From positions 41,476,333 through 41,540,332 of the forward strand of contig NC_092686.1 of NCBI RefSeq assembly GCF_964275005.1: a DNA stretch of 64,000 nucleotides. The letters run 5' to 3'. Below are positions 1-64,000 of the stretch, one piece after another. Made by a program: the position numbers and the translations under genes. The stretch's first letter is position 1. Each line of letters opens with the position of its first letter. This DNA is from Diadema setosum. Its lineage: Eukaryota > Echinodermata > Echinoidea > Diadematoida > Diadematidae. Below the pieces are notes generated by a model. The model saw only the letters and a list, made by a program, of their open reading frames with translations. It was not told the origin of the DNA and did not search any database.

Positions 1-232
1 TTCTCTCTTTCAGAAAGCAGGGAGAACAATATTACCCTTAATATTCATCAGTAACAAGTCGAAGAAATGTGCACTTTATTCAAAAGTAAAGTTTTGTGAA
101 ATTCTCTTTTTATTGTCCTTATATCATTGTACGCATGTGACATCATACACTGTACAAGTAGTAGTCTTCTCATCCAGCAGTGACTACTTAAAAATTTCAT
201 AACTTTTGAACGGATTGTCTGATTTTCGTATT
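1..232. repeat. Fragment of the 36.8-kb inverted-repeat element family, cut by the left edge
   Basis: Matches the interior and right part of the element at 36817-37376, sharing AATATTACCC, GTGAAATTCTCTTT, GTACGCATGTGACATCATAC and CATAACTTTTGAAC in the same order and orientation. It stops at about 232, where the fold-back element begins. Confidence 0.75.
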
Positions 233-246
233 GTACGAAACCGTTA

Positions 247-868
247 TTGCATGATAACTGCGACCAGCAGCGTGCAGCCCCATACGCATAGCTAACTGCG
301 ACCAGCAGCCCCATAAGCATAGCTAAATGGGGCTTCGCATTGTAGCACTCAGGATCATGACAGATTTAGTATCGCGGGTAAATATCAACTTAAAATTCAA
401 AAATTTCTTCAATTTGAAGACTTACCAGTTAAGTTGAAGTATTGAAAACAGGCTTCGGGCAACGTTTGGTTTTGCCAATACCGGTAGTCCCTTTCTGTTC
501 GAATTGATGACTGAATGTGACTCGGTCGAGAGGACCTTGGGAGAGCTACACTGAATTGACGGCCAGCGCATGCGCACACAAACATCTTATCCATTCATGG
601 ATTTGAAATTTGTTCTCATGTGATGTGTGCGCATGTGCTGGCCGTAGTGTATGTAGCTCTCCAAAGGTCCTCTCGACAGAACCAAACGTTGCCGAAGCCT
701 GTTTTCAATACTTCAACTTAATTGGTAAGTCTTCAAATTGAAGAATTTTTTGGATTTTAAGTTGATATTTACCCGCGATACTAAATCTGTCATGATCCTG
801 AATGCTACAATGCGAAGCCCCGTTACGCTATGCGTATGGGGCTGCTGGTCGCAGTTAATTGCATGATT
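247..868. repeat. Fold-back repeat with arms of about 250-300 bp
   Basis: The left arm (about 247-590) and right arm (about 605-868) are near-perfect reverse complements. Examples: GGGCTTCGCATTGTAG at 330 pairs with CTACAATGCGAAGCCC at 805, and GAGAGCTAC at 541 pairs with GTAGCTCTC at 653. The left arm carries about 50 extra bases (roughly 474-528). No coding potential; it looks like a nonautonomous fold-back transposon. Confidence 0.8.
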
Positions 869-1304
869 ACTAAGAAATGAGAGCACTTTGGGGTGAGTAA
901 GTCTCACAGTGTTAGTTATATGAAAGGTACTTTAACCTGAAACACGGAAATTCAGGGAAACTTTTGAGGTACCAAAACTTTTTATTATCTTTAAGTGGGA
1001 CATTATAACAACTTTAGGGTAGTTGGGGGAAGCACACATGAAAAAAGAAAAGACAAACTGGTTCCATGCAACTTCTTTTCTTTTATTCGAGGCCTCAAAA
1101 GAAGAGATGTGTCAAGCCTAATACAATATAATCATTTAGATTTACAACAAATCATAAATGACAATGTTCAGCAAATAAAAATACAATCAAGCAAGTCCTG
1201 CATGTGCTGAGAGTTAATATTGACAATAATTGTTCATAGTGTGTGTGTTTGCTTTTTTATTTGGCTCATCCAGGTAAACTTGACAGAAAAGAAAATGTGT
1301 GTAT

Positions 1305-1500
1305 TCAGCTATCTACAGTACACATTCCATTAATAAATCTGGTTACATCTTTTTTCCCTTGAGGATCTCTCCCCCCCCCCCCTCTCCCTCCCCCCCCCCC
1401 CCCATTTGTTAACAATGACAACAGTATAGGCTTTTTAGCTCTTATTATAAATAGACAGCTGGCTTTTTGTTGGCAAAGCAGGATGGGGGGGGGGGGAAAG
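1305..1500. repeat. C- and G-run rich intergenic stretch
   Basis: Two long C runs near 1372-1403 and a G run near 1484-1496 flank an ordinary AT-rich segment. They generate spurious glycine- and proline-rich frames. Confidence 0.6.
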
Positions 1501-2274
1501 GAGAGGTTCTTGAACAAATACGCCTGTTGTGCTTCAAGAGGAGCCGCCTTTTATGACCATAAAACAATATGATTTCTGACAAACCCAAATAAGAAATACA
1601 AGAGTCTAATAAAATGTTTCATTTTATGTGTAGTTTGTACAATGTATCAAGTACAACATACGTTTCATTGCAGAGGCTTCCAGTTAGGCGCATTTCCTCT
1701 TGGACATAAACATACGGTACCTATTTTGTCATACACACGCACACGCACACACACAAACACATCCTCATGCACAAATATTGAGGCATAGGTTAGGGATACT
1801 GTTTGCGCTAGGGTATCGCCAGGTACAGTACTCTCCGCTTAATCGGGTAGTGTCTGGCAGAGCATTTTTTACCAAATTATTAAAAAGTGGAGTACTCGAT
1901 TAACTGGAAAGTATGGTAATTCATTCAAAACTGGAAGTACATTTTAATTTTGTGAATCTTGCGTCTTGTAAAATTCGCGAAATTACAAATTCACACAACA
2001 GTACGACACACACAAACACAAAGGCTTGTTCCCCCCTCCCTAAACAGGCTCTCTCAACACCAAATACAATGTACATGCACCTCATATTTTACATACATAT
2101 AGATCTCCCTCTCCATAAATATTATTTACACTATTTTTTTCTGTCCTGTGTCTGACACACTATTGTGCCTGCTTATCTAGGTACATACCGGTACACATGA
2201 TCTTCATAATCTGGATTTCTCTTCCTTCCCCTGTCTGGTTTCACTACTTGTGTAGTTCAATACGTGATCCATCA

Positions 2275-2560
2275 TTTGGTCTACTCCTACTTTGTCTAGT
2301 ATAGCCATTTAGTCTCAACCCACATGGTCTAATCCTGTTTTATCTACAAACAGTTTGTCTAACGACATTTTAGTCCAATTGCCACTTTGTCTCATTACCA
2401 GTTGGTCTACTTCCAGATGGGAAATGTTCATTTCATCTAATGCCCACAGTTTATTAGACAATATGGGAAAAAATCCAAGGAGTCAAAATTGCAAATAGAC
2501 CTTCTGGTCATTAGACAAAATGATAATTAGCCCAACTGTACATTAGACCAAGTGAGGATA
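2275..2560. repeat. GTCTA array with about 15-16 bp period that inverts midway
   Basis: GTCTA or close variants start at 2279, 2294, 2312, 2327, 2342, 2357, 2373, 2389 and 2405. After about 2440 the reverse complement TAGAC recurs (about 2455, 2495, 2512, 2545). Forward and reverse halves together form a large imperfect palindrome. Confidence 0.7.
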
Positions 2561-4194
2561 CGAATCTTTTCACAAACATAACATGCTGTGTGATTCAGTG
2601 CCACATAGATTAGGAACCCCTCAGTTCCTCTCCAGAGAAGTTGATGAAAATAGATCGAGTGTCATTACTGTTACTCTTCAATGCTCAACACATTACACAC
2701 TGGACTTGTCAGTGAATATATTGCACCCATGTCACTTCTAGTGCAGAATGAAGGTTTCCAAACAACTTTCAGGGAGTTTTGGGCAGTTGATACGCAAAGA
2801 TGTTTTGAATGGGGATAGAAATGTGTTTCTGAAATGCCATGAAAAGGGCTATCGTAAACACGTTTGAGCCAGAAACACATTTCTGTGGAGATGATAAATA
2901 CAAAGTTGTTTTGAAATCCCTTTATAGCTCAGACGTCCCCATGCCAACCCCTGCCAACAACGCATGTCCCCTCCTTGAATCAAAATTAGCAAGGGAGCTG
3001 CACAGTGACAGGCCTCCAAATGGACTCACGACCAGATGCAAGAAAAACAACAACTTGAGAATGCAAATGCATTTTGATAGTGGGTACTGAAACGCAATTT
3101 AAACATGAAAGTTGTTTATAAATGCAGCCAATCACACCCACAGTTCTAGCCAATTTGTCCTAAAAAAACAAAACAAAACAAAACAAAACAAGCAGCAGTT
3201 CATATTGCTTTTGCCAGCCCATATCAGTTTAAAAGAAGCATTTTTCCTTTCTTTGTTGTGCTGTGCTGTGCCATTCCTATGTGTAATGTATCCATTTGCA
3301 TTAGTATTTAAAATAGATTAACTTGAAGTTTTTCTTGTTCACACTGATAATAATTAAAAAGATAAAATAAAGACATTACGATATGTTGGTATTCCTGAAA
3401 CCTGCAACTACGTCTGTGGGTCTTGCTTTCACTTTAGTCAATGTTAGTTTAGTGTCAGGTGAGCAGTACTGGTGTAATTTGTACAATGGTGTATGTGTAT
3501 GTGTACAATAGCCATGAGCATGTGCACCATGCCTTGCTTGAGAACATGGTAGAAACTGGGAAGTGACTTGAATACTAAGCTCCTCAAAAATTTAGTGATA
3601 GCTCTATCATTTGATAGCCTCCTATGTTCCACAGCATCACCTTTTACACTTTGTTTGATTACACTCATATGTGATCCTGTGAACTCCAACCCCCATTTTC
3701 AGGTCTTCCACTGGCAAAAGGAAACAACATCGATTAATGCATCAGCAGAGACAAGATTTACTCTTTATAGTTTAGACAGCTAATTATGCATTTTGTCTAG
3801 ATATGACAAAAATCATAGAAGGCCATTATATGCTAGGCAGCACCAGTAGGTGTGTGGCTTTTTGTAACATTTACAGCTATACAAGATTTTTTTTTTTGCT
3901 TATAAATATTCATACAACATGAAGTCTTAGTTAGGTAACATGATCACAATATAAATGCTGTCACTAAAAAGCATACACATCTTTGGTAATTTTTTTTTTC
4001 TTCTGTGACTGTAATCCCTCTAGCTATAGAATTGCTATAACTGAAGCACAATCATATAGATAAAATAATAACGCCTCTGGCACCCTTCGGCATAAAAAGC
4101 ATCTAGAGCGAAAACTACCCAAAGTTTTTGGGGAATAGTTATTGGTAAAAGTTTCCAAAATAGATAATTACTGTATAATACTGGCTAGCAACAT

Positions 4195-5278
4195 GAACAA
4201 GAGACCGCGGGTCTAGCGCTCACCTGAGTATCGCAAGTTCACCTTTCACGCAGTCACTAATCTAAATTATTCACAGCTCTACTAAAATTTGACCAGGCAT
4301 TCTCAAGTAGAAGATGAAAATGTACAATTTAGGCCCCATTAGGACCCCTCCCCACCTCCTTCCCCTGGGCCCAAATTTTTTAAGATTCCTTAATTTGGGG
4401 GGTATTGGGGCCCTCTGGGTGGGGCATGGTGCCCATTTTAATAAATTGAGATCCTGACACCCTAGGGATGATACCTGCCAAGTTTGATGAAAATCCACCA
4501 CGAGGTTTTCAGGAAGAAGATGAAAATGTACAATTCAGGCCCCCATTTGGACCTTCCCAACTCCCCCCCCCCCCCTCCGCCCGCCCCTAAGAGGGGCACC
4601 CCTGGATCTGCTATGAACAAGCTTGAAACTACAGTCATTAATGTACTCACTCATAATACTATCTTAGCTCTAGTATAACTTCTGATTCTAGAGAAGTTTT
4701 TTACAGATTCCTTCATTTTCGGGGATTTAGGCCCCCCTGGGGGCCCCTGGGTGGGGCATGGTGCCCATTTTAACAAATTGAGATCCTAACCCCCTAGGGA
4801 TGCTACCTGCCAAGTTTGGTGCAAATGGGTCATGGGGTTCTCAAGAAGAAGATGAAAATGTACAATTTAGGCCCCATTAGGACCCCTCCCCACCTCCTTC
4901 CCCTGGGTCCCATGGGGGGGGGGGGGCACCCCTGATTCTGCCATGAACAAACTTGAAACTACAGTCATCAATGTACTAACTCATAGTATTAACTTGGCTC
5001 TTTCACTTCTGGTTCTAGAGAAGAAGATTTTTACAGATTCCTTAATTTTGGGGGGTTTGGGCCCCCTTGGGGGCCCCCTGGGTGGGGCATGGTGCCCATT
5101 TTAACAAATTGAGTTCCTAACCCCCTAGGGATGCTACCTGCCAAGTTTGATGAAAATCGGTCTTGGTGTTTTCAAGAAGAAGATGAAAATGTAAAAAGTT
5201 TACGCACGACGCACGCCGGACGCCGGACGAAGGGCGATCGCAATAGCTCACTTGAGCCTTTGGCTCAGGTGAGCTAAC
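4195..5278. repeat. Element with three imperfect tandem units of about 331 bp
   Basis: GGGGCATGGTGCCCATTTTA recurs at about 4421, 4752 and 5083, and GATGAAAATGTA at about 4313, 4518, 4850 and 5180. The block is bounded by CTCACCTGAG-like sequence at the left and CTTGAGCCTTTGGCTCAGGT at the right, a common border of marine-invertebrate repeats. A degenerate right-border copy is at 17295-17330. Confidence 0.75.
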
Positions 5279-7767
5279 AAGGGTAGGCAAGATAGACATT
5301 ACACTGTACCACTTTGTTATGTGGTTATGTTGGAAATATTAAGGCAAGGATTGTCCATGTTTGGGTTCTAATTCTAGTTTTCTCGCATACTGTTCACCTT
5401 GTCTGCACAGACGCATGAGACTGCAGCTTTAAGCTAAACGAGGTGGGTTGGAAGTGCAGGGGTCTCCCTGCCCTGGCTTAGAGCCAGGGATCAGTGTAGG
5501 ATAGGCTCACAGTCATTCAGAAAGGACCTGCCTTCAATACTATTACTATTGCTATTTCCTGCCACATTTCATTCGTACTGCAAGTGAGGTATGCTACTAC
5601 AGCAATTCAATACACTATGCACTTGCAAAGAAATACTTGCAGGATGGTACTAAATAGATGGAGAGTCAGTTCCATTGAAAGCCCTCTGAATTTCTGTCAT
5701 GTGCACACATACAACAAAATCTCTACTATAATATCTGTAGCACATTACATCCATTATGTGGTATGGGGGCAGTGGATCTACTTTACTTTCTAGAAAAGAT
5801 GACTTTCTTTGAATGCTTGAGACATGTGTGGAAAAAAAAAGCAAAAGCAAAAGCAAATACTGAAAGTTTGATGCTTGGTTAGTCTTAACTGCCACAGGAA
5901 AGTCATTATAATTCAACATCAGGAGCATTCCTAAAAATGAGAATGAGAATATCTGTTTAAGACTGGCGGTAGTTTGATATACAATGTAAGTCACTGTATC
6001 TCAAGCTAAGAAGGTTTTTCAGTTTACTGACAAATCTGTTATGAAGAAACTTTGTCTTTTGGATTAGCAAAAAACATGTTTGTAACATCAACAGTGTTCA
6101 ATGATCATGTATGACATACATTCTATTGTATTTTGTTTTGTTTTGTTTTTGTTTTTGCTGAGCAGCAAGTACACATAATCAAACAAACATACAACGTACA
6201 CAGCATGTGATATTGGTGGGGAAATTGAAAACCGAGTGAGAGTAAGCCATCTTTGTTTTCCGTCTTACTTGTAAAAACATGTCATTTAATCCAAAGTTGG
6301 CAAATGACTGGTGGGCGTGCTAGATGCAAATAGTAGGCCAAAGACCTTGCACAATCGCAGCATACTTTAAACTACAATGTACATGAACCATCCTCCAAGG
6401 TACAGTCAGAGTTGTTCAAGAACATGTTTTAAAGACATCCACATGCGTGAACATAATGAATCATTAAATAAGCATCAGTGAACATTAGAGCCTCACTCTT
6501 CCGGAGGCATGCTTGATAATAGTTTAACGACAATTTGATTGTTAGGAAGTCATCTGATAAGGCATGCTATCAATGTGTCAGAGTAGTAGTCTTTGCCCTG
6601 TGAAGTGCACTGCCAGTTTATCACATATTTCTCCTTTTGTGTCTGTGCGTGAAGTCCCTATCGGATTTCATATTTCTCAATAAAATTTTATTTCTCACCT
6701 CTCATCAAGACAGAACAGTACAGACATTTTATTACTCACCCTTCTGACAAAACAGTTCAAGAGGATCTTTGCTTCTCAGTTGTTTTGTTTTGTTTTGTTT
6801 TTTTGTTTCTGCAAACTGTTATGAGGACTTTTCTTTCTTATCAAAGCCATTGGGGGTATGAGGATTGCAGACGTACATTGCATTTTTAAGGTGTCAAAGA
6901 TATTGTCTATTACATGACATGATTTACCCTGAGACTTGTTTTTTTTAAATACTGTGTCTACTCTTTGCTTGTTTTGTCGAACTCCTGCTCATATGTATTT
7001 CATCACTTTCATTCACACCATCTCCCACTTTCAGATAAATGCACAGGCTCATCTTTTGTGTGTAGAGGGACATGCACTGTATCATAATGAGTATCAGTAC
7101 AGACTTGTCACATTTCGCGTTACAATGTACATGTACTTGTGTGTGACTAGTGTGTAGGCCCTACATTTTCTTAGAAATGGATGGAAATTACAATTTGTAT
7201 TTCCAGATCAGGAAAGTCTTATTCTCTTGTCAGCACATGAAGAGGTATGGTACAATGCTTTCAGAGTGCCTCCTGCAGAGTCCGGAAGACTTGGCAGCTA
7301 TGCATAGTGTGACAGTTCAGCACAGCCAGGGCAGCCTCTCCTGCCCTCCTGCATCTATAGGAACTGCGCTGCCAAGAAGACGCAGTCATCATACACTACT
7401 AGCATTAGAATTGCATTTGTACCAGGTACCATTTGAAGTTGCGGATCAAGAATATCATTATTTATAGGTCAACATCTTGACAAAGGATGTAAACTGTATA
7501 CAGGGATCAAGTTCAGGATCTCCTGCAAGTCTAGGGTCCTAATCCACTACTGTTTACCACCATGCTCCCAAGACAAATCTTAAGTTAAACACATAAAGGA
7601 TAACAGAAATTAGTTGGAGGCAAGGTGCCAATTACATCACCAGTATTGGCACAACCCTTGACATACAGTGTGAGAGAAAGGAAATTTATATTTACACAAG
7701 GTCTACTAATGTCAGACTGATTGTTTTCTACACTTGTCTACACTTGTCTTCTACACTATATGAATAA

Positions 7768-8112
7768 CTAGAAAAGCACTCTGAGAGCACAGATCTCTGC
7801 CAAGCAGCTAATTTCCACCCATACAAACATGCTGAAAATCATCTGATTTCCCAATATAGTTCCAAGCCTTTTGTTTATGTCATCAGCTTCCAGCTGCACG
7901 GCAACTCGCCCAAGCAAAGCACGCATTTTAAAGGCATACATGCAAACCTTAAATACGCAAAGCTTGAACTCCCAAGTTCATTGACCCTATCTGCAAAAAG
8001 ATTAAAAGATCCTTAAAAAATCCATAAATATTCCTGGATCACTACCAAAATTTAATAATCTGTTCCTTGTGCACACAGACAAACAAACAAACAAACAAAC
8101 AAACAAACCAAT
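7768..8112. repeat. Dispersed repeat ending in (CAAA)n, copy 1
   Basis: Shares CTAGAAAAGCACT at one end and AGCTTGAACTCCCAAGTTCA in the middle with copies at 37605-38026 (same orientation) and 61681-62160 (opposite). The CAAACAAA tract at the right end corresponds to the GTTT tract of copy 3. Confidence 0.75.
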
Positions 8113-8317
8113 GCTGATGGATGCCACGGATGCACTGTTGGGCCTGGTACAACATGATCAGTAGAAATGACAAAGTACAGAGTAACAACTACTGGAGCAG
8201 AATTTTAGGGGCTGCCTGTGTGGCGCACACCCACACAAAGCCACAGTGCTTATGCCATTTTCGCATTTATGGTTTTGGTGAGTGTACGCACAAGAGCCAT
8301 CAAGTGCCGTATGAAAG

Positions 8318-8785
8318 CTTAAAGGGAAATTCCAGACGAATTTAATAATTTTACATCGTGTTGTACATAAATCAATAGCTCCATGTATAGATTTGTAGAA
8401 TTTGTTGTGGTTCTTGAGTAGAGAAACAATACTTTCAAAAACCTCAAACAAATTACACTGAACAAGGATGATGACATAGGAGGTTCACATATTTCAGAAA
8501 TGTAGCAATGTAATTCCATTACAATACCACTTGCTTGCGAGTTCACCTTTGTATAATCTATGCATGCCTTCTTCTTTTGTTCTGCTTCCTTGAGCCCCAA
8601 CTCATGCATTCTTGCAGTGACTCTGCTATGTCATCATCCTTGTTCACTTGAATTTGTTTTAAATTTCGAAAATATTCTTATTCTTCATGCCAATTATGAT
8701 AAATTATGAAACTCTGTCATCAGTACAACTAATTTGTAGTTGTTCAAAGGTCAAAATCTGAAAATCATCTGGAGGTCTCCTTTAA
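8318..8785. repeat. 470-bp inverted-repeat element, copy 1
   Basis: Begins CTTAAAGGGAAATTCCAGA and ends ATCTGGAGGTCTCCTTTAAG. The ends are imperfect inverted repeats of about 20 bp. Full-length match to copy 2 at 15015-15484, including ATAGCTCCATGTATAGAT. Confidence 0.8.
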
Positions 8786-10045
8786 GGCCTAGCATGGAAG
8801 AGAAAGTGAGAATTGTAATTTTCACATGATGAGATCATTACAGGATGAATTATCAGTTTGACCTGTTATTCTTAATAATCTTTAAGAAATGTGCTAACTT
8901 CATTGCAATTGATGTTCAAATGTAAGTTCTATTTCAACTTGCTGTTAAATCATATCATAAAATCATTGATTTGTAGCTCCTGGTTACTCGAAAGATAAGT
9001 TGCATAACAGAAAATGGCTAAGCTTTAGATTATGGAAGCAGCATATGCCACAATTGCTTGCGAAGAGCGAGTAGTTTTGTGCAACATGAATGTCAACATT
9101 GATATTTAATGATAGCATCCCGCTGCATCCAGCACAGACAGCACGCGAGCCATGCAGCTGTGGGATCTACATTGTACATTAAAGCACGTTACCCTTGATT
9201 TGACCATTTCCATGAATAGACCACTCTTACGAATATAAATTAACCGAAATTCATGAATTAAATTAAAAATGGCGCAAATCAAGTGCAAAATTCAGACTAT
9301 GCAAATACATCCACACGTGTTCCGAAGAGCACAACAGTGGGCCACGTCACCTAACCCCCGAAATCATTGTCACAACCCTCCCAGGTCAGCTGGCATAAGC
9401 AGTTCGACGGGTAAGTAACGGGTAAGTAAAGTTGCATAGCAATGTATAGACTAGTTTCATTCCAAGTGTCTAAGTCAATAGTCCATTTATCTAAATTTAA
9501 TCTGTACAGCGTGTATAACTACAGCCACGGTGGCAGCAGTTTCTGGGATAACTTGTGCGTTTTAATACACGCTATTCATATTTGCATGCCACCCGTGCCA
9601 GAATTGCGATATTTGCCATGGTTCGGTCACATCGTATAATGCATTGAATCTCTCGCACAGCGTGGAGTATATCGAGTACCGTGCTCTCATAGTGCAATGT
9701 GTACACGTGACACGCACGCTAATCCATTCATAGGTGGCGCATGGCGGTACGTCGTGAAGTCGAAGCACGGACATATGGGATCGAACAAAGAGCACAGGCG
9801 TTTGAACGATGATCGCAGCACGGGCGTTTGAATCAAGCTTGCTATTTGGCTTCCGCAATTTAGGTGGTCGAAAGATGGGTATCTTGCTTTAGTTGATCAA
9901 AACTGGATTTTCATCAAAGAGTTCAGAAATTTTCTTCTTTTCATCATGGAGAGTAGACGTGAGTGTAACAAAATAAAAAAAAGTAACCATGCAAACTTGC
10001 GACAATGTTAGATGTGAGATGGATGATAAGTGAACAGGGGGCATC

Positions 10046-10144
10046 ATGAGCATTTCGCCCCGAAGGCCTCATTACTTAGCACGGGCCATGCTCACGAGGA
10101 GGAAGGATCCTTTGCTTTTGAGCATCGAGGAGCCACCTCTATAG
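10046..10144 (+). other. Small open frame of 32 codons, coding status unknown
   Basis: ATG to TAG reading MSISPRRPHYLARAMLTRRK then DPLLLSIEEPPL. It stands out as GC-richer than its flanks and has an amphipathic, protein-like composition. It has no supporting splice signal or homologue I recognise; it may be chance. Confidence 0.15.
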
Positions 10145-10561
10145 CACACATTGTCATTGAGCAGGTTTCCAAATTCCTGGAGAATCTCTAGATACCTATA
10201 TGAATTTTGTGCCAGGATTGAAGAGGACCGAGAGGATTTCTTTTGGTAGGCCTATCTCCCCAGAAGTGAGAACAAAGTTTGACATAATCATGCACCATGA
10301 TTCTCACGACAGACGCAGACATGGCCACATAAAATTTACTGCTGAATTTCCAGAAGCACAAATTTCTCAGTCATCAGTAACCTTCAGATTTCTTTACCGT
10401 GCTTCAAGAGTATCATCTTTTCATTGCTGACTATCCTTTACCCGCAATAAATGTCCTCTTATTCTACAACTATTTAGAAATACTTAGAATCTACTAAATA
10501 TAAATCTAGCTTCTAACCGTTAATACTCAGTAACCGTTAGAATATTCTACTTCATACTTAC

Positions 10562-10681
10562 CCTTTCCCTCGATACAGTCTCAGGATGCAAGGGCTTCGA
10601 ATCGGCACGCGAGCGCTCGGACACCTTGCCATTACCACCATTACCGCTCGAGCCAGAGGTACTCGCTCCCGCATCAGCCAT
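10562..10681 (-). CDS. Probable first coding exon of an unidentified minus-strand gene
   Basis: ATG in the context GAGAGAAATGG opens 40 codons (MADAGASTSGSSGNGGNGKV, then SERSRADSKPLHPETVSRER) and ends in phase 0 at a consensus donor GTAAGT. The Gly/Ser-rich N-terminus and CpG-containing sequence are typical of a first exon, and the flank at 10.7-11.3 kb is the most CpG-rich stretch nearby. I do not recognise the protein and found no second exon leftward, so the gene may continue beyond the window. It could also be a chance frame in a CpG-rich promoter. Confidence 0.45.
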
Positions 10682-11342
10682 ATTTCTCTCGGGAAAATGT
10701 ACACCCAATTCACAATTACAGGTAAGAATCGGGCAAAAATGCCACACCAGTCCGATGTCTCGAATACAGTCAGTAGATTTATCGGCAAAGCGGATATTTA
10801 ACAGCTATGTTGGACAATGCTGCGATACGTCCCGATTTGTCGAGAACGCATGGACCGTCTCACTACGCATTGGCATAAGTTCTTACGATATTGATACACA
10901 CAATGAATGCAACGGATGTCTACCGTACCGGTGGCCGAGTAGTAGTGGTAAAACAGGGAGATACTAGTACACCAACGCAGTACTGCAGCTGATAGCGGCT
11001 TCCCACATGCTCTTCGCACGTTCACCCAAAAATCGCGTGGACCGTGTCGTGGTAAAAAAGCTGGCTAGCGAAACCATTGACCGCAGAACGACCTAATCGT
11101 AATGAATAATGCAACAGATCGACAACCGACGCAATGCTGACGCTTTTATCGACTGACCAATGACAGAGTAGCAGTAGACACAAAACTTGTTTCATTGGCG
11201 AAAAGTTCCGAAAGGCGGTCAATTTAATGCTAAATCCTAGGCAACAGGAGCACAGGTGCATAAGCAGACGGGGTTGAACACTTTCCTTCCATTCTACTAC
11301 GCAACATTCTACATCTGTGCAACCAAGGACTAGGAGGTTCAA

Positions 11343-12270
11343 GAGATGGAGTTCCAGCTGGCTGTAATTATTCAGTTGTCAGTTTTCTAATGGATATGCA
11401 CAAAATAATTCCACAGGTGCATTTGTGCCTTTGATGGTCGAGGTTCAACCCCGTCGCCTTTCTGAGCAATCTTTAATTTTGAGCGCTAATGTTGGCTATA
11501 TGTTGCTTACTAGTTTCTATCACCTAATGATAAAGCATACAAAACAAAATATATCCCATCCAGACAGTAATATGTGCAAAAGTGTAAATCTGATCTGTAT
11601 GTTGTGAAAATATATGAAACTGTGCCCTCACTGAAAAGTTGACCATGTTATTTTTTCTGATCACTTCCAACAAATAATAACAACAATAATAGTAATAATA
11701 ATAATAATTATAATAATGATAATAGCTAGTTTTTATATTGCGCATTTCACACTTTTTAAGTATCTCAATGCGCTTTACAGACTATCATTACCCCGTCACT
11801 GGGTACATTATTTCCAACCAGCACTGACAGTGCTCAACTCTCACTCTCACAAATAAACCTGATATGGTCTAATATTTAGTAGTTTTTATTCATTGAAATG
11901 TCAGATTAGTGTAAAGACAAGTAAAGCTGATTTTGATTTTGATTTCATCATTATTTGCACAATCTTTTATTCACACATCCCTGTGTCTTTACCAGTATGT
12001 GCCACTCTTCTATTATAAGAAGGGACGGTGAAAAGTAGCTATCATACAGACAAAAAGATCTTCCTTAGAGAGTGGCTGGTGATTATGCAATATTACATGA
12101 ATCAATTGTCTTCCTGTCTGTGGGGCAGCTATAGTTTGGCACATACTTCAAATACTTTTGATTGGTGACGACAAAGATGGGATCAAAGGGAACAAGACTG
12201 TTATGACTCAATCTCTTGAACCTCCTTGGTACAGCTGATGAAAGCCACCATAAACCTGTTGTCTCTTGCA
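11343..12270 (-). repeat. Dispersed repeat with antisense reading frame, copy 1
   Basis: Homologous over most of its length to 31377-32160. On the minus strand a frame at 12083-12271 ends RRFKRLSHNSLVPFDP and KTIDSCNIA-stop, closely related to the frame in copy 2. An unrelated insertion with an (ATA)n tract and TTGCGCATTTCAC / ATGCGCTTTACAG occupies about 11660-11945. Possibly the 3' end of a mobile-element gene; family not recognised. Confidence 0.6.
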
Positions 12271-12782
12271 TACCAGGGATACACTGTCATATATATTTCT
12301 TTGTCATGTCTATCTTTAGTTTTATTTTCTGTCTGTTCCATCCCTACTTTTGTTCTTGTCCTTGTCATAGTCTTTCTTTTATAATTATTTTCAGATTATT
12401 TCGCCCGACATCAGGATATCAAAATTTTATACACGTACATGGAGTCCTTGACGGATCTTGAGATACCCTCACCTTCTAGAGTTATTCACAAATTTTACAA
12501 GCTATGCTTTTCTTTTGAATTCTTCTTTTCCATGTAGAGTTATAAATTAAGATTGTATTGCCTATTTGTTTATCTATCCAAACCAGAGTTAATATCATTA
12601 TAATAATTGTATTCATGTTTTGTTGAAACTTCTGTGATTCAAAGCTCCTTATAATATTATGTACTCATGTAAGCATTATGTATACGTGTATTACTTTGTA
12701 TTACTTTATATGGAAATAAAATCATTTTGAATTGAATTGAATTTGAATATAGTTTGAATTTATCCTCCGATCCAAGTATCAA

Positions 12783-12987
12783 TTTAACCCTATTCTAACT
12801 GGGGGGTCAAATTGAACCCCCCTCGACGTTTCGCGCCACGATTTCACAACACGCAAAGACTTTGCCGCGTCGTTTCATGACTTTTTTTCATTGAAGTCTC
12901 CCGCATATTTTGAGACCAAATTTGCCCCCCCCCCCCCCCCCCCCGGAAAAACTTGGTCTCAAATAGCCCAGTTAGAATAGGGTTAAA
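12783..12987. repeat. 205-bp inverted-repeat element (TTAACCCTATTCTAACTGGG ends)
   Basis: Perfect 21-bp terminal inverted repeats. The interior has CCCCCCTCGACGTTTCGCGC, also found with one change in the larger element at 51003-51782, so the two are related. An 18-bp C run is internal. Confidence 0.85.
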
Positions 12988-13007
12988 GGTATGTCAAGAA
13001 ATCATAC

Positions 13008-13117
13008 GCACACACACACACACACACACACAAAATGACTCGTACTATTGTATCATAATTATGAACAAGTGCACATCTTGGGCACAAATAAAAGAGAGAG
13101 AGAGAGAGAGAGAGACA
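13008..13117. repeat. (CA)n and (GA)n microsatellites
   Basis: A CA tract at about 13010-13032 and a GA tract at about 13092-13115, separated by ordinary sequence. Confidence 0.9.
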
Positions 13118-14569
13118 ACTAACGAGATGTGACATCTTGCATCTGAAACGATGCAGAAACTTATTTATTCATGACCAACAGAGTTTCAATGGGAAATTGA
13201 CCTTGCACAAAACATTTGATTCTTTTTTAAAAACCCTATCATCTCTTTCATTTTCAGATCAAAATGTTCATATCTCCTTCAAATTAAGAACAAAAGCAAA
13301 ACGGTGTTAAGAGGCACTGACTGAAAGAGCAAGTGATGTTAACTGAACTCAAGTCATATTTTTGCAAAGAACACAGAACACTTGAAAATTCTGCAAAGAA
13401 TTGCACAACATGGTGGAAGTCTTGCACAGAAATAGGATGATGCTATAAATCTAAGACATGACATTTACCTCATCACTTATGACCAGTACATACGAGCTTT
13501 TGCATAATTGGTTCATAAATGGAAAAAGTAAGTCACGCTTCAACCATTTTGGGCACATGAAAATAATCTTCTAAGTAACATGACCGTGAGTTATCACTTC
13601 TGTAAACAATTATTGTGTGGACCAAAGTCTCTTTTGGCAAAGAAGCAACATGCTAAAAGATAGCAGGATCTTGCATTCTGAAAGAAAAGTCCTAGAAAGC
13701 TGTCAGTATTTGTTGTTGTTCTTCAGCAAATGGTTATCATCAGAGATATGGCTGATATCACCCTCAAACTCTTCATTACACAGGGTTTAGTCTTGCCAAT
13801 CTTCTTACACGATTATCAAAGTAATATGGTGAGCCACTACATGTTACATTGTATATCTTCACAGCTCAAATACTAGATTTGATACTAACTGGTCCCATGA
13901 TTTGACCTTCCAAAGAAACATTATTTGACCTACCGAGGTATGAATTGGTAACTGCTGCAATGTCATCACACTTTCCTTGCAAATTGAATGCAGGACCATG
14001 ACAGTTGTGTAAGCATTGGCCAATATGTCTGGTACAGAACAGTGCATGATTCATCGTTAAACTGTAATGTTTGTACAATGATTGAATCATATCTTATCTA
14101 ACCAACTGAAGTTCTCTTACATGATCTCACTTCAAATATTAGTTGCTAGTTTTGCTTGTTATCAGTATTTTGGTGAGAATCAGAAGACTGTAATGCTGAT
14201 ACCTTATGTCATCAATACAGAATAATTATCACAGAATTTGAAAGGTGTGCATATAAAAGTTTGGTGGTACAAGTACACATAATGCCTTTAGGGCTTTGCT
14301 AACACCTCCCCTGAAGCTTCTTTCAATTTGATTAAAAAAAAAAAAAAAAAAAGTTCATCCTGTCTCCAAATTAACATTAATGTGTGCATTTCATCAATCT
14401 CATCTTAATCATGATAAACCTGAAAAAGTCTTTTGATTTATCTATGTGGAATTACAGAACCACAACCCCATCACAATGGTACATGTACAAACAATACACA
14501 CAACTGTCACTTGAGTTTGCTTCTTCACCACTTAACGCTAATTGTATGGAACAGATGGGATTAGTGCCT

Positions 14570-14660
14570 CAACCCGCTGAGGACGAGTCGCGAGTATACT
14601 CGGGCAGGTGTCTATGGGAAATGCACGTTGTAGCAAAATCAGTCCGTCCTCAACGGGTTC
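14570..14660. repeat. 90-bp palindromic element, copy 1
   Basis: Ends AACCCGCTGAGGACG and CGTCCTCAACGGGTT are inverted repeats. The interior reads GAGTATACTCGGGCAGGTGT. Further copies are at 34242-34329 and 44188-44279. Confidence 0.85.
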
Positions 14661-15014
14661 AGATAGAGTTAACAAGCAAGAATGACAAATCTGAAGTTAT
14701 TGTTCGTACTGCCCACAGTGGCTGAGTATTGCAGCGTCTCTGCTGTGGGAAATCAAAACTACAATTGTTATCTGGTTCAGACATTGAAAGTTGTGTCAGA
14801 TGACTGACATAACCATGTACAGTTGTAAGGAAGATTTATATCAAATCAACATCAAATATCATTAATGTGATTGTAGCACCTCTGCAATCAAGTTTAGTCC
14901 CTGCCTCCACATTATTTTGCATAGTATTCTTATCTTACAGAATTTGCAGCTGAATGCAGACAAGAACAGACAAGGAAGAGACCCTGCAGTAAGAACCTAC
15001 TAAATGGCAGGTGG

Positions 15015-15484
15015 TTTAAAGGGGCATTCCAGACAATTTTCATAATTTCACATCATGTAGTATATAAATCGACAGCTCCATGTATAGATTCGTGGAATTT
15101 ATTGTGGTCCTTGAACAGAGAAACAAATAAACTGAAAATCTTAACCAAATTACACTAAACACTGTTGATCACATCAGAGCCTCACATATTTCAGAAATGT
15201 AGCAGTGTAATTCCATTACAAAACTGCTTGCTCAACAAGTTCACCTGTGAAGAATCTATGCATGCCTTCTTCTTTTGTTCTGCTTCCTTGAGTCCCAACT
15301 CATGCATTCTTATGGTAAGGCTGCCATGTCATTATCCTTGTTCATTGCAATTTGTTATTAATTTTGAAAACATTCTCATTCCTCATCCCAATCAACATAA
15401 ATTCTGAAACTCTGTACTCAGTCTATCTAATTTATAGTTGTTCAAATGTAAAAGTCTGAAAATCATCCAGAGATCCCCTTCAAA
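15015..15484. repeat. 470-bp inverted-repeat element, copy 2
   Basis: Same orientation and length as 8318-8785. Begins TTTAAAGGGGCATTCCAGAC and ends CATCCAGAGATCCCCTTCAA. Confidence 0.8.
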
Positions 15485-15825
15485 ATTCAACAATCTTTGA
15501 ATTCAAAGTGCATGTGTCATTCCCTGCTTCCAGTGCTAAGAAGTGACCAGTATACAACAACACTTTCGTCTCCACAGTCTTTGATACAGAGCTGTAATAG
15601 GGATGAACTACATATCACATGTTAGCATGATCTTTCTTTGAACTAGAGACAGGTCAAAAATAAACTTATCTGTGCATATTTACTTCACATCTAGGATGGT
15701 TAATGTAATGCACATAAGCATACTACATAAATGTAACATGCCACACAGGAAGTCAAACAATGCACTGAAGACTACCTCTAAACTGGTGCAAAGAGCATGA
15801 CACATTCTGCAATGTTAGTTCACAT

Positions 15826-16031
15826 ACTGTAAAATTTTCGCGGTATTGAAATTTTCACACATTACACGCAACCAGCAACTTACACGAAAATAAAAGCACA
15901 CAATTATTTTTGCTTGCAATGTGTTCCAGTAGTTTACGTCTTGATTCCCCAGAATTAATAACACACGAAGCTCATCATAACCTGACGAGCATGAAAAATT
16001 ACTCATGTGAAACTATCCACTTTTACAGTAG
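15826..16031. repeat. Small inverted-repeat element (TACTGTAAAA ends)
   Basis: Starts ACTGTAAAATTTTCGCGG and ends CCACTTTTACAGTAG, with short TIRs and no coding content. It lies in the LTA4H 3' flank. Confidence 0.55.
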
Positions 16032-16772
16032 TTGGTGTACTCCCTTTGATTGGAAATGGAGGCTTACGAGTGCTTCATTATCATTCATACTCTGAAATGC
16101 CTCTTTCTGCAAAAGCAAAATGACAAAATATGATGACATGGAATTATTACACAAATATCATTCCTATTTAATGACAGCTAAGCTTTTTCAAAAGGCTTTG
16201 ATACTGGTAAGGAAAACAAAGTATAAAATCACATTCAAAAATGCTTTTCATTGTGGAACTGTACTGTCTAGCTACCATTTTAGAGATGTGTCCGATATTC
16301 CTGATTACGCGTCTACAGTACTAACATACAATAAGGCATCAGATACAGTGTGAGAAACAATTTTTTCGTAATGTTTAATGAAAAATGCTTCAGAACGGTC
16401 ACCGTGTACTATGAAGATCTCACGCAGGAAAAGTTGATCATAACAACATGAGCTTAGTAAAGGCAAAATACATGATGCACAGATGAAAACAACATGCGAC
16501 TATATATCACTACCATTGCCACGTACAGAAGAGAAAAATGAAAGCAAAAAGTTAGTTATCCCTCAAATTTCATCCATAAAGCTGTTGCACTAGCATCCTA
16601 TTGCAACATCATCTCTTGTCATGAAAAAAAAAAAAAAATCAGTTATCGTTGATTCTCCTTGTAATTTTGATCAATGGTCTCTGAAATGAAAATTAGAGCC
16701 AAAATGGAGACTATTTGGCCAACAGGAAATATGCGTGCAGAGCCATGTGGAGTGGTCAAGCTGCCCGGTCTG

Positions 16773-16893
16773 TTAACCCTCAAGGTGTAGGTCTTTGGCC
16801 ACTGTCTTGGCTGTGATGGGGTGCATGTTGCGCCTGTTTTCCAGGAATGTGTCGATGGCTCTCTGCCGCGCATCGGGAATGGCGTACAAGTCC
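16773..16893 (-). CDS. LTA4H: LTA4H terminal coding exon 17 (residues 579-618 and stop)
   Basis: Encodes [20 protein letters not shown] then [19 protein letters not shown] and a TAA stop. It matches the family C-terminus (MHPVTA-LV-KDL). Acceptor GTGCAG, phase 2 entry. Confidence 0.95.
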
Positions 16894-19324
16894 CTGCACG
16901 ATGGATAGCATTGGACTTTGTTTAATAACAAGTTCTGAACTTGGCTGTATTTTCAAACATCTCAAACATGGTGACATGACATTTGCTCCTGCCACAATTG
17001 CTCCAGTCTTATTTTCTCCGAGTACTTAGGGTTAGGGTCAGGGTCTCGATAGGACTTAGATTCAGTATGATGTGAGGATTAGGATTAGGGTGAGGGTTAT
17101 GTTTGTGGGTTCAATTCATGTTTGGCTTAGTGTGCATGCACTTCATGGGAGCAATTGTCACAGGAGCAAATGACATGGAACCCTCAAACACACTCAAGGG
17201 AATTCACTCTGATAACGATGATAATGTTATAACAGAACAATAGACAACGGACGATGCATGTCGGACAATGGAAAATGAATGGACGATGAATGATTGGGAA
17301 AGCTCACTTCAGCCTTTGGCTAAGGTGAGCCGAAGTTAATGTTTCTAACACATCTGATTGGCGAAATAGACAAGGGCCGCACACTTTCAACAGATAAATG
17401 ACCATTCATCTCACTTGCACAATAGTGAGTTTTTGCTGCTCTGAGCAAGCAGCACCCAATCACTGTAGAATACTTGTAAGCATGTGTGTCATATATACAA
17501 AAAAGCAACAACAATAAGAAACATACAAAATCTAGACCCGGTCAGTTTTGTCACTGGAGATACATCTAATATCTAACAACAGAACCCTGTTTCAACTAGA
17601 ATTTGCTTGTTGGCTCTTCTGCCAAAATTCTACTGCTTTGCTACTTTTACTACTTTACAAGAAAACAGATGGAATTTAGAAGATTTGGCACAGGACTTTA
17701 CCTTCAAAAGTATGTTTGAATAGCTTGAACTTTTGAAAATGGTTACTACATCAAGATATATTCTCACCTGTAAAGGACACGGGTGAACTTCATTCGACCT
17801 GTCTCCACAGCCATTTGAAGGGCGCCCTCAATGGCAGACTCATCACCAGCTCGAAGCTTCAGTCTCAGCCATCTACAACCAAACCATTTTGATGTGCACA
17901 TCACTGTGACTTTCTAGCATATTCCAAAGTACTGAACTTTACACCTTCAGGTAACAGAATAGCATGAGCTAAATTTGGGATAAGATGGCAAGTAAGATTT
18001 GCATTAAAAAACACAAACATGAAAACTTAAATATTCTTTTTACAATGTCTAGGGCATCTTCCACTTGTCTTTGTTATGCACAGTAGAATGGTAGCTGCGC
18101 AATATAAATGTCCTTTGCTATTATTATTTAAGAAATTATGTGAAACTTGTGACTTCAATGTTAATTGTGATTATAAATGAATAACTTGCTCTGGCACGCT
18201 AACTGAATCGGTCATCAATTCATCACATTTGAGATTGAAATTTAATAATAATAACAACAATACTAATGATAATAACATTGTCAATTGGGGTTTTTTACAT
18301 GGCACTTTCTACCATGAAGAGATGGCGACCTTGCTTTGCAAAGTCTTAGAATGTTTCACACACCAAAAATATTAGCTTCAACTTTTCTATCTTTTTGATG
18401 CTATTGATATTTTTTTTTTTTTTTTGTTATCTCTGTTAACTAACACAGTTCTTTCTCAGGAACTTTTATTTTATTTTATTTTATTTTATTTTTTTTTTTT
18501 TGTCAGATGCAAAGTACTGTCATGGAGGTGGATATTAAATTAAAACAGCAGTCAAAATGTTTGGTTCAAGCCAAAATTTCTCAAGGTGACTGCAACACTA
18601 TTTTTAAGTTTTTGAGCAGATCTCATAACTTTGATTTAAAAAAAAAAATGCTATAGTGCAATCTAAAGTAAAATCCTGTATTCAGAGGGTTTGCACTGAC
18701 CTACAGTTTATATCGTCATGACAACAGTGTTTACAGAGCAAAAATCGATTACCTAAGATTCACCAGGGAGGTGAGACAATTCACCTCCCTGGATTCACAG
18801 AGTCTACTGTAAAGTATTAGTTTGCTCACACATTACTGATATTCAGGAATGTCTATGCTGGCAATGAGCACTGAGGACACATGATACACATGGTTGCAAT
18901 TGAAATGATTGCAGGGAATATTCAGGATACTTTTCCTCACCTAAATCTGATTTCAGAGTTGTGGTTCTGGTCCAGGTTATACACTTCTTGCATTGCACAA
19001 ATATGTTTGGGAGTCAGTGGTTTCTGTTGGGGGGGGGGGGGGAAGAAGGATAAAGAGAAGTGTCATAAATTGCATGATGACAGTTGATTACTATACAGTT
19101 CACACGAGTGGAAAGAAATGGTAACAGCAATGCCAATCAATGTTTTCCCACCTAAAAAGCCGCACAGGCAAACTGGATCGCATATCATATTTGTACGTCA
19201 TTCATCATACGTAGCTTCAGAGATTTATATTAAAATGCAACATCAGGAATAAGACACCTCAAACACCTGAAATCTTATTCCGAGTTCAAAATGTCCAAAT
19301 CCACTACTACTTCAAACAGGTACA

Positions 19325-19373
<49 letters not shown>

Positions 19374-22300
19374 TTTGTTTATTGTGTATGTCATTGTAAT
19401 TTACATTTATTTATTCATTCATTCATTCATTCATTCATTCATTCATTCATTCATTCATTCATTCATTCATTCATTCATTCATTCATTCATTTATTTATTC
19501 ATTTATTCAGTCTTCTTTCAACAGGTGGCCCCATCAGTAGGCAGGTACTGTTCTTCCTGGGGGTCCTGAACATACAAACATGACAGATGACAAAACAATG
19601 ACATTTACATTAAATACAACATACTGTACGTGGACAAGTACAGTTCTTCCACTGAGTCCCATACATTTTAACTCTATTGTACAAATGCATTTATCCAATG
19701 AGAAGCTCCTGTCTTAACTCCTCTTACTTTGAAAGGAAAGAACTAGTAAGAATAGCATAAATGCTTACTGTATTTTGTTGTCTTTTAGATGAGGTAAACA
19801 AAATACAATCTTTGGATACATTCATTTATACAACACATGCAATAGATCCTTGCCATCTGACTGGATGAATGTGGGTCACATGACATTCAGAAGAATCAGG
19901 TACCCCACGCTCACTCTTAATGGCAGTGCAATAGACATCTATTGAACAGTAAATAAAGCTAGCCAGCCATGCAATAAATCCTAGGACATACTGAACTTGT
20001 GTATCGTAAAGCATTGGTGCACATGCACTTCCATTTAAGACCTAGAGCCAGATCTAGTTCTAGGCCTTACTGTTAGTCCTCCTCCTAGATAGGTTTGATG
20101 TTAGATCTATTTGGGTCTGGACCAGGCCTATATCGTGTTTTTTATAAATATTCAACATTTTATAATTCGTGCAACAGTTTGAATATTACATTCAGTGCAA
20201 GTTTAACCGTTCTATTAAACTCCGCTTTGTGTCTTAGAATAGAACGATTAAACTTGCACGCTCATGTACCATTCGTAATCACTGCACTCATAAACAATGA
20301 ATATTTGTATATTATACACTTCTGTTTTCAAAGGTACTCTTTTCCCCCAGACTAACCTCATGGAGAAGCTGAGCAAGAAATTCCTGAACCTGGGAGGATG
20401 ACATCGATTTTAGGTCATCAGATGAGAACTGTCCAAAGTCACCTTCAGATGCCTGGAAAGCAATTTTATACATGTAGATATTCAATAAAGGGGACATGTC
20501 CTATACACACATATATGGCATCATGTTGATAGTTATTTGAGACTTCTAAAAGACAGCTCAGGTGGCCTTTTGTAATCAAGCAAATCTGTATCAGATTCAT
20601 ACTCTGCAGGTACAATGCACAACCTTACTGTACCCCTCCCCCCCCCCCCAAAAAAAAAAAAAACACATACACCCTAATCATGATGTGACAGGGGCTAATA
20701 ATCACACAAGCGGTACATATACATCTGTAGGTATAGAATCATAAATAATAAACAAAGATACGATTAAAACACTCCAACCCCATAAAAAATACCGAAAAAT
20801 CATAGGAAAAAGAAAAAGCACATTGCTCAATAATTATCATGGGCATACATTATTTGCAGATTTGCATTCCTACTTTTTCACCACATGCTTTCTGTTAAAA
20901 ATAGTCTTTAGTTGAATCTGTAGATTTGAAAAATAAAATAGACTGCTCTTCTAAGCACAGCCCCATATAGTCCAGCAGTGTCTTGCAAAACAAGGATAAT
21001 AAACATGGTAAAAAAAAAAAAAAAATGTGCAACATGGATATAAAAGCAAACACCTTACACTTTATTTGTAAGAATTAGCAGATAGCATGTCGACATAACT
21101 TTAACAAGACACACTGTGCATTACCGTAAACGCAGAAATTTTCGAGGTACATTATTCTTCACATTTTTCGCGCTACTTATGGCTAGCACGAGTTCTAAAA
21201 CCTGTAAAAATATCTTCACAATTTTATCTCCACATTTGGAATCATTTAACAATTGCACAGTGCAAATTCAAGAACCTGCAAATTTTATTGAGCCCCCCAG
21301 GGCGAAAAATTTATCGCATGAAAATATTTATGTTCACAGTAGCTTAGAGGGGCTCGTATCAATCACTGATTGGCCAGCTGTATTTCGGAACATTTGGATA
21401 TTGGAAACTTGTCACTCTTTCTGGAGTTATGATACCAGTGCTGATTTCACAGCATTTGGTAAAATCAACCGAAGCCACTATTGATAGTGCAATTTTTCAC
21501 ACATCTAATCCCAGCCCTGTCTAATATGTCCACTTCACTGCCTCCTTACCTCAGCCCATTTCTTGCACAACTCTGTGCACATGTCACTCAGGGTTGTGTC
21601 ATACCTGGTAAGAAACACAAACACAAAACATGAAGATGTGTGAGATACAGTGCATGTCCATTATAATAAACATGGTTATAATGAAGCAAAAATTCAGACC
21701 ATAACATTATCCACTCTCCATATTTCTATTGTTCATTTGTTCGGTTATAATGAAATTTCGATATAACGAAAGAAAACTGCCAGTCCTGAGGACGGGAGTC
21801 CACTGTATAAAGAGTGTTAAAGTCTCCTAGCAAAGAGCTGTTCGATGAGGACGACCAAATTGTTATTTCGAAAAATACGACCTTACACACAATAGATCAT
21901 AATAGATCACCAAGTCTCTTTCTATTCATTAACTGCCTGCATAAGAGAAAAGATATGCTTTAATCTTCAACAGCATGCACACGCAGGCATGGGCTGCAGT
22001 TAAAGAGTATGTGTATAGGGCAAAAAAGAAATGCTCATGATACACTACTGCTTCTCAGCTTCACAATTCTTTGTTCTATCATTCTTTAAAGAAAAAAAAA
22101 AGAATATAATGATCTTTAACAAGGAGGATGAGGGGGAAAAAGAAGAATAGAAGATGAAGAAAAAAATAAGAGAAGATTTCAAAGTTCCAGGACTTACTTT
22201 GGTGTGACAGGTGGCATTCCAGGAGCAAAGAACCATTTGTCCCACTCTACACAGTCAAACACACCAGCAGTAGCCTAGTTTGGGGACAAGGGACAATGTA

Positions 22301-25300
22301 GATAATTGCTGCAACCAAAATTGGCACATACACAAGTCATACATGCTGAATGCAATTTATGCAACTTCAAACCAGCATGAAATCAATACATACATTTATG
22401 ATAATCTATCTTCATCTTTATTGCAAAATATAAAAAGAATCTCCCACAAAAAAAAAAAAACACATAACAAAAATGAGCACACAAATGATGACATATTATT
22501 TTGTTTGCCCTGACCCAAAATAGACACAGCACATAAAGTGCAACATGAACATTACACATATGTATTAATCTACTATGTAATCCATTGCTTGGTATGCAAA
22601 GAAGGAAATGGTGTTGTAGAAGTACATCATTCATGTGCCACACAGCTCTTGCCCTTCCCTGTCCCCTTAAAGATTTTTAATTATCATCATGAAATATCTC
22701 TAAACCAATAAATGATAATAGGTAGAAAACATGTTGGGGATAATATGAATCACGATAAAGATGAAATACGAGCAATAAAACATCTAGTAGAGCTTATCAT
22801 TAGTTTTCAGTACCTAACATTCACATACATGTACTCAAATTAGTAGTCTACAAACATTGCAAAAGCTTTTGTTGTTGTTGTTGCTTAATCTTATGGCACT
22901 TTCCATTCACAGTGAATATGTATGCCAGAAACGTTGTTGTTAATTCTCTTTGAATACAGCTTTACATTTTTCAAATTGCAAAAGCAAAAGAGCAGACAGT
23001 AGTCTTGCAACAAGACTTTCACAAAAATACCTGTTCCTGGAAGTATTCTAAGAGGTAGTCCTTCCAGTCCTGGGTAGGCAGAGTCTTGTACTTGAATTTT
23101 TCAATGTAGGATTTCAGGAATGCTTCAAACTCTGCAAAATGAATGATTACAATGCATAACATCGTTAGACGATACCTCCAAATCAAGACCCTTTAATGCT
23201 TAATAAGATGTATCATAACTATTGATCTCATCATGAAATAGACAAGCTGGTCAGAAAGAAATGGGGCAATTTCCAAAAATATATTCTTTTGAGTGATCTC
23301 TTCTGGTTCAATTGGAAGGGGTACACTGTACCGTTCTTGTGGAAGGATGATTTAGAACAGCTTTTTTGCACTTGAACATTACATGATACAAGTATGTTAT
23401 GTTCATCATGATATCATAAAATGTGTTCACTGTTTAACACAGTGAAAATGTATGAATAAAAACCATATATCCTTCGAGGGTTTGTTTCAGGTTCATTAGT
23501 TTGTTTTTGAACCACTCGATGGTGGAGTTTATAATTCTCTACTCTGGCCCTTTATCACTTGCTAAACATGAATAAATTCTAATCACATAGAATTTAGCAT
23601 GTTAGGTACAGTAAGCCAGACTTCATTTTCTTCCAAATGTTGTCATTGTATTTTGTCGTAAATCTACCATGCATGTCTGACAGTTTGGTCATTTATATCT
23701 TGCTTTTTCACTTTTATAGTCATTTTTCACACTGATTAATTCTTGGAAAGTGTGAGGCATTGAGAGATTAAAGCATGGACATTTACCAAACAATTACAAT
23801 GAAGACAACGAATCTGTAAGTTTCCCCAATCCCCAAATTAGATATGAATATACCAAAGCAATTAAAATTATTGTTGGATATTGACTGTATCCACATTTTC
23901 TAATCTTGCAATGGCAAATATCAGTAACTTTGCATTTGGGTTAATGTCGCCAGCGTACCAAAAACCACATAAGAATATAGATGCAGATCAACAATGTTAG
24001 AGTGCAGATTTCCAACAGGATTTGCAACATACTAATATTCTGGGAAAGGAGCTCACACTAATTACAAGATTTCCCTAACTTAACATAATTCCTATCAAAT
24101 GTCATTCCTAAAATAGCTTGTCTATGTAACAAATTTGCAGTTTACCAACCTGAATTTTGACATGACAAATTTTTGTTGGGTTTGGAAGGAATTGTCTTCT
24201 GTCTACTAAACAAATATGATTACATTGAATTAATTTCATGCCTATAGCAATGATAATAAAATTTCTATATTCTATTTTGCATTGTGAACCATCAAAATAT
24301 TCTAGCATATGACAGCTTGGGGCCTTTCAGCATACCAGATGCTTAACATCAGGTTCTTACTATACAATGCCATGTGAATTAATTTAGTAATTAATAATTG
24401 CATATACAATTTGCTGAGGACATGTTTTAAATCATTGAAGAGGCATCTATCTACACAAATACGCTGTATTTCATTAAGAGGAGCATGCACAGCTGATAAC
24501 CAAAAAATTTCAGCATAGTCACAAGAGTGATATCACATTTACAATCATACCAATGCCAATACAGAATCAACAGCCATATCATATCAAAAATATTGCTATA
24601 AGATTTTCTCTTTGAGATTAAGTCTTTACAAGAACCAATTATTTAATGTCTAATAGCACCCTACGGTAAAGGTTTACAAAAAAAAAAAAAAAAAACACAA
24701 CCACAAGGAACAATCTTACACAGGCAAAGGAAAGCAAACACTGTCCTTAAGCTTCTGCTGCAGCAAAATCTACCAAGCTCGGTCATACTAGCATTTGTCA
24801 CTTCACAAACTTATCATGCTGATCAAAGACAAATATAGTGAGTCAGTTTGTTGCTTTAGGGTATTTGCTTCAGTTTTGACATGAATATCTATCAATCTTT
24901 TAATTGATCAATTAATAATTTTCCACTCATAATTTGAATGATGTGATAAAGATTGGCATGAAAAGGTAACAAGAATTCACAGAATATTGTTAAAATGTGT
25001 CTTTAAAGTATGGTGAACGAGACATTAAAATCAAGAAAATCATATAAAAGAAGATGTCAAAGCAGAGGGAAATGTCTCCTAAAACAGATTTTTAACGTAA
25101 CTTAGTAAAAAATATTCGCGCCACTGAGAAATCGCGAGTTAAAACTGACTGATTTGCTTCACCGATATTCACTCCAGAACAACTGTCTTTTTCGAGTCCT
25201 AAAATATGATGTCACGAAATGAACAAAACCCTTTACGAGTGCAGCAGGATATCGAGGCTGCCATTCATAAAGCACATATTTCTTGGTGAGCGGATGCAAT

Positions 25301-28300
25301 ATCTGGCCTGTCTTTAGTCGCCTCTGCTTTCTCGGCTGAGGCATTAAAACGTTCAATTTTTACCTTATATTGTACGGAAAGACTTTGAGTTTGACATCGA
25401 GAGTGAATTGAGTGATGACAGTAACAATGACACTGATAGTGACAATGGCGAAGTCGGAGTGGTAGAAGAAGCACGGGAGAGGCGACGGATATGGAAGGCC
25501 GCTGCGGACATAACTCGTTTGGGGCATACATGGAAACGGGCACACTGCCTCTCCAAATGTATGCCCCAAACGAACCACGTCCGCAACGGCCCTCCAAAGA
25601 CGGAGCCCACTGTGTGGATGGAGTGGTAGCGCAGCGCACATTTCGTGACGTCATAATTTTGGTCACCAAAATTTCGCCGTCAGATCGGGTTCTGGTGGTC
25701 TAAAAAGGGTTCCAAAACACCATCTCTCCATCGTTCTGGAGACGTTTTTACCTTCTAAAAGTTAATTATTCATATTCCTAGAGACTTAAAGGGGCCGCGA
25801 AGCCCAAATCAACCTAATTTTCAGGTTTAGGCCAATTTTATGTAATGTTTTGTGGTGATTTCGCATTTACGACTACTTTTTGATGATTTTGATGAATAAA
25901 AGTGTTATTTTGAGAGAAGATACAGCTCTGGGAACGCCCCCTGAAAAAATGTCAAAAACATGCACACGGCGCGTACGTCCTCATACGTCATCTCAAGAAT
26001 GATGCGAGTTCGAGCAGATGCGTGCAACGTATACTCAGCTCTATTTAGCACGTAGATTCTGTTAGCGGATAACAGTAACACAACTAGACCTCTAGCTATT
26101 TTGCTTTTGAATAACCCTTGAGGCTTTCCCCGGAACTTAACATGAGCGATTCAGACAGTAGCGTGGAAGAGAGCGCAATTCACTTTTCCAGTTCAGATTC
26201 CGAACATGACAGTCTTGCTGAAATTTCTGACCAAATTCGAGCTATTCTGCAGAAATCAGACCCTACGGTACAGGTTTGAGCCCGAGCTCGCAGATGAACT
26301 CGAAGATGAAGGTGCAGTCGGAGGTGAAGACGAGAATGAAGAAGACATTGAGAGGAGGCTAAGCAACAGAGATTGGTAAGTCAAAATGTTGATTTTCATT
26401 TCACTGAAATTCTACTGTTTTTTTGTCGCAAAACTGTAACGTTAGTTCCCTATTTACCAATTTGCCCTTACCCGTACTTTTGCAGCTTCGACGTGCATTA
26501 GTATGTCAATCGGCCTGGGTGTACATGCTTGCCATAGCTGTGCACAGTCACAGCCAGCCGAGCCTAGTCATTCGGCACTTTGGCCGTGCCATACATGGCG
26601 GTACTATCGATGTAACGGGGTACCGGGTTTAGCGTAGGCAAAGATTTATCATTTTTTTTGTTTTTTCATGAGCTGGGCTAGGAACTCGATATGAATGAGC
26701 AGAATTGAGATTTGTTTCGCTCAGCAATCATATTTGCATAAGCATGATGTTGATTTATGGTAATGGGGTAGACTCTATATTAAAAAACCTAGGTTTTAGA
26801 TCTATGTGGAAATTTTCTTTTTCTTCAGCAATTGTAATATTTTTAATCATCGTTTATATCAACTAAAGAGACAAGCTCTGATCATTCCAATTTCAGAGCA
26901 AAGTGTTCATTTTTTGTTACAAGTAAATTCTACTCAAGACTACTGTAATTATCTAGTACTGTACTGGTATCATCTAGTATTATAAATGATGTTGATTTAT
27001 GGTAATGGGCTAGAGTCTATATCAAAAACAACAACAACAACAACAACAAAACATTCTTATTGTGGACAAATAAATATGGGGAATTATGCATTGATCGGGC
27101 TCCCTCAAGCTCTGCCCCGGCGTTTTCCCCCATGCTGATACATGTACGAACAACAGCGCCTATAACAGGTCTTGTCTGCGCCTGCAGCCCAGCACAGTGA
27201 CTGCACTAGGCTCATGCTGACGAATGACGATGTTTCATTTCATTAATTATCCCCGCTCTTTATCTCATCATAAAGTCTGAATTTGATATTTATGTGCATT
27301 TTTACAATGAACAGATTCTTAATCAGGCATTTTATTGGTTGTACAGCCCCTCTTCGAATGCATCCTCCGGGAAGTGGGCGCTGCACACCAAACTTGAGCC
27401 ATCCCAATTGGCCCTTGTCGTTTTACTCGTGTGGTCCAGATTCTCCGTAAATTTGGATCGTTGGGAAAGGTGTGAAGGCTCACCCCATCCTATGCCGTGT
27501 TACTACACCCTGCAATGATGCATCGTCCAGGCATGGTTTCATTTACAGGGTGCAGCTAAGATCTCTTGAAAATATATTTTTGCAATCAAACGTTTAACAA
27601 CCCAACGTCTTGTGAACAATCAACACACGACAACAGCGTGGTACATACGCCGCCGGGTGGGTATGGGCCGTGTGCGCGTGCGTATACTAACGTTAGTATA
27701 CAAGTAGTATGTGGTACGGGTGCCTCGCATATCGGCTATGGTCAGGAGTGTCGTCAACTACGAAAGCTTCATTCTTGAGATGACGTATTCGGTTACGTGA
27801 CTCACATTTGTCGAAATTTCACTTTTTTTAGCGGCGGAGCTTAGGAACTTGGACATATACAAAATCAAGATGGCAAAATTGGATTCTCTCTCTTACAGGT
27901 GCTTTCTACAAACAACTGGTGAAAGATTATCAAAGAATAAACACATCTTAGCCCTCTCAGAGCTCAAATTTGTGGATTTCACAGCCCCTTTAAGCTTTCC
28001 AGAAATGTATAAATCACCTTGTTTATGAATATCGTCCTTTTTTTCTCGTTCACCATACCTTAAAATGATTTTGAACTTCTTTGAAAATCAAATCCCTAAT
28101 AAACACCCTTTAGAAGGGACATGTGAAAATGCAATATTTTCTATCAATTTCCTTTAGCTGTTTGGACCTCTATAAGAATGAAAACCCACCAGCCAATCCG
28201 ACCAAACTCTCCAGATAGAACAAGAAACTGGAACCTTTCTCATACGCTATTGTGGAAAGTGCGTCATCGGGGTCTATACCGCCCTCTAGTGGCACAATCA

Positions 28301-31300
28301 AGTGAGTGAACTGAGGACTGTCTGCAAATTTCTCCATCTATCAAGACAACAGAAGTAAACATGCAATGACAACACCAATTAGCACATGAAACACCAAATC
28401 AAGTTAAGTATTAGTATCTCAACAGGGAAGAGTATCAACTGCTGCAGTCAGAGTGATAAGCCATTTCAACATTAAAATCACAATTCTGACACATTTTCAC
28501 AAATCCTCACGGTCACATGACTTCATGCCATCTATTTCTACACATCCATTAATTTACCAGTATCAGCACAGCCTGTGTACTTCCATTGCCATGTGTGGCC
28601 GTGGAAGTAGTAGGAACATGCAGAACCAGAGTGGTGCTGGCTTGTCCATTGCAGAATGATATTTACAAACATTTAAGACTTCGATCTCCTGAAGATCTTA
28701 AGAGTCATTTTTCTGTTCTTTTTCACAATCACTTTTGGTTCTGAGGAATCAAATACTGTCTTCAAAAAGCCCTCCACGTGTGAGTGTGGAATTCTTGCAA
28801 GATGTGTGAAATAGAGTAATCAAGTAACTATCAATACACTTATCATAAGTAAAATGCTATTCTTTGTTGATATGACTTGATTGGATCTTTGATTGGGGTC
28901 TTGCAGAAATGAAGTCAGAAAATTGGGATTGTCGATGTGGAATGGTCAGAGTACTGCGAGCAGCTTGGGTTAGGACTAGAGAGTATCCAGAGATTTGTTA
29001 GTTATGGAGTATGACTACAGTTCTGAAAGGGGGGGAGGGGGTGAGCAACTTCCAAAGAGAGACCCATGGATGGAAGACCAATGTTTGGTTATCTTCAAGA
29101 GACCAAAATGATGGCAACAGAGAATTGGATTATAGTTACGATGAAATGGCTTATCACCAGGATGACAGTGCTGCTGGTTAGTGTGGCAGGCTGAATGCAC
29201 ATTGGTCATTTTAGCTTCTTACCCTGGACGCCTACGAGTGATTCGAGGTAGAAAAGAAAGCAGGAGCCCTTTTCATAAGGAACGCTACTGAACGCGTCAT
29301 CTGGATCAATGCCGCCCTCTAGGGGCGGAATGAGCTGGGTGAACTTGTGCTCAAAGCCATACTTCATCACCTAATATACAAATACAGTAAGTAAAATGAT
29401 GGCAAGACAGAATTGGGTTGTAGTTATGATGAAATGGCTTATCACCAGGATGACAGTGCTGCTGGTTAGTGTGCAGGCTATTCAACATGCACATCGGCCA
29501 TTTTAGCTTCTTACCCTGGACGCCTATGAGTGATTCAAGGTAGAAAAGAAAGCAGGAGCCCTTTTCATAGGGAACCCTACAGTAAGCATCATCTGGATCA
29601 ATGCCGCCCTCTAGGGGCGGAATGAGCTGGGTGAACTTGTGCTCAAAGCCATAATCCATCACCTAATGTACAGATAAAGTAAGTAGCGGATGTAATGCTA
29701 ACTTATGAATTCAAAGAATGAAATGCTTACTTGAATAGCAATTCAATACATCATAATACAGTATGTTATGTATTATTGGGTTTTCAAAAGCAAAACCTGC
29801 ATGCATAATGACGCTGTGGGATATTACTTGGTCCAGCTCTAATTGGGTTTCCAAATGCAAAACATACACATACCATGGTCCTTGATTTTTATACTTGATA
29901 TCTATATCTTTATACACACTTGTAATTTGGTGGTCATTGAAAAGAAAACCAGATATGATTGATGGAATAATACAGTGGGTGGTCTACAGATAAGGCTAAA
30001 ACCCAGACAATTGAAATCTCAAGGCATATTTGAACAGACTTCTCACATATAACACATTGTTCCACTAGAATTGAGTCAATAGTGTTTTATGAGATAGTCT
30101 TTCCACAAATAGACCAACATCTGCACTAGAAGAGTACATTTGTACCTCATCAATTGCGCTTCAAACAGTAAACTGAAATAACATGCATGATAAAATCAAT
30201 GACGAGTGAAAAGTGGCGAATCAGTGCTGGAGTTGAGCGGAACAGATCATGAAGAGAAGCACTATGCAAATGATTGTATAAAAATCTTGGTAAAGCAGAA
30301 TGAACGATAAAAAGTCTACACATTTTTTTTATTCATGGACAGCCCAGGGAAGTCAGATGGTTCTGCCTTTAAGCTTCATTGGTTCTAGCTTTTCGTTACT
30401 GATAAATATCATCAGGAAAATTGCCTAGACCATCACCAGCCTTATCAATAATGACAGTCTATGACCAGCTATTGATTTATGTGTTTCCTCTTTACTAATG
30501 ACAGTAAACAGGTCTATGTCATGATTAGGTTGAACAAAGACAAATAATTCTCCTTTTTTTTAAATTCTCTACAGGGAGTGACATAAGCATTCTCAATCTT
30601 TCCCATGAAATTAATAAGGGCATTAACACTACAAATTTAGACAAGTGCTAACACACTCCTGTCATTTCCAATGGGCAGATCAATAGCACCCTCCACATTC
30701 TCAACATGATGGAATTGAACTGAAACTCACTGCATTGAGGAGTTCCTTGGTGCCGCCGATGAAGGCAAAGTGTCTCGCCTTCTCCCCCTGCATCCGGCCC
30801 AAAATCTTCCTCTCCACGAAGACGGTGAAGCCCTCGTTGAGCCAGAAGTGCTCCCAGCTGCAGTTGGTGACCAGGTTTCCTGTCCAGCTGTGGGCAATCT
30901 CGTGTGCCACAACCTGCACAAATAGCGATTGAAATAGGATTTCACATTGCTTCTTGAAACACTGCACTTTTGGCTGTGTACGTAGACCAAGAGGATTCTA
31001 AAGCAACACAGCAAGATATTGGAATGCACACAAAAAGAGCTATACTGCAACTTTTTGATAGATCCATTTAATAGTAGAAGTGCTATCCTGCCAAAATGTA
31101 TGACTATGGACTTAGATGTTACATAGCTATGTATTATATTTATGAGAGAGTTTTATTGCAGGTAGTTTAGTGCTGGAAAAATTCATAGAAGGCTGATATT
31201 TCATTGGTAGAGAATATTAAGATCTTCATTGTTTCAGGTGACACACAACAGCATAAACACTGGGCCTTTGTTTGCCAAGAATAGCGATAAATTCCAAGTT

Positions 31301-34300
31301 TGTTCAATAGACAGCCAGGTATTCAGTAAAATCAGACACCAGTCTCACAGTAATGATACTTGATAATACTAAGGAGGTTTTATACATGGAGTTCCAACTG
31401 GCTGTAATTATTCAAACAGTTGTTAGATTTCTATTGATGTAAAAAAAAAATTCCACAGGTGCACTTGTGCCTTTGATGATCGATGTTCAACGCCGCCGTC
31501 TTGCAGAGTAATCTGAGGATTCATTTTGAACGTTATTATAATGTTGGCCATATTTTACTTATTTATTTAAAAATGAAATGAAATTTCACTTAATGATAAA
31601 GCATGTAAAACAATAGTTAATTCCATCCAGAAATTTGCACAAAAGTGTAAATTAGAGCTGTATCATGTGAAAATGTTCAATCTGTACCATCCTGGAAAGC
31701 TTGTTTTATCACTTTTCCGCTTAATTTCCACAAATGAAACTAATATAGAATAATCTTCAAGTATAATTCTTTATTGATAGATATATAAGATTAGTACCCG
31801 GGTATGCCCAGTCAAGTAATTTTCATCTTCATTTCAGCATTTTTTTGCTCAATTTTTATTTGCGCCTTCTCGTGTCTGTACCATCTACCTTTTATAAGAA
31901 GGGATAGCGAAAAGTAATGACCATCACAAAGACATATCTTTCTTTGAAAGTGGCTGGTGATTATGCAATGAGACACGAGTCAATTGTCTTCGTATCTGCG
32001 CCGCAGATCCTGTTTGGCACATGCTTCAAATATTTTTGAGCGGCGGCTTCGAACATGGGATCAAAGGGAATAACACTGTTGTTATTCCATCTCTTGAACC
32101 TCCTTGATAATACAGAGAAAAAGCCTACTGGATAATGCAACCAAACTACCATCTACTCGCAAGCAATCTATAATCAGTCATACAAGAGTTGCATCATTAC
32201 TTTTACTCGTGTTTATGTATAAATGTTAATGCCACGTATGAAGAAAATCCAACTTTATTGATTAAAATTTTTTTCAAAACTAAGCAATGTGCAGAATACT
32301 CACATTTGCTAGTGACCGGTCTCCTGCCTGTAAGGAAGAAAGTGAGAGGAAAAAACAACAACAACTCATTATGTACTTGCACTGCTGAAAATCAGTTTAA
32401 CAAAGAACAGTACAGACCTTGGCTGCTCAAAACAGACTGATTTTAAATTATCAATGTTTCTCTCACTAACTCTGCTTGCACTTATTTCATTTATCATAAT
32501 CTGGATCACAGTAACTGCAGAAAGAAACAAAAACAGCAACAACAAAGAAATGAATGACATAATGAAAGAACAATGCAAGTGAGAAATAACGGCTTTGTTC
32601 CACTAACAGTGATTAATTTTTCAATTGTCATAAATTTGCGTGGATATCATCACATTGGTCAGGTTTTCATGAGACAAATATCAAACTATGATCACTGAAA
32701 TCAGCTATTATTCAGGTGCAAATGCACTTTAGCCAAACCTTGTGGAGCAAAAACATATTAGATTTTGAATGATTCTCCCTCTGAAATTGGCTGCAACTTA
32801 ACCCATTCCATACTAAATTCTGAAATGCCTATAGACTTAATATGCCTGCCACCACGTCCCCGTTCGGAACGGCATAAGATAAACAAAGCCATGCAGCTGA
32901 ACAATGCCAATGTCTCATAGGAAGGGCAATGTTTATTACACAACATACATTACCAGGGACCTGTTGCATACAACTTTTAACCTGAAAACTCAGGTAAGTA
33001 TGATTCTGCCATTGAATTAAACACATGAAGAAAGAATGTCAAAAATAACCCAAGTTTTCTCCTGTAAAAAGTTTTATGTAACACGCAACATGATTTCATC
33101 ACCACAATTCATTGACCAGCTAAGTGTCAGGAATTCTGAGAGAAGACGGTACACTGACAAACGCAGCACAGAACATGTTATCTGACCCTTGCCAATGCAG
33201 ATGACAAGCCAAGTCCAAACTTGTGTATCTATCTATAGAGGTATTTCAACAGATATAGTTGAGTCAAATAAAGGATAACAGATCGACACCGCAATATTTT
33301 CCTCACCAGCAGAGTGGGTGTGACAAAAGTGAGACAGGGGTTCTCCATTCCTCCATATGGGAATGACGGGGGCAGGATCAGCAGGTCATACTGCCCCCAC
33401 ACGTAGGGCCCCATCAGGTCTTCTGCAGTGGACAACATCTCTTCAGTCTGATGAGGAAGATGTAACACAGTTCATACATTCCACATGATGAGGTTGGAAA
33501 TAGGTAAAGATATCAGTACTTATTTAAGTGTGTGATGTTGACGTTATGCAATTGCATGCACATCTAACTAACATTCTATGTTCAGGTCAAATGTGTCTGG
33601 TAACGTTACTTTATTGAATCAGATTTCAGAACAGATAGCCTTAACTCAATCCCCACCTAGAATCCAATATGGTGAATATATTTTAGATTGATTTTAAGTT
33701 CATGAAAAAATGTAACTGCTGCACTTCAAGGGCATAATACTCTCAGATTATGAAACTGAAAGTGCATACAATGAAAGTTTGTTAACACCGCTAGACATAA
33801 GACATCTCTGAACAAAGAAACAACAGTGTTGTAAACACTTTCTTAACTCACCTTGAGGAATTTCTGGTAACAATAGATATTTTACCTTGGAGACTCATGA
33901 CAAAGTAATAAATTTTTATCTCACAACTGAAGTAACCTCTCAAGGATACCTAACAAAACCTACAACTGACAATGCTTTGTTATTATGGCACAATATAGAT
34001 TGAACAAATGTGAAAGAGAAAGGAGAGAGACAACGTTTAAAAAAACCCCCAAAACAGTAGCTTACCTCTGCAAACTCGTATGCAGACTTCTCAATGAGTT
34101 CCTTCTCAGACCATACTTTTGAACGTGGCCCAATTTTTCTAGAGTGCAATAAGAAGAAGTTAACAAGTATCAAAATTGACATGATTCTTCCAAAACAGCA
34201 GACATGCATCACTTGATGTGTTGTGAGTCCTAGAGTACATAAACCTATTGAGGACTAGTCCTTAGTATGTTCCGGCAGGTGTCTGTTGGAAATGCGTGTT

Positions 34301-37300
34301 GTAGCAAAATCAGTCCGTCCTCAACAGGTAACAACTCTTTTATGAGACATACAAATACAAAGTTAACAAATCTAAGATGCCGTTTACAGTGCAGGGCTGG
34401 GCCAAACCTGGGCTAAGCCCAGGCTGAGCCTGGCCTCAATTGCGGTACTCGGCCTTGCAATACTGTCAGTTTACAGTGGAGGGCTCAGCCTGGGCTTTAA
34501 TTCAAACCTTTCAATATTTTGTGGTAGTGGCGCTCTGCTTGTAAACAAACAATTATTATTAGGAGCGCACCAGTCGCAATTTGGTACCGCATTTGGCCCA
34601 GTTTCCATTCACAGTGAGAAAAGTCTGGGTCAAGACTACCTCCAGAGGTTGGCCAAATGCACGGCCGTTTTTGGTACTGTATGTGGCCTTTTGAGCGCTT
34701 ACAGTGAAAGGAAAGCCAGGCTCAGCCCAGCCTTTTCACTCACTGTAAACAAGGTCTACAACACTCTGATTTTATCCAATCAACAGAACATTGAATGACC
34801 ACAAAATAGGATGAATATATCAGGCTGATGTACAAATTGATAGCAGAGTAATTCCATCCATACCATCAGCCCTTATCTTGAGCACAATCAAACATATCCT
34901 GACCAATATTAAGACACTCCACATATTAGATTGTTCAGGAAGCTACATCATTTGATTCATGAAATTTTTCCATCGAGATGTTTTTACGTCGATGTAGAAC
35001 AATTTGTCAATCAGTTACATCATTTGAGTTAAAAAAAAAAAGAAAAAGAAAAAGAAAATTTATTGACAAGGAAGTTCACCTGCTTTCCAGTGCTCCAACA
35101 ACAATAGCTATCAGATAGCTTGGCATAGGGACCGTCTGCTTGAAGGAAAAGATCTTGGAGGCACTGTCTGATGAGCAAGGCTCATCCCCTTCCCCACAGG
35201 CACTCATCAGACACACCAGGTCACGGGGAACTGTCACCTACACATCATATATTGTGAGAATGAAAAGCAATACACAGACTATCGTAGCACAAAATCAACT
35301 AGATTCTTCTGTACAACGCAATGCCAGAAGTACGCAACCAGATTGTCTCTATTTCTGCAAATGCTGAAATATTGGTGGTTGTTTCTCGAAAATTTGGGAA
35401 ATAAGCTCTCAATCATGAAAATAACAACGCGCAGAAATATTGACAAAAATGTGCCCCGCATGCACTGTCCAAGGCCAGCACATGATTGTTGCAACATCAA
35501 GTCAACAAGCACTAATACATTTGTGTTTCTGACAGACTTGATCGCATTTCAAGCAATGTTTTAACAAAAGTTTGTTTGAGTAGTCACTCTTTCTTCTGAA
35601 TGTTTGTGTTAGGTTGTTTTTGTTTTTGTTTTTTGCAATGATCATGATAAAACCACAAAGCACAAAATTAAGTTGCAAAAATGTCTGATCAACTGTCATT
35701 TGTGAAATATCAGTGCATGAAAATAGTAGCATTTACAGTAATAATTACGACGTAAGTCAACAGTTTATTCATATTGTTCTTTTTGTCTTTCACTTTCCTC
35801 ATACAGAAAGTAAATATAAATTCACACTGTCTCTGTAATTACAATTACATTTTGTAAGACTTAAAAGACTTACAAATCCAAGGTGTTAACACTGTTTAAG
35901 TTCATGGCATGCCACTCTTTCCATGACCTAGATAACCTCTAGATATGCAAACCTATGAAGGTCTGTGAACATATATGAGTTGACCAAGAGTATCGAGCTT
36001 GGTTACGGAACAGTCATCTGATTTGTTTGATTGATTACCTTAGCATCATAGGTTGCCTTGACGGATGGACTGTCTTGACACGGCAGAATGCTTCGAGCAT
36101 GGATAGCCTGTAAGAATGGGAGAATGAATACTTGTTGCTAACTCAGGCACACCAATCATCTGACAAAATCAATGTTGTCCACTCTATGTTGTAGTAAGCA
36201 TATTCCATGCTCTTCTAATACCTTGCTATGCAGGTTACAACACTACTTCAAGCAGGGCTCAACACTAACTTTTTTGTCGGGTGGCCTGTTTGGGCCACAA
36301 AAATCTTTTAATCTGAAATTTTGGTGGCCCGAAAAAGATATGTAGAAGCCAGAAATTAAAGTAAAGGTAACAATCTATTTTGAATCTCAGTTGCCTAATC
36401 GGGCTACAAAAAGATAAACTTGGTACCCCAACATCAATCTTTAGTGGCCCGAGGCCACCAGGCCACTGGGTCAACAGGCCATTGGGCCACCAGGCCACCA
36501 CCAATGTCAAGTCATGTTCCAGCATATTACACCAGGGGAAAAATTGTACTAGCATTATTTTAGTAGGATTTTAGCTAAAACTGTTGTTGGAGTAGCAGTA
36601 AACATATAAATTCTGTACCTATACATTTAATGGGTTTTCATTTTGCTTGTGATAAAGGATTCAAATTCATCATTTTACGTAATGACAACAAAGTCAATGC
36701 TTTGGTCTGTTACTGACATGTATTCCCATTTTAATTGAATATAGTCTCTTTCTGTCCAAGACCATCTCAATGAGATGGACACAAAGACTACCACAAGAAA
36801 GTAGAAAGCATTGTCTCTTTAAGGACAAGTTCACCTTCATTAACATAAGGATTGAGAGAATGCAGCAATATTAGTAGAACACATCATTGAAAGTTTGAGG
36901 AAAATTGGACAATCCATGCAAAAGTTATGAATTTTTAAAACTTTTGTTTTGGAACCACTGGATGAGGAAACTACTAAGGCTCGTGATGTCATATGAGTAC
37001 AACAGTATAAAGAAAATTCAACATATTTTCACTTTTTTCGCATAATAAAAGAGCACATGACTTGCCTCTTTCTAAAGGCAATGGGAATAATATTACCCAT
37101 AACATATGTCAGTAACGAGTCAAGGGAATGTGTACTTTTTTCAAAAGATGAAATTTTGTGAAATTCTCTTTATATTTTCCCTATATTGTTGTACGCATGT
37201 GACATCATACACTGCATTAGTCTTCTCATATAGTAGTGACTGCACAAAAACTTTAAAAATTCATAACTTTTGAACAGATTGTCCGATTTTCCTCAAACTT

Positions 37301-40296
37301 TCACTCATACTGTTCTACTAATATTGCTACATTCTCTCAATCCTTATGTTAATGAAGGTGAACTTGTCCTTTAAAGATTTTCAAGGCAGGTGCAATTGGT
37401 TTCCAGAATGTCCTGAGAGAAACCCACTCATTTTGACAGTTTGACTTCAATGTCGTAAGCATAAATAATCTCCTATTTCACATTGAAACCATGCAGGTTT
37501 GTGTATTACGAGCAAAGCTGTGAAAAGTCAAGAGACCTTGGTTTTCCTATCAGTTTGAAGAATTTCTTAATCCATCAATATCTGTGGTGCAGGCAAAGCA
37601 ATATTGAAACCAGAAAAGCATTTGGAAAGTGCAGACCTCCCACAAAGCAGCTCATTTCCACCCTACATGCATGCTCAATATTGCCCCCTTTTCCCAATGA
37701 TAAAGAAGCCTTGTTTTTACCTCCTCATTATCAGCTTCCTGCTATGCAACACCTCGAGCAGGGTACGCGCTTTAGTATGCATGTGCAAACCTCTAATGTG
37801 CGCAGCTTGAACTCCCAAGTTCACCGACTCTATTTGCTAAAAGATTAAAAAAAAAAATCCATCAAAACTTCATAAAAATTCCAGGATCACTACCAAAATG
37901 TAATCATCTGTTCCTTGTGTAATTATTGACCTTTCCCGTAAGTTTCATTGAAATCCATAAATAACTTTAGTTATTTTGCAAGCAAATCAACCCTGACAAA
38001 AACATACCCTCCCTCGCAGAGATAATAATGGTAAAAGTGGACAAAATGAATTCTAATTAAACATCATGTAGTCTTTCCTGCTGCAGTTATTATACTAAAT
38101 TGGGGTAGCACAGTGACAGAGCAAACTGCTCAAGACAGGTGAAATTTGATTAACATAAAACCTGTGAAGCTAAAATGATAAGAAATTTGCTCTTAGATAC
38201 AAACTGCATCATACAACAACGGGGTAAATGAATAGAAGGACTGGATAGGAAGGCTAGCACCAAACCTGACATTGGCTGTAGAGGTATGGGTGTTGTTTGC
38301 CAGAAGTCTGACTGGGTTCAAGCCATCCAAGAGCAGATGCTGAGGAAGATGTCTCATAGATGACCTTGATACACACTTGGGACCCTCTGGAAAGTAAAAT
38401 CAATTTGACACATTTAGTAATCTCCAAACACAGAGTGGCTTTAAATGACATTATACTTAGCAAAATGATAAAAACACATATGTTGAGCAAAGTTGGAGAT
38501 GACAGCTTTTTTTTTTAAGGCACAAGACGTACTATAAGATCTTTAGAAACAAATGCATAAAAGATTCCTCAAAAGTCTGTGGTTGTCAAACTACTTACAA
38601 TGTACGTATAATTTCAAGATCCATTCTTCATAGCCTCTGTAAGGGACTGGAACAATCTTCCCTCATCAAATTATGTAAACAGTTCCTCTGGGAAATATTA
38701 GTTAAAGTCGAAACAATACAGCTAAGTTGTTCCACATGCAGTGCACTTTTCACCTCATCAAGTTACATTGCAGCATGGATGCGTCTGCAGAGGATATTTT
38801 GCTGATGAAACTATCCAGATCCAGTCCAGATAATTTTTCACAAAGAAAGGAACAAGTGATATGTTCAAGAATGACTTAGTAGCAACAATTCAAAGAACCA
38901 AATTTGTTTATCACATAAGAACATGACCTAGTAGAGTGTTTAGTGACATGCCTGTTGGGCACAATTCCTTACACTCACAGATTACTTACTTGGCTTGCGC
39001 AGATGATGGTAAGTTGATAGACAGAGGTGAGCCAAGTGCGCCGGTAGGTTCCTTAAGTTCAAAGGTCAATTTCTCTCCTGATGAATCATTGATAACCTCC
39101 GACACTGTCAGCTCTTCGCTTGTATCTAAAACCTGTAGGATAGTTGTGGGTTCATTTAATTATAGAATTGTAAATGAAGCAGAACTGCAGCATTTGCAGC
39201 CACTACTTGATCAAAACGGTCTCCCAATTCTTACATATATGGTAGCATCTCTAGACTCTAGTCCAAAACAATATCCAACATCTCTCCAGCTTCAGCAATA
39301 TTCGCCTACAATTTTCTGTCATGGACTTTTCTTCTCATATAAGAACATTTTACTACAAAATATATATCTCATATTTTCCCTCTTAAGAAATATAATGTAA
39401 TACATGAGGTAAATAATAGTCACATAGATGCACAATACAGCAGGGCTGCCAACCTTGAGTGAGAGTTTGGAGTGAGACATTGTGAGGGAGTGACCAAACC
39501 TGAGGGATTGAAGCAACCGTGGCGGTGGTGGTGGGGGGAGGGGGGAGAGGGGGGTTGAGGGTGGTGTGGAAGGAGAGTACATCTCCCTCCCCCTCCCCCT
39601 TTCCACTGGAGGGAGCTTTGACAGTTTTATATTTTAGATGGTGCACCCTGCCCGGCCCTGGTGCATACTTCAGTTCAGTAAAGATTTCAACACATGCATA
39701 GAGAGTGTGCCCCTAGCAAAGTCTCGAAGGTTTGGGCTTGGGCATTTGAATGTTTGGATTATCAGGGACGGTCAATAGGGAACACTTCTTTTTTTTTTTG
39801 CTTTTTGCTTTGTTTTTTAGGGTTCGGTGTGAGAATTTTTTATCAGAGTGAGACAGTTAAAATTTGGTGAATTGGGCGAGTCTCACGCTAAGTAAAAAGC
39901 GTGAGCTTTGACCTCAAAATGACTCGAGTCATTTTGAGGTCATAACTGTGTGTGGCCCCTACACCCTTGGACTGCCAAATCTTTAATAAACTCCTTTTTA
40001 CAGCATTCACTGAGATTAGAATCAGTTTCAAAGTTTTATTGCAGATTACTTCCGTTTTGTTTTGTCCTATGTAAACTGAAAACTGCTCAGTCCCATACGT
40101 GCAAAAATATGCACTGCTTAAATTTCGACACACTTACCACACTGGAAACACCGTCCTGGAGAACATCCAGCGACAGTTTCACAGATCCAGTGAGTACCTT
40201 CCGCTTAAAATCCACATTCCATTCAATTGATAGATGTTTTGTGGTAACCTTTGATGGATCGGACAGTGAATTTGGGTCGCTTCGTTTGTCAGCCAT
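16773..40296 (-). CDS. LTA4H: Leukotriene A4 hydrolase / aminopeptidase, complete gene (17 coding exons per mRNA, one of them in three alternative copies)
   Basis: Cytosolic M1-family zinc metalloenzyme. In vertebrates it hydrolyses the epoxide LTA4 to LTB4 and also acts as an aminopeptidase. Exons were joined by hand; all introns are GT-AG and phases agree throughout, giving 618 residues against 611 in human. Visible motifs: substrate-site QCQ (residues 139-141), YGGMEN (272-277, the GXMEN peptidase motif), zinc site HEIAH (300-304) with the third ligand Glu323 exactly 18 residues later, PYEKG with the catalytic Tyr389 (human Tyr383), and GRMKFTR with Arg570 and Lys572 (human Arg563 and Lys565). 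Domain order follows the family: N-terminal saddle, thermolysin-like catalytic domain, C-terminal helical domain. The start at 40296 (MADKRSDP) matches the family N-terminus. The 3' end is not defined: I saw no AATAAA on this strand within about 500 nt after the stop, only an ATTAAA at 16374-16379. The head-to-head neighbour is PBRM1; these genes are on different human chromosomes. Confidence 0.97.
16968..17182. repeat. Inverted-repeat element with telomere-like core, copy 1
   Basis: About 33-bp TIRs (CATTTGCTCCTG-CACAATTGCTCC and its reverse complement near 17147-17176) enclose GGTTAGGGT-type degenerate telomere repeats (17031-17098). It is inside an LTA4H intron, between exons 16 and 17. 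Confidence 0.8.
17768..17872 (-). CDS. LTA4H: LTA4H coding exon 16 (residues 544-579)
   Basis: Encodes [20 protein letters not shown] then [10 protein letters not shown]. Arg570 and Lys572 correspond to human Arg563 (both activities) and Lys565 (substrate carboxylate). Acceptor TAG, donor GTGAGA; phase 2 on both ends. Confidence 0.96.
18941..19023 (-). CDS. LTA4H: LTA4H coding exon 15 (residues 517-544)
   Basis: Encodes [20 protein letters not shown] then HNSEIRF, the family APLPLGHI--MQEVYNFN--NNSEIRFR stretch. The acceptor AACAG follows an unusual polypyrimidine tract made of a pure C run (19029-19042 on the plus strand is a G run). Leaves in phase 2, donor GTGAGG. Confidence 0.93.
19324..19508. 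repeat. (CA)n followed by a long (ATTC)n microsatellite
   Basis: CA repeats at about 19322-19369 and about 20 units of ATTC from 19411 to about 19508, within the intron between LTA4H exons 14 and 15. Confidence 0.95.
20357..20452 (-). CDS. LTA4H: LTA4H coding exon 14 (residues 485-516)
   Basis: Encodes [20 protein letters not shown] then LLHE, matching the family F-A-DLKDLSS-QLNEFLAQ helix. Phase 0 on both sides; acceptor CCAG, donor GTTAGT. Confidence 0.94.
21550..21604 (-). CDS. LTA4H: LTA4H coding exon 13 (residues 466-484)
   Basis: A 55-nt exon encoding [18 protein letters not shown], aligned with the family YD-TL---C-ALS-RW segment. Acceptor CAG, donor GTAAGG, phase 2 to 0. Confidence 0.92.
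21646..21808. repeat. Short pogo/Tigger-like inverted-repeat element
   Basis: Ends TACAGTGCATGTCC and GACGGGAGTCCACTGTA resemble the CAGTGGACTCCCG terminus typical of pogo-class elements. The AT-rich interior has TTATAATGAA repeats. It sits within an LTA4H intron. Confidence 0.55.
22198..22274 (-). CDS. LTA4H: LTA4H coding exon 12 (residues 441-466)
   Basis: Encodes [20 protein letters not shown] then PPVTP, matching the family VDW--WLYSPGLPP-KP block that links the catalytic and helical domains. TAG acceptor, donor GTAAGT, phase 0 to 2. Confidence 0.95.
23031..23131 (-). CDS. LTA4H: LTA4H coding exon 11 (residues 407-440)
   Basis: Encodes [20 protein letters not shown] then [10 protein letters not shown], the family FLKAYVEKFSYKSI-T-DWKDFLY segment. 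Enters in phase 1, which fits any single copy of exon 10, and ends in phase 0 at GTATTT. The preceding intron is about 5 kb and full of mobile elements. Confidence 0.95.
25488..25600. repeat. Long hairpin within the composite element
   Basis: CGTTTGGGGCATACAT (left) and ATGTATGCCCCAAACG (right) are exact complements. Imperfect pairing extends outward through GGAC and GGCCGCTGC / GCAACGGCC, giving arms of about 45 bp. Confidence 0.8.
25785..27994. mobile_element. Inner inverted-repeat element of about 2.2 kb
   Basis: Ends ACTTAAAGGGGCCGCGAA (left) and the complement of GCTTAAAGGGGCTGTGAA (right). The left part is CpG-rich and includes a start codon with an acidic reading frame (26142-26375); the rest is noncoding. 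It shares the TTAAAGGGG terminus type with the elements at 8318 and 15015. Confidence 0.65.
26142..26375 (+). pseudogene. Frameshifted first-exon fragment inside the transposon, resembling invertebrate P2X7-like intracellular-domain proteins
   Basis: ATG opens [20 protein letters not shown] and runs to a stop at about 26280. In the next frame the reading continues [16 protein letters not shown], then [14 protein letters not shown] up to a GTAAGT donor. An acidic Ser-rich lead followed by RYxFEPE and R-x-N-x-DW is the pattern I associate with invertebrate proteins annotated as P2X7-like. One base is out of frame between the halves. The following WCxCxxC part is not in the element. The assignment is from memory and tentative. 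Confidence 0.35.
28190..28337 (-). CDS. LTA4H: LTA4H exon 10, alternative copy C (Leu at the human Tyr378 position)
   Basis: The most diverged copy, again exactly 148 nt and phase 0 to 1, with acceptor ATAG and donor GTGGGT. It begins [16 protein letters not shown]; the core is [17 protein letters not shown]. The catalytic Tyr and the Asp are kept, the Tyr378 equivalent is Leu, and the Pro before the catalytic Tyr is Ala. Its FTHLIV stretch is closer to the vertebrate FTKLVV than copies A and B are, so C may be the older form. Confidence 0.9.
29223..29370 (-). CDS. LTA4H: LTA4H exon 10, alternative copy B (Phe at the human Tyr378 position)
   Basis: Same length, phases and splice sites as copy A, separated from it by 144 nt. 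Core sequence [17 protein letters not shown], a natural Tyr-to-Phe change at the suicide-inactivation site. The open frame and exact splice sites argue against decay. Five of 49 residues differ from copy A: Asp to Lys near the start, Tyr-Cys-Arg to Phe-Ser-Ser, and Ile to Val. Confidence 0.9.
29515..29662 (-). CDS. LTA4H: LTA4H exon 10, alternative copy A (Tyr at the human Tyr378 position)
   Basis: First of three tandem versions. 148 nt, phase 0 in and phase 1 out, acceptor TTAG, donor GTAAGA. Core sequence [17 protein letters not shown]: Asp381 equals human Asp375 (epoxide hydrolase specificity), Tyr384 equals Tyr378, Tyr389 equals Tyr383 (peptidase proton donor). It has one extra residue relative to human (LEGGID versus LTDID). 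About 93 percent identical to copy B at the DNA level by hand count (10 differences). Confidence 0.93.
30731..30913 (-). CDS. LTA4H: LTA4H coding exon 9 with HEXXH zinc site (residues 297-357)
   Basis: Encodes [17 protein letters not shown] then [19 protein letters not shown]. His300, His304 and Glu323 are the zinc ligands and Glu301 the general base; the HEXXH-X18-E spacing is exact. Phase 0 on both sides, donor GTGAGT. It is followed downstream by three alternative versions of the next exon. Confidence 0.98.
31377..32160 (-). repeat. Dispersed repeat with antisense reading frame, copy 2
   Basis: Partner of 11343-12270. The minus-strand frame at 31961-32152 ends [16 protein letters not shown] and [13 protein letters not shown]. 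Over the last 47 residues the two copies share about 30 identical positions, with no internal stop in either. It is inserted in the LTA4H intron between exons 8 and 9. Confidence 0.6.
32304..32327 (-). CDS. LTA4H: LTA4H coding exon 8, 24-nt microexon (residues 289-296)
   Basis: Only eight codons, AGDRSLAN, matching the family AGDKSLSN block just before the zinc site. Acceptor TTACAG and donor GTGAGT are both clear. Without it the GGMEN and HEXXH exons would still join in frame but lose this conserved loop. The human gene is also reported to have a very small exon. Confidence 0.93.
33307..33447 (-). CDS. LTA4H: LTA4H coding exon 7 with GXMEN motif (residues 242-288)
   Basis: Encodes [20 protein letters not shown], then [26 protein letters not shown] (272-277) is the exopeptidase motif that holds the substrate N-terminus. 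Phase 0 on both sides, donor GTGAGG. Confidence 0.97.
34066..34138 (-). CDS. LTA4H: LTA4H coding exon 6 (residues 217-241)
   Basis: Encodes [20 protein letters not shown] then EFAE, the family IGPRT-VWSEKE-VEKSAYEF segment at the entry to the catalytic domain. Acceptor TAG, donor GTAAGC; phase 2 in, phase 0 out. Confidence 0.96.
34242..34329. repeat. 90-bp palindromic element, copy 2
   Basis: Degenerate copy with GGCAGGTGTCTGTTGGAAAT and GTAGCAAAATCAGTCCGTCC, ends ATTGAGGAC and GTCCTCAAC. Intronic in LTA4H. Confidence 0.8.
34382..34750. repeat. 369-bp inverted-repeat element (GTTTACAGTG ends)
   Basis: Ends GTTTACAGTGCAGGGCTGGG and the complement of CTCACTGTAAAC. GGCTCAGCC-type motifs recur inside in both directions, and TTACAGTG occurs internally, suggesting repeated duplication of the end sequence. 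Confidence 0.75.
35080..35237 (-). CDS. LTA4H: LTA4H coding exon 5 (residues 165-217)
   Basis: Encodes [13 protein letters not shown], then a polar loop, then [20 protein letters not shown], which ends the N-terminal domain. TAG acceptor, donor GTGAAC; leaves in phase 2. Confidence 0.95.
36039..36107 (-). CDS. LTA4H: LTA4H coding exon 4 (residues 142-164)
   Basis: A 69-nt exon encoding [20 protein letters not shown] and DAK, the family AIH-R-ILPCQDTP-VK-TY block. Flanked by a TTACAG acceptor and a GTAATC donor; phase 0 on both sides. Confidence 0.96.
36250..36510. repeat. GGCC-rich repeat with GGCCCGAGGCCACCAGGCCA motifs
   Basis: Short GGCC(C/A) words recur in both orientations between LTA4H exons 3 and 4. 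It resembles a degenerate palindromic repeat; no reading frame with support. Confidence 0.45.
36817..37376. repeat. 560-bp element with long (about 120-bp) terminal inverted repeats
   Basis: Left TIR CTTTAAGGACAAGTTCACC to about 36945; right TIR from about 37252 to GGTGAACTTGTCCTTTAAAG. The interior matches the fragment at 1-232, and a partial TIR (AGGAAAATCGAACAATCCGT) occurs near 63330. Intronic in LTA4H. Confidence 0.85.
37605..38026. repeat. Dispersed repeat, copy 2 of the 7.8-kb family
   Basis: CCAGAAAAGCATT, AGCTTGAACTCCCAAGTTCA and CAGGATCACTACCAAAAT align with copy 1. It ends ACCCTCCCTCGCAGAGATAA, corresponding to the CCTCCGCCAAGGGAGGAGG end of copy 3. Confidence 0.75.
38266..38386 (-). 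CDS. LTA4H: LTA4H coding exon 3 (residues 101-141)
   Basis: Encodes [20 protein letters not shown] followed by Gln141, among the most conserved N-domain stretches in the family. Gln139 and Gln141 correspond to human Gln134 and Gln136 at the substrate pocket. Enters in phase 2 and ends in phase 0, donor GTTTGG. Confidence 0.96.
38990..39132 (-). CDS. LTA4H: LTA4H coding exon 2 (residues 54-101)
   Basis: Encodes [14 protein letters not shown] through LPSSAQA, the second stretch of the N-terminal beta domain. Acceptor CAG and donor GTAAGT; enters in phase 0 and leaves in phase 2, matching exon 3. Confidence 0.93.
39909..39942. promoter_or_regulatory. Perfect 34-bp palindrome in LTA4H intron 1
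   Basis: Each strand begins TGACCTCAAAATGACTC and is followed by its exact complement; there is no loop. It contains TGACCT and AGGTCA (nuclear-receptor half-sites) at the ends and TGACTCGAGTCA at the centre. It lies about 200 bp inside the first intron. It could be a regulatory site or a remnant of repeat ends. Confidence 0.5.
40138..40296 (-). CDS. LTA4H: LTA4H coding exon 1 (residues 1-53)
   Basis: Starts at ATG with [11 protein letters not shown] and contains [12 protein letters not shown], the first beta strand region of the N-terminal saddle domain. Ends in phase 0 at the donor GTAAGT (minus strand). The frame stays open upstream of the ATG as far as 40683, but the match to family N-termini begins here, so this start is preferred. 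Confidence 0.95.
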
Positions 40297-40520
40297 TCTG
40301 CCGAATTCGCATTTCCCTTTCAGCAAAGAGAGTGTACAATAAGCGCAAGCACGCACTCGTGCAGCGAGCGCAGCGGCGGCGATCGCGGGGCGAAGCCACC
40401 GAACTTTAGTTCGGTGGGCGAAGCCCGAACTGTGGTGCCGGGTGCAGAGGACTGTAGCACGTGAGAGCGGAGGTGCAGACTGAGAGCTAGCTGAGCGAAG
40501 AGGCGGTCGCTTGCCCTCAT
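40297..40520 (-). promoter_or_regulatory. LTA4H: Candidate LTA4H promoter / 5' untranslated region
   Basis: A GC- and CpG-rich stretch directly upstream of the LTA4H start, in contrast to AT-rich surroundings. No TATA box is evident. It includes a CACGTG E-box core near 40459 and a 9-bp perfect stem-loop at 40396-40417. The transcription start cannot be fixed from sequence. Confidence 0.45.
40396..40417 (-). promoter_or_regulatory. Stem-loop 100-120 nt upstream of the LTA4H start
   Basis: CCACCGAAC and GTTCGGTGG form a perfect 9-bp stem around a four-base loop. If transcribed it would fold in the 5' leader. No known element is recognised. Confidence 0.35.
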
Positions 40521-40900
40521 GAATATTCACAACATAACACAATGTCAAAACTCGATGCCTGTACCTGTGAACCGCAAGAATCAGCAGCTGGTGATCGAAC
40601 ATCGAACCAAGGACAAGGAGGCCCAATCTCCCTGATCGAACCTTGACCACCCTAATCAGTGGGAATATGTCATGTGATCCCAATTTGATTATGGCGAAAT
40701 AGACTATTTATATATCTTTTTTTCTCTCTCTCTCGATCTGTATCTCGAAGAGGATCGTCCACAATTCAACACAACTACGGAGTTACTGTAGATTGATTAT
40801 GCCATTTGTTTTATTGTTCTTTGACCCTGTCTTTCAGAAACAACAGGGAATTAAAGAAATACATCCACAATTTCAACTAACCGTGATAATATCTCTTTGT

Positions 40901-41158
40901 GGTGTCACGTTCACGGAGATCGCATGTTGCAGTTCCATGATATTTACTCCTACAACATTTTCTCCTATAAGATATCTGTAGGCTAAACCAGACATCTATA
41001 GTCTGCCTACAATTGTAACACTAAGTCTAATCATAATCATCACATCAAACTAAACCTAAAACCCTATCAGAACCCTAACCCTAACCCTAACCCCAATTAA
41101 GTGCTTGCAGAAACTTAGACCGGAGCAACTGTCGCAGGAACAAAAATGTTGTGTCACC
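40901..41158. repeat. Inverted-repeat element with telomere-like core, copy 2
   Basis: Ends GGTGTCACGTTCACGGAGAT and the complement of a GTTGTGTCACC end are related to 16968-17182. The core holds AACCCTAACCCTAACCCTAA (41071-41093), three to four clean telomere-type units. Confidence 0.8.
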
Positions 41159-42242
41159 ATGCAACACATGATAATATATTTCTTGTAAGAAACGTACTTT
41201 GTAAGTTGACAACAGAAGAATATAGGCACTACCATGAAGTCAACTGCAGAATGTTAAACTGAATTGTAATAAAGAGGGAGGGGGAGAGAGGGGGAGGGAG
41301 AACAGAAAACATGTCACTCAGAATACCTAAATACCTAATTACCTAAATAACTAATATCATGCATTTCAATGAGCAGTTTTTGGTCTGTAATTAAACCAAG
41401 GAAGAAGTTCAAGTGGTACACTAATGTCAAAACACATATCATCTGCATTAGGTAAAGTGGTAGCGGCGATGATGTTACTAGATAACATAAATTTGGTGTT
41501 TTAAAGTTACATATTCAAAGAGTTTGTTTGATCATAACCACCTACATTTCAACTGAAATAGGTTCAATGTATATTTGTTTCGAGCAACTAAGTACTTTTG
41601 GGTCAGGAATTTGCAAGAAGACTTTTATGGCAAAACGAGCTAACTCCATTCTTGTTAAGTTGAGATATTTGTTATTAAGCTGCTAAATAAACAAAGAAAA
41701 TAATAAGAAAATACATAATATTTTTAATGATAACTTCTAGAATAATCCTTGTTGTGTCACTAGTGAGGTATAATACCGGGAAGGTTTAATTTTGCTCTAT
41801 TTAATGGATGGACTTACTTTTAAAATGCTTAGTGGCGCTTAGCTCATTTTGCAATAAAGTTCTTCATATTTAAATTGGTTCATTGGGATATCAATCATCA
41901 TCGTTGAAAAGGGTCAGTAGATGTGCACTATCGTCAATGTCACTGTACTTAGAAACAGCTGCCAGAGTAGTCGAGAAGGAGAGTGAAAGGATAAAAAGAT
42001 ATACCAGGAATTAATTCCGGGCAAGAGCTTATCAGAGGTCTTTGCACTGTGGAGTATGAGAACGAAGGTAGTCTCTCTTGTAGTCGGAGCACTAAAATTG
42101 CTTGGACGATCTGGGTGTGTGCCCAACCGAGTGCAGATTCTTCAAAATGCAGTTACTCAGGAAGGCGAGAATCTCAGATCGAAGAGTATAGAAGTCTGAG
42201 GTTCCAGGATGGAACTAGACGTGATGTTGATCTCCAAGAGAT

Positions 42243-42243
<1 letters not shown>

Positions 42244-42273
<30 letters not shown>
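42244..42273. repeat. 30-base T run
   Basis: Pure T tract immediately after GAGATG. Possibly the tail of a retroposed sequence on the minus strand, but no matching body was identified. Confidence 0.7.
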
Positions 42274-42277
<4 letters not shown>

Positions 42278-42677
42278 GATAGAGACAATTACAATAATAA
42301 AAACATAAGGAACCTATTTGTACAGACTACGGTATGATACAGACACGGCCGGCGCTACATTGAAAAAGGGGGAGGGGTAGTTCATTCATTTTAATTCTTT
42401 CATTTATTTGTTCATCTCCAACAGAACTTGTAAATACATTTTTTTTTCTCAAATAAAACATAAGTACATAATAATTTATGTGTCAACAATTATTACAATT
42501 TCTATTTCTGGTGCCACTTCCGAGTTTCATCAGCTAACAAGCAAAAAGATATTCTTCAGCTGACAAGGAAAAACATGCTTTACCCCCGTTCCCACTTCAA
42601 GGTTTCATCGGCTGGCAAAATAAAAATCGTTCTGGTACAACTTTCAATAAGCAACTTCGAAGCATTTTTTTCTATTG

Positions 42678-42776
42678 TGCAAAAAAAAAAAAAAAAAAAA
42701 AATGGGGCGCAAGCACTCCTCCCCCCTCCCCCCCTCCCCCCCCCTCCCCCCCCCCTCCCCCCCCCCCCCCCCCGGC
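42678..42776. repeat. A run followed by a long C/T polypyrimidine tract
   Basis: About 22 A residues, a short unique piece, then about 55 bases of C with scattered T. It creates a spurious polyproline frame on the plus strand. G-quadruplex potential on the minus strand. Confidence 0.85.
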
Positions 42777-43700
42777 CGAAATGTGGTTTCCTGGACTTGG
42801 TGGGTTAATGGACGAGTAAATGATTTTTAAGAGTGGGCAGCAGAGTGGATCATTACGAATTGTATCTGGGTTAACTTTTCATAAAACCAGTGAAAATTCT
42901 GGCTAGCTTTGTGTTTGTTTTATTCGTTCGAGACTGAAAAAGGGTCGATCGACATCCTTTCTCGCAATTAATAGCGCCAGCTTTAGGTGGAACATTTATA
43001 CCCCGCTGCTCCGTGGATCGCGGGTCTTTGTTCAGTATTCGGTGTTGACGAAAACTTGGTCTATTCATCATAAATTGGAGTCAGATTGCCTTGAATTAGG
43101 TAAATATTATGGAAATCTGTCCACATAACTCAAAACTTTTATTCCAAACAGTATTTAATCATATCTCCTCGTAATTTTACACCGCTTGTTTGCGTTTCGT
43201 TTTGTGCATTGTTTAGTTGTGGCAGGTTTACATAGGCCTAGTCCCATGAATTATATTTTGTGTCTCCAATAAACTACATGCATGTACTACTTTAGAAACG
43301 GTAGACAATAATTTACGCTATTTTATTTGTTGTTTATTGTTTCGGCGTGGGCCATGGCATACTGCAGGCTAACTGTACACAGCTGCAGCCCTGTTGCAAC
43401 ACTTGTGTACAGCGACAGGACTGCTCCAATTGGGATCCTAAACACAAACACTGACAAAGCAATGCATGTGCGGTGCACGTCGATTGCGTTGATTTTGCAG
43501 TTTTGGATTCATGACAATAATGTTGACGACATCATGTTTGTCACCTTAGACTTGTGAAGGACAATCGTCATTAAAATTAAATTCATAATGGTGTTATCGA
43601 TATTGACATAGACCAAAGACAAGAGCTCTACACAATTCACAAGTTACCGAAAACGAAGATTTAAATTTAATGCAGCGTGTGCGCACGGTAAATCAGACTT

Positions 43701-43733
43701 CTTCTCACGGCCATATTTGAATAACCAGTAAGT
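43701..43733 (+). promoter_or_regulatory. Possible noncoding PBRM1 5' exon end (donor GTAAGT) near a YY1-like site
   Basis: CACGGCCATATTTG followed by AACCA and GTAAGT. YY1-type GCCAT-TT motifs often sit just downstream of transcription starts, and a noncoding 5' exon is required by the acceptor at 44373. The link is only positional. Confidence 0.2.
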
Positions 43734-44187
43734 AGCGCGAGCGTGATTGGCGCTGCACTTTCAAAGGTCACGCTGTCGACCGTGCTGTGGTACACTCAAG
43801 CAGCGCATGCCACAGAACTGTATGTGACGCACACAGAATTTGGTCACACATTTGCGCACAACTTGCATCGTTCAAATCTGGTATCTAGAATTATGCAACG
43901 ATGGACTCCGAAAGTCAGGGATTGTGCTAAAAATTGGTCAGGGTACTAATAGTTAGAACCTGGACTCAAAATAGGCCAGGACATTTCTAGCTGGAGCTTG
44001 GTTTGGCCCTTCTTTGCCTTTAGATTGGTTCTCAAGTTTGAATTAAACATGTTACCTATTGCTATTCTATTGGCAATATTTGTGGCAAACTAAGAGAAAA
44101 GATGACATCTAGACAATATAAATAATGTGTATGTCCCATTGCACAGAATATAGATTGGATCTCTTCAAAATTGTTTCATACAACTCT

Positions 44188-44279
44188 TAACCCGTTGAGG
44201 ACGGTTTGATTTTGCTACAACATGCATTTCCCATAGACACCTGCCCGAGTATACTCGGGACTCATCCTCAACGGGTTAA
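44188..44279. repeat. 92-bp palindromic element, copy 3 (inverted)
   Basis: TTAACCCGTTGAGGACGG to CATCCTCAACGGGTTAA; interior CCTGCCCGAGTATACTCGGG. Opposite orientation to copies 1 and 2. It ends about 95 bp upstream of the PBRM1 acceptor at 44373. Confidence 0.85.
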
Positions 44280-44373
44280 ATGAAAGTCTGGTTGCAATGA
44301 AATTGGTGGATAGATTTTAACTTCAGGGATGATGGGTAATAAAAATAGCAAAGTCCTTTTTTTTCTGTTTCAG

Positions 44374-44412
44374 ATTCCAGCCATCAATTGTACAAGAGGG
44401 TGTAGGTCAAAG
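44374..44412 (+). other. PBRM1: PBRM1 5' untranslated part of the first coding exon
   Basis: A strong acceptor (pyrimidine run then TTTCAG) ends at 44373, so the start codon lies in an internal exon and at least one upstream noncoding exon is implied. The 39 nt before ATG have no in-frame stop. The ATG context is TCAAAGATGT. Confidence 0.65.
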
Positions 44413-44529
44413 ATGTCCAAGCGTCGCAGATCTACAACCTCAGAGGCAAGAGATGATGATGAACCTCACACGTCGCCAACAACCCTGACCATTAAGAGGA
44501 GAAAGAGATCTGTAAATGTCCAGGATGTT
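44413..44529 (+). CDS. PBRM1: PBRM1 coding exon 1 (residues 1-39)
   Basis: Encodes MSKRRRSTTSEARDDDEPHT then LTIKRRKRSVNVQDV: a basic N-terminus with two KRRR-type clusters, probably nuclear localisation signals. Donor GTACGT, phase 0. Confidence 0.88.
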
Positions 44530-47500
44530 GTACGTGTTCCACCAGTGTCTCGGGTTTTTGTTTGTTTGCTTGCTCATTTGTGTCACATTGTACTACTAGA
44601 AGGGTTTGACCACAGTTGTATGTATGTATCGCACAATAAACCAATAAACCTAAGATGGGAATGAAAGTAGATCAATCAAAACAGAATTCAAAGAAGATCA
44701 CCATACTGCAATTTGAATTGACCCATAATATAATATCATAATTTCTTCAAGACGAAAAGAACATTTGATAGCTGGTGCTATGAAATCATTGTGGTCTGAA
44801 AATGCAATGAATAGAATTATCAATACAGTTTGTTTGTCTTTCCTTGAGGTCTGTTTTCATCAATGATTGTGGTAATTGTTATCATATTGACTTTTGTGTC
44901 ATTCTGTATTACATGCTCATATGAAGTGTATGAAGTATCTACTTTTCTTGTCTACTTATGTTGAAGGCCAGAGAGAAGACTTGAGGTACGGTTTGGTGAA
45001 TTTTCAATAGTACAGTGCTTATTTGTTGAACACATTTGTCAGTGTTAACTGTGAGCAACTTTGCTCTGAATCAATTTGTAAAAATGATGAACATCGGGCT
45101 AGTGTTTTGTTGTGTCTGTCATTCCCTGTTTTGACATAAGGGTATATGTAGAATAATTCAAATTGTTTGCTTGTTTTAAAAGCCATAGAGAGAAAAAAAA
45201 AATGAAATTTTTAGAATTATTTTTCTCTTCTTTTTAAATTATAATGAGGTGTATTTGTGGAGTGCATTTATCAGTGCTCGTTATGAACAAATTCATTCTG
45301 AATGTATACAATATAATGATATTCATGCTAAAGATAACACAGTTCTTATATAGCTCATATCACTACCGTGGCGTCTCTATGCGCTTTAAGGGAGAGGGAT
45401 GAAAGTAGAATGAGGAAATGTAGTGTACAATGTATGTACCATAAATGCAAAACCAAACTCATTCATAATACTTTTTGAACAGAAATGTCTTGAGAGCAGT
45501 TTTAAACTTTAACATTGTGGGAGCTTCTTTTATATAACACGGAACAGCGTTCCAAAGTATGGGAGCAGCATGAGCATACAGTGTTAATGTGTGGTATTTG
45601 ATTGTTCCCTTACAGGGTGAAGTCATACAGGAGCTTTATGAAATTATCCGAAGTCACAAAAATGAAGAAGGACGACTAGTTTGTGAACCTCTCATTCGAG
45701 TACCAAAGAGGAGGCAAGTGAAGTTTCATTATTAGCTCAGTAGATGGATCTAGGGAATTATAAGTACTGACCCACATCATGTTCAAGTTGACTTTTAATA
45801 CCTTAAGTGAAATCAGATGGACATAAACATTTTGTGTACTTGGAGTGCCGATAAGTACAGAAAATGCAATAGTGTTGTAAAGTCTGTGACACAGAAAGGG
45901 TCAAGGTAGAAATTTATGTGTAATTAGAAATCTCACCTAGAATAAGAAAGTTATGGAATTTTAAAGTTTTACACATTTTCACTGATGAATGATAACAACG
46001 CAAAAATTAGAAGAGATGCATAGTTATATAATGATAAGAACATAACAAAAAACATTTATTGCATATCAAATAGGAACTTTAGTGAATATCCATGCATTTA
46101 GATTTAGATCAGTGGGAGGTTTGTGCTGACATTTGAAATGGCCTCCATGTTTTCACTGATATTGGTGGTTTGTGAAAAAAACCTGAATCTTTGAAATTCT
46201 GTAATTTTCTTGCGTAAGGTCCAACTTTGATGAAACCTCGCATAATCTGATAGTTTGTTTACTATTTTTTGTTTTAAAAGCCAACTGGACCATGGTGTGG
46301 ACTTTGCAGGAGGTTCAGACATATTTTGAAATGCCTAACATCACAAACTAGCTATGAATGCAATGCCTCTGTTCGTGTACAAGGTATCTTTATACCGGGT
46401 AGACCTATAGGACATTTCATTTATTTTGTTTTATTGAGAATACAAATTTTCATTGTGATGAAAAACAATCACAAAAAGGCACAAAGTGTGCAACTGTGAA
46501 ACATGCATACAGTGCAAGAATAGGAGGGAAAGAGTCTGGTATACAGAGTAGTTTGCTTACAGATCCTCATGATTTCTGTAAAACCTTATATACACGATGC
46601 CCCACACAAGCATACAGTCCTGAAAGCCAGCTTTCAATCAGGCTGCCTGTTGGTATGACACTGTTAAATGAATCTGTTACTCAAATTTCCTCTCATCTAT
46701 ATATCTCTTCATGGCATAATCCAGTCCTTCGTACATAAGAGTTTGGTTACTGAGTGTGTGGGGTTTTTTTTTTAGCAGCTGTCGATCAAAAGTTTTACTG
46801 AAAATTGGTATGGGAATATAAATTGAATAAGTCTTGTGGGAGATGAGTCATCATTTAAAGCTACTCTTAACTGTTATTTGTGTAAGAACTCCACTGCCCC
46901 TCCCCCTTTGATTATTATACCCCCGCCAAACGAAGTTTGAAGGGGGTCAGGAATCAGCGGACGGTCGGGCGGTCGGTCCGTTGCAAATCTTGCGTCGCGA
47001 ACTACTTCCTCACTTTTCAACCGATTCCCATAAAAGTTGGAACAGATTTGTGCCTTGGGTTGTAGATGTGCAAGACGTATTTTTTGACAGTACCCGAAAG
47101 TATGTTGCCATGGTAACGGCATATTATGGGCAAAAATGGGTACAAATCTTGCGTCGCGAACTCCTCCCACAGTTTTTGATCAGTTTTTATGAAATTAGGT
47201 ACAGATGTTCATCTGAATATGTTAATGTGCAAGACACATATTTCCGCAGTGGCAAAAAGTGCGTTGCCATGGTAACGGCATGTTATTGGTAAAATATAGG
47301 GCAAAATGCTTCATGGCAAAACTGCTTCATCAGTGTTCTTCCAATTCTCATGGAATTCATATTGAATGTTTGTCTTAGGATATAGGTCAGCATGACACAT
47401 TTCTTGACAGTGACAAAAAGTATGTTGCCATGGTAACAGCTCTCATATTATGAGCCAAAATGATGGAAAATTTTGTGTTGCAAACTACATTATGTACTTC

Positions 47501-50500
47501 CTCAGTTTTTGCCCAATTTCCATGAAACTTGGTACAGATGTGTGCCTTTGGTTGTAGATGTGCAAGACGCATTTTTCGACAGTACCCGAAAGTACGTTGC
47601 CATGGTAACGGCATATTAATGGCAGAAGATCAAGGAAAGATCTTGCGGATTTAACTACTTCCTCAGTTTTTTGACCAAAGCTTATGAAATGTTGTTTTGA
47701 CCAAAGCTTATGAAATGTTGTTTGGCGGGGGTATAACCAGTCGCTGTAGCGACATTTCTAGTTGCCAATAGAATCCTGCTGCCCCTAAATGGAATGATTT
47801 GTATCACCCCACTCTCTGCCATCCAAAGGTCTGCCCCAGAGTACTATGAGGTGGTGTCCAACCCCATCGACATGCTGAAGATCCAGCAGCGGATCAAGAC
47901 GGAGGAGTACGATACAGTGGATGACATGGTTAGCGATGTGGAGCTGATGGTGAATAATGCACAGGCGTACTACAAGGTGAGATCAAGGTGGCCTAGATCA
48001 GACATAATTTTGAGCCTCTGTCTGTGATGCACCAAAAAGTTCAAGGAAGATTCATATCTAATGCAATTTTGATGGAATGGATTAGGACAAAGGCAGGTTA
48101 TTACTTTGCAGAGATTCAGCCATGGTGCAGTACTGCAAAAATACAGGATAGAGTTGCATTTATAGTAGACCTCAATTTGAGCTAAAATGCATCTCGAAAC
48201 ACACTTCATGGCAGCAAAAGTGATGCACTCAGAATACCAAAAATATTGACTGATGCCACTCTCATTTCACCCTCATTATACATGGCTTTATATATAAATT
48301 GTATGCTGTTAGAGAAGTAGTCATTAATTGGTGTAGCTTTTAATAGTGAAAAGTGATAGAACCTTTTTTTGTTGTTGCTGAAGAGTTGCCTAACAATTAA
48401 GAAAAGGATGACATAAAGAAAGTGTGTTCGTGATGTGAAGACCATTTGATTTGATGAGTGATCATGTTCTTACCCACAGAAAAACTCACAGGAATACCGG
48501 GATGCCAATGAGCTCTGGACAGTCTTCCTCCAGTCACGACGAGAACTACTGGAGGAAGCGGAGGCCCGCAGGCACCCTCCGCCGGCTGTTGAAGAACCAC
48601 AGGTGAGAAAGAGATGCCAGCTTGTTAGTGGTTGTTCACTTCGTAAAAGGTGCAACTCCAAATTTGCTGCTGTTCACTTTTGCATTTTACTCGAGAAGGG
48701 TGACATTTATATTAAAGAGAGACAGTCTGTGTTGTAATGTTGTAAACTTGTAAAGTTTGTGATAGAAATATGTGTGCTCTTCTTTCCTGGTCAGGACGAT
48801 TTTATGAGCTAATAGTATGTGTATACCCCAAGTTTATAGTAGAACCACTAATATGCTAAACATAATAAATGTATCAAGCAGAAATCCATTGATTTACAGC
48901 TTGAAATGGTGACTCCTTGGGTCATTATATCACTAAATTCCCCAACATAAATCCAAACCCTCAAAATCTTATTTTGTACCAATTTGTGTAGTTAATGAGA
49001 GAATGTGAAAGGTATTCAGTTAAAATGAAAGGAAATGAAAAAAATGAATTGAAATGAAAAAGGAAATTAAAGAAAAAATGCCTCTGTTTATCATGAATTG
49101 TAAAAAATGCCTCTGTTTATCATGAATTATACTTAGCAGGTAGTTTGACCTCAACGTTGATCTGTGCCATCCTTACACCAAATGTCATCTTTCAGTAAAA
49201 TTTGGTAGAATAGGATAGGATAGGAACCTTTGAACATCACATCATTTGTCAGTGTTTGTCTTTCATTTTGTGGCCAGCATATTTATACCGTCAAGAAGTC
49301 ACACAGTAAGGTAAAGTACAAATATGTCTGTGATGCTGCCAATACCAATTCTTGGCTCCCTCTTGAAATCATATTAAAGTTCAATAAGTAACAGTGCCTT
49401 GGGATGCTCCTATTAACTTCTGTTTTGCTCGTTAAATACTAATCTAAAGAGTGAAATTCCAATGTGATTTGTTCACCTAACAGTGTTTATTGTAGCTTAG
49501 CTATGAAAGGTTTGCATGCCATGAAATGTCTTGATTTTTTTTTTTTTGTAATTGAAATAAAACATCTTAAAACTGATGAGTCAAGAGAAACAATATTCTT
49601 TTTCTTCTCTAGATTTTTAAAAGGAATTCCTTAAAGCCAATCTAAATCTGGTCAAATTTGTGTAGTAGAACTTGGAGATGAACTTAAGGTGCACTTGATG
49701 GTCAATCTTTGGTAGAGACCAGACTAAAAGCCATTTATGCACTGTAATAAATGCAAAGAAGGCATTCTATGACTCCAAATTACATCCACTATCAAAGTAC
49801 TGCCATACTTTAATTCTTTGTGAGGTTGAAGCGAAAGATGGCAACGTGCATCCGTCACCCGATGACAATATGAATGAATGATTTCTCTTCCACATCTCTC
49901 CACGCCACATTTACTGCTAATTCTGCTGGGTCACCCACCACCTGTACCATTTTTTCAGCTCCAGCAGCTGAGTGCCAGTGTGGGGCCCCACACCTCGTAC
50001 AAACCAGTGGAGCCCCCGAAAGCACCCATAATCCTCATAAAGAAACGGGAGTACTCTCAGCCTCATATCCCAGCCTTCCAAGTGGCTGGGTATGAGTCTA
50101 GGTTTGCCGGTCAGGTATTACATCAGTCACATTAATTTGTTTATTTTTTGTATTTTTGTATTTAAAGTTGTCACCCATGTTTGTACATTGTGCTGTGTCT
50201 TGTAAAAAAAAATAAAATAAAAAAGGAAGCAAGCAAAGGCAATCAGATGAAACTTACATACAGATTTTTTTTTTTTTTTTTTTTTGTCAAATATGTATTT
50301 CAGGGGGCAGAGCATTGACAAAATCTCATGAGCATACTTTATGTTTGAAGAGGTTGGGTATATCACTAATGCTACCGATATTCGCTTTCAAAAAAAAAAA
50401 GCAAGTGAACAAACATGTGTAACCTACATCTTTCCTCTCATGCTATGTTCTCATGCAATACAAATGGAGGGCACTTATTTATATGAAAGGAGTGTTCTGT

Positions 50501-53500
50501 GAAATGTGAGGAAGTTCCATTTGTGTGTTATGCGTTGTGTCTCCCATAAAGGTACCTGTGTCCCTGCATGTAATTGAGGATGGTGCAGAATGAGCTGCTC
50601 CCTTATATAAGCGTCATTGTTCTATTCTTTTTTTTTTTCATTTGATTTGAATGTCAAATTTCATGTCATGTCACGCAATGCATGTATTTGTTTTTCATCG
50701 ACTAGTTCAGGTTAAATGAATCATTTGAATTGAGGGTGCAAGAAATCCACATTCTCGCTAACCAGCAATTATTTCTACTCTCTGGATGCACATGAAGTAC
50801 AATGGCATTTTACCTATTAAATGTTGTGGATCCTTTCCTCACTGCTGTATGGGCAAATGATTAATGCAGTTATTTTGGGATAAATAGAGAAGGTGAAAGA
50901 AAATGAAAAACCATCCATTATTAGGCATTTTTACTTCAGCCCCACCTGTTGTCGGTCCATCATTCATATCACTATGAAAAAGTCAATGCACTATTGCTCC
51001 ATTTAACCCTAAAAAGACTGGGGGGGGGGGGGCCTAAAAGGCCCCCCCCTCGACATTTCGCGCGATAACTCTGCAACGCGCAATGCTCTCGCCGCGATGC
51101 TCTATGACTTTTTTCTTTCGAGTTTCCCGCACATTTTGACACCAAATTTGTGACGCCCGGGGGTACCATTCTGAAGTTACATAACTTTTTGTACATGCAC
51201 GTGAGGCCGAAAATGGCTCAAAAATGTGATTTTGTGTACAAAGTCAATGCAAATTGAGTTTTTTCACATGGTTCATATAAATATGCTTATTTTTACTCTC
51301 AATGGCTAAAATTAATTTGTTTTAGGAGTATTATGCTTCAAAAAGTGTCTGCCACAAATTTTGTTTAAAAAAAAACAAAAACAAAAGGTCGTAAAAACAA
51401 AGAAATACATAAGAAATTCATAAAACAATAAAATAAATAAGAAATTGATTTTGATACCGAATTTTTTTTTCAAGTACATTTGCTAAGAATGCCACAAAGA
51501 ATAATTAGACCAAAAATGAGCACTTTTGGAGCTTTATTCACTGATTTAGATCAAAGAGTCTGATTTCTTGCATAAATTAGCATAATTAATCAAAATAAAA
51601 TAAAAGAAGACTATTTTGTAAAATTTAAATATACAATCTTGTAGATTACATCGCACACTACCATTGTGCAAATTTCCGCGGCAATCGCGCGATCCATGGC
51701 CGAGATCTTAAGGGGGGGCCCTTTAGGCCCCCCCCCCCCAGTCTTTCGAGCTACCAAAATAGCCCAGTCTTTTTAGGGTTAATACAACAACCATATGTAG
51801 CCGCTATATAAATAACATTTGCATTAGTAAAAGAGTTTCTTTAGGGTCCGCTTCTTAAACGACTGTAATTAACCAAAAGCAAACACTAACACAAAAGACA
51901 TTGTAAACGAATAGTTTTGCCTCTGGTTGAAAAAAAAGAAAGAAAAAAAAAAAAAGGTCGAGAAGCACGGTTTGAAATAATTTTGATTTGATATGCAATA
52001 CTCAGTGGCATAAAGCAGATTTCTTCTCCCTTTCCCCTTCCATGGTCAGTCATCAAAACACTTGCCTTCGAATACTCACTCACTTGGATCCTAAACCTAT
52101 TGTAATATCTATGCTGTAATCATATTCCCATGTGCTCTTATGAGAATGCATCTTCCCCAACATGCTGTAATGTAAAGGTTTTTATGCATTCCGCGATACA
52201 TATACAGTTTTATATGCTTAGTGTCACTACTGATAATTCATCATTGAGGATGTGTGGGCAAGAAGTGAGCTGAGGATCATTATTATTATTATTTTTTTTT
52301 ATTCAGGGCAGTAACAAAGAAAATGACACTATTTGTGATGTAGCAATAATGTCACATTCTTGTGGATAGTTCAAGTCATAATTCACTTTAAAGACAGGCA
52401 AATGTGAGTGCTGCATACACATGAGGAAATATTCATTAAGAAGATATTGTGGTCGCAGTGACCTAGTAGAAAACAAAACAAAATGCTCCATTTGTTCTCA
52501 GAAACAAGACTATTGCAGACATTTCTCATGAATATGGCCAATGATACGAAGATATAGGCAATGCAGTTTGTATCTTAGTCCATTTAGTCACAGTGCAACA
52601 TGCTTCTTTTCAGGCGCGGTGGAGCACCCCAATTTGCATCTCATTATCGCCCCGTTCTATTTGAATTTCCAACGGGCATCCACGGCTGCCCGAAACTGTG
52701 TGCATGAAAAAGTCAAATCTTTACCTTCTCCTTGTGCCGCTAGTAAACTCAAACTTCCCACACTATCTAAGTTTTTAAAAACCTTCCTTTTGATGAAAAA
52801 ATTATGAAATTTGCTGCACTAGAACTTGAGATATTAAAGCGTTTTGAAAATCACCTCTCGCAAAACATGCTCTCTGTTTTTTTCCGACTGGACTATGGCC
52901 GGGCTCCAATGTGTCCGAAACTGGCAACATAAGTTCATCAGGCCTCAATCCATATGGTGAAAGTTTTCGCTTTGTACCACCTGTACTTTTTGAGAAATCA
53001 ACTTGTTTCTACAGGGTTTGGAATAGAAAATTGTAGTCGGCGAAACAATTGAAAATGACGTCATTTCTTTTCCCGTAATATTGGGCATGCGTGGTACGTG
53101 AGATTCAGGATTTCGTGCTCATTGTTGGTTTGCATGTGACGCAGTCAATTTTGCTGAGTGTCGCACGGCGGTGATTGCTGAGCTGCTGCCGCGCACGCTG
53201 CATGCAGCAATGCGTTGTGTGTGCTGTGACATGCAACGCCACAGTGACGCGATTAATTATACATGGGACCGACCTGTACGCTTTGCGTTCGTGTCATTTT
53301 TGACATCACCTTCTGTTTTTTTCCGACACAACCATGGCCGGGAATATTATGGTATGAAATTTAAAATGCAAGCAGATAAATAAATTTCGGTGTACTTTGT
53401 TTGAATGGCGCTTTTGTTCCGCAATCACACTTCGTGAATTTTAGGATGATTTTCGAGGCATATTTTTGGTAATTTTGCTCGCCAGGTTTTCGCTAAAATT

Positions 53501-56500
53501 TCACATTTTATCATTGTCAAATCCTTTAATATGTTATATGTGCATATTCGGACATGTTTTCAAATTCAAACTAACTCAATTTTAATCCGAAAATAGGTTT
53601 CCTGAAATTGTTATTAGCTTGAGAAGTTGTTTACTTTTTCTCAACTACGCGAGTACATGTTGTTTACTTTATGCAAATGAGGCTCGGCTGCCGATGGATT
53701 TCTGCGAGATATTTGGGGTGCTCCACCGCGCCTGTTTTAATAATCTTAATTCAGTGCTGGCATTTTATTTCTTGCATTATCACTCCAAGGTTCTTGTAAT
53801 TCTGAGAATCTGAATTCATAGCATGAAAACAGTGTTTCATTGCTTTTTTGAAAATAATATGTTTGTCTTGTACTGCTTTGAAAACTAATGTGTTGTCGCT
53901 TTGGTAATTTTGGTTGAAATGGAAACTTTACTCCCTGCAGGAAATACTAACTGAATTTTCATGTAATATTATATTGGGGAATACTTCAAGATTAACCACA
54001 ACCTACTGTAAAGTCCTAGCTTATTGAATTTGCAAAGAAAAAGTGAAAAAGTAACAATTTTGCAATGAATTATGAAAATAAAAGTTTTGCCAATATGTAA
54101 GAAGCCCTTTTATATCACAGTTTACTGTATACGCCATATATTTAGCGAGTCTAAATTTTCGTGAATCAGGACTTCCCGACGATTTTGTGAATGGTTAAAT
54201 TTGTGATCGTGGAGTTAAGTACTGAACAGAGATGTATACACACAAGCACATCATGTTAATATCGGGATCAGAGTCAATTTATATTTTAGCGTGTCTTTAA
54301 ATTCGTGAATAGCACCTGACTCACGAAATTTCACAAAGAAAAATATGTCGTGAAATATTCGGCGTATACAGTGTACAGTATTCAACTGTTGAACACACAT
54401 TTATTACATGCAGTTTATTGCTATTCTTCAAAATGATTTTCTTGTATATCAATATATTAAGATATTTTTGTGTTGCCTTGTTGTATGTGTTAAATATACT
54501 GTTTTTTGTTATTGTTGTTCCATATGGCTGCCTTTTTATGTACCGAAAGAAAGCAAAGAACCCCAAAAATATTAGTGCGAGCTGAATATCAAAGAGAAAA
54601 CTCACTGCTAGACATATTCCTTCTCTATTTATTGTCTAGCTAAAAGATTTGATTTCAGACGTATGTATGAATACAAAATGAATACAGTCAACCTTCCTAA
54701 GTCAAGTCTATTTGGACTGAAGAAATAGCTTTGACTTACAGAAAATTCGACTTATGAGGGATTATAATCAATAGAATATAAAGAGAAGAGGACTTGAAAA
54801 GACCTTCGACTTAGACGATTATTCAACTTATGTAAGGTCGACTTTAATAAGCAAGGTTGACTGTATTTAGCTGTGACGCTGTGTTTTAATGTGTTGATGT
54901 TGGACTGTTTGGCATTCAATGTAGCTTTCGTCACTAGTTTTAGCCGTCACTCAAATCACCAATCACGTCAGCCAGAGAGAGTTGTACACTTTACAACCAA
55001 GCTTTCTGTCGCCTCTTCAGCCATTATTTTTAGTACATGTCATTGACAGATTTAACGCAGTATTTCATACTGCTGATGAGAAATCTGATGTAGAGAAGAG
55101 AAAGAGTTTATTTGAAAGTTGAAATACTTCCAACAGCTGCACCATGTTCATATGCAATTAATGTTTCCACAGTGATCAAATTTTGTTCAGATCTTTTTTT
55201 TTTCTTTTTTTTTTCCAGCAAAGTTTGTGGTATGTAGTTTATAGACAGTTCTTTGCGGTCTTTCCAACCTGTTATACCATCTGCACTGTGTGTTGACCAA
55301 TATGCGTTCAGTGTTTGAGCTGACATTGTTTGTAGTATCATGTAGTTTGCCCACTGCAAAACTAAGTCGCCCTATTACTGCTTTTTGAGCTTGTGAGTGG
55401 ATTCAGCTCAAGCTTTCTTCACAGCAAATGTTGAGATTATAATACAAAGATACAAGTCCTTTGTGAATATAAAACACTACTGTAGAGGCGAGGCAGTGCC
55501 AAGGAAACGTGTAATTTGCAACGCTACTCTTGGATATATACATATTGATTGCTGTTTCTCTATTTACAGGAGGGTGCAGGCATGAGTGGAGGAGTTATAG
55601 CTGACAGTGCGGTAGGGAGCGAAGTGAACGCCGCCCCTCAGGGTCCAGTGGAGGAAAGTGGCTACATTGTGGACGACCCCTCTGACCCCTTGGAAATCCT
55701 CTTCAGCGCCGTCATGGGTCACCGCGATGTCACCGGACGCATTGTCAGTCTCATGTTCCGCAAGCTGCCGCGGCAACATGAATTCCCTGCCTACTATGAG
55801 ATCATCGATCATCCAATCGATCTGTGTGACATCGCTGTCAAGATAAAGGTGAGAATGAGGCGGATGACTGGAATTGAACAGAAAATAACACAGTCCATTT
55901 GAGCCATTACCCTCTCTAGTGTTACATCCCAGTAGTTGCTCTCCTCTTTTGAACTGAACAAGACATTGCAGTTGGATAACAGGTTTTGTGTTAATGTGGC
56001 TTTTGCAAAAGTTACAATGAGTTTTCTTATTGTGTTTCATCATGACCTGTTACGAAATGTATATAAAAAATGAAGCTGAAGAATGTATAGTCCATTAGAT
56101 ATATCTCATTATCAATAATTTTGGCAAATGTAAGTGCCAGCTTGTGGCAACTAGAGGAGAACAGAAGTTGTTTTGTTTGAAGGTTGGTCCATGTATGGTA
56201 AGATAATTACGTGTAAATGGTTTATGGAACATCGTGAAGTTTCCGGAGCTGTGTTTGATTAGGCTGTCTCTATGAAATCCTGAAGAGAAGTAAGCTATGC
56301 CAGCAAAGGACTGCGGTTGACTACAGACTGGCAGCAGTGCATAAAGTGTCAAAACCTTGATGTGTAATGGCATGGTTTCCTTTCAAATGCCTCCTTTCTT
56401 GCTTGTGACCTGATAATCAGAACAAGAAGTATGACCGCCTGGCAGACCTCGACAAAGACCTCTCCTTGATGGTGAAGAATGCCAAGTTGTTCAACGAGCC

Positions 56501-59500
56501 GGGCTCCCAGATCTACAAGGATGCCGTCACGCTGAAGAAAGTGATCGTTGCCAAGAAAGCCGAGCTGGAGCGCCAAGGCAGGGATGTCCACCATGCGAGT
56601 AAAGCAAGGTCTGTGTAGGTTGTACGTGTAGCTTCTCCAATGCCGTGCAGTTATTTAAGGGATTAAATGTTTGCTTTGTTGTCAGGGATGTGAGAAGAAT
56701 CGGTGAGATGAAAAGCTGCATGAGTTGTTGGCTTCTGTAGATGGTTAGCAAATGGCAAGCATACTCGTTTTTAGGAAGTGAAAAATTCAGCAATTTTTCA
56801 AGTCTTTAAAAATCATGAAGGAGTCTGAGCATATGAAGTTCCAAGGGGGATTTTGGTTCCCCTTTTTGTCCCCGCCGAACGAGTTCGAGCAGGGGACTAT
56901 GAAACGGGCTCCGTACGTGTGTGCGTCCGTGTGTCCGTCCGTCCGTGTGTCCGTCCGTGTGTCCGTCCATCCGTGTGTGCGTCCGTGTGTGATCAAAATC
57001 TTCAATTTGCTACTTCTCTGTCATTTATGAGCCAATTTTGATTCTGTTTGCTTTATATGATAGCACTACATGGGAGCTTTGAAACTTCTACACAGAATTT
57101 CAGTCGTGACCTTTGACCTTGACCTTTGACCTATATTGTACATTTTGCTACAAAATGCTACTCCTTCGCCATTTCTAACCCGATTTCGATTCTGTTTGCT
57201 TTATGTGATGGCACTAGGTGAGGGCTTCAAAATTTCTACACAGAATTTTGACCTTTGACTTCTTTGACCTTTGACCTTGATTTTTGACCTGTATTGTACA
57301 TTTTGCTACAAAATGCTACTCCTTCGCCATTTCTAACCTGATTTCGATTCCGTTTGCTTTATGTGATGGCACTAGGTGAGGGCTTCAAAATTCTACACAG
57401 AATTTTGACCTTTGACCTTTGACCTTAATTTTTGACCTACATTTTGTTGTACATTTTGCTACAAAATGCTACTCCTTCGCCATTTCTAACCCGATTTCGA
57501 TTCCGTTTGCTTTATGTGATGGCACTAGGTGAGCGCTTCAAAACTTCTACACAGAATTTTGACCTTTGACTTCTTTGACCGTTGACCTTGATTTTTTACC
57601 TATATTGTACATTTTGCTACAAAATGCTACTTCCGGCGGGGACATATATTACGCACCGCGTAATTTCTACTTTTCCTTGTTTAGAGCTGAAGTGAGTGAA
57701 AAAAAAAAAATGCACTAATTTATCAATGTTAGTCACAAAATGTTCTATATAATTGATGCAATCGATAAAGCTTGTAGACTTCTTTTGCCGAAAAAAGTGT
57801 TTTTATAGCTGATTTTCCCCACTTGATATTGCTAGTTGAAGTATTGTTCGTATGTTTTGCTGTAACTGTTCCCATTTCAAATTCTTCGTTTAATCTATGA
57901 CAAATCTCATTCCAGGCAAGCCATTGCTCACGCCCAGTCAGCCATCACCGAAGCCCTCAATCTGGCAGGCTACGTGGAGAGTGTCAAAAACACACCCATC
58001 AGCATCGGGTCATCGCTGGCATCCCACGGGCTGCTCGGCCCCTCCCTCACCTCCACTCCGAGTGGCTCCCTCAACATCGACGAGGACGACGAGGACGACG
58101 ACAGCTTCTCGGCTGACAGCGGCGACCCGCGTCACGTCCTCTTCGACTTTGTGCTGCACTTCCGCAACCAGCTGGGCCAGCTGCTGTCAGAACCCTTCAT
58201 GAGGCTGCCCAACAGCCGTATCTACCCAGACTACTACCGGGAGATCAAGAAGCCGCTGGCACTGACCAAGATCAGGTCAAAACTCAAGGTCAGCTGTTAC
58301 CAGGAATAGTCAAGCTTCGTAGATCCATCCCTCCCCCTTCCACTTCCGGACCTTGATAGTGGGCCACGCTAGAACCGTTGCCACAGTGTACATTAATACA
58401 CACTAGCAAATTTCATTGTCAGCGCAAGTCTAGTGTGCCCATCAAAAATTCGAACAGATTTTAAATAAATCTGTTTATCCAATGTTTTTACTTGATGTTT
58501 TGAGGTTCAATGCTTCAAGCTACCGTGACCTTGACTACTACATGTATCTTCACTTCAAACCTTGCCCCAGTACTGTAGTTGTTTGTGTCAAGCTAGTTCT
58601 GGTGTGCCATTTCAGCCTATTATAAAAATCCCTCCTAACCCTTGTTCAGGTTCTTGTTTCAAGGGCAAATGGGCAGATTAGAAGAAAAGGAAGTGAAACT
58701 GAATTGAGTTTCTGTAATTTTTTTGTTTTATTTTGTTAACTATCTTACGGCAGACTAACAAGTACAAGAATCTGAGTGAGCTTGGTGCCGACCTGGAGCT
58801 GGTGTTCAAGAACGCCTTCCAGTACAATGACCCCTCCTCGCAGCTCTACAAGGATGCTGAGACACTGCACAGGGCTATGCTTCACAAAAAGAAGGAACTA
58901 GAAAAGAGTGATGTGAAGGTAGGTGAGAATAGTGTTACTAAAAAAAAAAATAAATAAATAAAAAATTTGAGTGGAAAAAATTTGATTCACTAGATATATG
59001 GCATATACAGTACATGTGTATGTGTATATGTCTGGAATTGATATCATTGATACGTCATATATAATGCATGTTGCATGTGCTGGTCTAGAGCAAACAGTGG
59101 CATGAAAGTTCATTACGAGCTCTTTTATCATAGGCAAGGCTTTATACTGATCATTATTTGAAAAAAAAAAATGAATGAAAGGAAAATCAAAGAGTATATC
59201 ACCTGAAATCATGGGGAAGACAGAGATTAACATAATTGCTCTCCATGTGTATAGTTACATAATGACTGCCATATGAAAGATTTTGCTCACTATATTTACA
59301 TGTCTTAAGATAGCGATCACATGTTGAGATCCTGCTGTGTGTGTGTGTGTGTGTGTGAGTAAAATCAGTGGTCATCAGGATGGTAGAAAGTATAATGAAA
59401 TTTGACTACTGCCTATCATGCAAAAGTCGGTGCTTATCGCAGATAATCTTAGTCACAGCCTGCCAAGCACAGCATCTGTTTAGAACTAACTTTGTGTGTG

Positions 59501-61038
59501 TCTGTTTTTACCTCAAAATACCTTTGAAGTTTGAACTATCATTCCTTTAACTCTTGGGGATTTGTAGATCTATTCATCCTTGAAAGTAGTCTATGTCTTT
59601 GTTTGAGGTTTTGTGAAGAATGATTGTGTTATGAGGTTTTTCAAAAGTAAAATTTTGGAATCTCTGAAATCATTAAATATAATTTACACTCATAGTGAGT
59701 AAGTCTTTGTTGTGAAATTGTTGCAATGTACGTCCTTGCATTCAAAACGATATTCCAAAGAATTGATTGCAGTTCTCCTGCAAGAAAGATCAACTGGATG
59801 TGGTATGATAACATATGTGTTTGTAAATATATGTTCTTTTTATCCCCAGAAGGAATTCGAGAGTGAAGATGAAGGAAGCGAGAAAGGAGGAAGTGAAAAG
59901 GGAGGAAGCGAGAAGAGTGGAAGCGAAAAGGGAGGAAGGCGGAGAAGGAGCGGCGTGCCACCCTGGAAGTCGAGGAGATCCGATGCCGAGTCCACCCTCA
60001 AGACCAAGATGATGATGCTCTACCAAACTCTAGTGCAATATCAGGCAAGCCACTTGGAGAAATCTTTAACGGCATAGAATACGTACATGATTACTTTCAT
60101 TTAGCGTAGAATTTGATCTTCAATTCATGTTTTTATGAACTGAATCATCTGCATGCAGTAGTTTCCTGTACCTTTCTGTGCAACACAACACTACAAGCAA
60201 GCAAACTCCAGAACACACAAAACATGTAATCATCCTATACTATAATGCCAACTCATTGTGCAATACCCATGTACCTCTAAGATTCAATGAGGCAGATTAT
60301 GAAATATAATTTAGATGAAAGGAATTGATAAATCATTGTTCTGTGTATGTTCTACATTTTCAACAAGAATAATTTCATGAATGAATATCCTTACAGAGCA
60401 TATGAATCATTGTAAGTGTATTTTAAGTGATGAATGTTCAAGTTACTCAGGTTATGGAGAATTTGTACATGACTGCGTGTGTATATGTTTTTGGAAGATG
60501 TAAACCAACGAATAAAATGAAGTATGACAAAATGATAAGAGGTTCAGATAAGTCATTGTGAAGTTCAGTAATTCACAAAGTAAACTGCAGAAATTTTGCA
60601 GTCTCTCAGAATCTTCAGCAAAGGTAGTGGGTTTTGTGCCAATATACAGTATGTTTGATGCATCAATGTATTATGAAGTGAGTGGGCCTCGTTCTTTTGT
60701 CAGGACGGGACAGGAAGGAACCCCATCGCTCTCTTCATGGAGAAGCCATCAAAGAAAGAGTATCCCGACTACTACCACATCATCACGGAACCCATCGACA
60801 TGCGCACCATCGAGGGAAACATCAGGCACGACAGGGTGAGTGTTGGCTTCCAGCAGTGATGATGATGATGATGACGATGATGATTATGATGACGACAGTA
60901 ACTTTGATGGTGATGATGATTATAATGATTGGTTGATGACGATGATGACGATGACAATGATAATTATGATGGCGACAATGACATTGATGGTGATGATGAT
61001 TATGGTTGGATGATGATGATGATGATGATGATTATGGT

Positions 61039-61094
<56 letters not shown>

Positions 61095-63111
61095 GGTGAT
61101 GGTGGTGGTGATGGTGGTGTGATGGTGGTGTGATGGTGATGATGGTGATGATAATGATTTTTGCCTACTGATAACATTTTGTGTCAAGGAAAGTGGTGGA
61201 GACACAATTTCCTCGAGTCAGACTGGGAACCTTTTGATCTTGATCCACTGAAATTGCAGTACCCGACAGAGAATTTCCTGATGAAGGATTTTGCTCTGAT
61301 GTTCGAGAATGCCCGGCACTACAACGAGGAGGGCTCCATGGTGTACGAAGACGCCAACCTCCTGGAGACCATTCTGAGTGAGAAGTGCAAAGAACTGGGC
61401 TTCTTTTTGCCACCAGGTAAGAAGAGAAGCCCCAATGTTCTGTCTGGAATCAAGACTATGCTTTAATTTTAATATAGTTACCGTTTAGCAAATGTTTCAG
61501 TTTTAGAAATTAAAGTTACATGGTTCTGCATGAAACAGGGCCTCCTGATATGGGAAAAATATGTGGGGTAAAAAAAGATATGTGGAAAAAAAATAGAGTC
61601 AAATTATATATGCAATATGCTACAAAAGTTAAGATCTGTGCGTGATTAGATTTACCATACTTGTCTCGTATATAGTAATTACCTCCGCCAAGGGAGGAGG
61701 TTATGTTTTCATTACCATTGGTTTGTTTGTTTGTTTGTTTGTTTGTTTGTGTGTCCATGTGCAAAATAACTCAAAAAGCAGCCAACGGATTTGGATGAAA
61801 CTTGCAGGAAAGGTTGAGAATGACACAAGTAACAAGCGATTACCTTTTGGTAGTGATCCGAGAAGTTTTTGGGAATTTATGAAGGATTTTCGATATTTTG
61901 CCACATAGGGTCAATGAACTTGGGAGTTCAAGCTGTGCATTTTTGAAGTTTTCATGCGCGCACTAAAGTGCATACTCTAGTTTCTGCTGGGGCGAGGCGC
62001 GCCAACCATCTGAGGGTTTATGACGTAACAAAGGCTTCTGTATTGGGAAATCAGGCAATTTTTCATTGGGTGAAAATCACAGATCTCTATGGAAGAGCAA
62101 GATCTGGTGGAAAGTAACTGCTTTGGGGAGGTCTGCACTCTTGGAGTGCTTTTCTAGTTTCATAATAAATCACTCTGCTAGTAAACAGGTTAGCATGGTG
62201 GCATCATGCACTGCTTTTACCACTGTATTGGTGTTAGAGAGCCTTGGTTCACTGAAACTAATTTCTGTGAAGACCTATGCCATCAGCTAAAGTTTCTTGC
62301 CAACTGCCAGTCACTTTGCTGCACAATCGTTCATACAAAATGATGTCTATCATTAAAGGTCCTGTTTACCTTTGGGAGCAGTGATTAAAAAATGTTCAAG
62401 ATATCACGTCATGTATATGTGTAGGTATATTGTACCACAAAACATCCTGACATATAAATTTTTTGCAATAAAGCCTAAAATATAAGGAGATATCAGTATT
62501 TTTTTCAATAACCGTAACTGTAGATGGTTTAGCCTGGAAAATTTTTTATTACAACTACTGTTCACATTTTATTTTTTACAATACTTAACATTGATTTTAC
62601 TGATTCAAATTTTTACGGTGGTTGTTTCTATCCCTAACTCACATTTCAGAACTATTTTAAAGCACTAATGCTGGGTTTTTGTTTCATCTGCAAATGGTAA
62701 ATTATACCTTTAAAGTATGTATTAGAGAATGTAAAGATGTGAGTTATCAATGTTGTATCCACATGTCACATCATGCTCTGATAGGTTTTTACACAGCCTG
62801 AAGATTTTCCAGCTGTAACCACAGTTAGTTTTGAGATAATTTCAGTATGCTACTGGAAGTACTAGTAGCCCGAGATTTTATGCTGTTCCCCTTGTGGTTT
62901 TGGTTTGCCCCGTGCTGATCCTGTAGCAGACTCGGGCCGGAGCACGCCCAAGTCTCAGAGCCAGAAGAAGACGCCAGTGAAGCGTTCCCCGGCCAAGACC
63001 CTCAGTCCCACGGCACAGAAGCTCAACGACCTTTTTAACGCCATCAAGGATTACACCGACCAGCACGGGAGGGAGCTCTCTCCACCCTTCATTAGGCTGC
63101 CCTCGAAGAAT
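44413..63111 (+). CDS. PBRM1: Polybromo-1 (BAF180), 5' part of gene; continues past the right edge
   Basis: Chromatin-targeting subunit of the PBAF SWI/SNF remodelling complex in the nucleus; its tandem bromodomains read acetyl-lysine on histones. Thirteen coding exons give 771 codons. MSKRRR resembles the vertebrate MGSKRRR start. Bromodomain 1 is about residues 42-155, BD2 255-352, BD3 440-545 and BD4 603-705; BD5 begins near 735 and is cut by the window. The acetyl-lysine Asn is seen in BD2 (Asn332), BD3 (Asn519) and BD4 (Asn680). BD1 has Tyr120 there, as in vertebrate BD1. BD6, the BAH domains and the HMG box expected for the family lie beyond the window. Two introns are GC-AG rather than GT-AG. 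The closest matches are to vertebrate PBRM1 in order and spacing, so orthology is secure even though the gene is partial. Confidence 0.96.
45616..45713 (+). CDS. PBRM1: PBRM1 coding exon 2, bromodomain 1 start (residues 40-72)
   Basis: Encodes GEVIQELYEIIRSHKNEEGR then LVCEPLIRVPKR, matching the vertebrate ELYNTIRDYKDEQGR-LCE-FIR-PKRR helix. It ends with AG before GCAAGT, a GC-type donor. Only this donor keeps the frame into exon 3 (phase 2). Confidence 0.93.
46915..47762. repeat. Inverted-repeat element with four internal units of about 160 bp
   Basis: Ends ATTATACCCCCGCCAAACGA and TTTGGCGGGGGTATAA. GTTGCCATGGTAAC recurs at about 47104, 47263, 47424 and 47596. It lies just upstream of PBRM1 exon 3. 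Nonautonomous; no intact frame. Confidence 0.85.
47829..47976 (+). CDS. PBRM1: PBRM1 coding exon 3, bromodomain 1 core (residues 72-121)
   Basis: Encodes SAPEYYEVVSNPIDMLKIQQ then NNAQAYYK. At the position where most bromodomains have the acetyl-lysine-binding Asn (NA--YN), this one has Tyr120, the same departure as vertebrate PBRM1 BD1. Donor GTGAGA, phase 0. A mobile element ends about 65 nt upstream of the acceptor. Confidence 0.96.
48480..48602 (+). CDS. PBRM1: PBRM1 coding exon 4, bromodomain 1 end (residues 122-162)
   Basis: Encodes KNSQEYRDANELWTVFLQSR then a charged and proline tail ending AVEEPQ. It completes the last BD1 helix. Acceptor CCACAG, donor GTGAGA, phase 0 at both ends. 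Confidence 0.93.
49959..50114 (+). CDS. PBRM1: Probable PBRM1 linker exon between bromodomains 1 and 2 (residues 163-214)
   Basis: 156 nt, open, phase 0 at both ends, with a T-rich tract and CAG before it and GTATTA after it. It reads LQQLSASVGPHTSYKPVEPP, KAPIILIKKREYSQ and GYESRFAGQ. Base use is GC-richer than the surrounding intron. I see no clear counterpart in vertebrate PBRM1, whose linker here is short and acidic. Being symmetrical, it could be skipped without a frameshift. A stronger-looking donor at 50090 would break the frame. Confidence 0.6.
51003..51782. repeat. 780-bp inverted-repeat element (TTAACCCTAAAAAGACTGGG ends)
   Basis: Perfect 20-bp TIRs, each followed inward by G or C runs (GGGGCCTAAAAGGCCCC motifs near both ends). 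Shares CCCCCCTCGACATTTCGCGC with the smaller element at 12783-12987. Intronic in PBRM1. Confidence 0.9.
52611..53734. mobile_element. 1.1-kb inverted-repeat element (CAGGCGCGGTGGAGCACCCC ends)
   Basis: Perfect 20-bp terminal inverted repeats, flanked on both sides by TTTT, a possible target duplication. The interior has no long frame. It lies in the PBRM1 intron before exon 6. Confidence 0.85.
54124..54373. repeat. 250-bp inverted-repeat element (ACTGTATACGCC ends)
   Basis: Left ACTGTATACGCCATATATT, right complement of AATATTCGGCGTATACAGT. The AT-rich interior has CGTGAA motifs. Similar in style to 15826-16031. Confidence 0.75.
54683..54865. repeat. 183-bp inverted-repeat element (TACAGTCAACCTT ends)
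   Basis: TACAGTCAACCTTCCTAAGT at the left and the complement of AAGCAAGGTTGACTGTA at the right. CGACTTA motifs inside recur in both directions. Confidence 0.8.
55570..55848 (+). CDS. PBRM1: PBRM1 coding exon 6, bromodomain 2 first half (residues 215-307)
   Basis: A low-complexity lead (EGAGMSGGVIADSAVGSEV) is followed by PLEILFSAVMGHRDVTGR, FRKLPRQHEFPAYYEIIDHP and IDLCDIAVKIK. This covers the ZA loop of BD2 with the family PxxxYPDYY-type motif. Acceptor TTTACAG, donor GTGAGA, phase 0. Confidence 0.95.
56421..56608 (+). CDS. PBRM1: PBRM1 coding exon 7, bromodomain 2 second half (residues 308-370)
   Basis: Encodes YDRLADLDKDLSLMVKNAKL then FNEPGSQIYKDAVTLKK. Asn332 is the acetyl-lysine contact. 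The donor GTCTGT is weak but is the only one that joins in phase 2 before an in-frame stop. Confidence 0.93.
56855..57665. repeat. Tandem-unit element with GTCC microsatellite and nuclear-receptor-like half-sites
   Basis: Bounded by CCCCGCCGAACGAG and CTTCCGGCGGGGAC. A (GTCC)n-type tract at about 56925-56990 is followed by units of about 155 bp marked by CTACAAAATGCTACT at about 57149, 57307, 57460 and 57618. Each unit ends in TGACCTTTGACC-type runs. Confidence 0.8.
57916..58288 (+). CDS. PBRM1: PBRM1 coding exon 8, BD2-BD3 linker and bromodomain 3 first half (residues 370-494)
   Basis: The linker has alanine-rich QAIAHAQSAITEALNLAG and an acidic run (DEDDEDDD). BD3 starts at HVLFDFVLHFRNQLGQLL and includes MRLPNSRIYPDYYREIKKPL. 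GC-rich compared with its introns. Acceptor CCAG in phase 2, donor GTCAGC in phase 0. Confidence 0.94.
58754..58918 (+). CDS. PBRM1: PBRM1 coding exon 9, bromodomain 3 second half (residues 495-549)
   Basis: Encodes TNKYKNLSELGADLELVFKN then AFQYNDPSSQLYKDAETLHR and KKKELEKSD. Asn519 is the expected acetyl-lysine contact. Donor GTAGGT, phase 0. Confidence 0.95.
59850..60044 (+). CDS. PBRM1: PBRM1 coding exon 10, charged linker and bromodomain 4 first helix (residues 550-614)
   Basis: Starts KEFESEDEGSEKGG and carries four five-residue repeats of the type GSEK(G/S), then a basic patch GGRRRRSG and TLKTKMMMLYQTLVQYQ. The last part aligns with the vertebrate RMKILFNVVLEA helix. It ends CAG before GCAAGC, a GC donor. 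There is no GT in frame before the next stop, so the GC donor appears obligatory. Confidence 0.88.
60704..60835 (+). CDS. PBRM1: PBRM1 coding exon 11, bromodomain 4 ZA loop (residues 615-658)
   Basis: Encodes DGTGRNPIALFMEKPSKKEY then PDYYHIITEPIDMRTIEGNI, nearly the vertebrate LFM-KPSKKDYPDYYKII-EP sequence. Acceptor TTTGTCAG, donor GTGAGT, phase 0. An ATG/GAT microsatellite begins about 20 nt after the exon. Confidence 0.96.
60852..61158. repeat. Imperfect (GAT)n microsatellite of about 300 bp
   Basis: GAT/GATG repeats with GAC, AAT and GGT variants fill much of the short intron between PBRM1 exons 11 and 12. They give poly-His and poly-Met spurious frames. Confidence 0.95.
61260..61416 (+). 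CDS. PBRM1: PBRM1 coding exon 12, bromodomain 4 end (residues 659-711)
   Basis: Encodes YPTENFLMKDFALMFENARH then YNEEGSMVYEDANLLETI and KELGFFLPP. Asn680 is the acetyl-lysine contact. Acceptor TTGCAG; donor GTAAGA in phase 1. Confidence 0.95.
61681..62160. repeat. Dispersed repeat, copy 3 of the 7.8-kb family (inverted)
   Basis: Begins CCTCCGCCAAGGGAGGAGG with a GTTT tract and contains TGAACTTGGGAGTTCAAGCT, ending AGTGCTTTTCTAG. It is the reverse complement of copies 1 and 2. Confidence 0.8.
62930..63111 (+). CDS. PBRM1: PBRM1 coding exon 13, BD4-BD5 linker and bromodomain 5 start (residues 711-771)
   Basis: Encodes DSGRSTPKSQSQKKTPVKRS, a Ser/Pro/Lys linker, then AQKLNDLFNAIKDYTDQHGR and FIRLPSKN, the first BD5 helix. 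The acceptor is TAGCAG. Splicing at TAG instead (exon start 62927) adds one Ala in frame. Donor GTGAGC, phase 0; the next exon lies outside the window. Confidence 0.94.
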
Positions 63112-63368
63112 GTGAGCATTTGGAGTTTAAAGGGTGGAAAACACCTAATTGTATCACACACAAAAAAAACCCCAAAATTAGAAAAAACTGTAAACCTGTG
63201 TTCTACTCATTACCATATTAGTAAAAGAACTTTCCTGAGGTCTCACTGGTTTAGAGTAGAATGAAACCCAAATATATATATGAATTGAGGTAGTTCAGGA
63301 ATATCAGTGGAACACATAGGGGAAGTCTGAGGAAAATCGAACAATCCGTTCAAAAGTAATTAATTTTT

Positions 63369-64000
63369 ATGCCTCCGCCACGAAGTGGTGCCGGAGGCAT
63401 TATGTTTTCGGGTTGTCCGTCCATCCGTCCGTCCGTCCGTCCGTCCGTCCTTCCGTCCGTCCTTCCGTCCGTCCGTAATGAATTTTGTGGACAAGGTAAC
63501 TATCGAAACCTGTTGAGGTATCCTAATGAAACTTGGCATTTATGTGTATTAGGGGGTGAAGTTGTGCCTATCAACTTTTGGGTGCACATGCTCAAGGTCA
63601 AAGGTCAAAAGGTCAAGGTCAAATACATAAGATTTCACTATTTCCACCATATCTATTGAATGCCTGAAGAGATTTTCTTGAAACTTAGTGTATACATGTA
63701 CATGTATTACCCAATTAAGATTCTCTGGTGAAAATTTTGGTCATGAGGTCAAAGGTCAAAGGTCAAAAGGTCAAGTAAAAATATTAAAACTTCTTTTTTT
63801 TCTCCGTACCTTGGAAAATTGTTCAAGGTATCTTCATGGAACATAGTATATACATGTACTGACTGGAAGTGATTATCTAGAGAATGTAGGGTTCATGGGG
63901 TCAAAGGTGGTCAGGGGTCAAAGGTCAAGTGCAAGACTTCAAAATTTTACTATTACCCTCATATTTATGCAATGCCAGCAGGGTTATTTTTTTACACTTG
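63369..64000. repeat. CCTCCGCCACGAAGTGGTGCC-type element running off the right edge
   Basis: A short palindromic start (GCCTCCG ... CGGAGGC) is followed by a (GTCC)n tract at 63413-63477, then units with AGGTCAAAGGTCA runs (about 63596, 63746, 63900). Similar in plan to 56855-57665. Located in the PBRM1 intron after exon 13. Confidence 0.8.

Follow-up and report, generated by a model that had tools for sequence, protein, structure and literature searches.

Three tandem versions of an active-site exon in a sea urchin leukotriene A4 hydrolase gene: candidate mutually exclusive splicing

The minus strand of the window (the whole stretch of Diadema setosum DNA that was analysed, 64 kb) carries a complete gene for LTA4H (leukotriene A4 hydrolase) encoding a protein of 618 aa. 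The features of the coding region are as follows.

16773..40296, minus strand: complete LTA4H coding gene, stop included, with 17 coding exon positions, the tenth being E1, E2 or E3
40296-40138, 39132-38990, 38386-38266, 36107-36039 and 35237-35080, minus strand: coding exons 1-5
34138-34066, 33447-33307, 32327-32304 and 30913-30731, minus strand: coding exons 6-9
30731..30913, minus strand: coding exon 9, the common upstream partner of E1, E2 and E3, with the zinc site HEIAH...WLNEG
29515..29662, minus strand: E1, first version of exon 10, with attag/gtaag sites and Tyr at human position 378; 618-aa model
29223..29370, minus strand: E2, second version, with Phe at 378, the version found in Diadema antillarum protein P0001; 618-aa model
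28190..28337, minus strand: E3, third and oldest version, with Leu at 378 and Ala at 382, under amino-acid constraint; 618-aa model
23131-23031, 22274-22198, 21604-21550 and 20452-20357, minus strand: coding exons 11-14
23031..23131, minus strand: coding exon 11, the common downstream partner of E1, E2 and E3
19023-18941, 17872-17768 and 16893-16773, minus strand: coding exons 15-17, exon 17 including the stop

The queries used in the protein search, in the comparison with human LTA4H and in the region search were 608 aa long and lacked ten residues of one later junction. The query was 96% identical to P0001, and in its E2 version it scored 747 bits against human LTA4H, from whose homology the fold of the urchin protein is taken. 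The N-terminal, catalytic and C-terminal domains of an M1 peptidase of the LTA4H class are all present together with the zinc motif, the E3 model matching Peptidase_M1, Peptidase_M1_N and Leuk-A4-hydro_C in Pfam. A search of Rfam gave no match.

Coding exon 10 is found in three versions, each 148 nt long, entering in phase 0 and leaving in phase 1, and flanked by AG and GT. The initial annotation had described three tandem exons of this length and phase, each with an acceptor and a donor, and their coordinates and splice sites hold on checking. With the other 16 coding exons placed, the models containing E1, E2 or E3 each run 618 aa to the terminal stop. By tblastn, E1 and E2 are 90% identical over 49 aa, and E2 and E3 are 70% identical over 46 aa (E = 5e-18). 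The alignments indicate that this likeness is not chance, because E1 and E2 form a 292-nt tandem repeat and E3 matches E2 at that E value. Only these three copies were returned by tblastn across the 64 kb window, with no fourth among them.

For all eight inclusion patterns of E1, E2 and E3, placed between coding exons 1-9 and exon 11, we computed the reading frame. Three of the eight are open, and these are precisely the patterns with a single E1, a single E2 or a single E3; the other five stop early. Joining E1 to E2 brings a stop at the seventh codon of E2, joining either E1 or E2 to E3 brings a stop within E3, and skipping all three brings a stop at the sixth codon of exon 11. Even inclusion of all three copies, whose 444 nt are divisible by three, ends within E2. 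These computations bear out the earlier statement that only single inclusion yields a full protein, and reproduce each of the stops that it had reported for pairs of copies and for the triple skip. What the initial annotation calls exons 9 and 11 correspond to coding exons 9 (30913-30731) and 11 (23131-23031). The intron separating E1 from E2 measures 144 nt; this length does not alone prevent the two exons from being joined, and a short intron is not claimed here as the cause of exclusion.

We consider it probable, from this genomic anatomy, that E1, E2 and E3 are mutually exclusive tandem exons that swap 49 active-site residues within a single LTA4H gene. A mature mRNA would then contain exactly one of them, and messages with double inclusion or a triple skip, their frame broken, would be expected to undergo nonsense-mediated decay. 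PMC3228551 predicts mutually exclusive exons from similar length, conserved splice sites and frame, and homology. E1, E2 and E3 display all three (3/3). The proposal of mutually exclusive splicing made in the initial annotation thus gains from this anatomy and from the selection seen on E3 (see below), while its further proposal, that one gene makes three enzyme variants, keeps the standing of a prediction, under which each copy would be used in RNA.

The sole close protein record, P0001, carries the E2 version. Among 39 candidates in the region search one was returned, this same E2-type protein, and a 71-aa E3 query drew one candidate and no match; both searches were made against a database clustered at 90%, and because of this clustering they would miss isoforms of one gene. 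In the open-access literature we found no account of alternative exon-10 copies in LTA4H, in keeping with the earlier remark that alternative active-site exons had not been described in this family. Mutually exclusive exon clusters are a known kind of arrangement, and none was found for LTA4H in the literature searched.

Asp375, Tyr383 and the EKG that follows Tyr383 are common to E1, E2 and E3. At residue 378 (human numbering) E1 has Tyr, as mammals do, E2 has Phe and E3 has Leu. Among the 119 homologues listed, this position is Phe in most and Tyr in 26, with nothing else, and Leu in 0/119. A sea cucumber protein, P0009, and the similar P0010 combine Tyr378 with Arg380, like E1. Other residues set the copies apart from the family: Cys379 of E1 is seen in 0/119 of the homologues listed, and E1 also departs from a Ser that is invariant in 119/119 of them, while E3 departs from a Pro invariant in 119/119 and from the position occupied only by Phe or Tyr. 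Enzymes made with the three exons are predicted to share the zinc peptidase core, with Tyr383 and Asp375, and to vary at residue 378. Human LTA4H, of which a Tyr378Phe mutant has reportedly been studied, belongs to the same protein family, and the same residue 378 is concerned in the urchin exons; in the human enzyme its change is a laboratory mutation, whereas the urchin has a change of this kind in alternative exons within a single gene. According to PMC8954237, the ring of human Tyr378 is stacked against the triene of LTA4, and the residue has been linked to triene configuration. The predicted urchin enzymes would hold the triene differently, and their catalysis may differ.

The likeness between E1 and E2 extends beyond the exons.

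29105..29685, minus strand: tandem duplication of 292 nt; its two units hold E1 and E2 together with adjoining intron sequence

The two units are spaced by 292 nt, with a similarity of 90-94%. Ten differences separate the exons, six of them in one 21-nt stretch around residue 378 (6/21, against 4/127 in the rest of the exon and 17/140 in the introns). The divergence between E2 and E3 reaches 95% of synonymous sites, which are saturated, and 27.5% of nonsynonymous sites, giving a pN/pS near 0.28 (bootstrap 0.18-0.43), and none of 5,000 neutral simulations changed as few codons. E3 is an old copy, since its synonymous sites are saturated relative to E2, and it is under amino-acid constraint. An early duplication would have given rise to E3, and a later one, of 292 nt, would have copied the other exon with flanking intron. 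Gene conversion from E3 to E1 was rejected, as E1 does not resemble E3 at codons 25-31.

Selection on E1 is not demonstrated, and E1 might be a drifting copy. Indeed, the switch could be a real two-way one between E2 and E3, with E1 a recent copy on its way to loss and open by chance, an explanation we regard as rather unlikely. The five amino-acid differences between E1 and E2 are all derived in E1 (by comparison with P0001 to P0003), as drift would have it, and the Cys379 alien to the listed homologues points the same way. Of 5,000 simulations with ten neutral changes, 72% retained an open E1 frame and 8.1% did so with as few changed codons as well (codon count alone, 10.1%). Drift fits less well with the clustering of the differences at the active site, where the scan gives P = 0.018 for a stretch picked after the data were seen, and with the remainder of the exon being less diverged than the introns (Fisher P = 0.006), although constraint on E2 alone could partly explain the latter. 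Furthermore, the splice sites of E1 are intact, its Tyr378 is the only alternative to Phe at that position in the listed homologues, and P0009 and P0010 share both this residue and Arg380 with it. Positive selection at the active site is not claimed, the 21-nt stretch compared with the introns yielding only P = 0.086.

It is clearly improbable that E2 alone works, with E1 and E3 being relics or rarely included exons, perhaps poison exons by which LTA4H output is reduced as double-inclusion mRNA decays. The E2 version in the only close protein record, the changes of E3 at family-invariant positions, an E3 donor (gtgggt) that appears weaker when judged by eye, and the early stop brought by every extra copy would all suit this explanation. 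An open frame, both splice sites, a length of 148 nt and a pN/pS of about 0.28 despite synonymous saturation are, however, unexpected for a relic E3, and a poison exon would have no need to keep active-site residues. That stitched haplotypes produced a false E1/E2 duplication is very improbable: the units are close and alike, and sea urchins are heterozygous (2.11% in D. setosum, as reported in PMC11066563), but the intron divergence of the units, 17/140, is about six times that heterozygosity, and an assembly artefact leaves E3 unexplained.

Mutual exclusion, our preferred reading, could involve pairing between intronic sites, of which three are of interest.

28453..28488, minus strand: docking-like site in the intron preceding E3, with its exact core at 28453-28468
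29121..29157, minus strand: selector-like site 2, in the intron that follows E2; complements the docking-like site 28453-28488
29408..29445, minus strand: selector-like site 1, in the intron that follows E1; complements 28453-28488 exactly over 16 nt and imperfectly over about 37 nt

One 16-nt core thus has two exact complements, the pattern of one docking site and several selectors, but the window has similar inverted pairs at about 12 separate places. The local alignment score of each selector-like pairing was reached by 0/2,000 single-base shuffles. For each selector, 0/200 shuffles were as stable, but among the 13 control intron pairs completed, four had at most 2/40 shuffles as stable. 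The 64 kb hold 23 exact inverted matches of at least 16 nt within 1.5 kb, against a Markov expectation of 0.025, and longer inverted pairs are present in the same 9 kb. Pairs of such size are common in the window through repeats, and argue only weakly for pairing here; a docking/selector mechanism was dropped as a firm claim for this reason. The selector-like sites after E1 and E2 would compete for the single docking-like site before E3, and pairing with selector-like site 1 would loop out E2. The docking-like site lies within the cluster, before E3, and pairing would therefore draw E1 or E2 toward E3, a frame-breaking join. That the two selector-like sites compete in this way is possible, though we lean somewhat against it.

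Mutually exclusive exons arising by tandem duplication are known in Dscam1, 14-3-3zeta, Mhc and MRP1, and duplication of a stem arm creates competing selectors in a published model (both from PMC6071210). The LTA4H cluster resembles those four in its adjacent internal exons, which are homologous and share length and phase, in the prediction of one per mRNA, and in having an intronic site with several complements. Unlike them, it concerns a soluble enzyme, has three copies, swaps a piece with catalytic residues, is known here from genomic sequence alone, and places its docking-like site within the cluster, before the last copy. The alternative exons of pyruvate kinase PKM alter regulation, and the two cases would be alike in that a metabolic enzyme is tuned through a one-exon swap, whereas in LTA4H the swapped exon bears active-site residues. 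The PKM exons are described as mutually exclusive in PMC5740500.

Patiria and Acanthaster LTA4H are identical at 36/48 positions of exon 10 and at 493/556 elsewhere (Fisher P = 0.011, uncorrected, for one of 13 segments). In a tree of exon 10, Acanthaster groups with Asterias, a placement that differs from the one given by the rest of the protein, although the usual grouping is not rejected by the AU test (p = 0.275), and the starfish are for that reason kept as a hint and not as independent support. The Patiria protein is labelled isoform X2 and that of Acanthaster isoform X1, and the two are least alike in exon 10. Alternation of the active-site exon may be wider among echinoderms.

We put forward as a doubtful but explicit proposal that splicing in an echinoid switches LTA4H chemistry. 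E1, with Tyr378, would give an LTB4 synthase like that of mammals, and E2, with Phe378, the form common in animals. The E3 enzyme, with Leu378 and Ala382, would have lost triene stacking and would act chiefly as an aminopeptidase or take another epoxide as substrate. The cluster may, in addition, illustrate in compact form how duplication produces competing RNA selectors. If the copies are used, one gene would naturally supply Tyr, Phe and Leu at residue 378, a position linked to LTB4 geometry, for comparison in an otherwise nearly identical protein. Their use would open the question of what echinoderms do with LTA4H, and one could ask whether splicing separates its peptidase and epoxide hydrolase roles.

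The minus strand carries a complete LTA4H gene whose coding exons run from 40296 down to a stop at 16773, with borders placed manually from the open frame, splice sites and phase. Coding exon 10 occurs in three alternative versions:

29662-29515, minus strand, E1, 148 nt, AG/GT borders
29370-29223, minus strand, E2, 148 nt, AG/GT borders
28337-28190, minus strand, E3, 148 nt, AG/GT borders

The initial annotation had proposed that these are tandem, frame-locked active-site exons spliced in a mutually exclusive manner, and the observation of three such exons is borne out: among the eight possible inclusion patterns, only the three that retain a single copy keep the frame open, the other five stopping early. 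All three models with one alternative exon are 618 aa long and end in a terminal stop, and Pfam recognizes the M1 N-terminal, M1 catalytic and LTA4H C-terminal domains in the predicted protein. The nearest protein is P0001, an E2-type protein of Diadema antillarum (96% identity), followed by Lytechinus and Strongylocentrotus (75%); these identities point to a Diadema-like urchin other than the one in the D. antillarum record. A tblastn search of the 64-kb window with each copy and P0001 found no fourth version of the exon; the other matches had E values of about 0.1 or worse, or were LTA4H's own exons.

A tandem duplication of 292 nt contains both E1 and E2 and takes in intron sequence on either side of the exon. 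Leaving out 4 gapped sites, the aligned units differ at 10 of 148 exon sites and at 17 of 140 intron sites (3 of 23 and 14 of 117). This intron divergence of 12% is well above the heterozygosity of 2.11% reported for D. setosum from HiFi data (PMC11066563), which makes it unlikely that E1 and E2 come from stitched haplotypes, provided that the window belongs to this species or a similar one. Six of the ten exon differences fall within codons 25-31, a stretch surrounding human residue 378; this clustering has P = 0.018 in a permutation scan corrected for choosing the location. Outside these codons the exon is closer than the introns (4 of 127 sites differ, Fisher P = 0.006); within them, the excess of divergence over the introns reaches only P = 0.086. 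With P0001 to P0003 as reference, E1 carries the derived state at each of the five amino-acid differences. Equally conservative and open copies arose in 8.1% of 5,000 neutral simulations of E1, so that E1, taken alone, may be neutral.

Alignment to human LTA4H, in which the aligned chain is numbered one above the usual, places codons 24, 27 and 32 of the copies at Asp375, Tyr378 and Tyr383. Asp375, Tyr383 and the EKG directly after it are kept in E1, E2 and E3, and position 378 is Tyr in E1, Phe in E2 and Leu in E3. The human Tyr378Phe mutant reportedly shows altered product geometry and resistance to suicide inactivation. We compared 119 of the best 120 of 7,990 matches (the one left out, removed by a position filter, is most likely P0033, a 774-aa homolog with Tyr at 378), and found Phe at this position in 93 and Tyr in 26. 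Residue 379 is Cys in E1 and residue 382 is Ala in E3, against Ser and Pro, respectively, in all 119. The pair gained by E1, Tyr378 and Arg380, is also present in P0009, from the sea cucumber Apostichopus, and in the similar P0010; the remaining echinoderm and hemichordate sequences compared alongside have Phe378. PMC8954237 describes Asp375 of the human enzyme as activating the water added at C12 and Tyr383 as the residue that binds the oxygen of the epoxide; Tyr378 stacks on the LTA4 triene and has been linked to its cis configuration.

E3 differs from E2 at 95% of synonymous sites and 27.5% of nonsynonymous ones, and its sequence indicates that it is much older than the split between E1 and E2. 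Across 5,000 neutral simulations, each with 62 changes, not one altered as few codons as separate E3 from E2. E3 also shares a one-residue insertion, LEGG, with only 4 of the 119 homologs (P0001 to P0004, three from named echinoids and one without a species name). In an exon tree it is placed with these echinoids, though not inside the Diadema E1/E2 group, and has a long branch and a position that lacks resolution. E3 is therefore likely to have originated within the echinoid lineage and to have been retained as coding sequence. No E3-type protein was found in a protein database clustered at 90% identity, a clustering that hides isoforms of one gene inside one entry (that of P0001 holds three member sequences). 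Comparison of starfish LTA4H from Patiria (P0006, isoform X2) and Acanthaster (P0007, isoform X1) shows exon 10 to be the least alike of 13 segments, with 36 of 48 residues identical against 493 of 556 elsewhere; a tree test, though, does not reject the usual grouping (p = 0.275). This is a hint that starfish, too, may have alternative versions of exon 10.

Candidate pairing sites were found in the introns of the cluster:

28453-28468, between E2 and E3, docking-like 16-nt core, exact complement to two sites
29430-29445, after E1, selector-like site 1, exact 16-nt complement
29142-29157, after E2, selector-like site 2, exact 16-nt complement

A search for the core with up to 3 mismatches returned three places only, all exact; since 1.14 places are expected at this tolerance and 10 of 100 shuffles gave at least three, the weight rests on the exactness of the matches. 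If mismatches are allowed, the complementary stretch reaches about 37 nt. Its local alignment score with either partner was matched by none of 2,000 single-base shuffles, and the duplex energies (-85 and -77 kcal/mol, where shuffles average about -62) were reached by none of 200 shuffles each. Three results advise against giving the pairing much weight. In four of the 13 control intron pairs for which the calculation was completed, no more than 2 of 40 shuffles were equally stable (in one of them, none). Inverted pairs longer than the docking/selector match are present within the same 9 kb. The whole window holds 23 exact inverted matches of at least 16 nt within 1.5 kb, at about 12 separate places, where a Markov model expects 0.025; such pairs are far above chance yet common here, presumably through repeats. 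In the model outlined in PMC6071210, duplication of an exon with one intronic stem arm leaves two selectors competing for one docking site. The layout at LTA4H has the same form, except that its docking-like site precedes the last copy instead of lying outside the cluster. By analogy, the selector-like sites after E1 and E2 would compete for the single docking-like site before E3, a mechanism that we regard as possible but somewhat doubtful.

These roughly 12 places with exact inverted repeats, which are 16-48 nt long, include 255-857 and 36821-37371; the two largest resemble long palindromic elements. Part of a THAP-like domain (27335-27499, minus strand; Pfam E = 0.0004, 21.5 bits, under the curated cut-off of 23.9), probably a transposon remnant, lies in the 5-kb intron that separates E3 from exon 11. 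Bromodomain pieces on the plus strand at 55549-63264, with Pfam E = 1.4e-4 (55549-55899) and 2.1e-7 (57974-58306), indicate a multi-bromodomain gene upstream of LTA4H and pointing away from it, which we take to be perhaps polybromo-like. A tandem array of about four copies, repeating roughly every 155 nt, occupies 57003-57631.

Our search of the open-access literature, judged by titles and abstract openings, found no description of alternative or duplicated LTA4H exons, and none on LTA4H among the open-access papers listed on mutually exclusive exons in sea urchins and echinoderms; papers listed on LTA4H in sea urchins, or on tandem exon duplication and active sites, did not describe this gene either. 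Both mutually exclusive exons and control by docking and selector sites are already known kinds of arrangement; what is unusual in the LTA4H cluster is that the piece that would be swapped carries catalytic residues.
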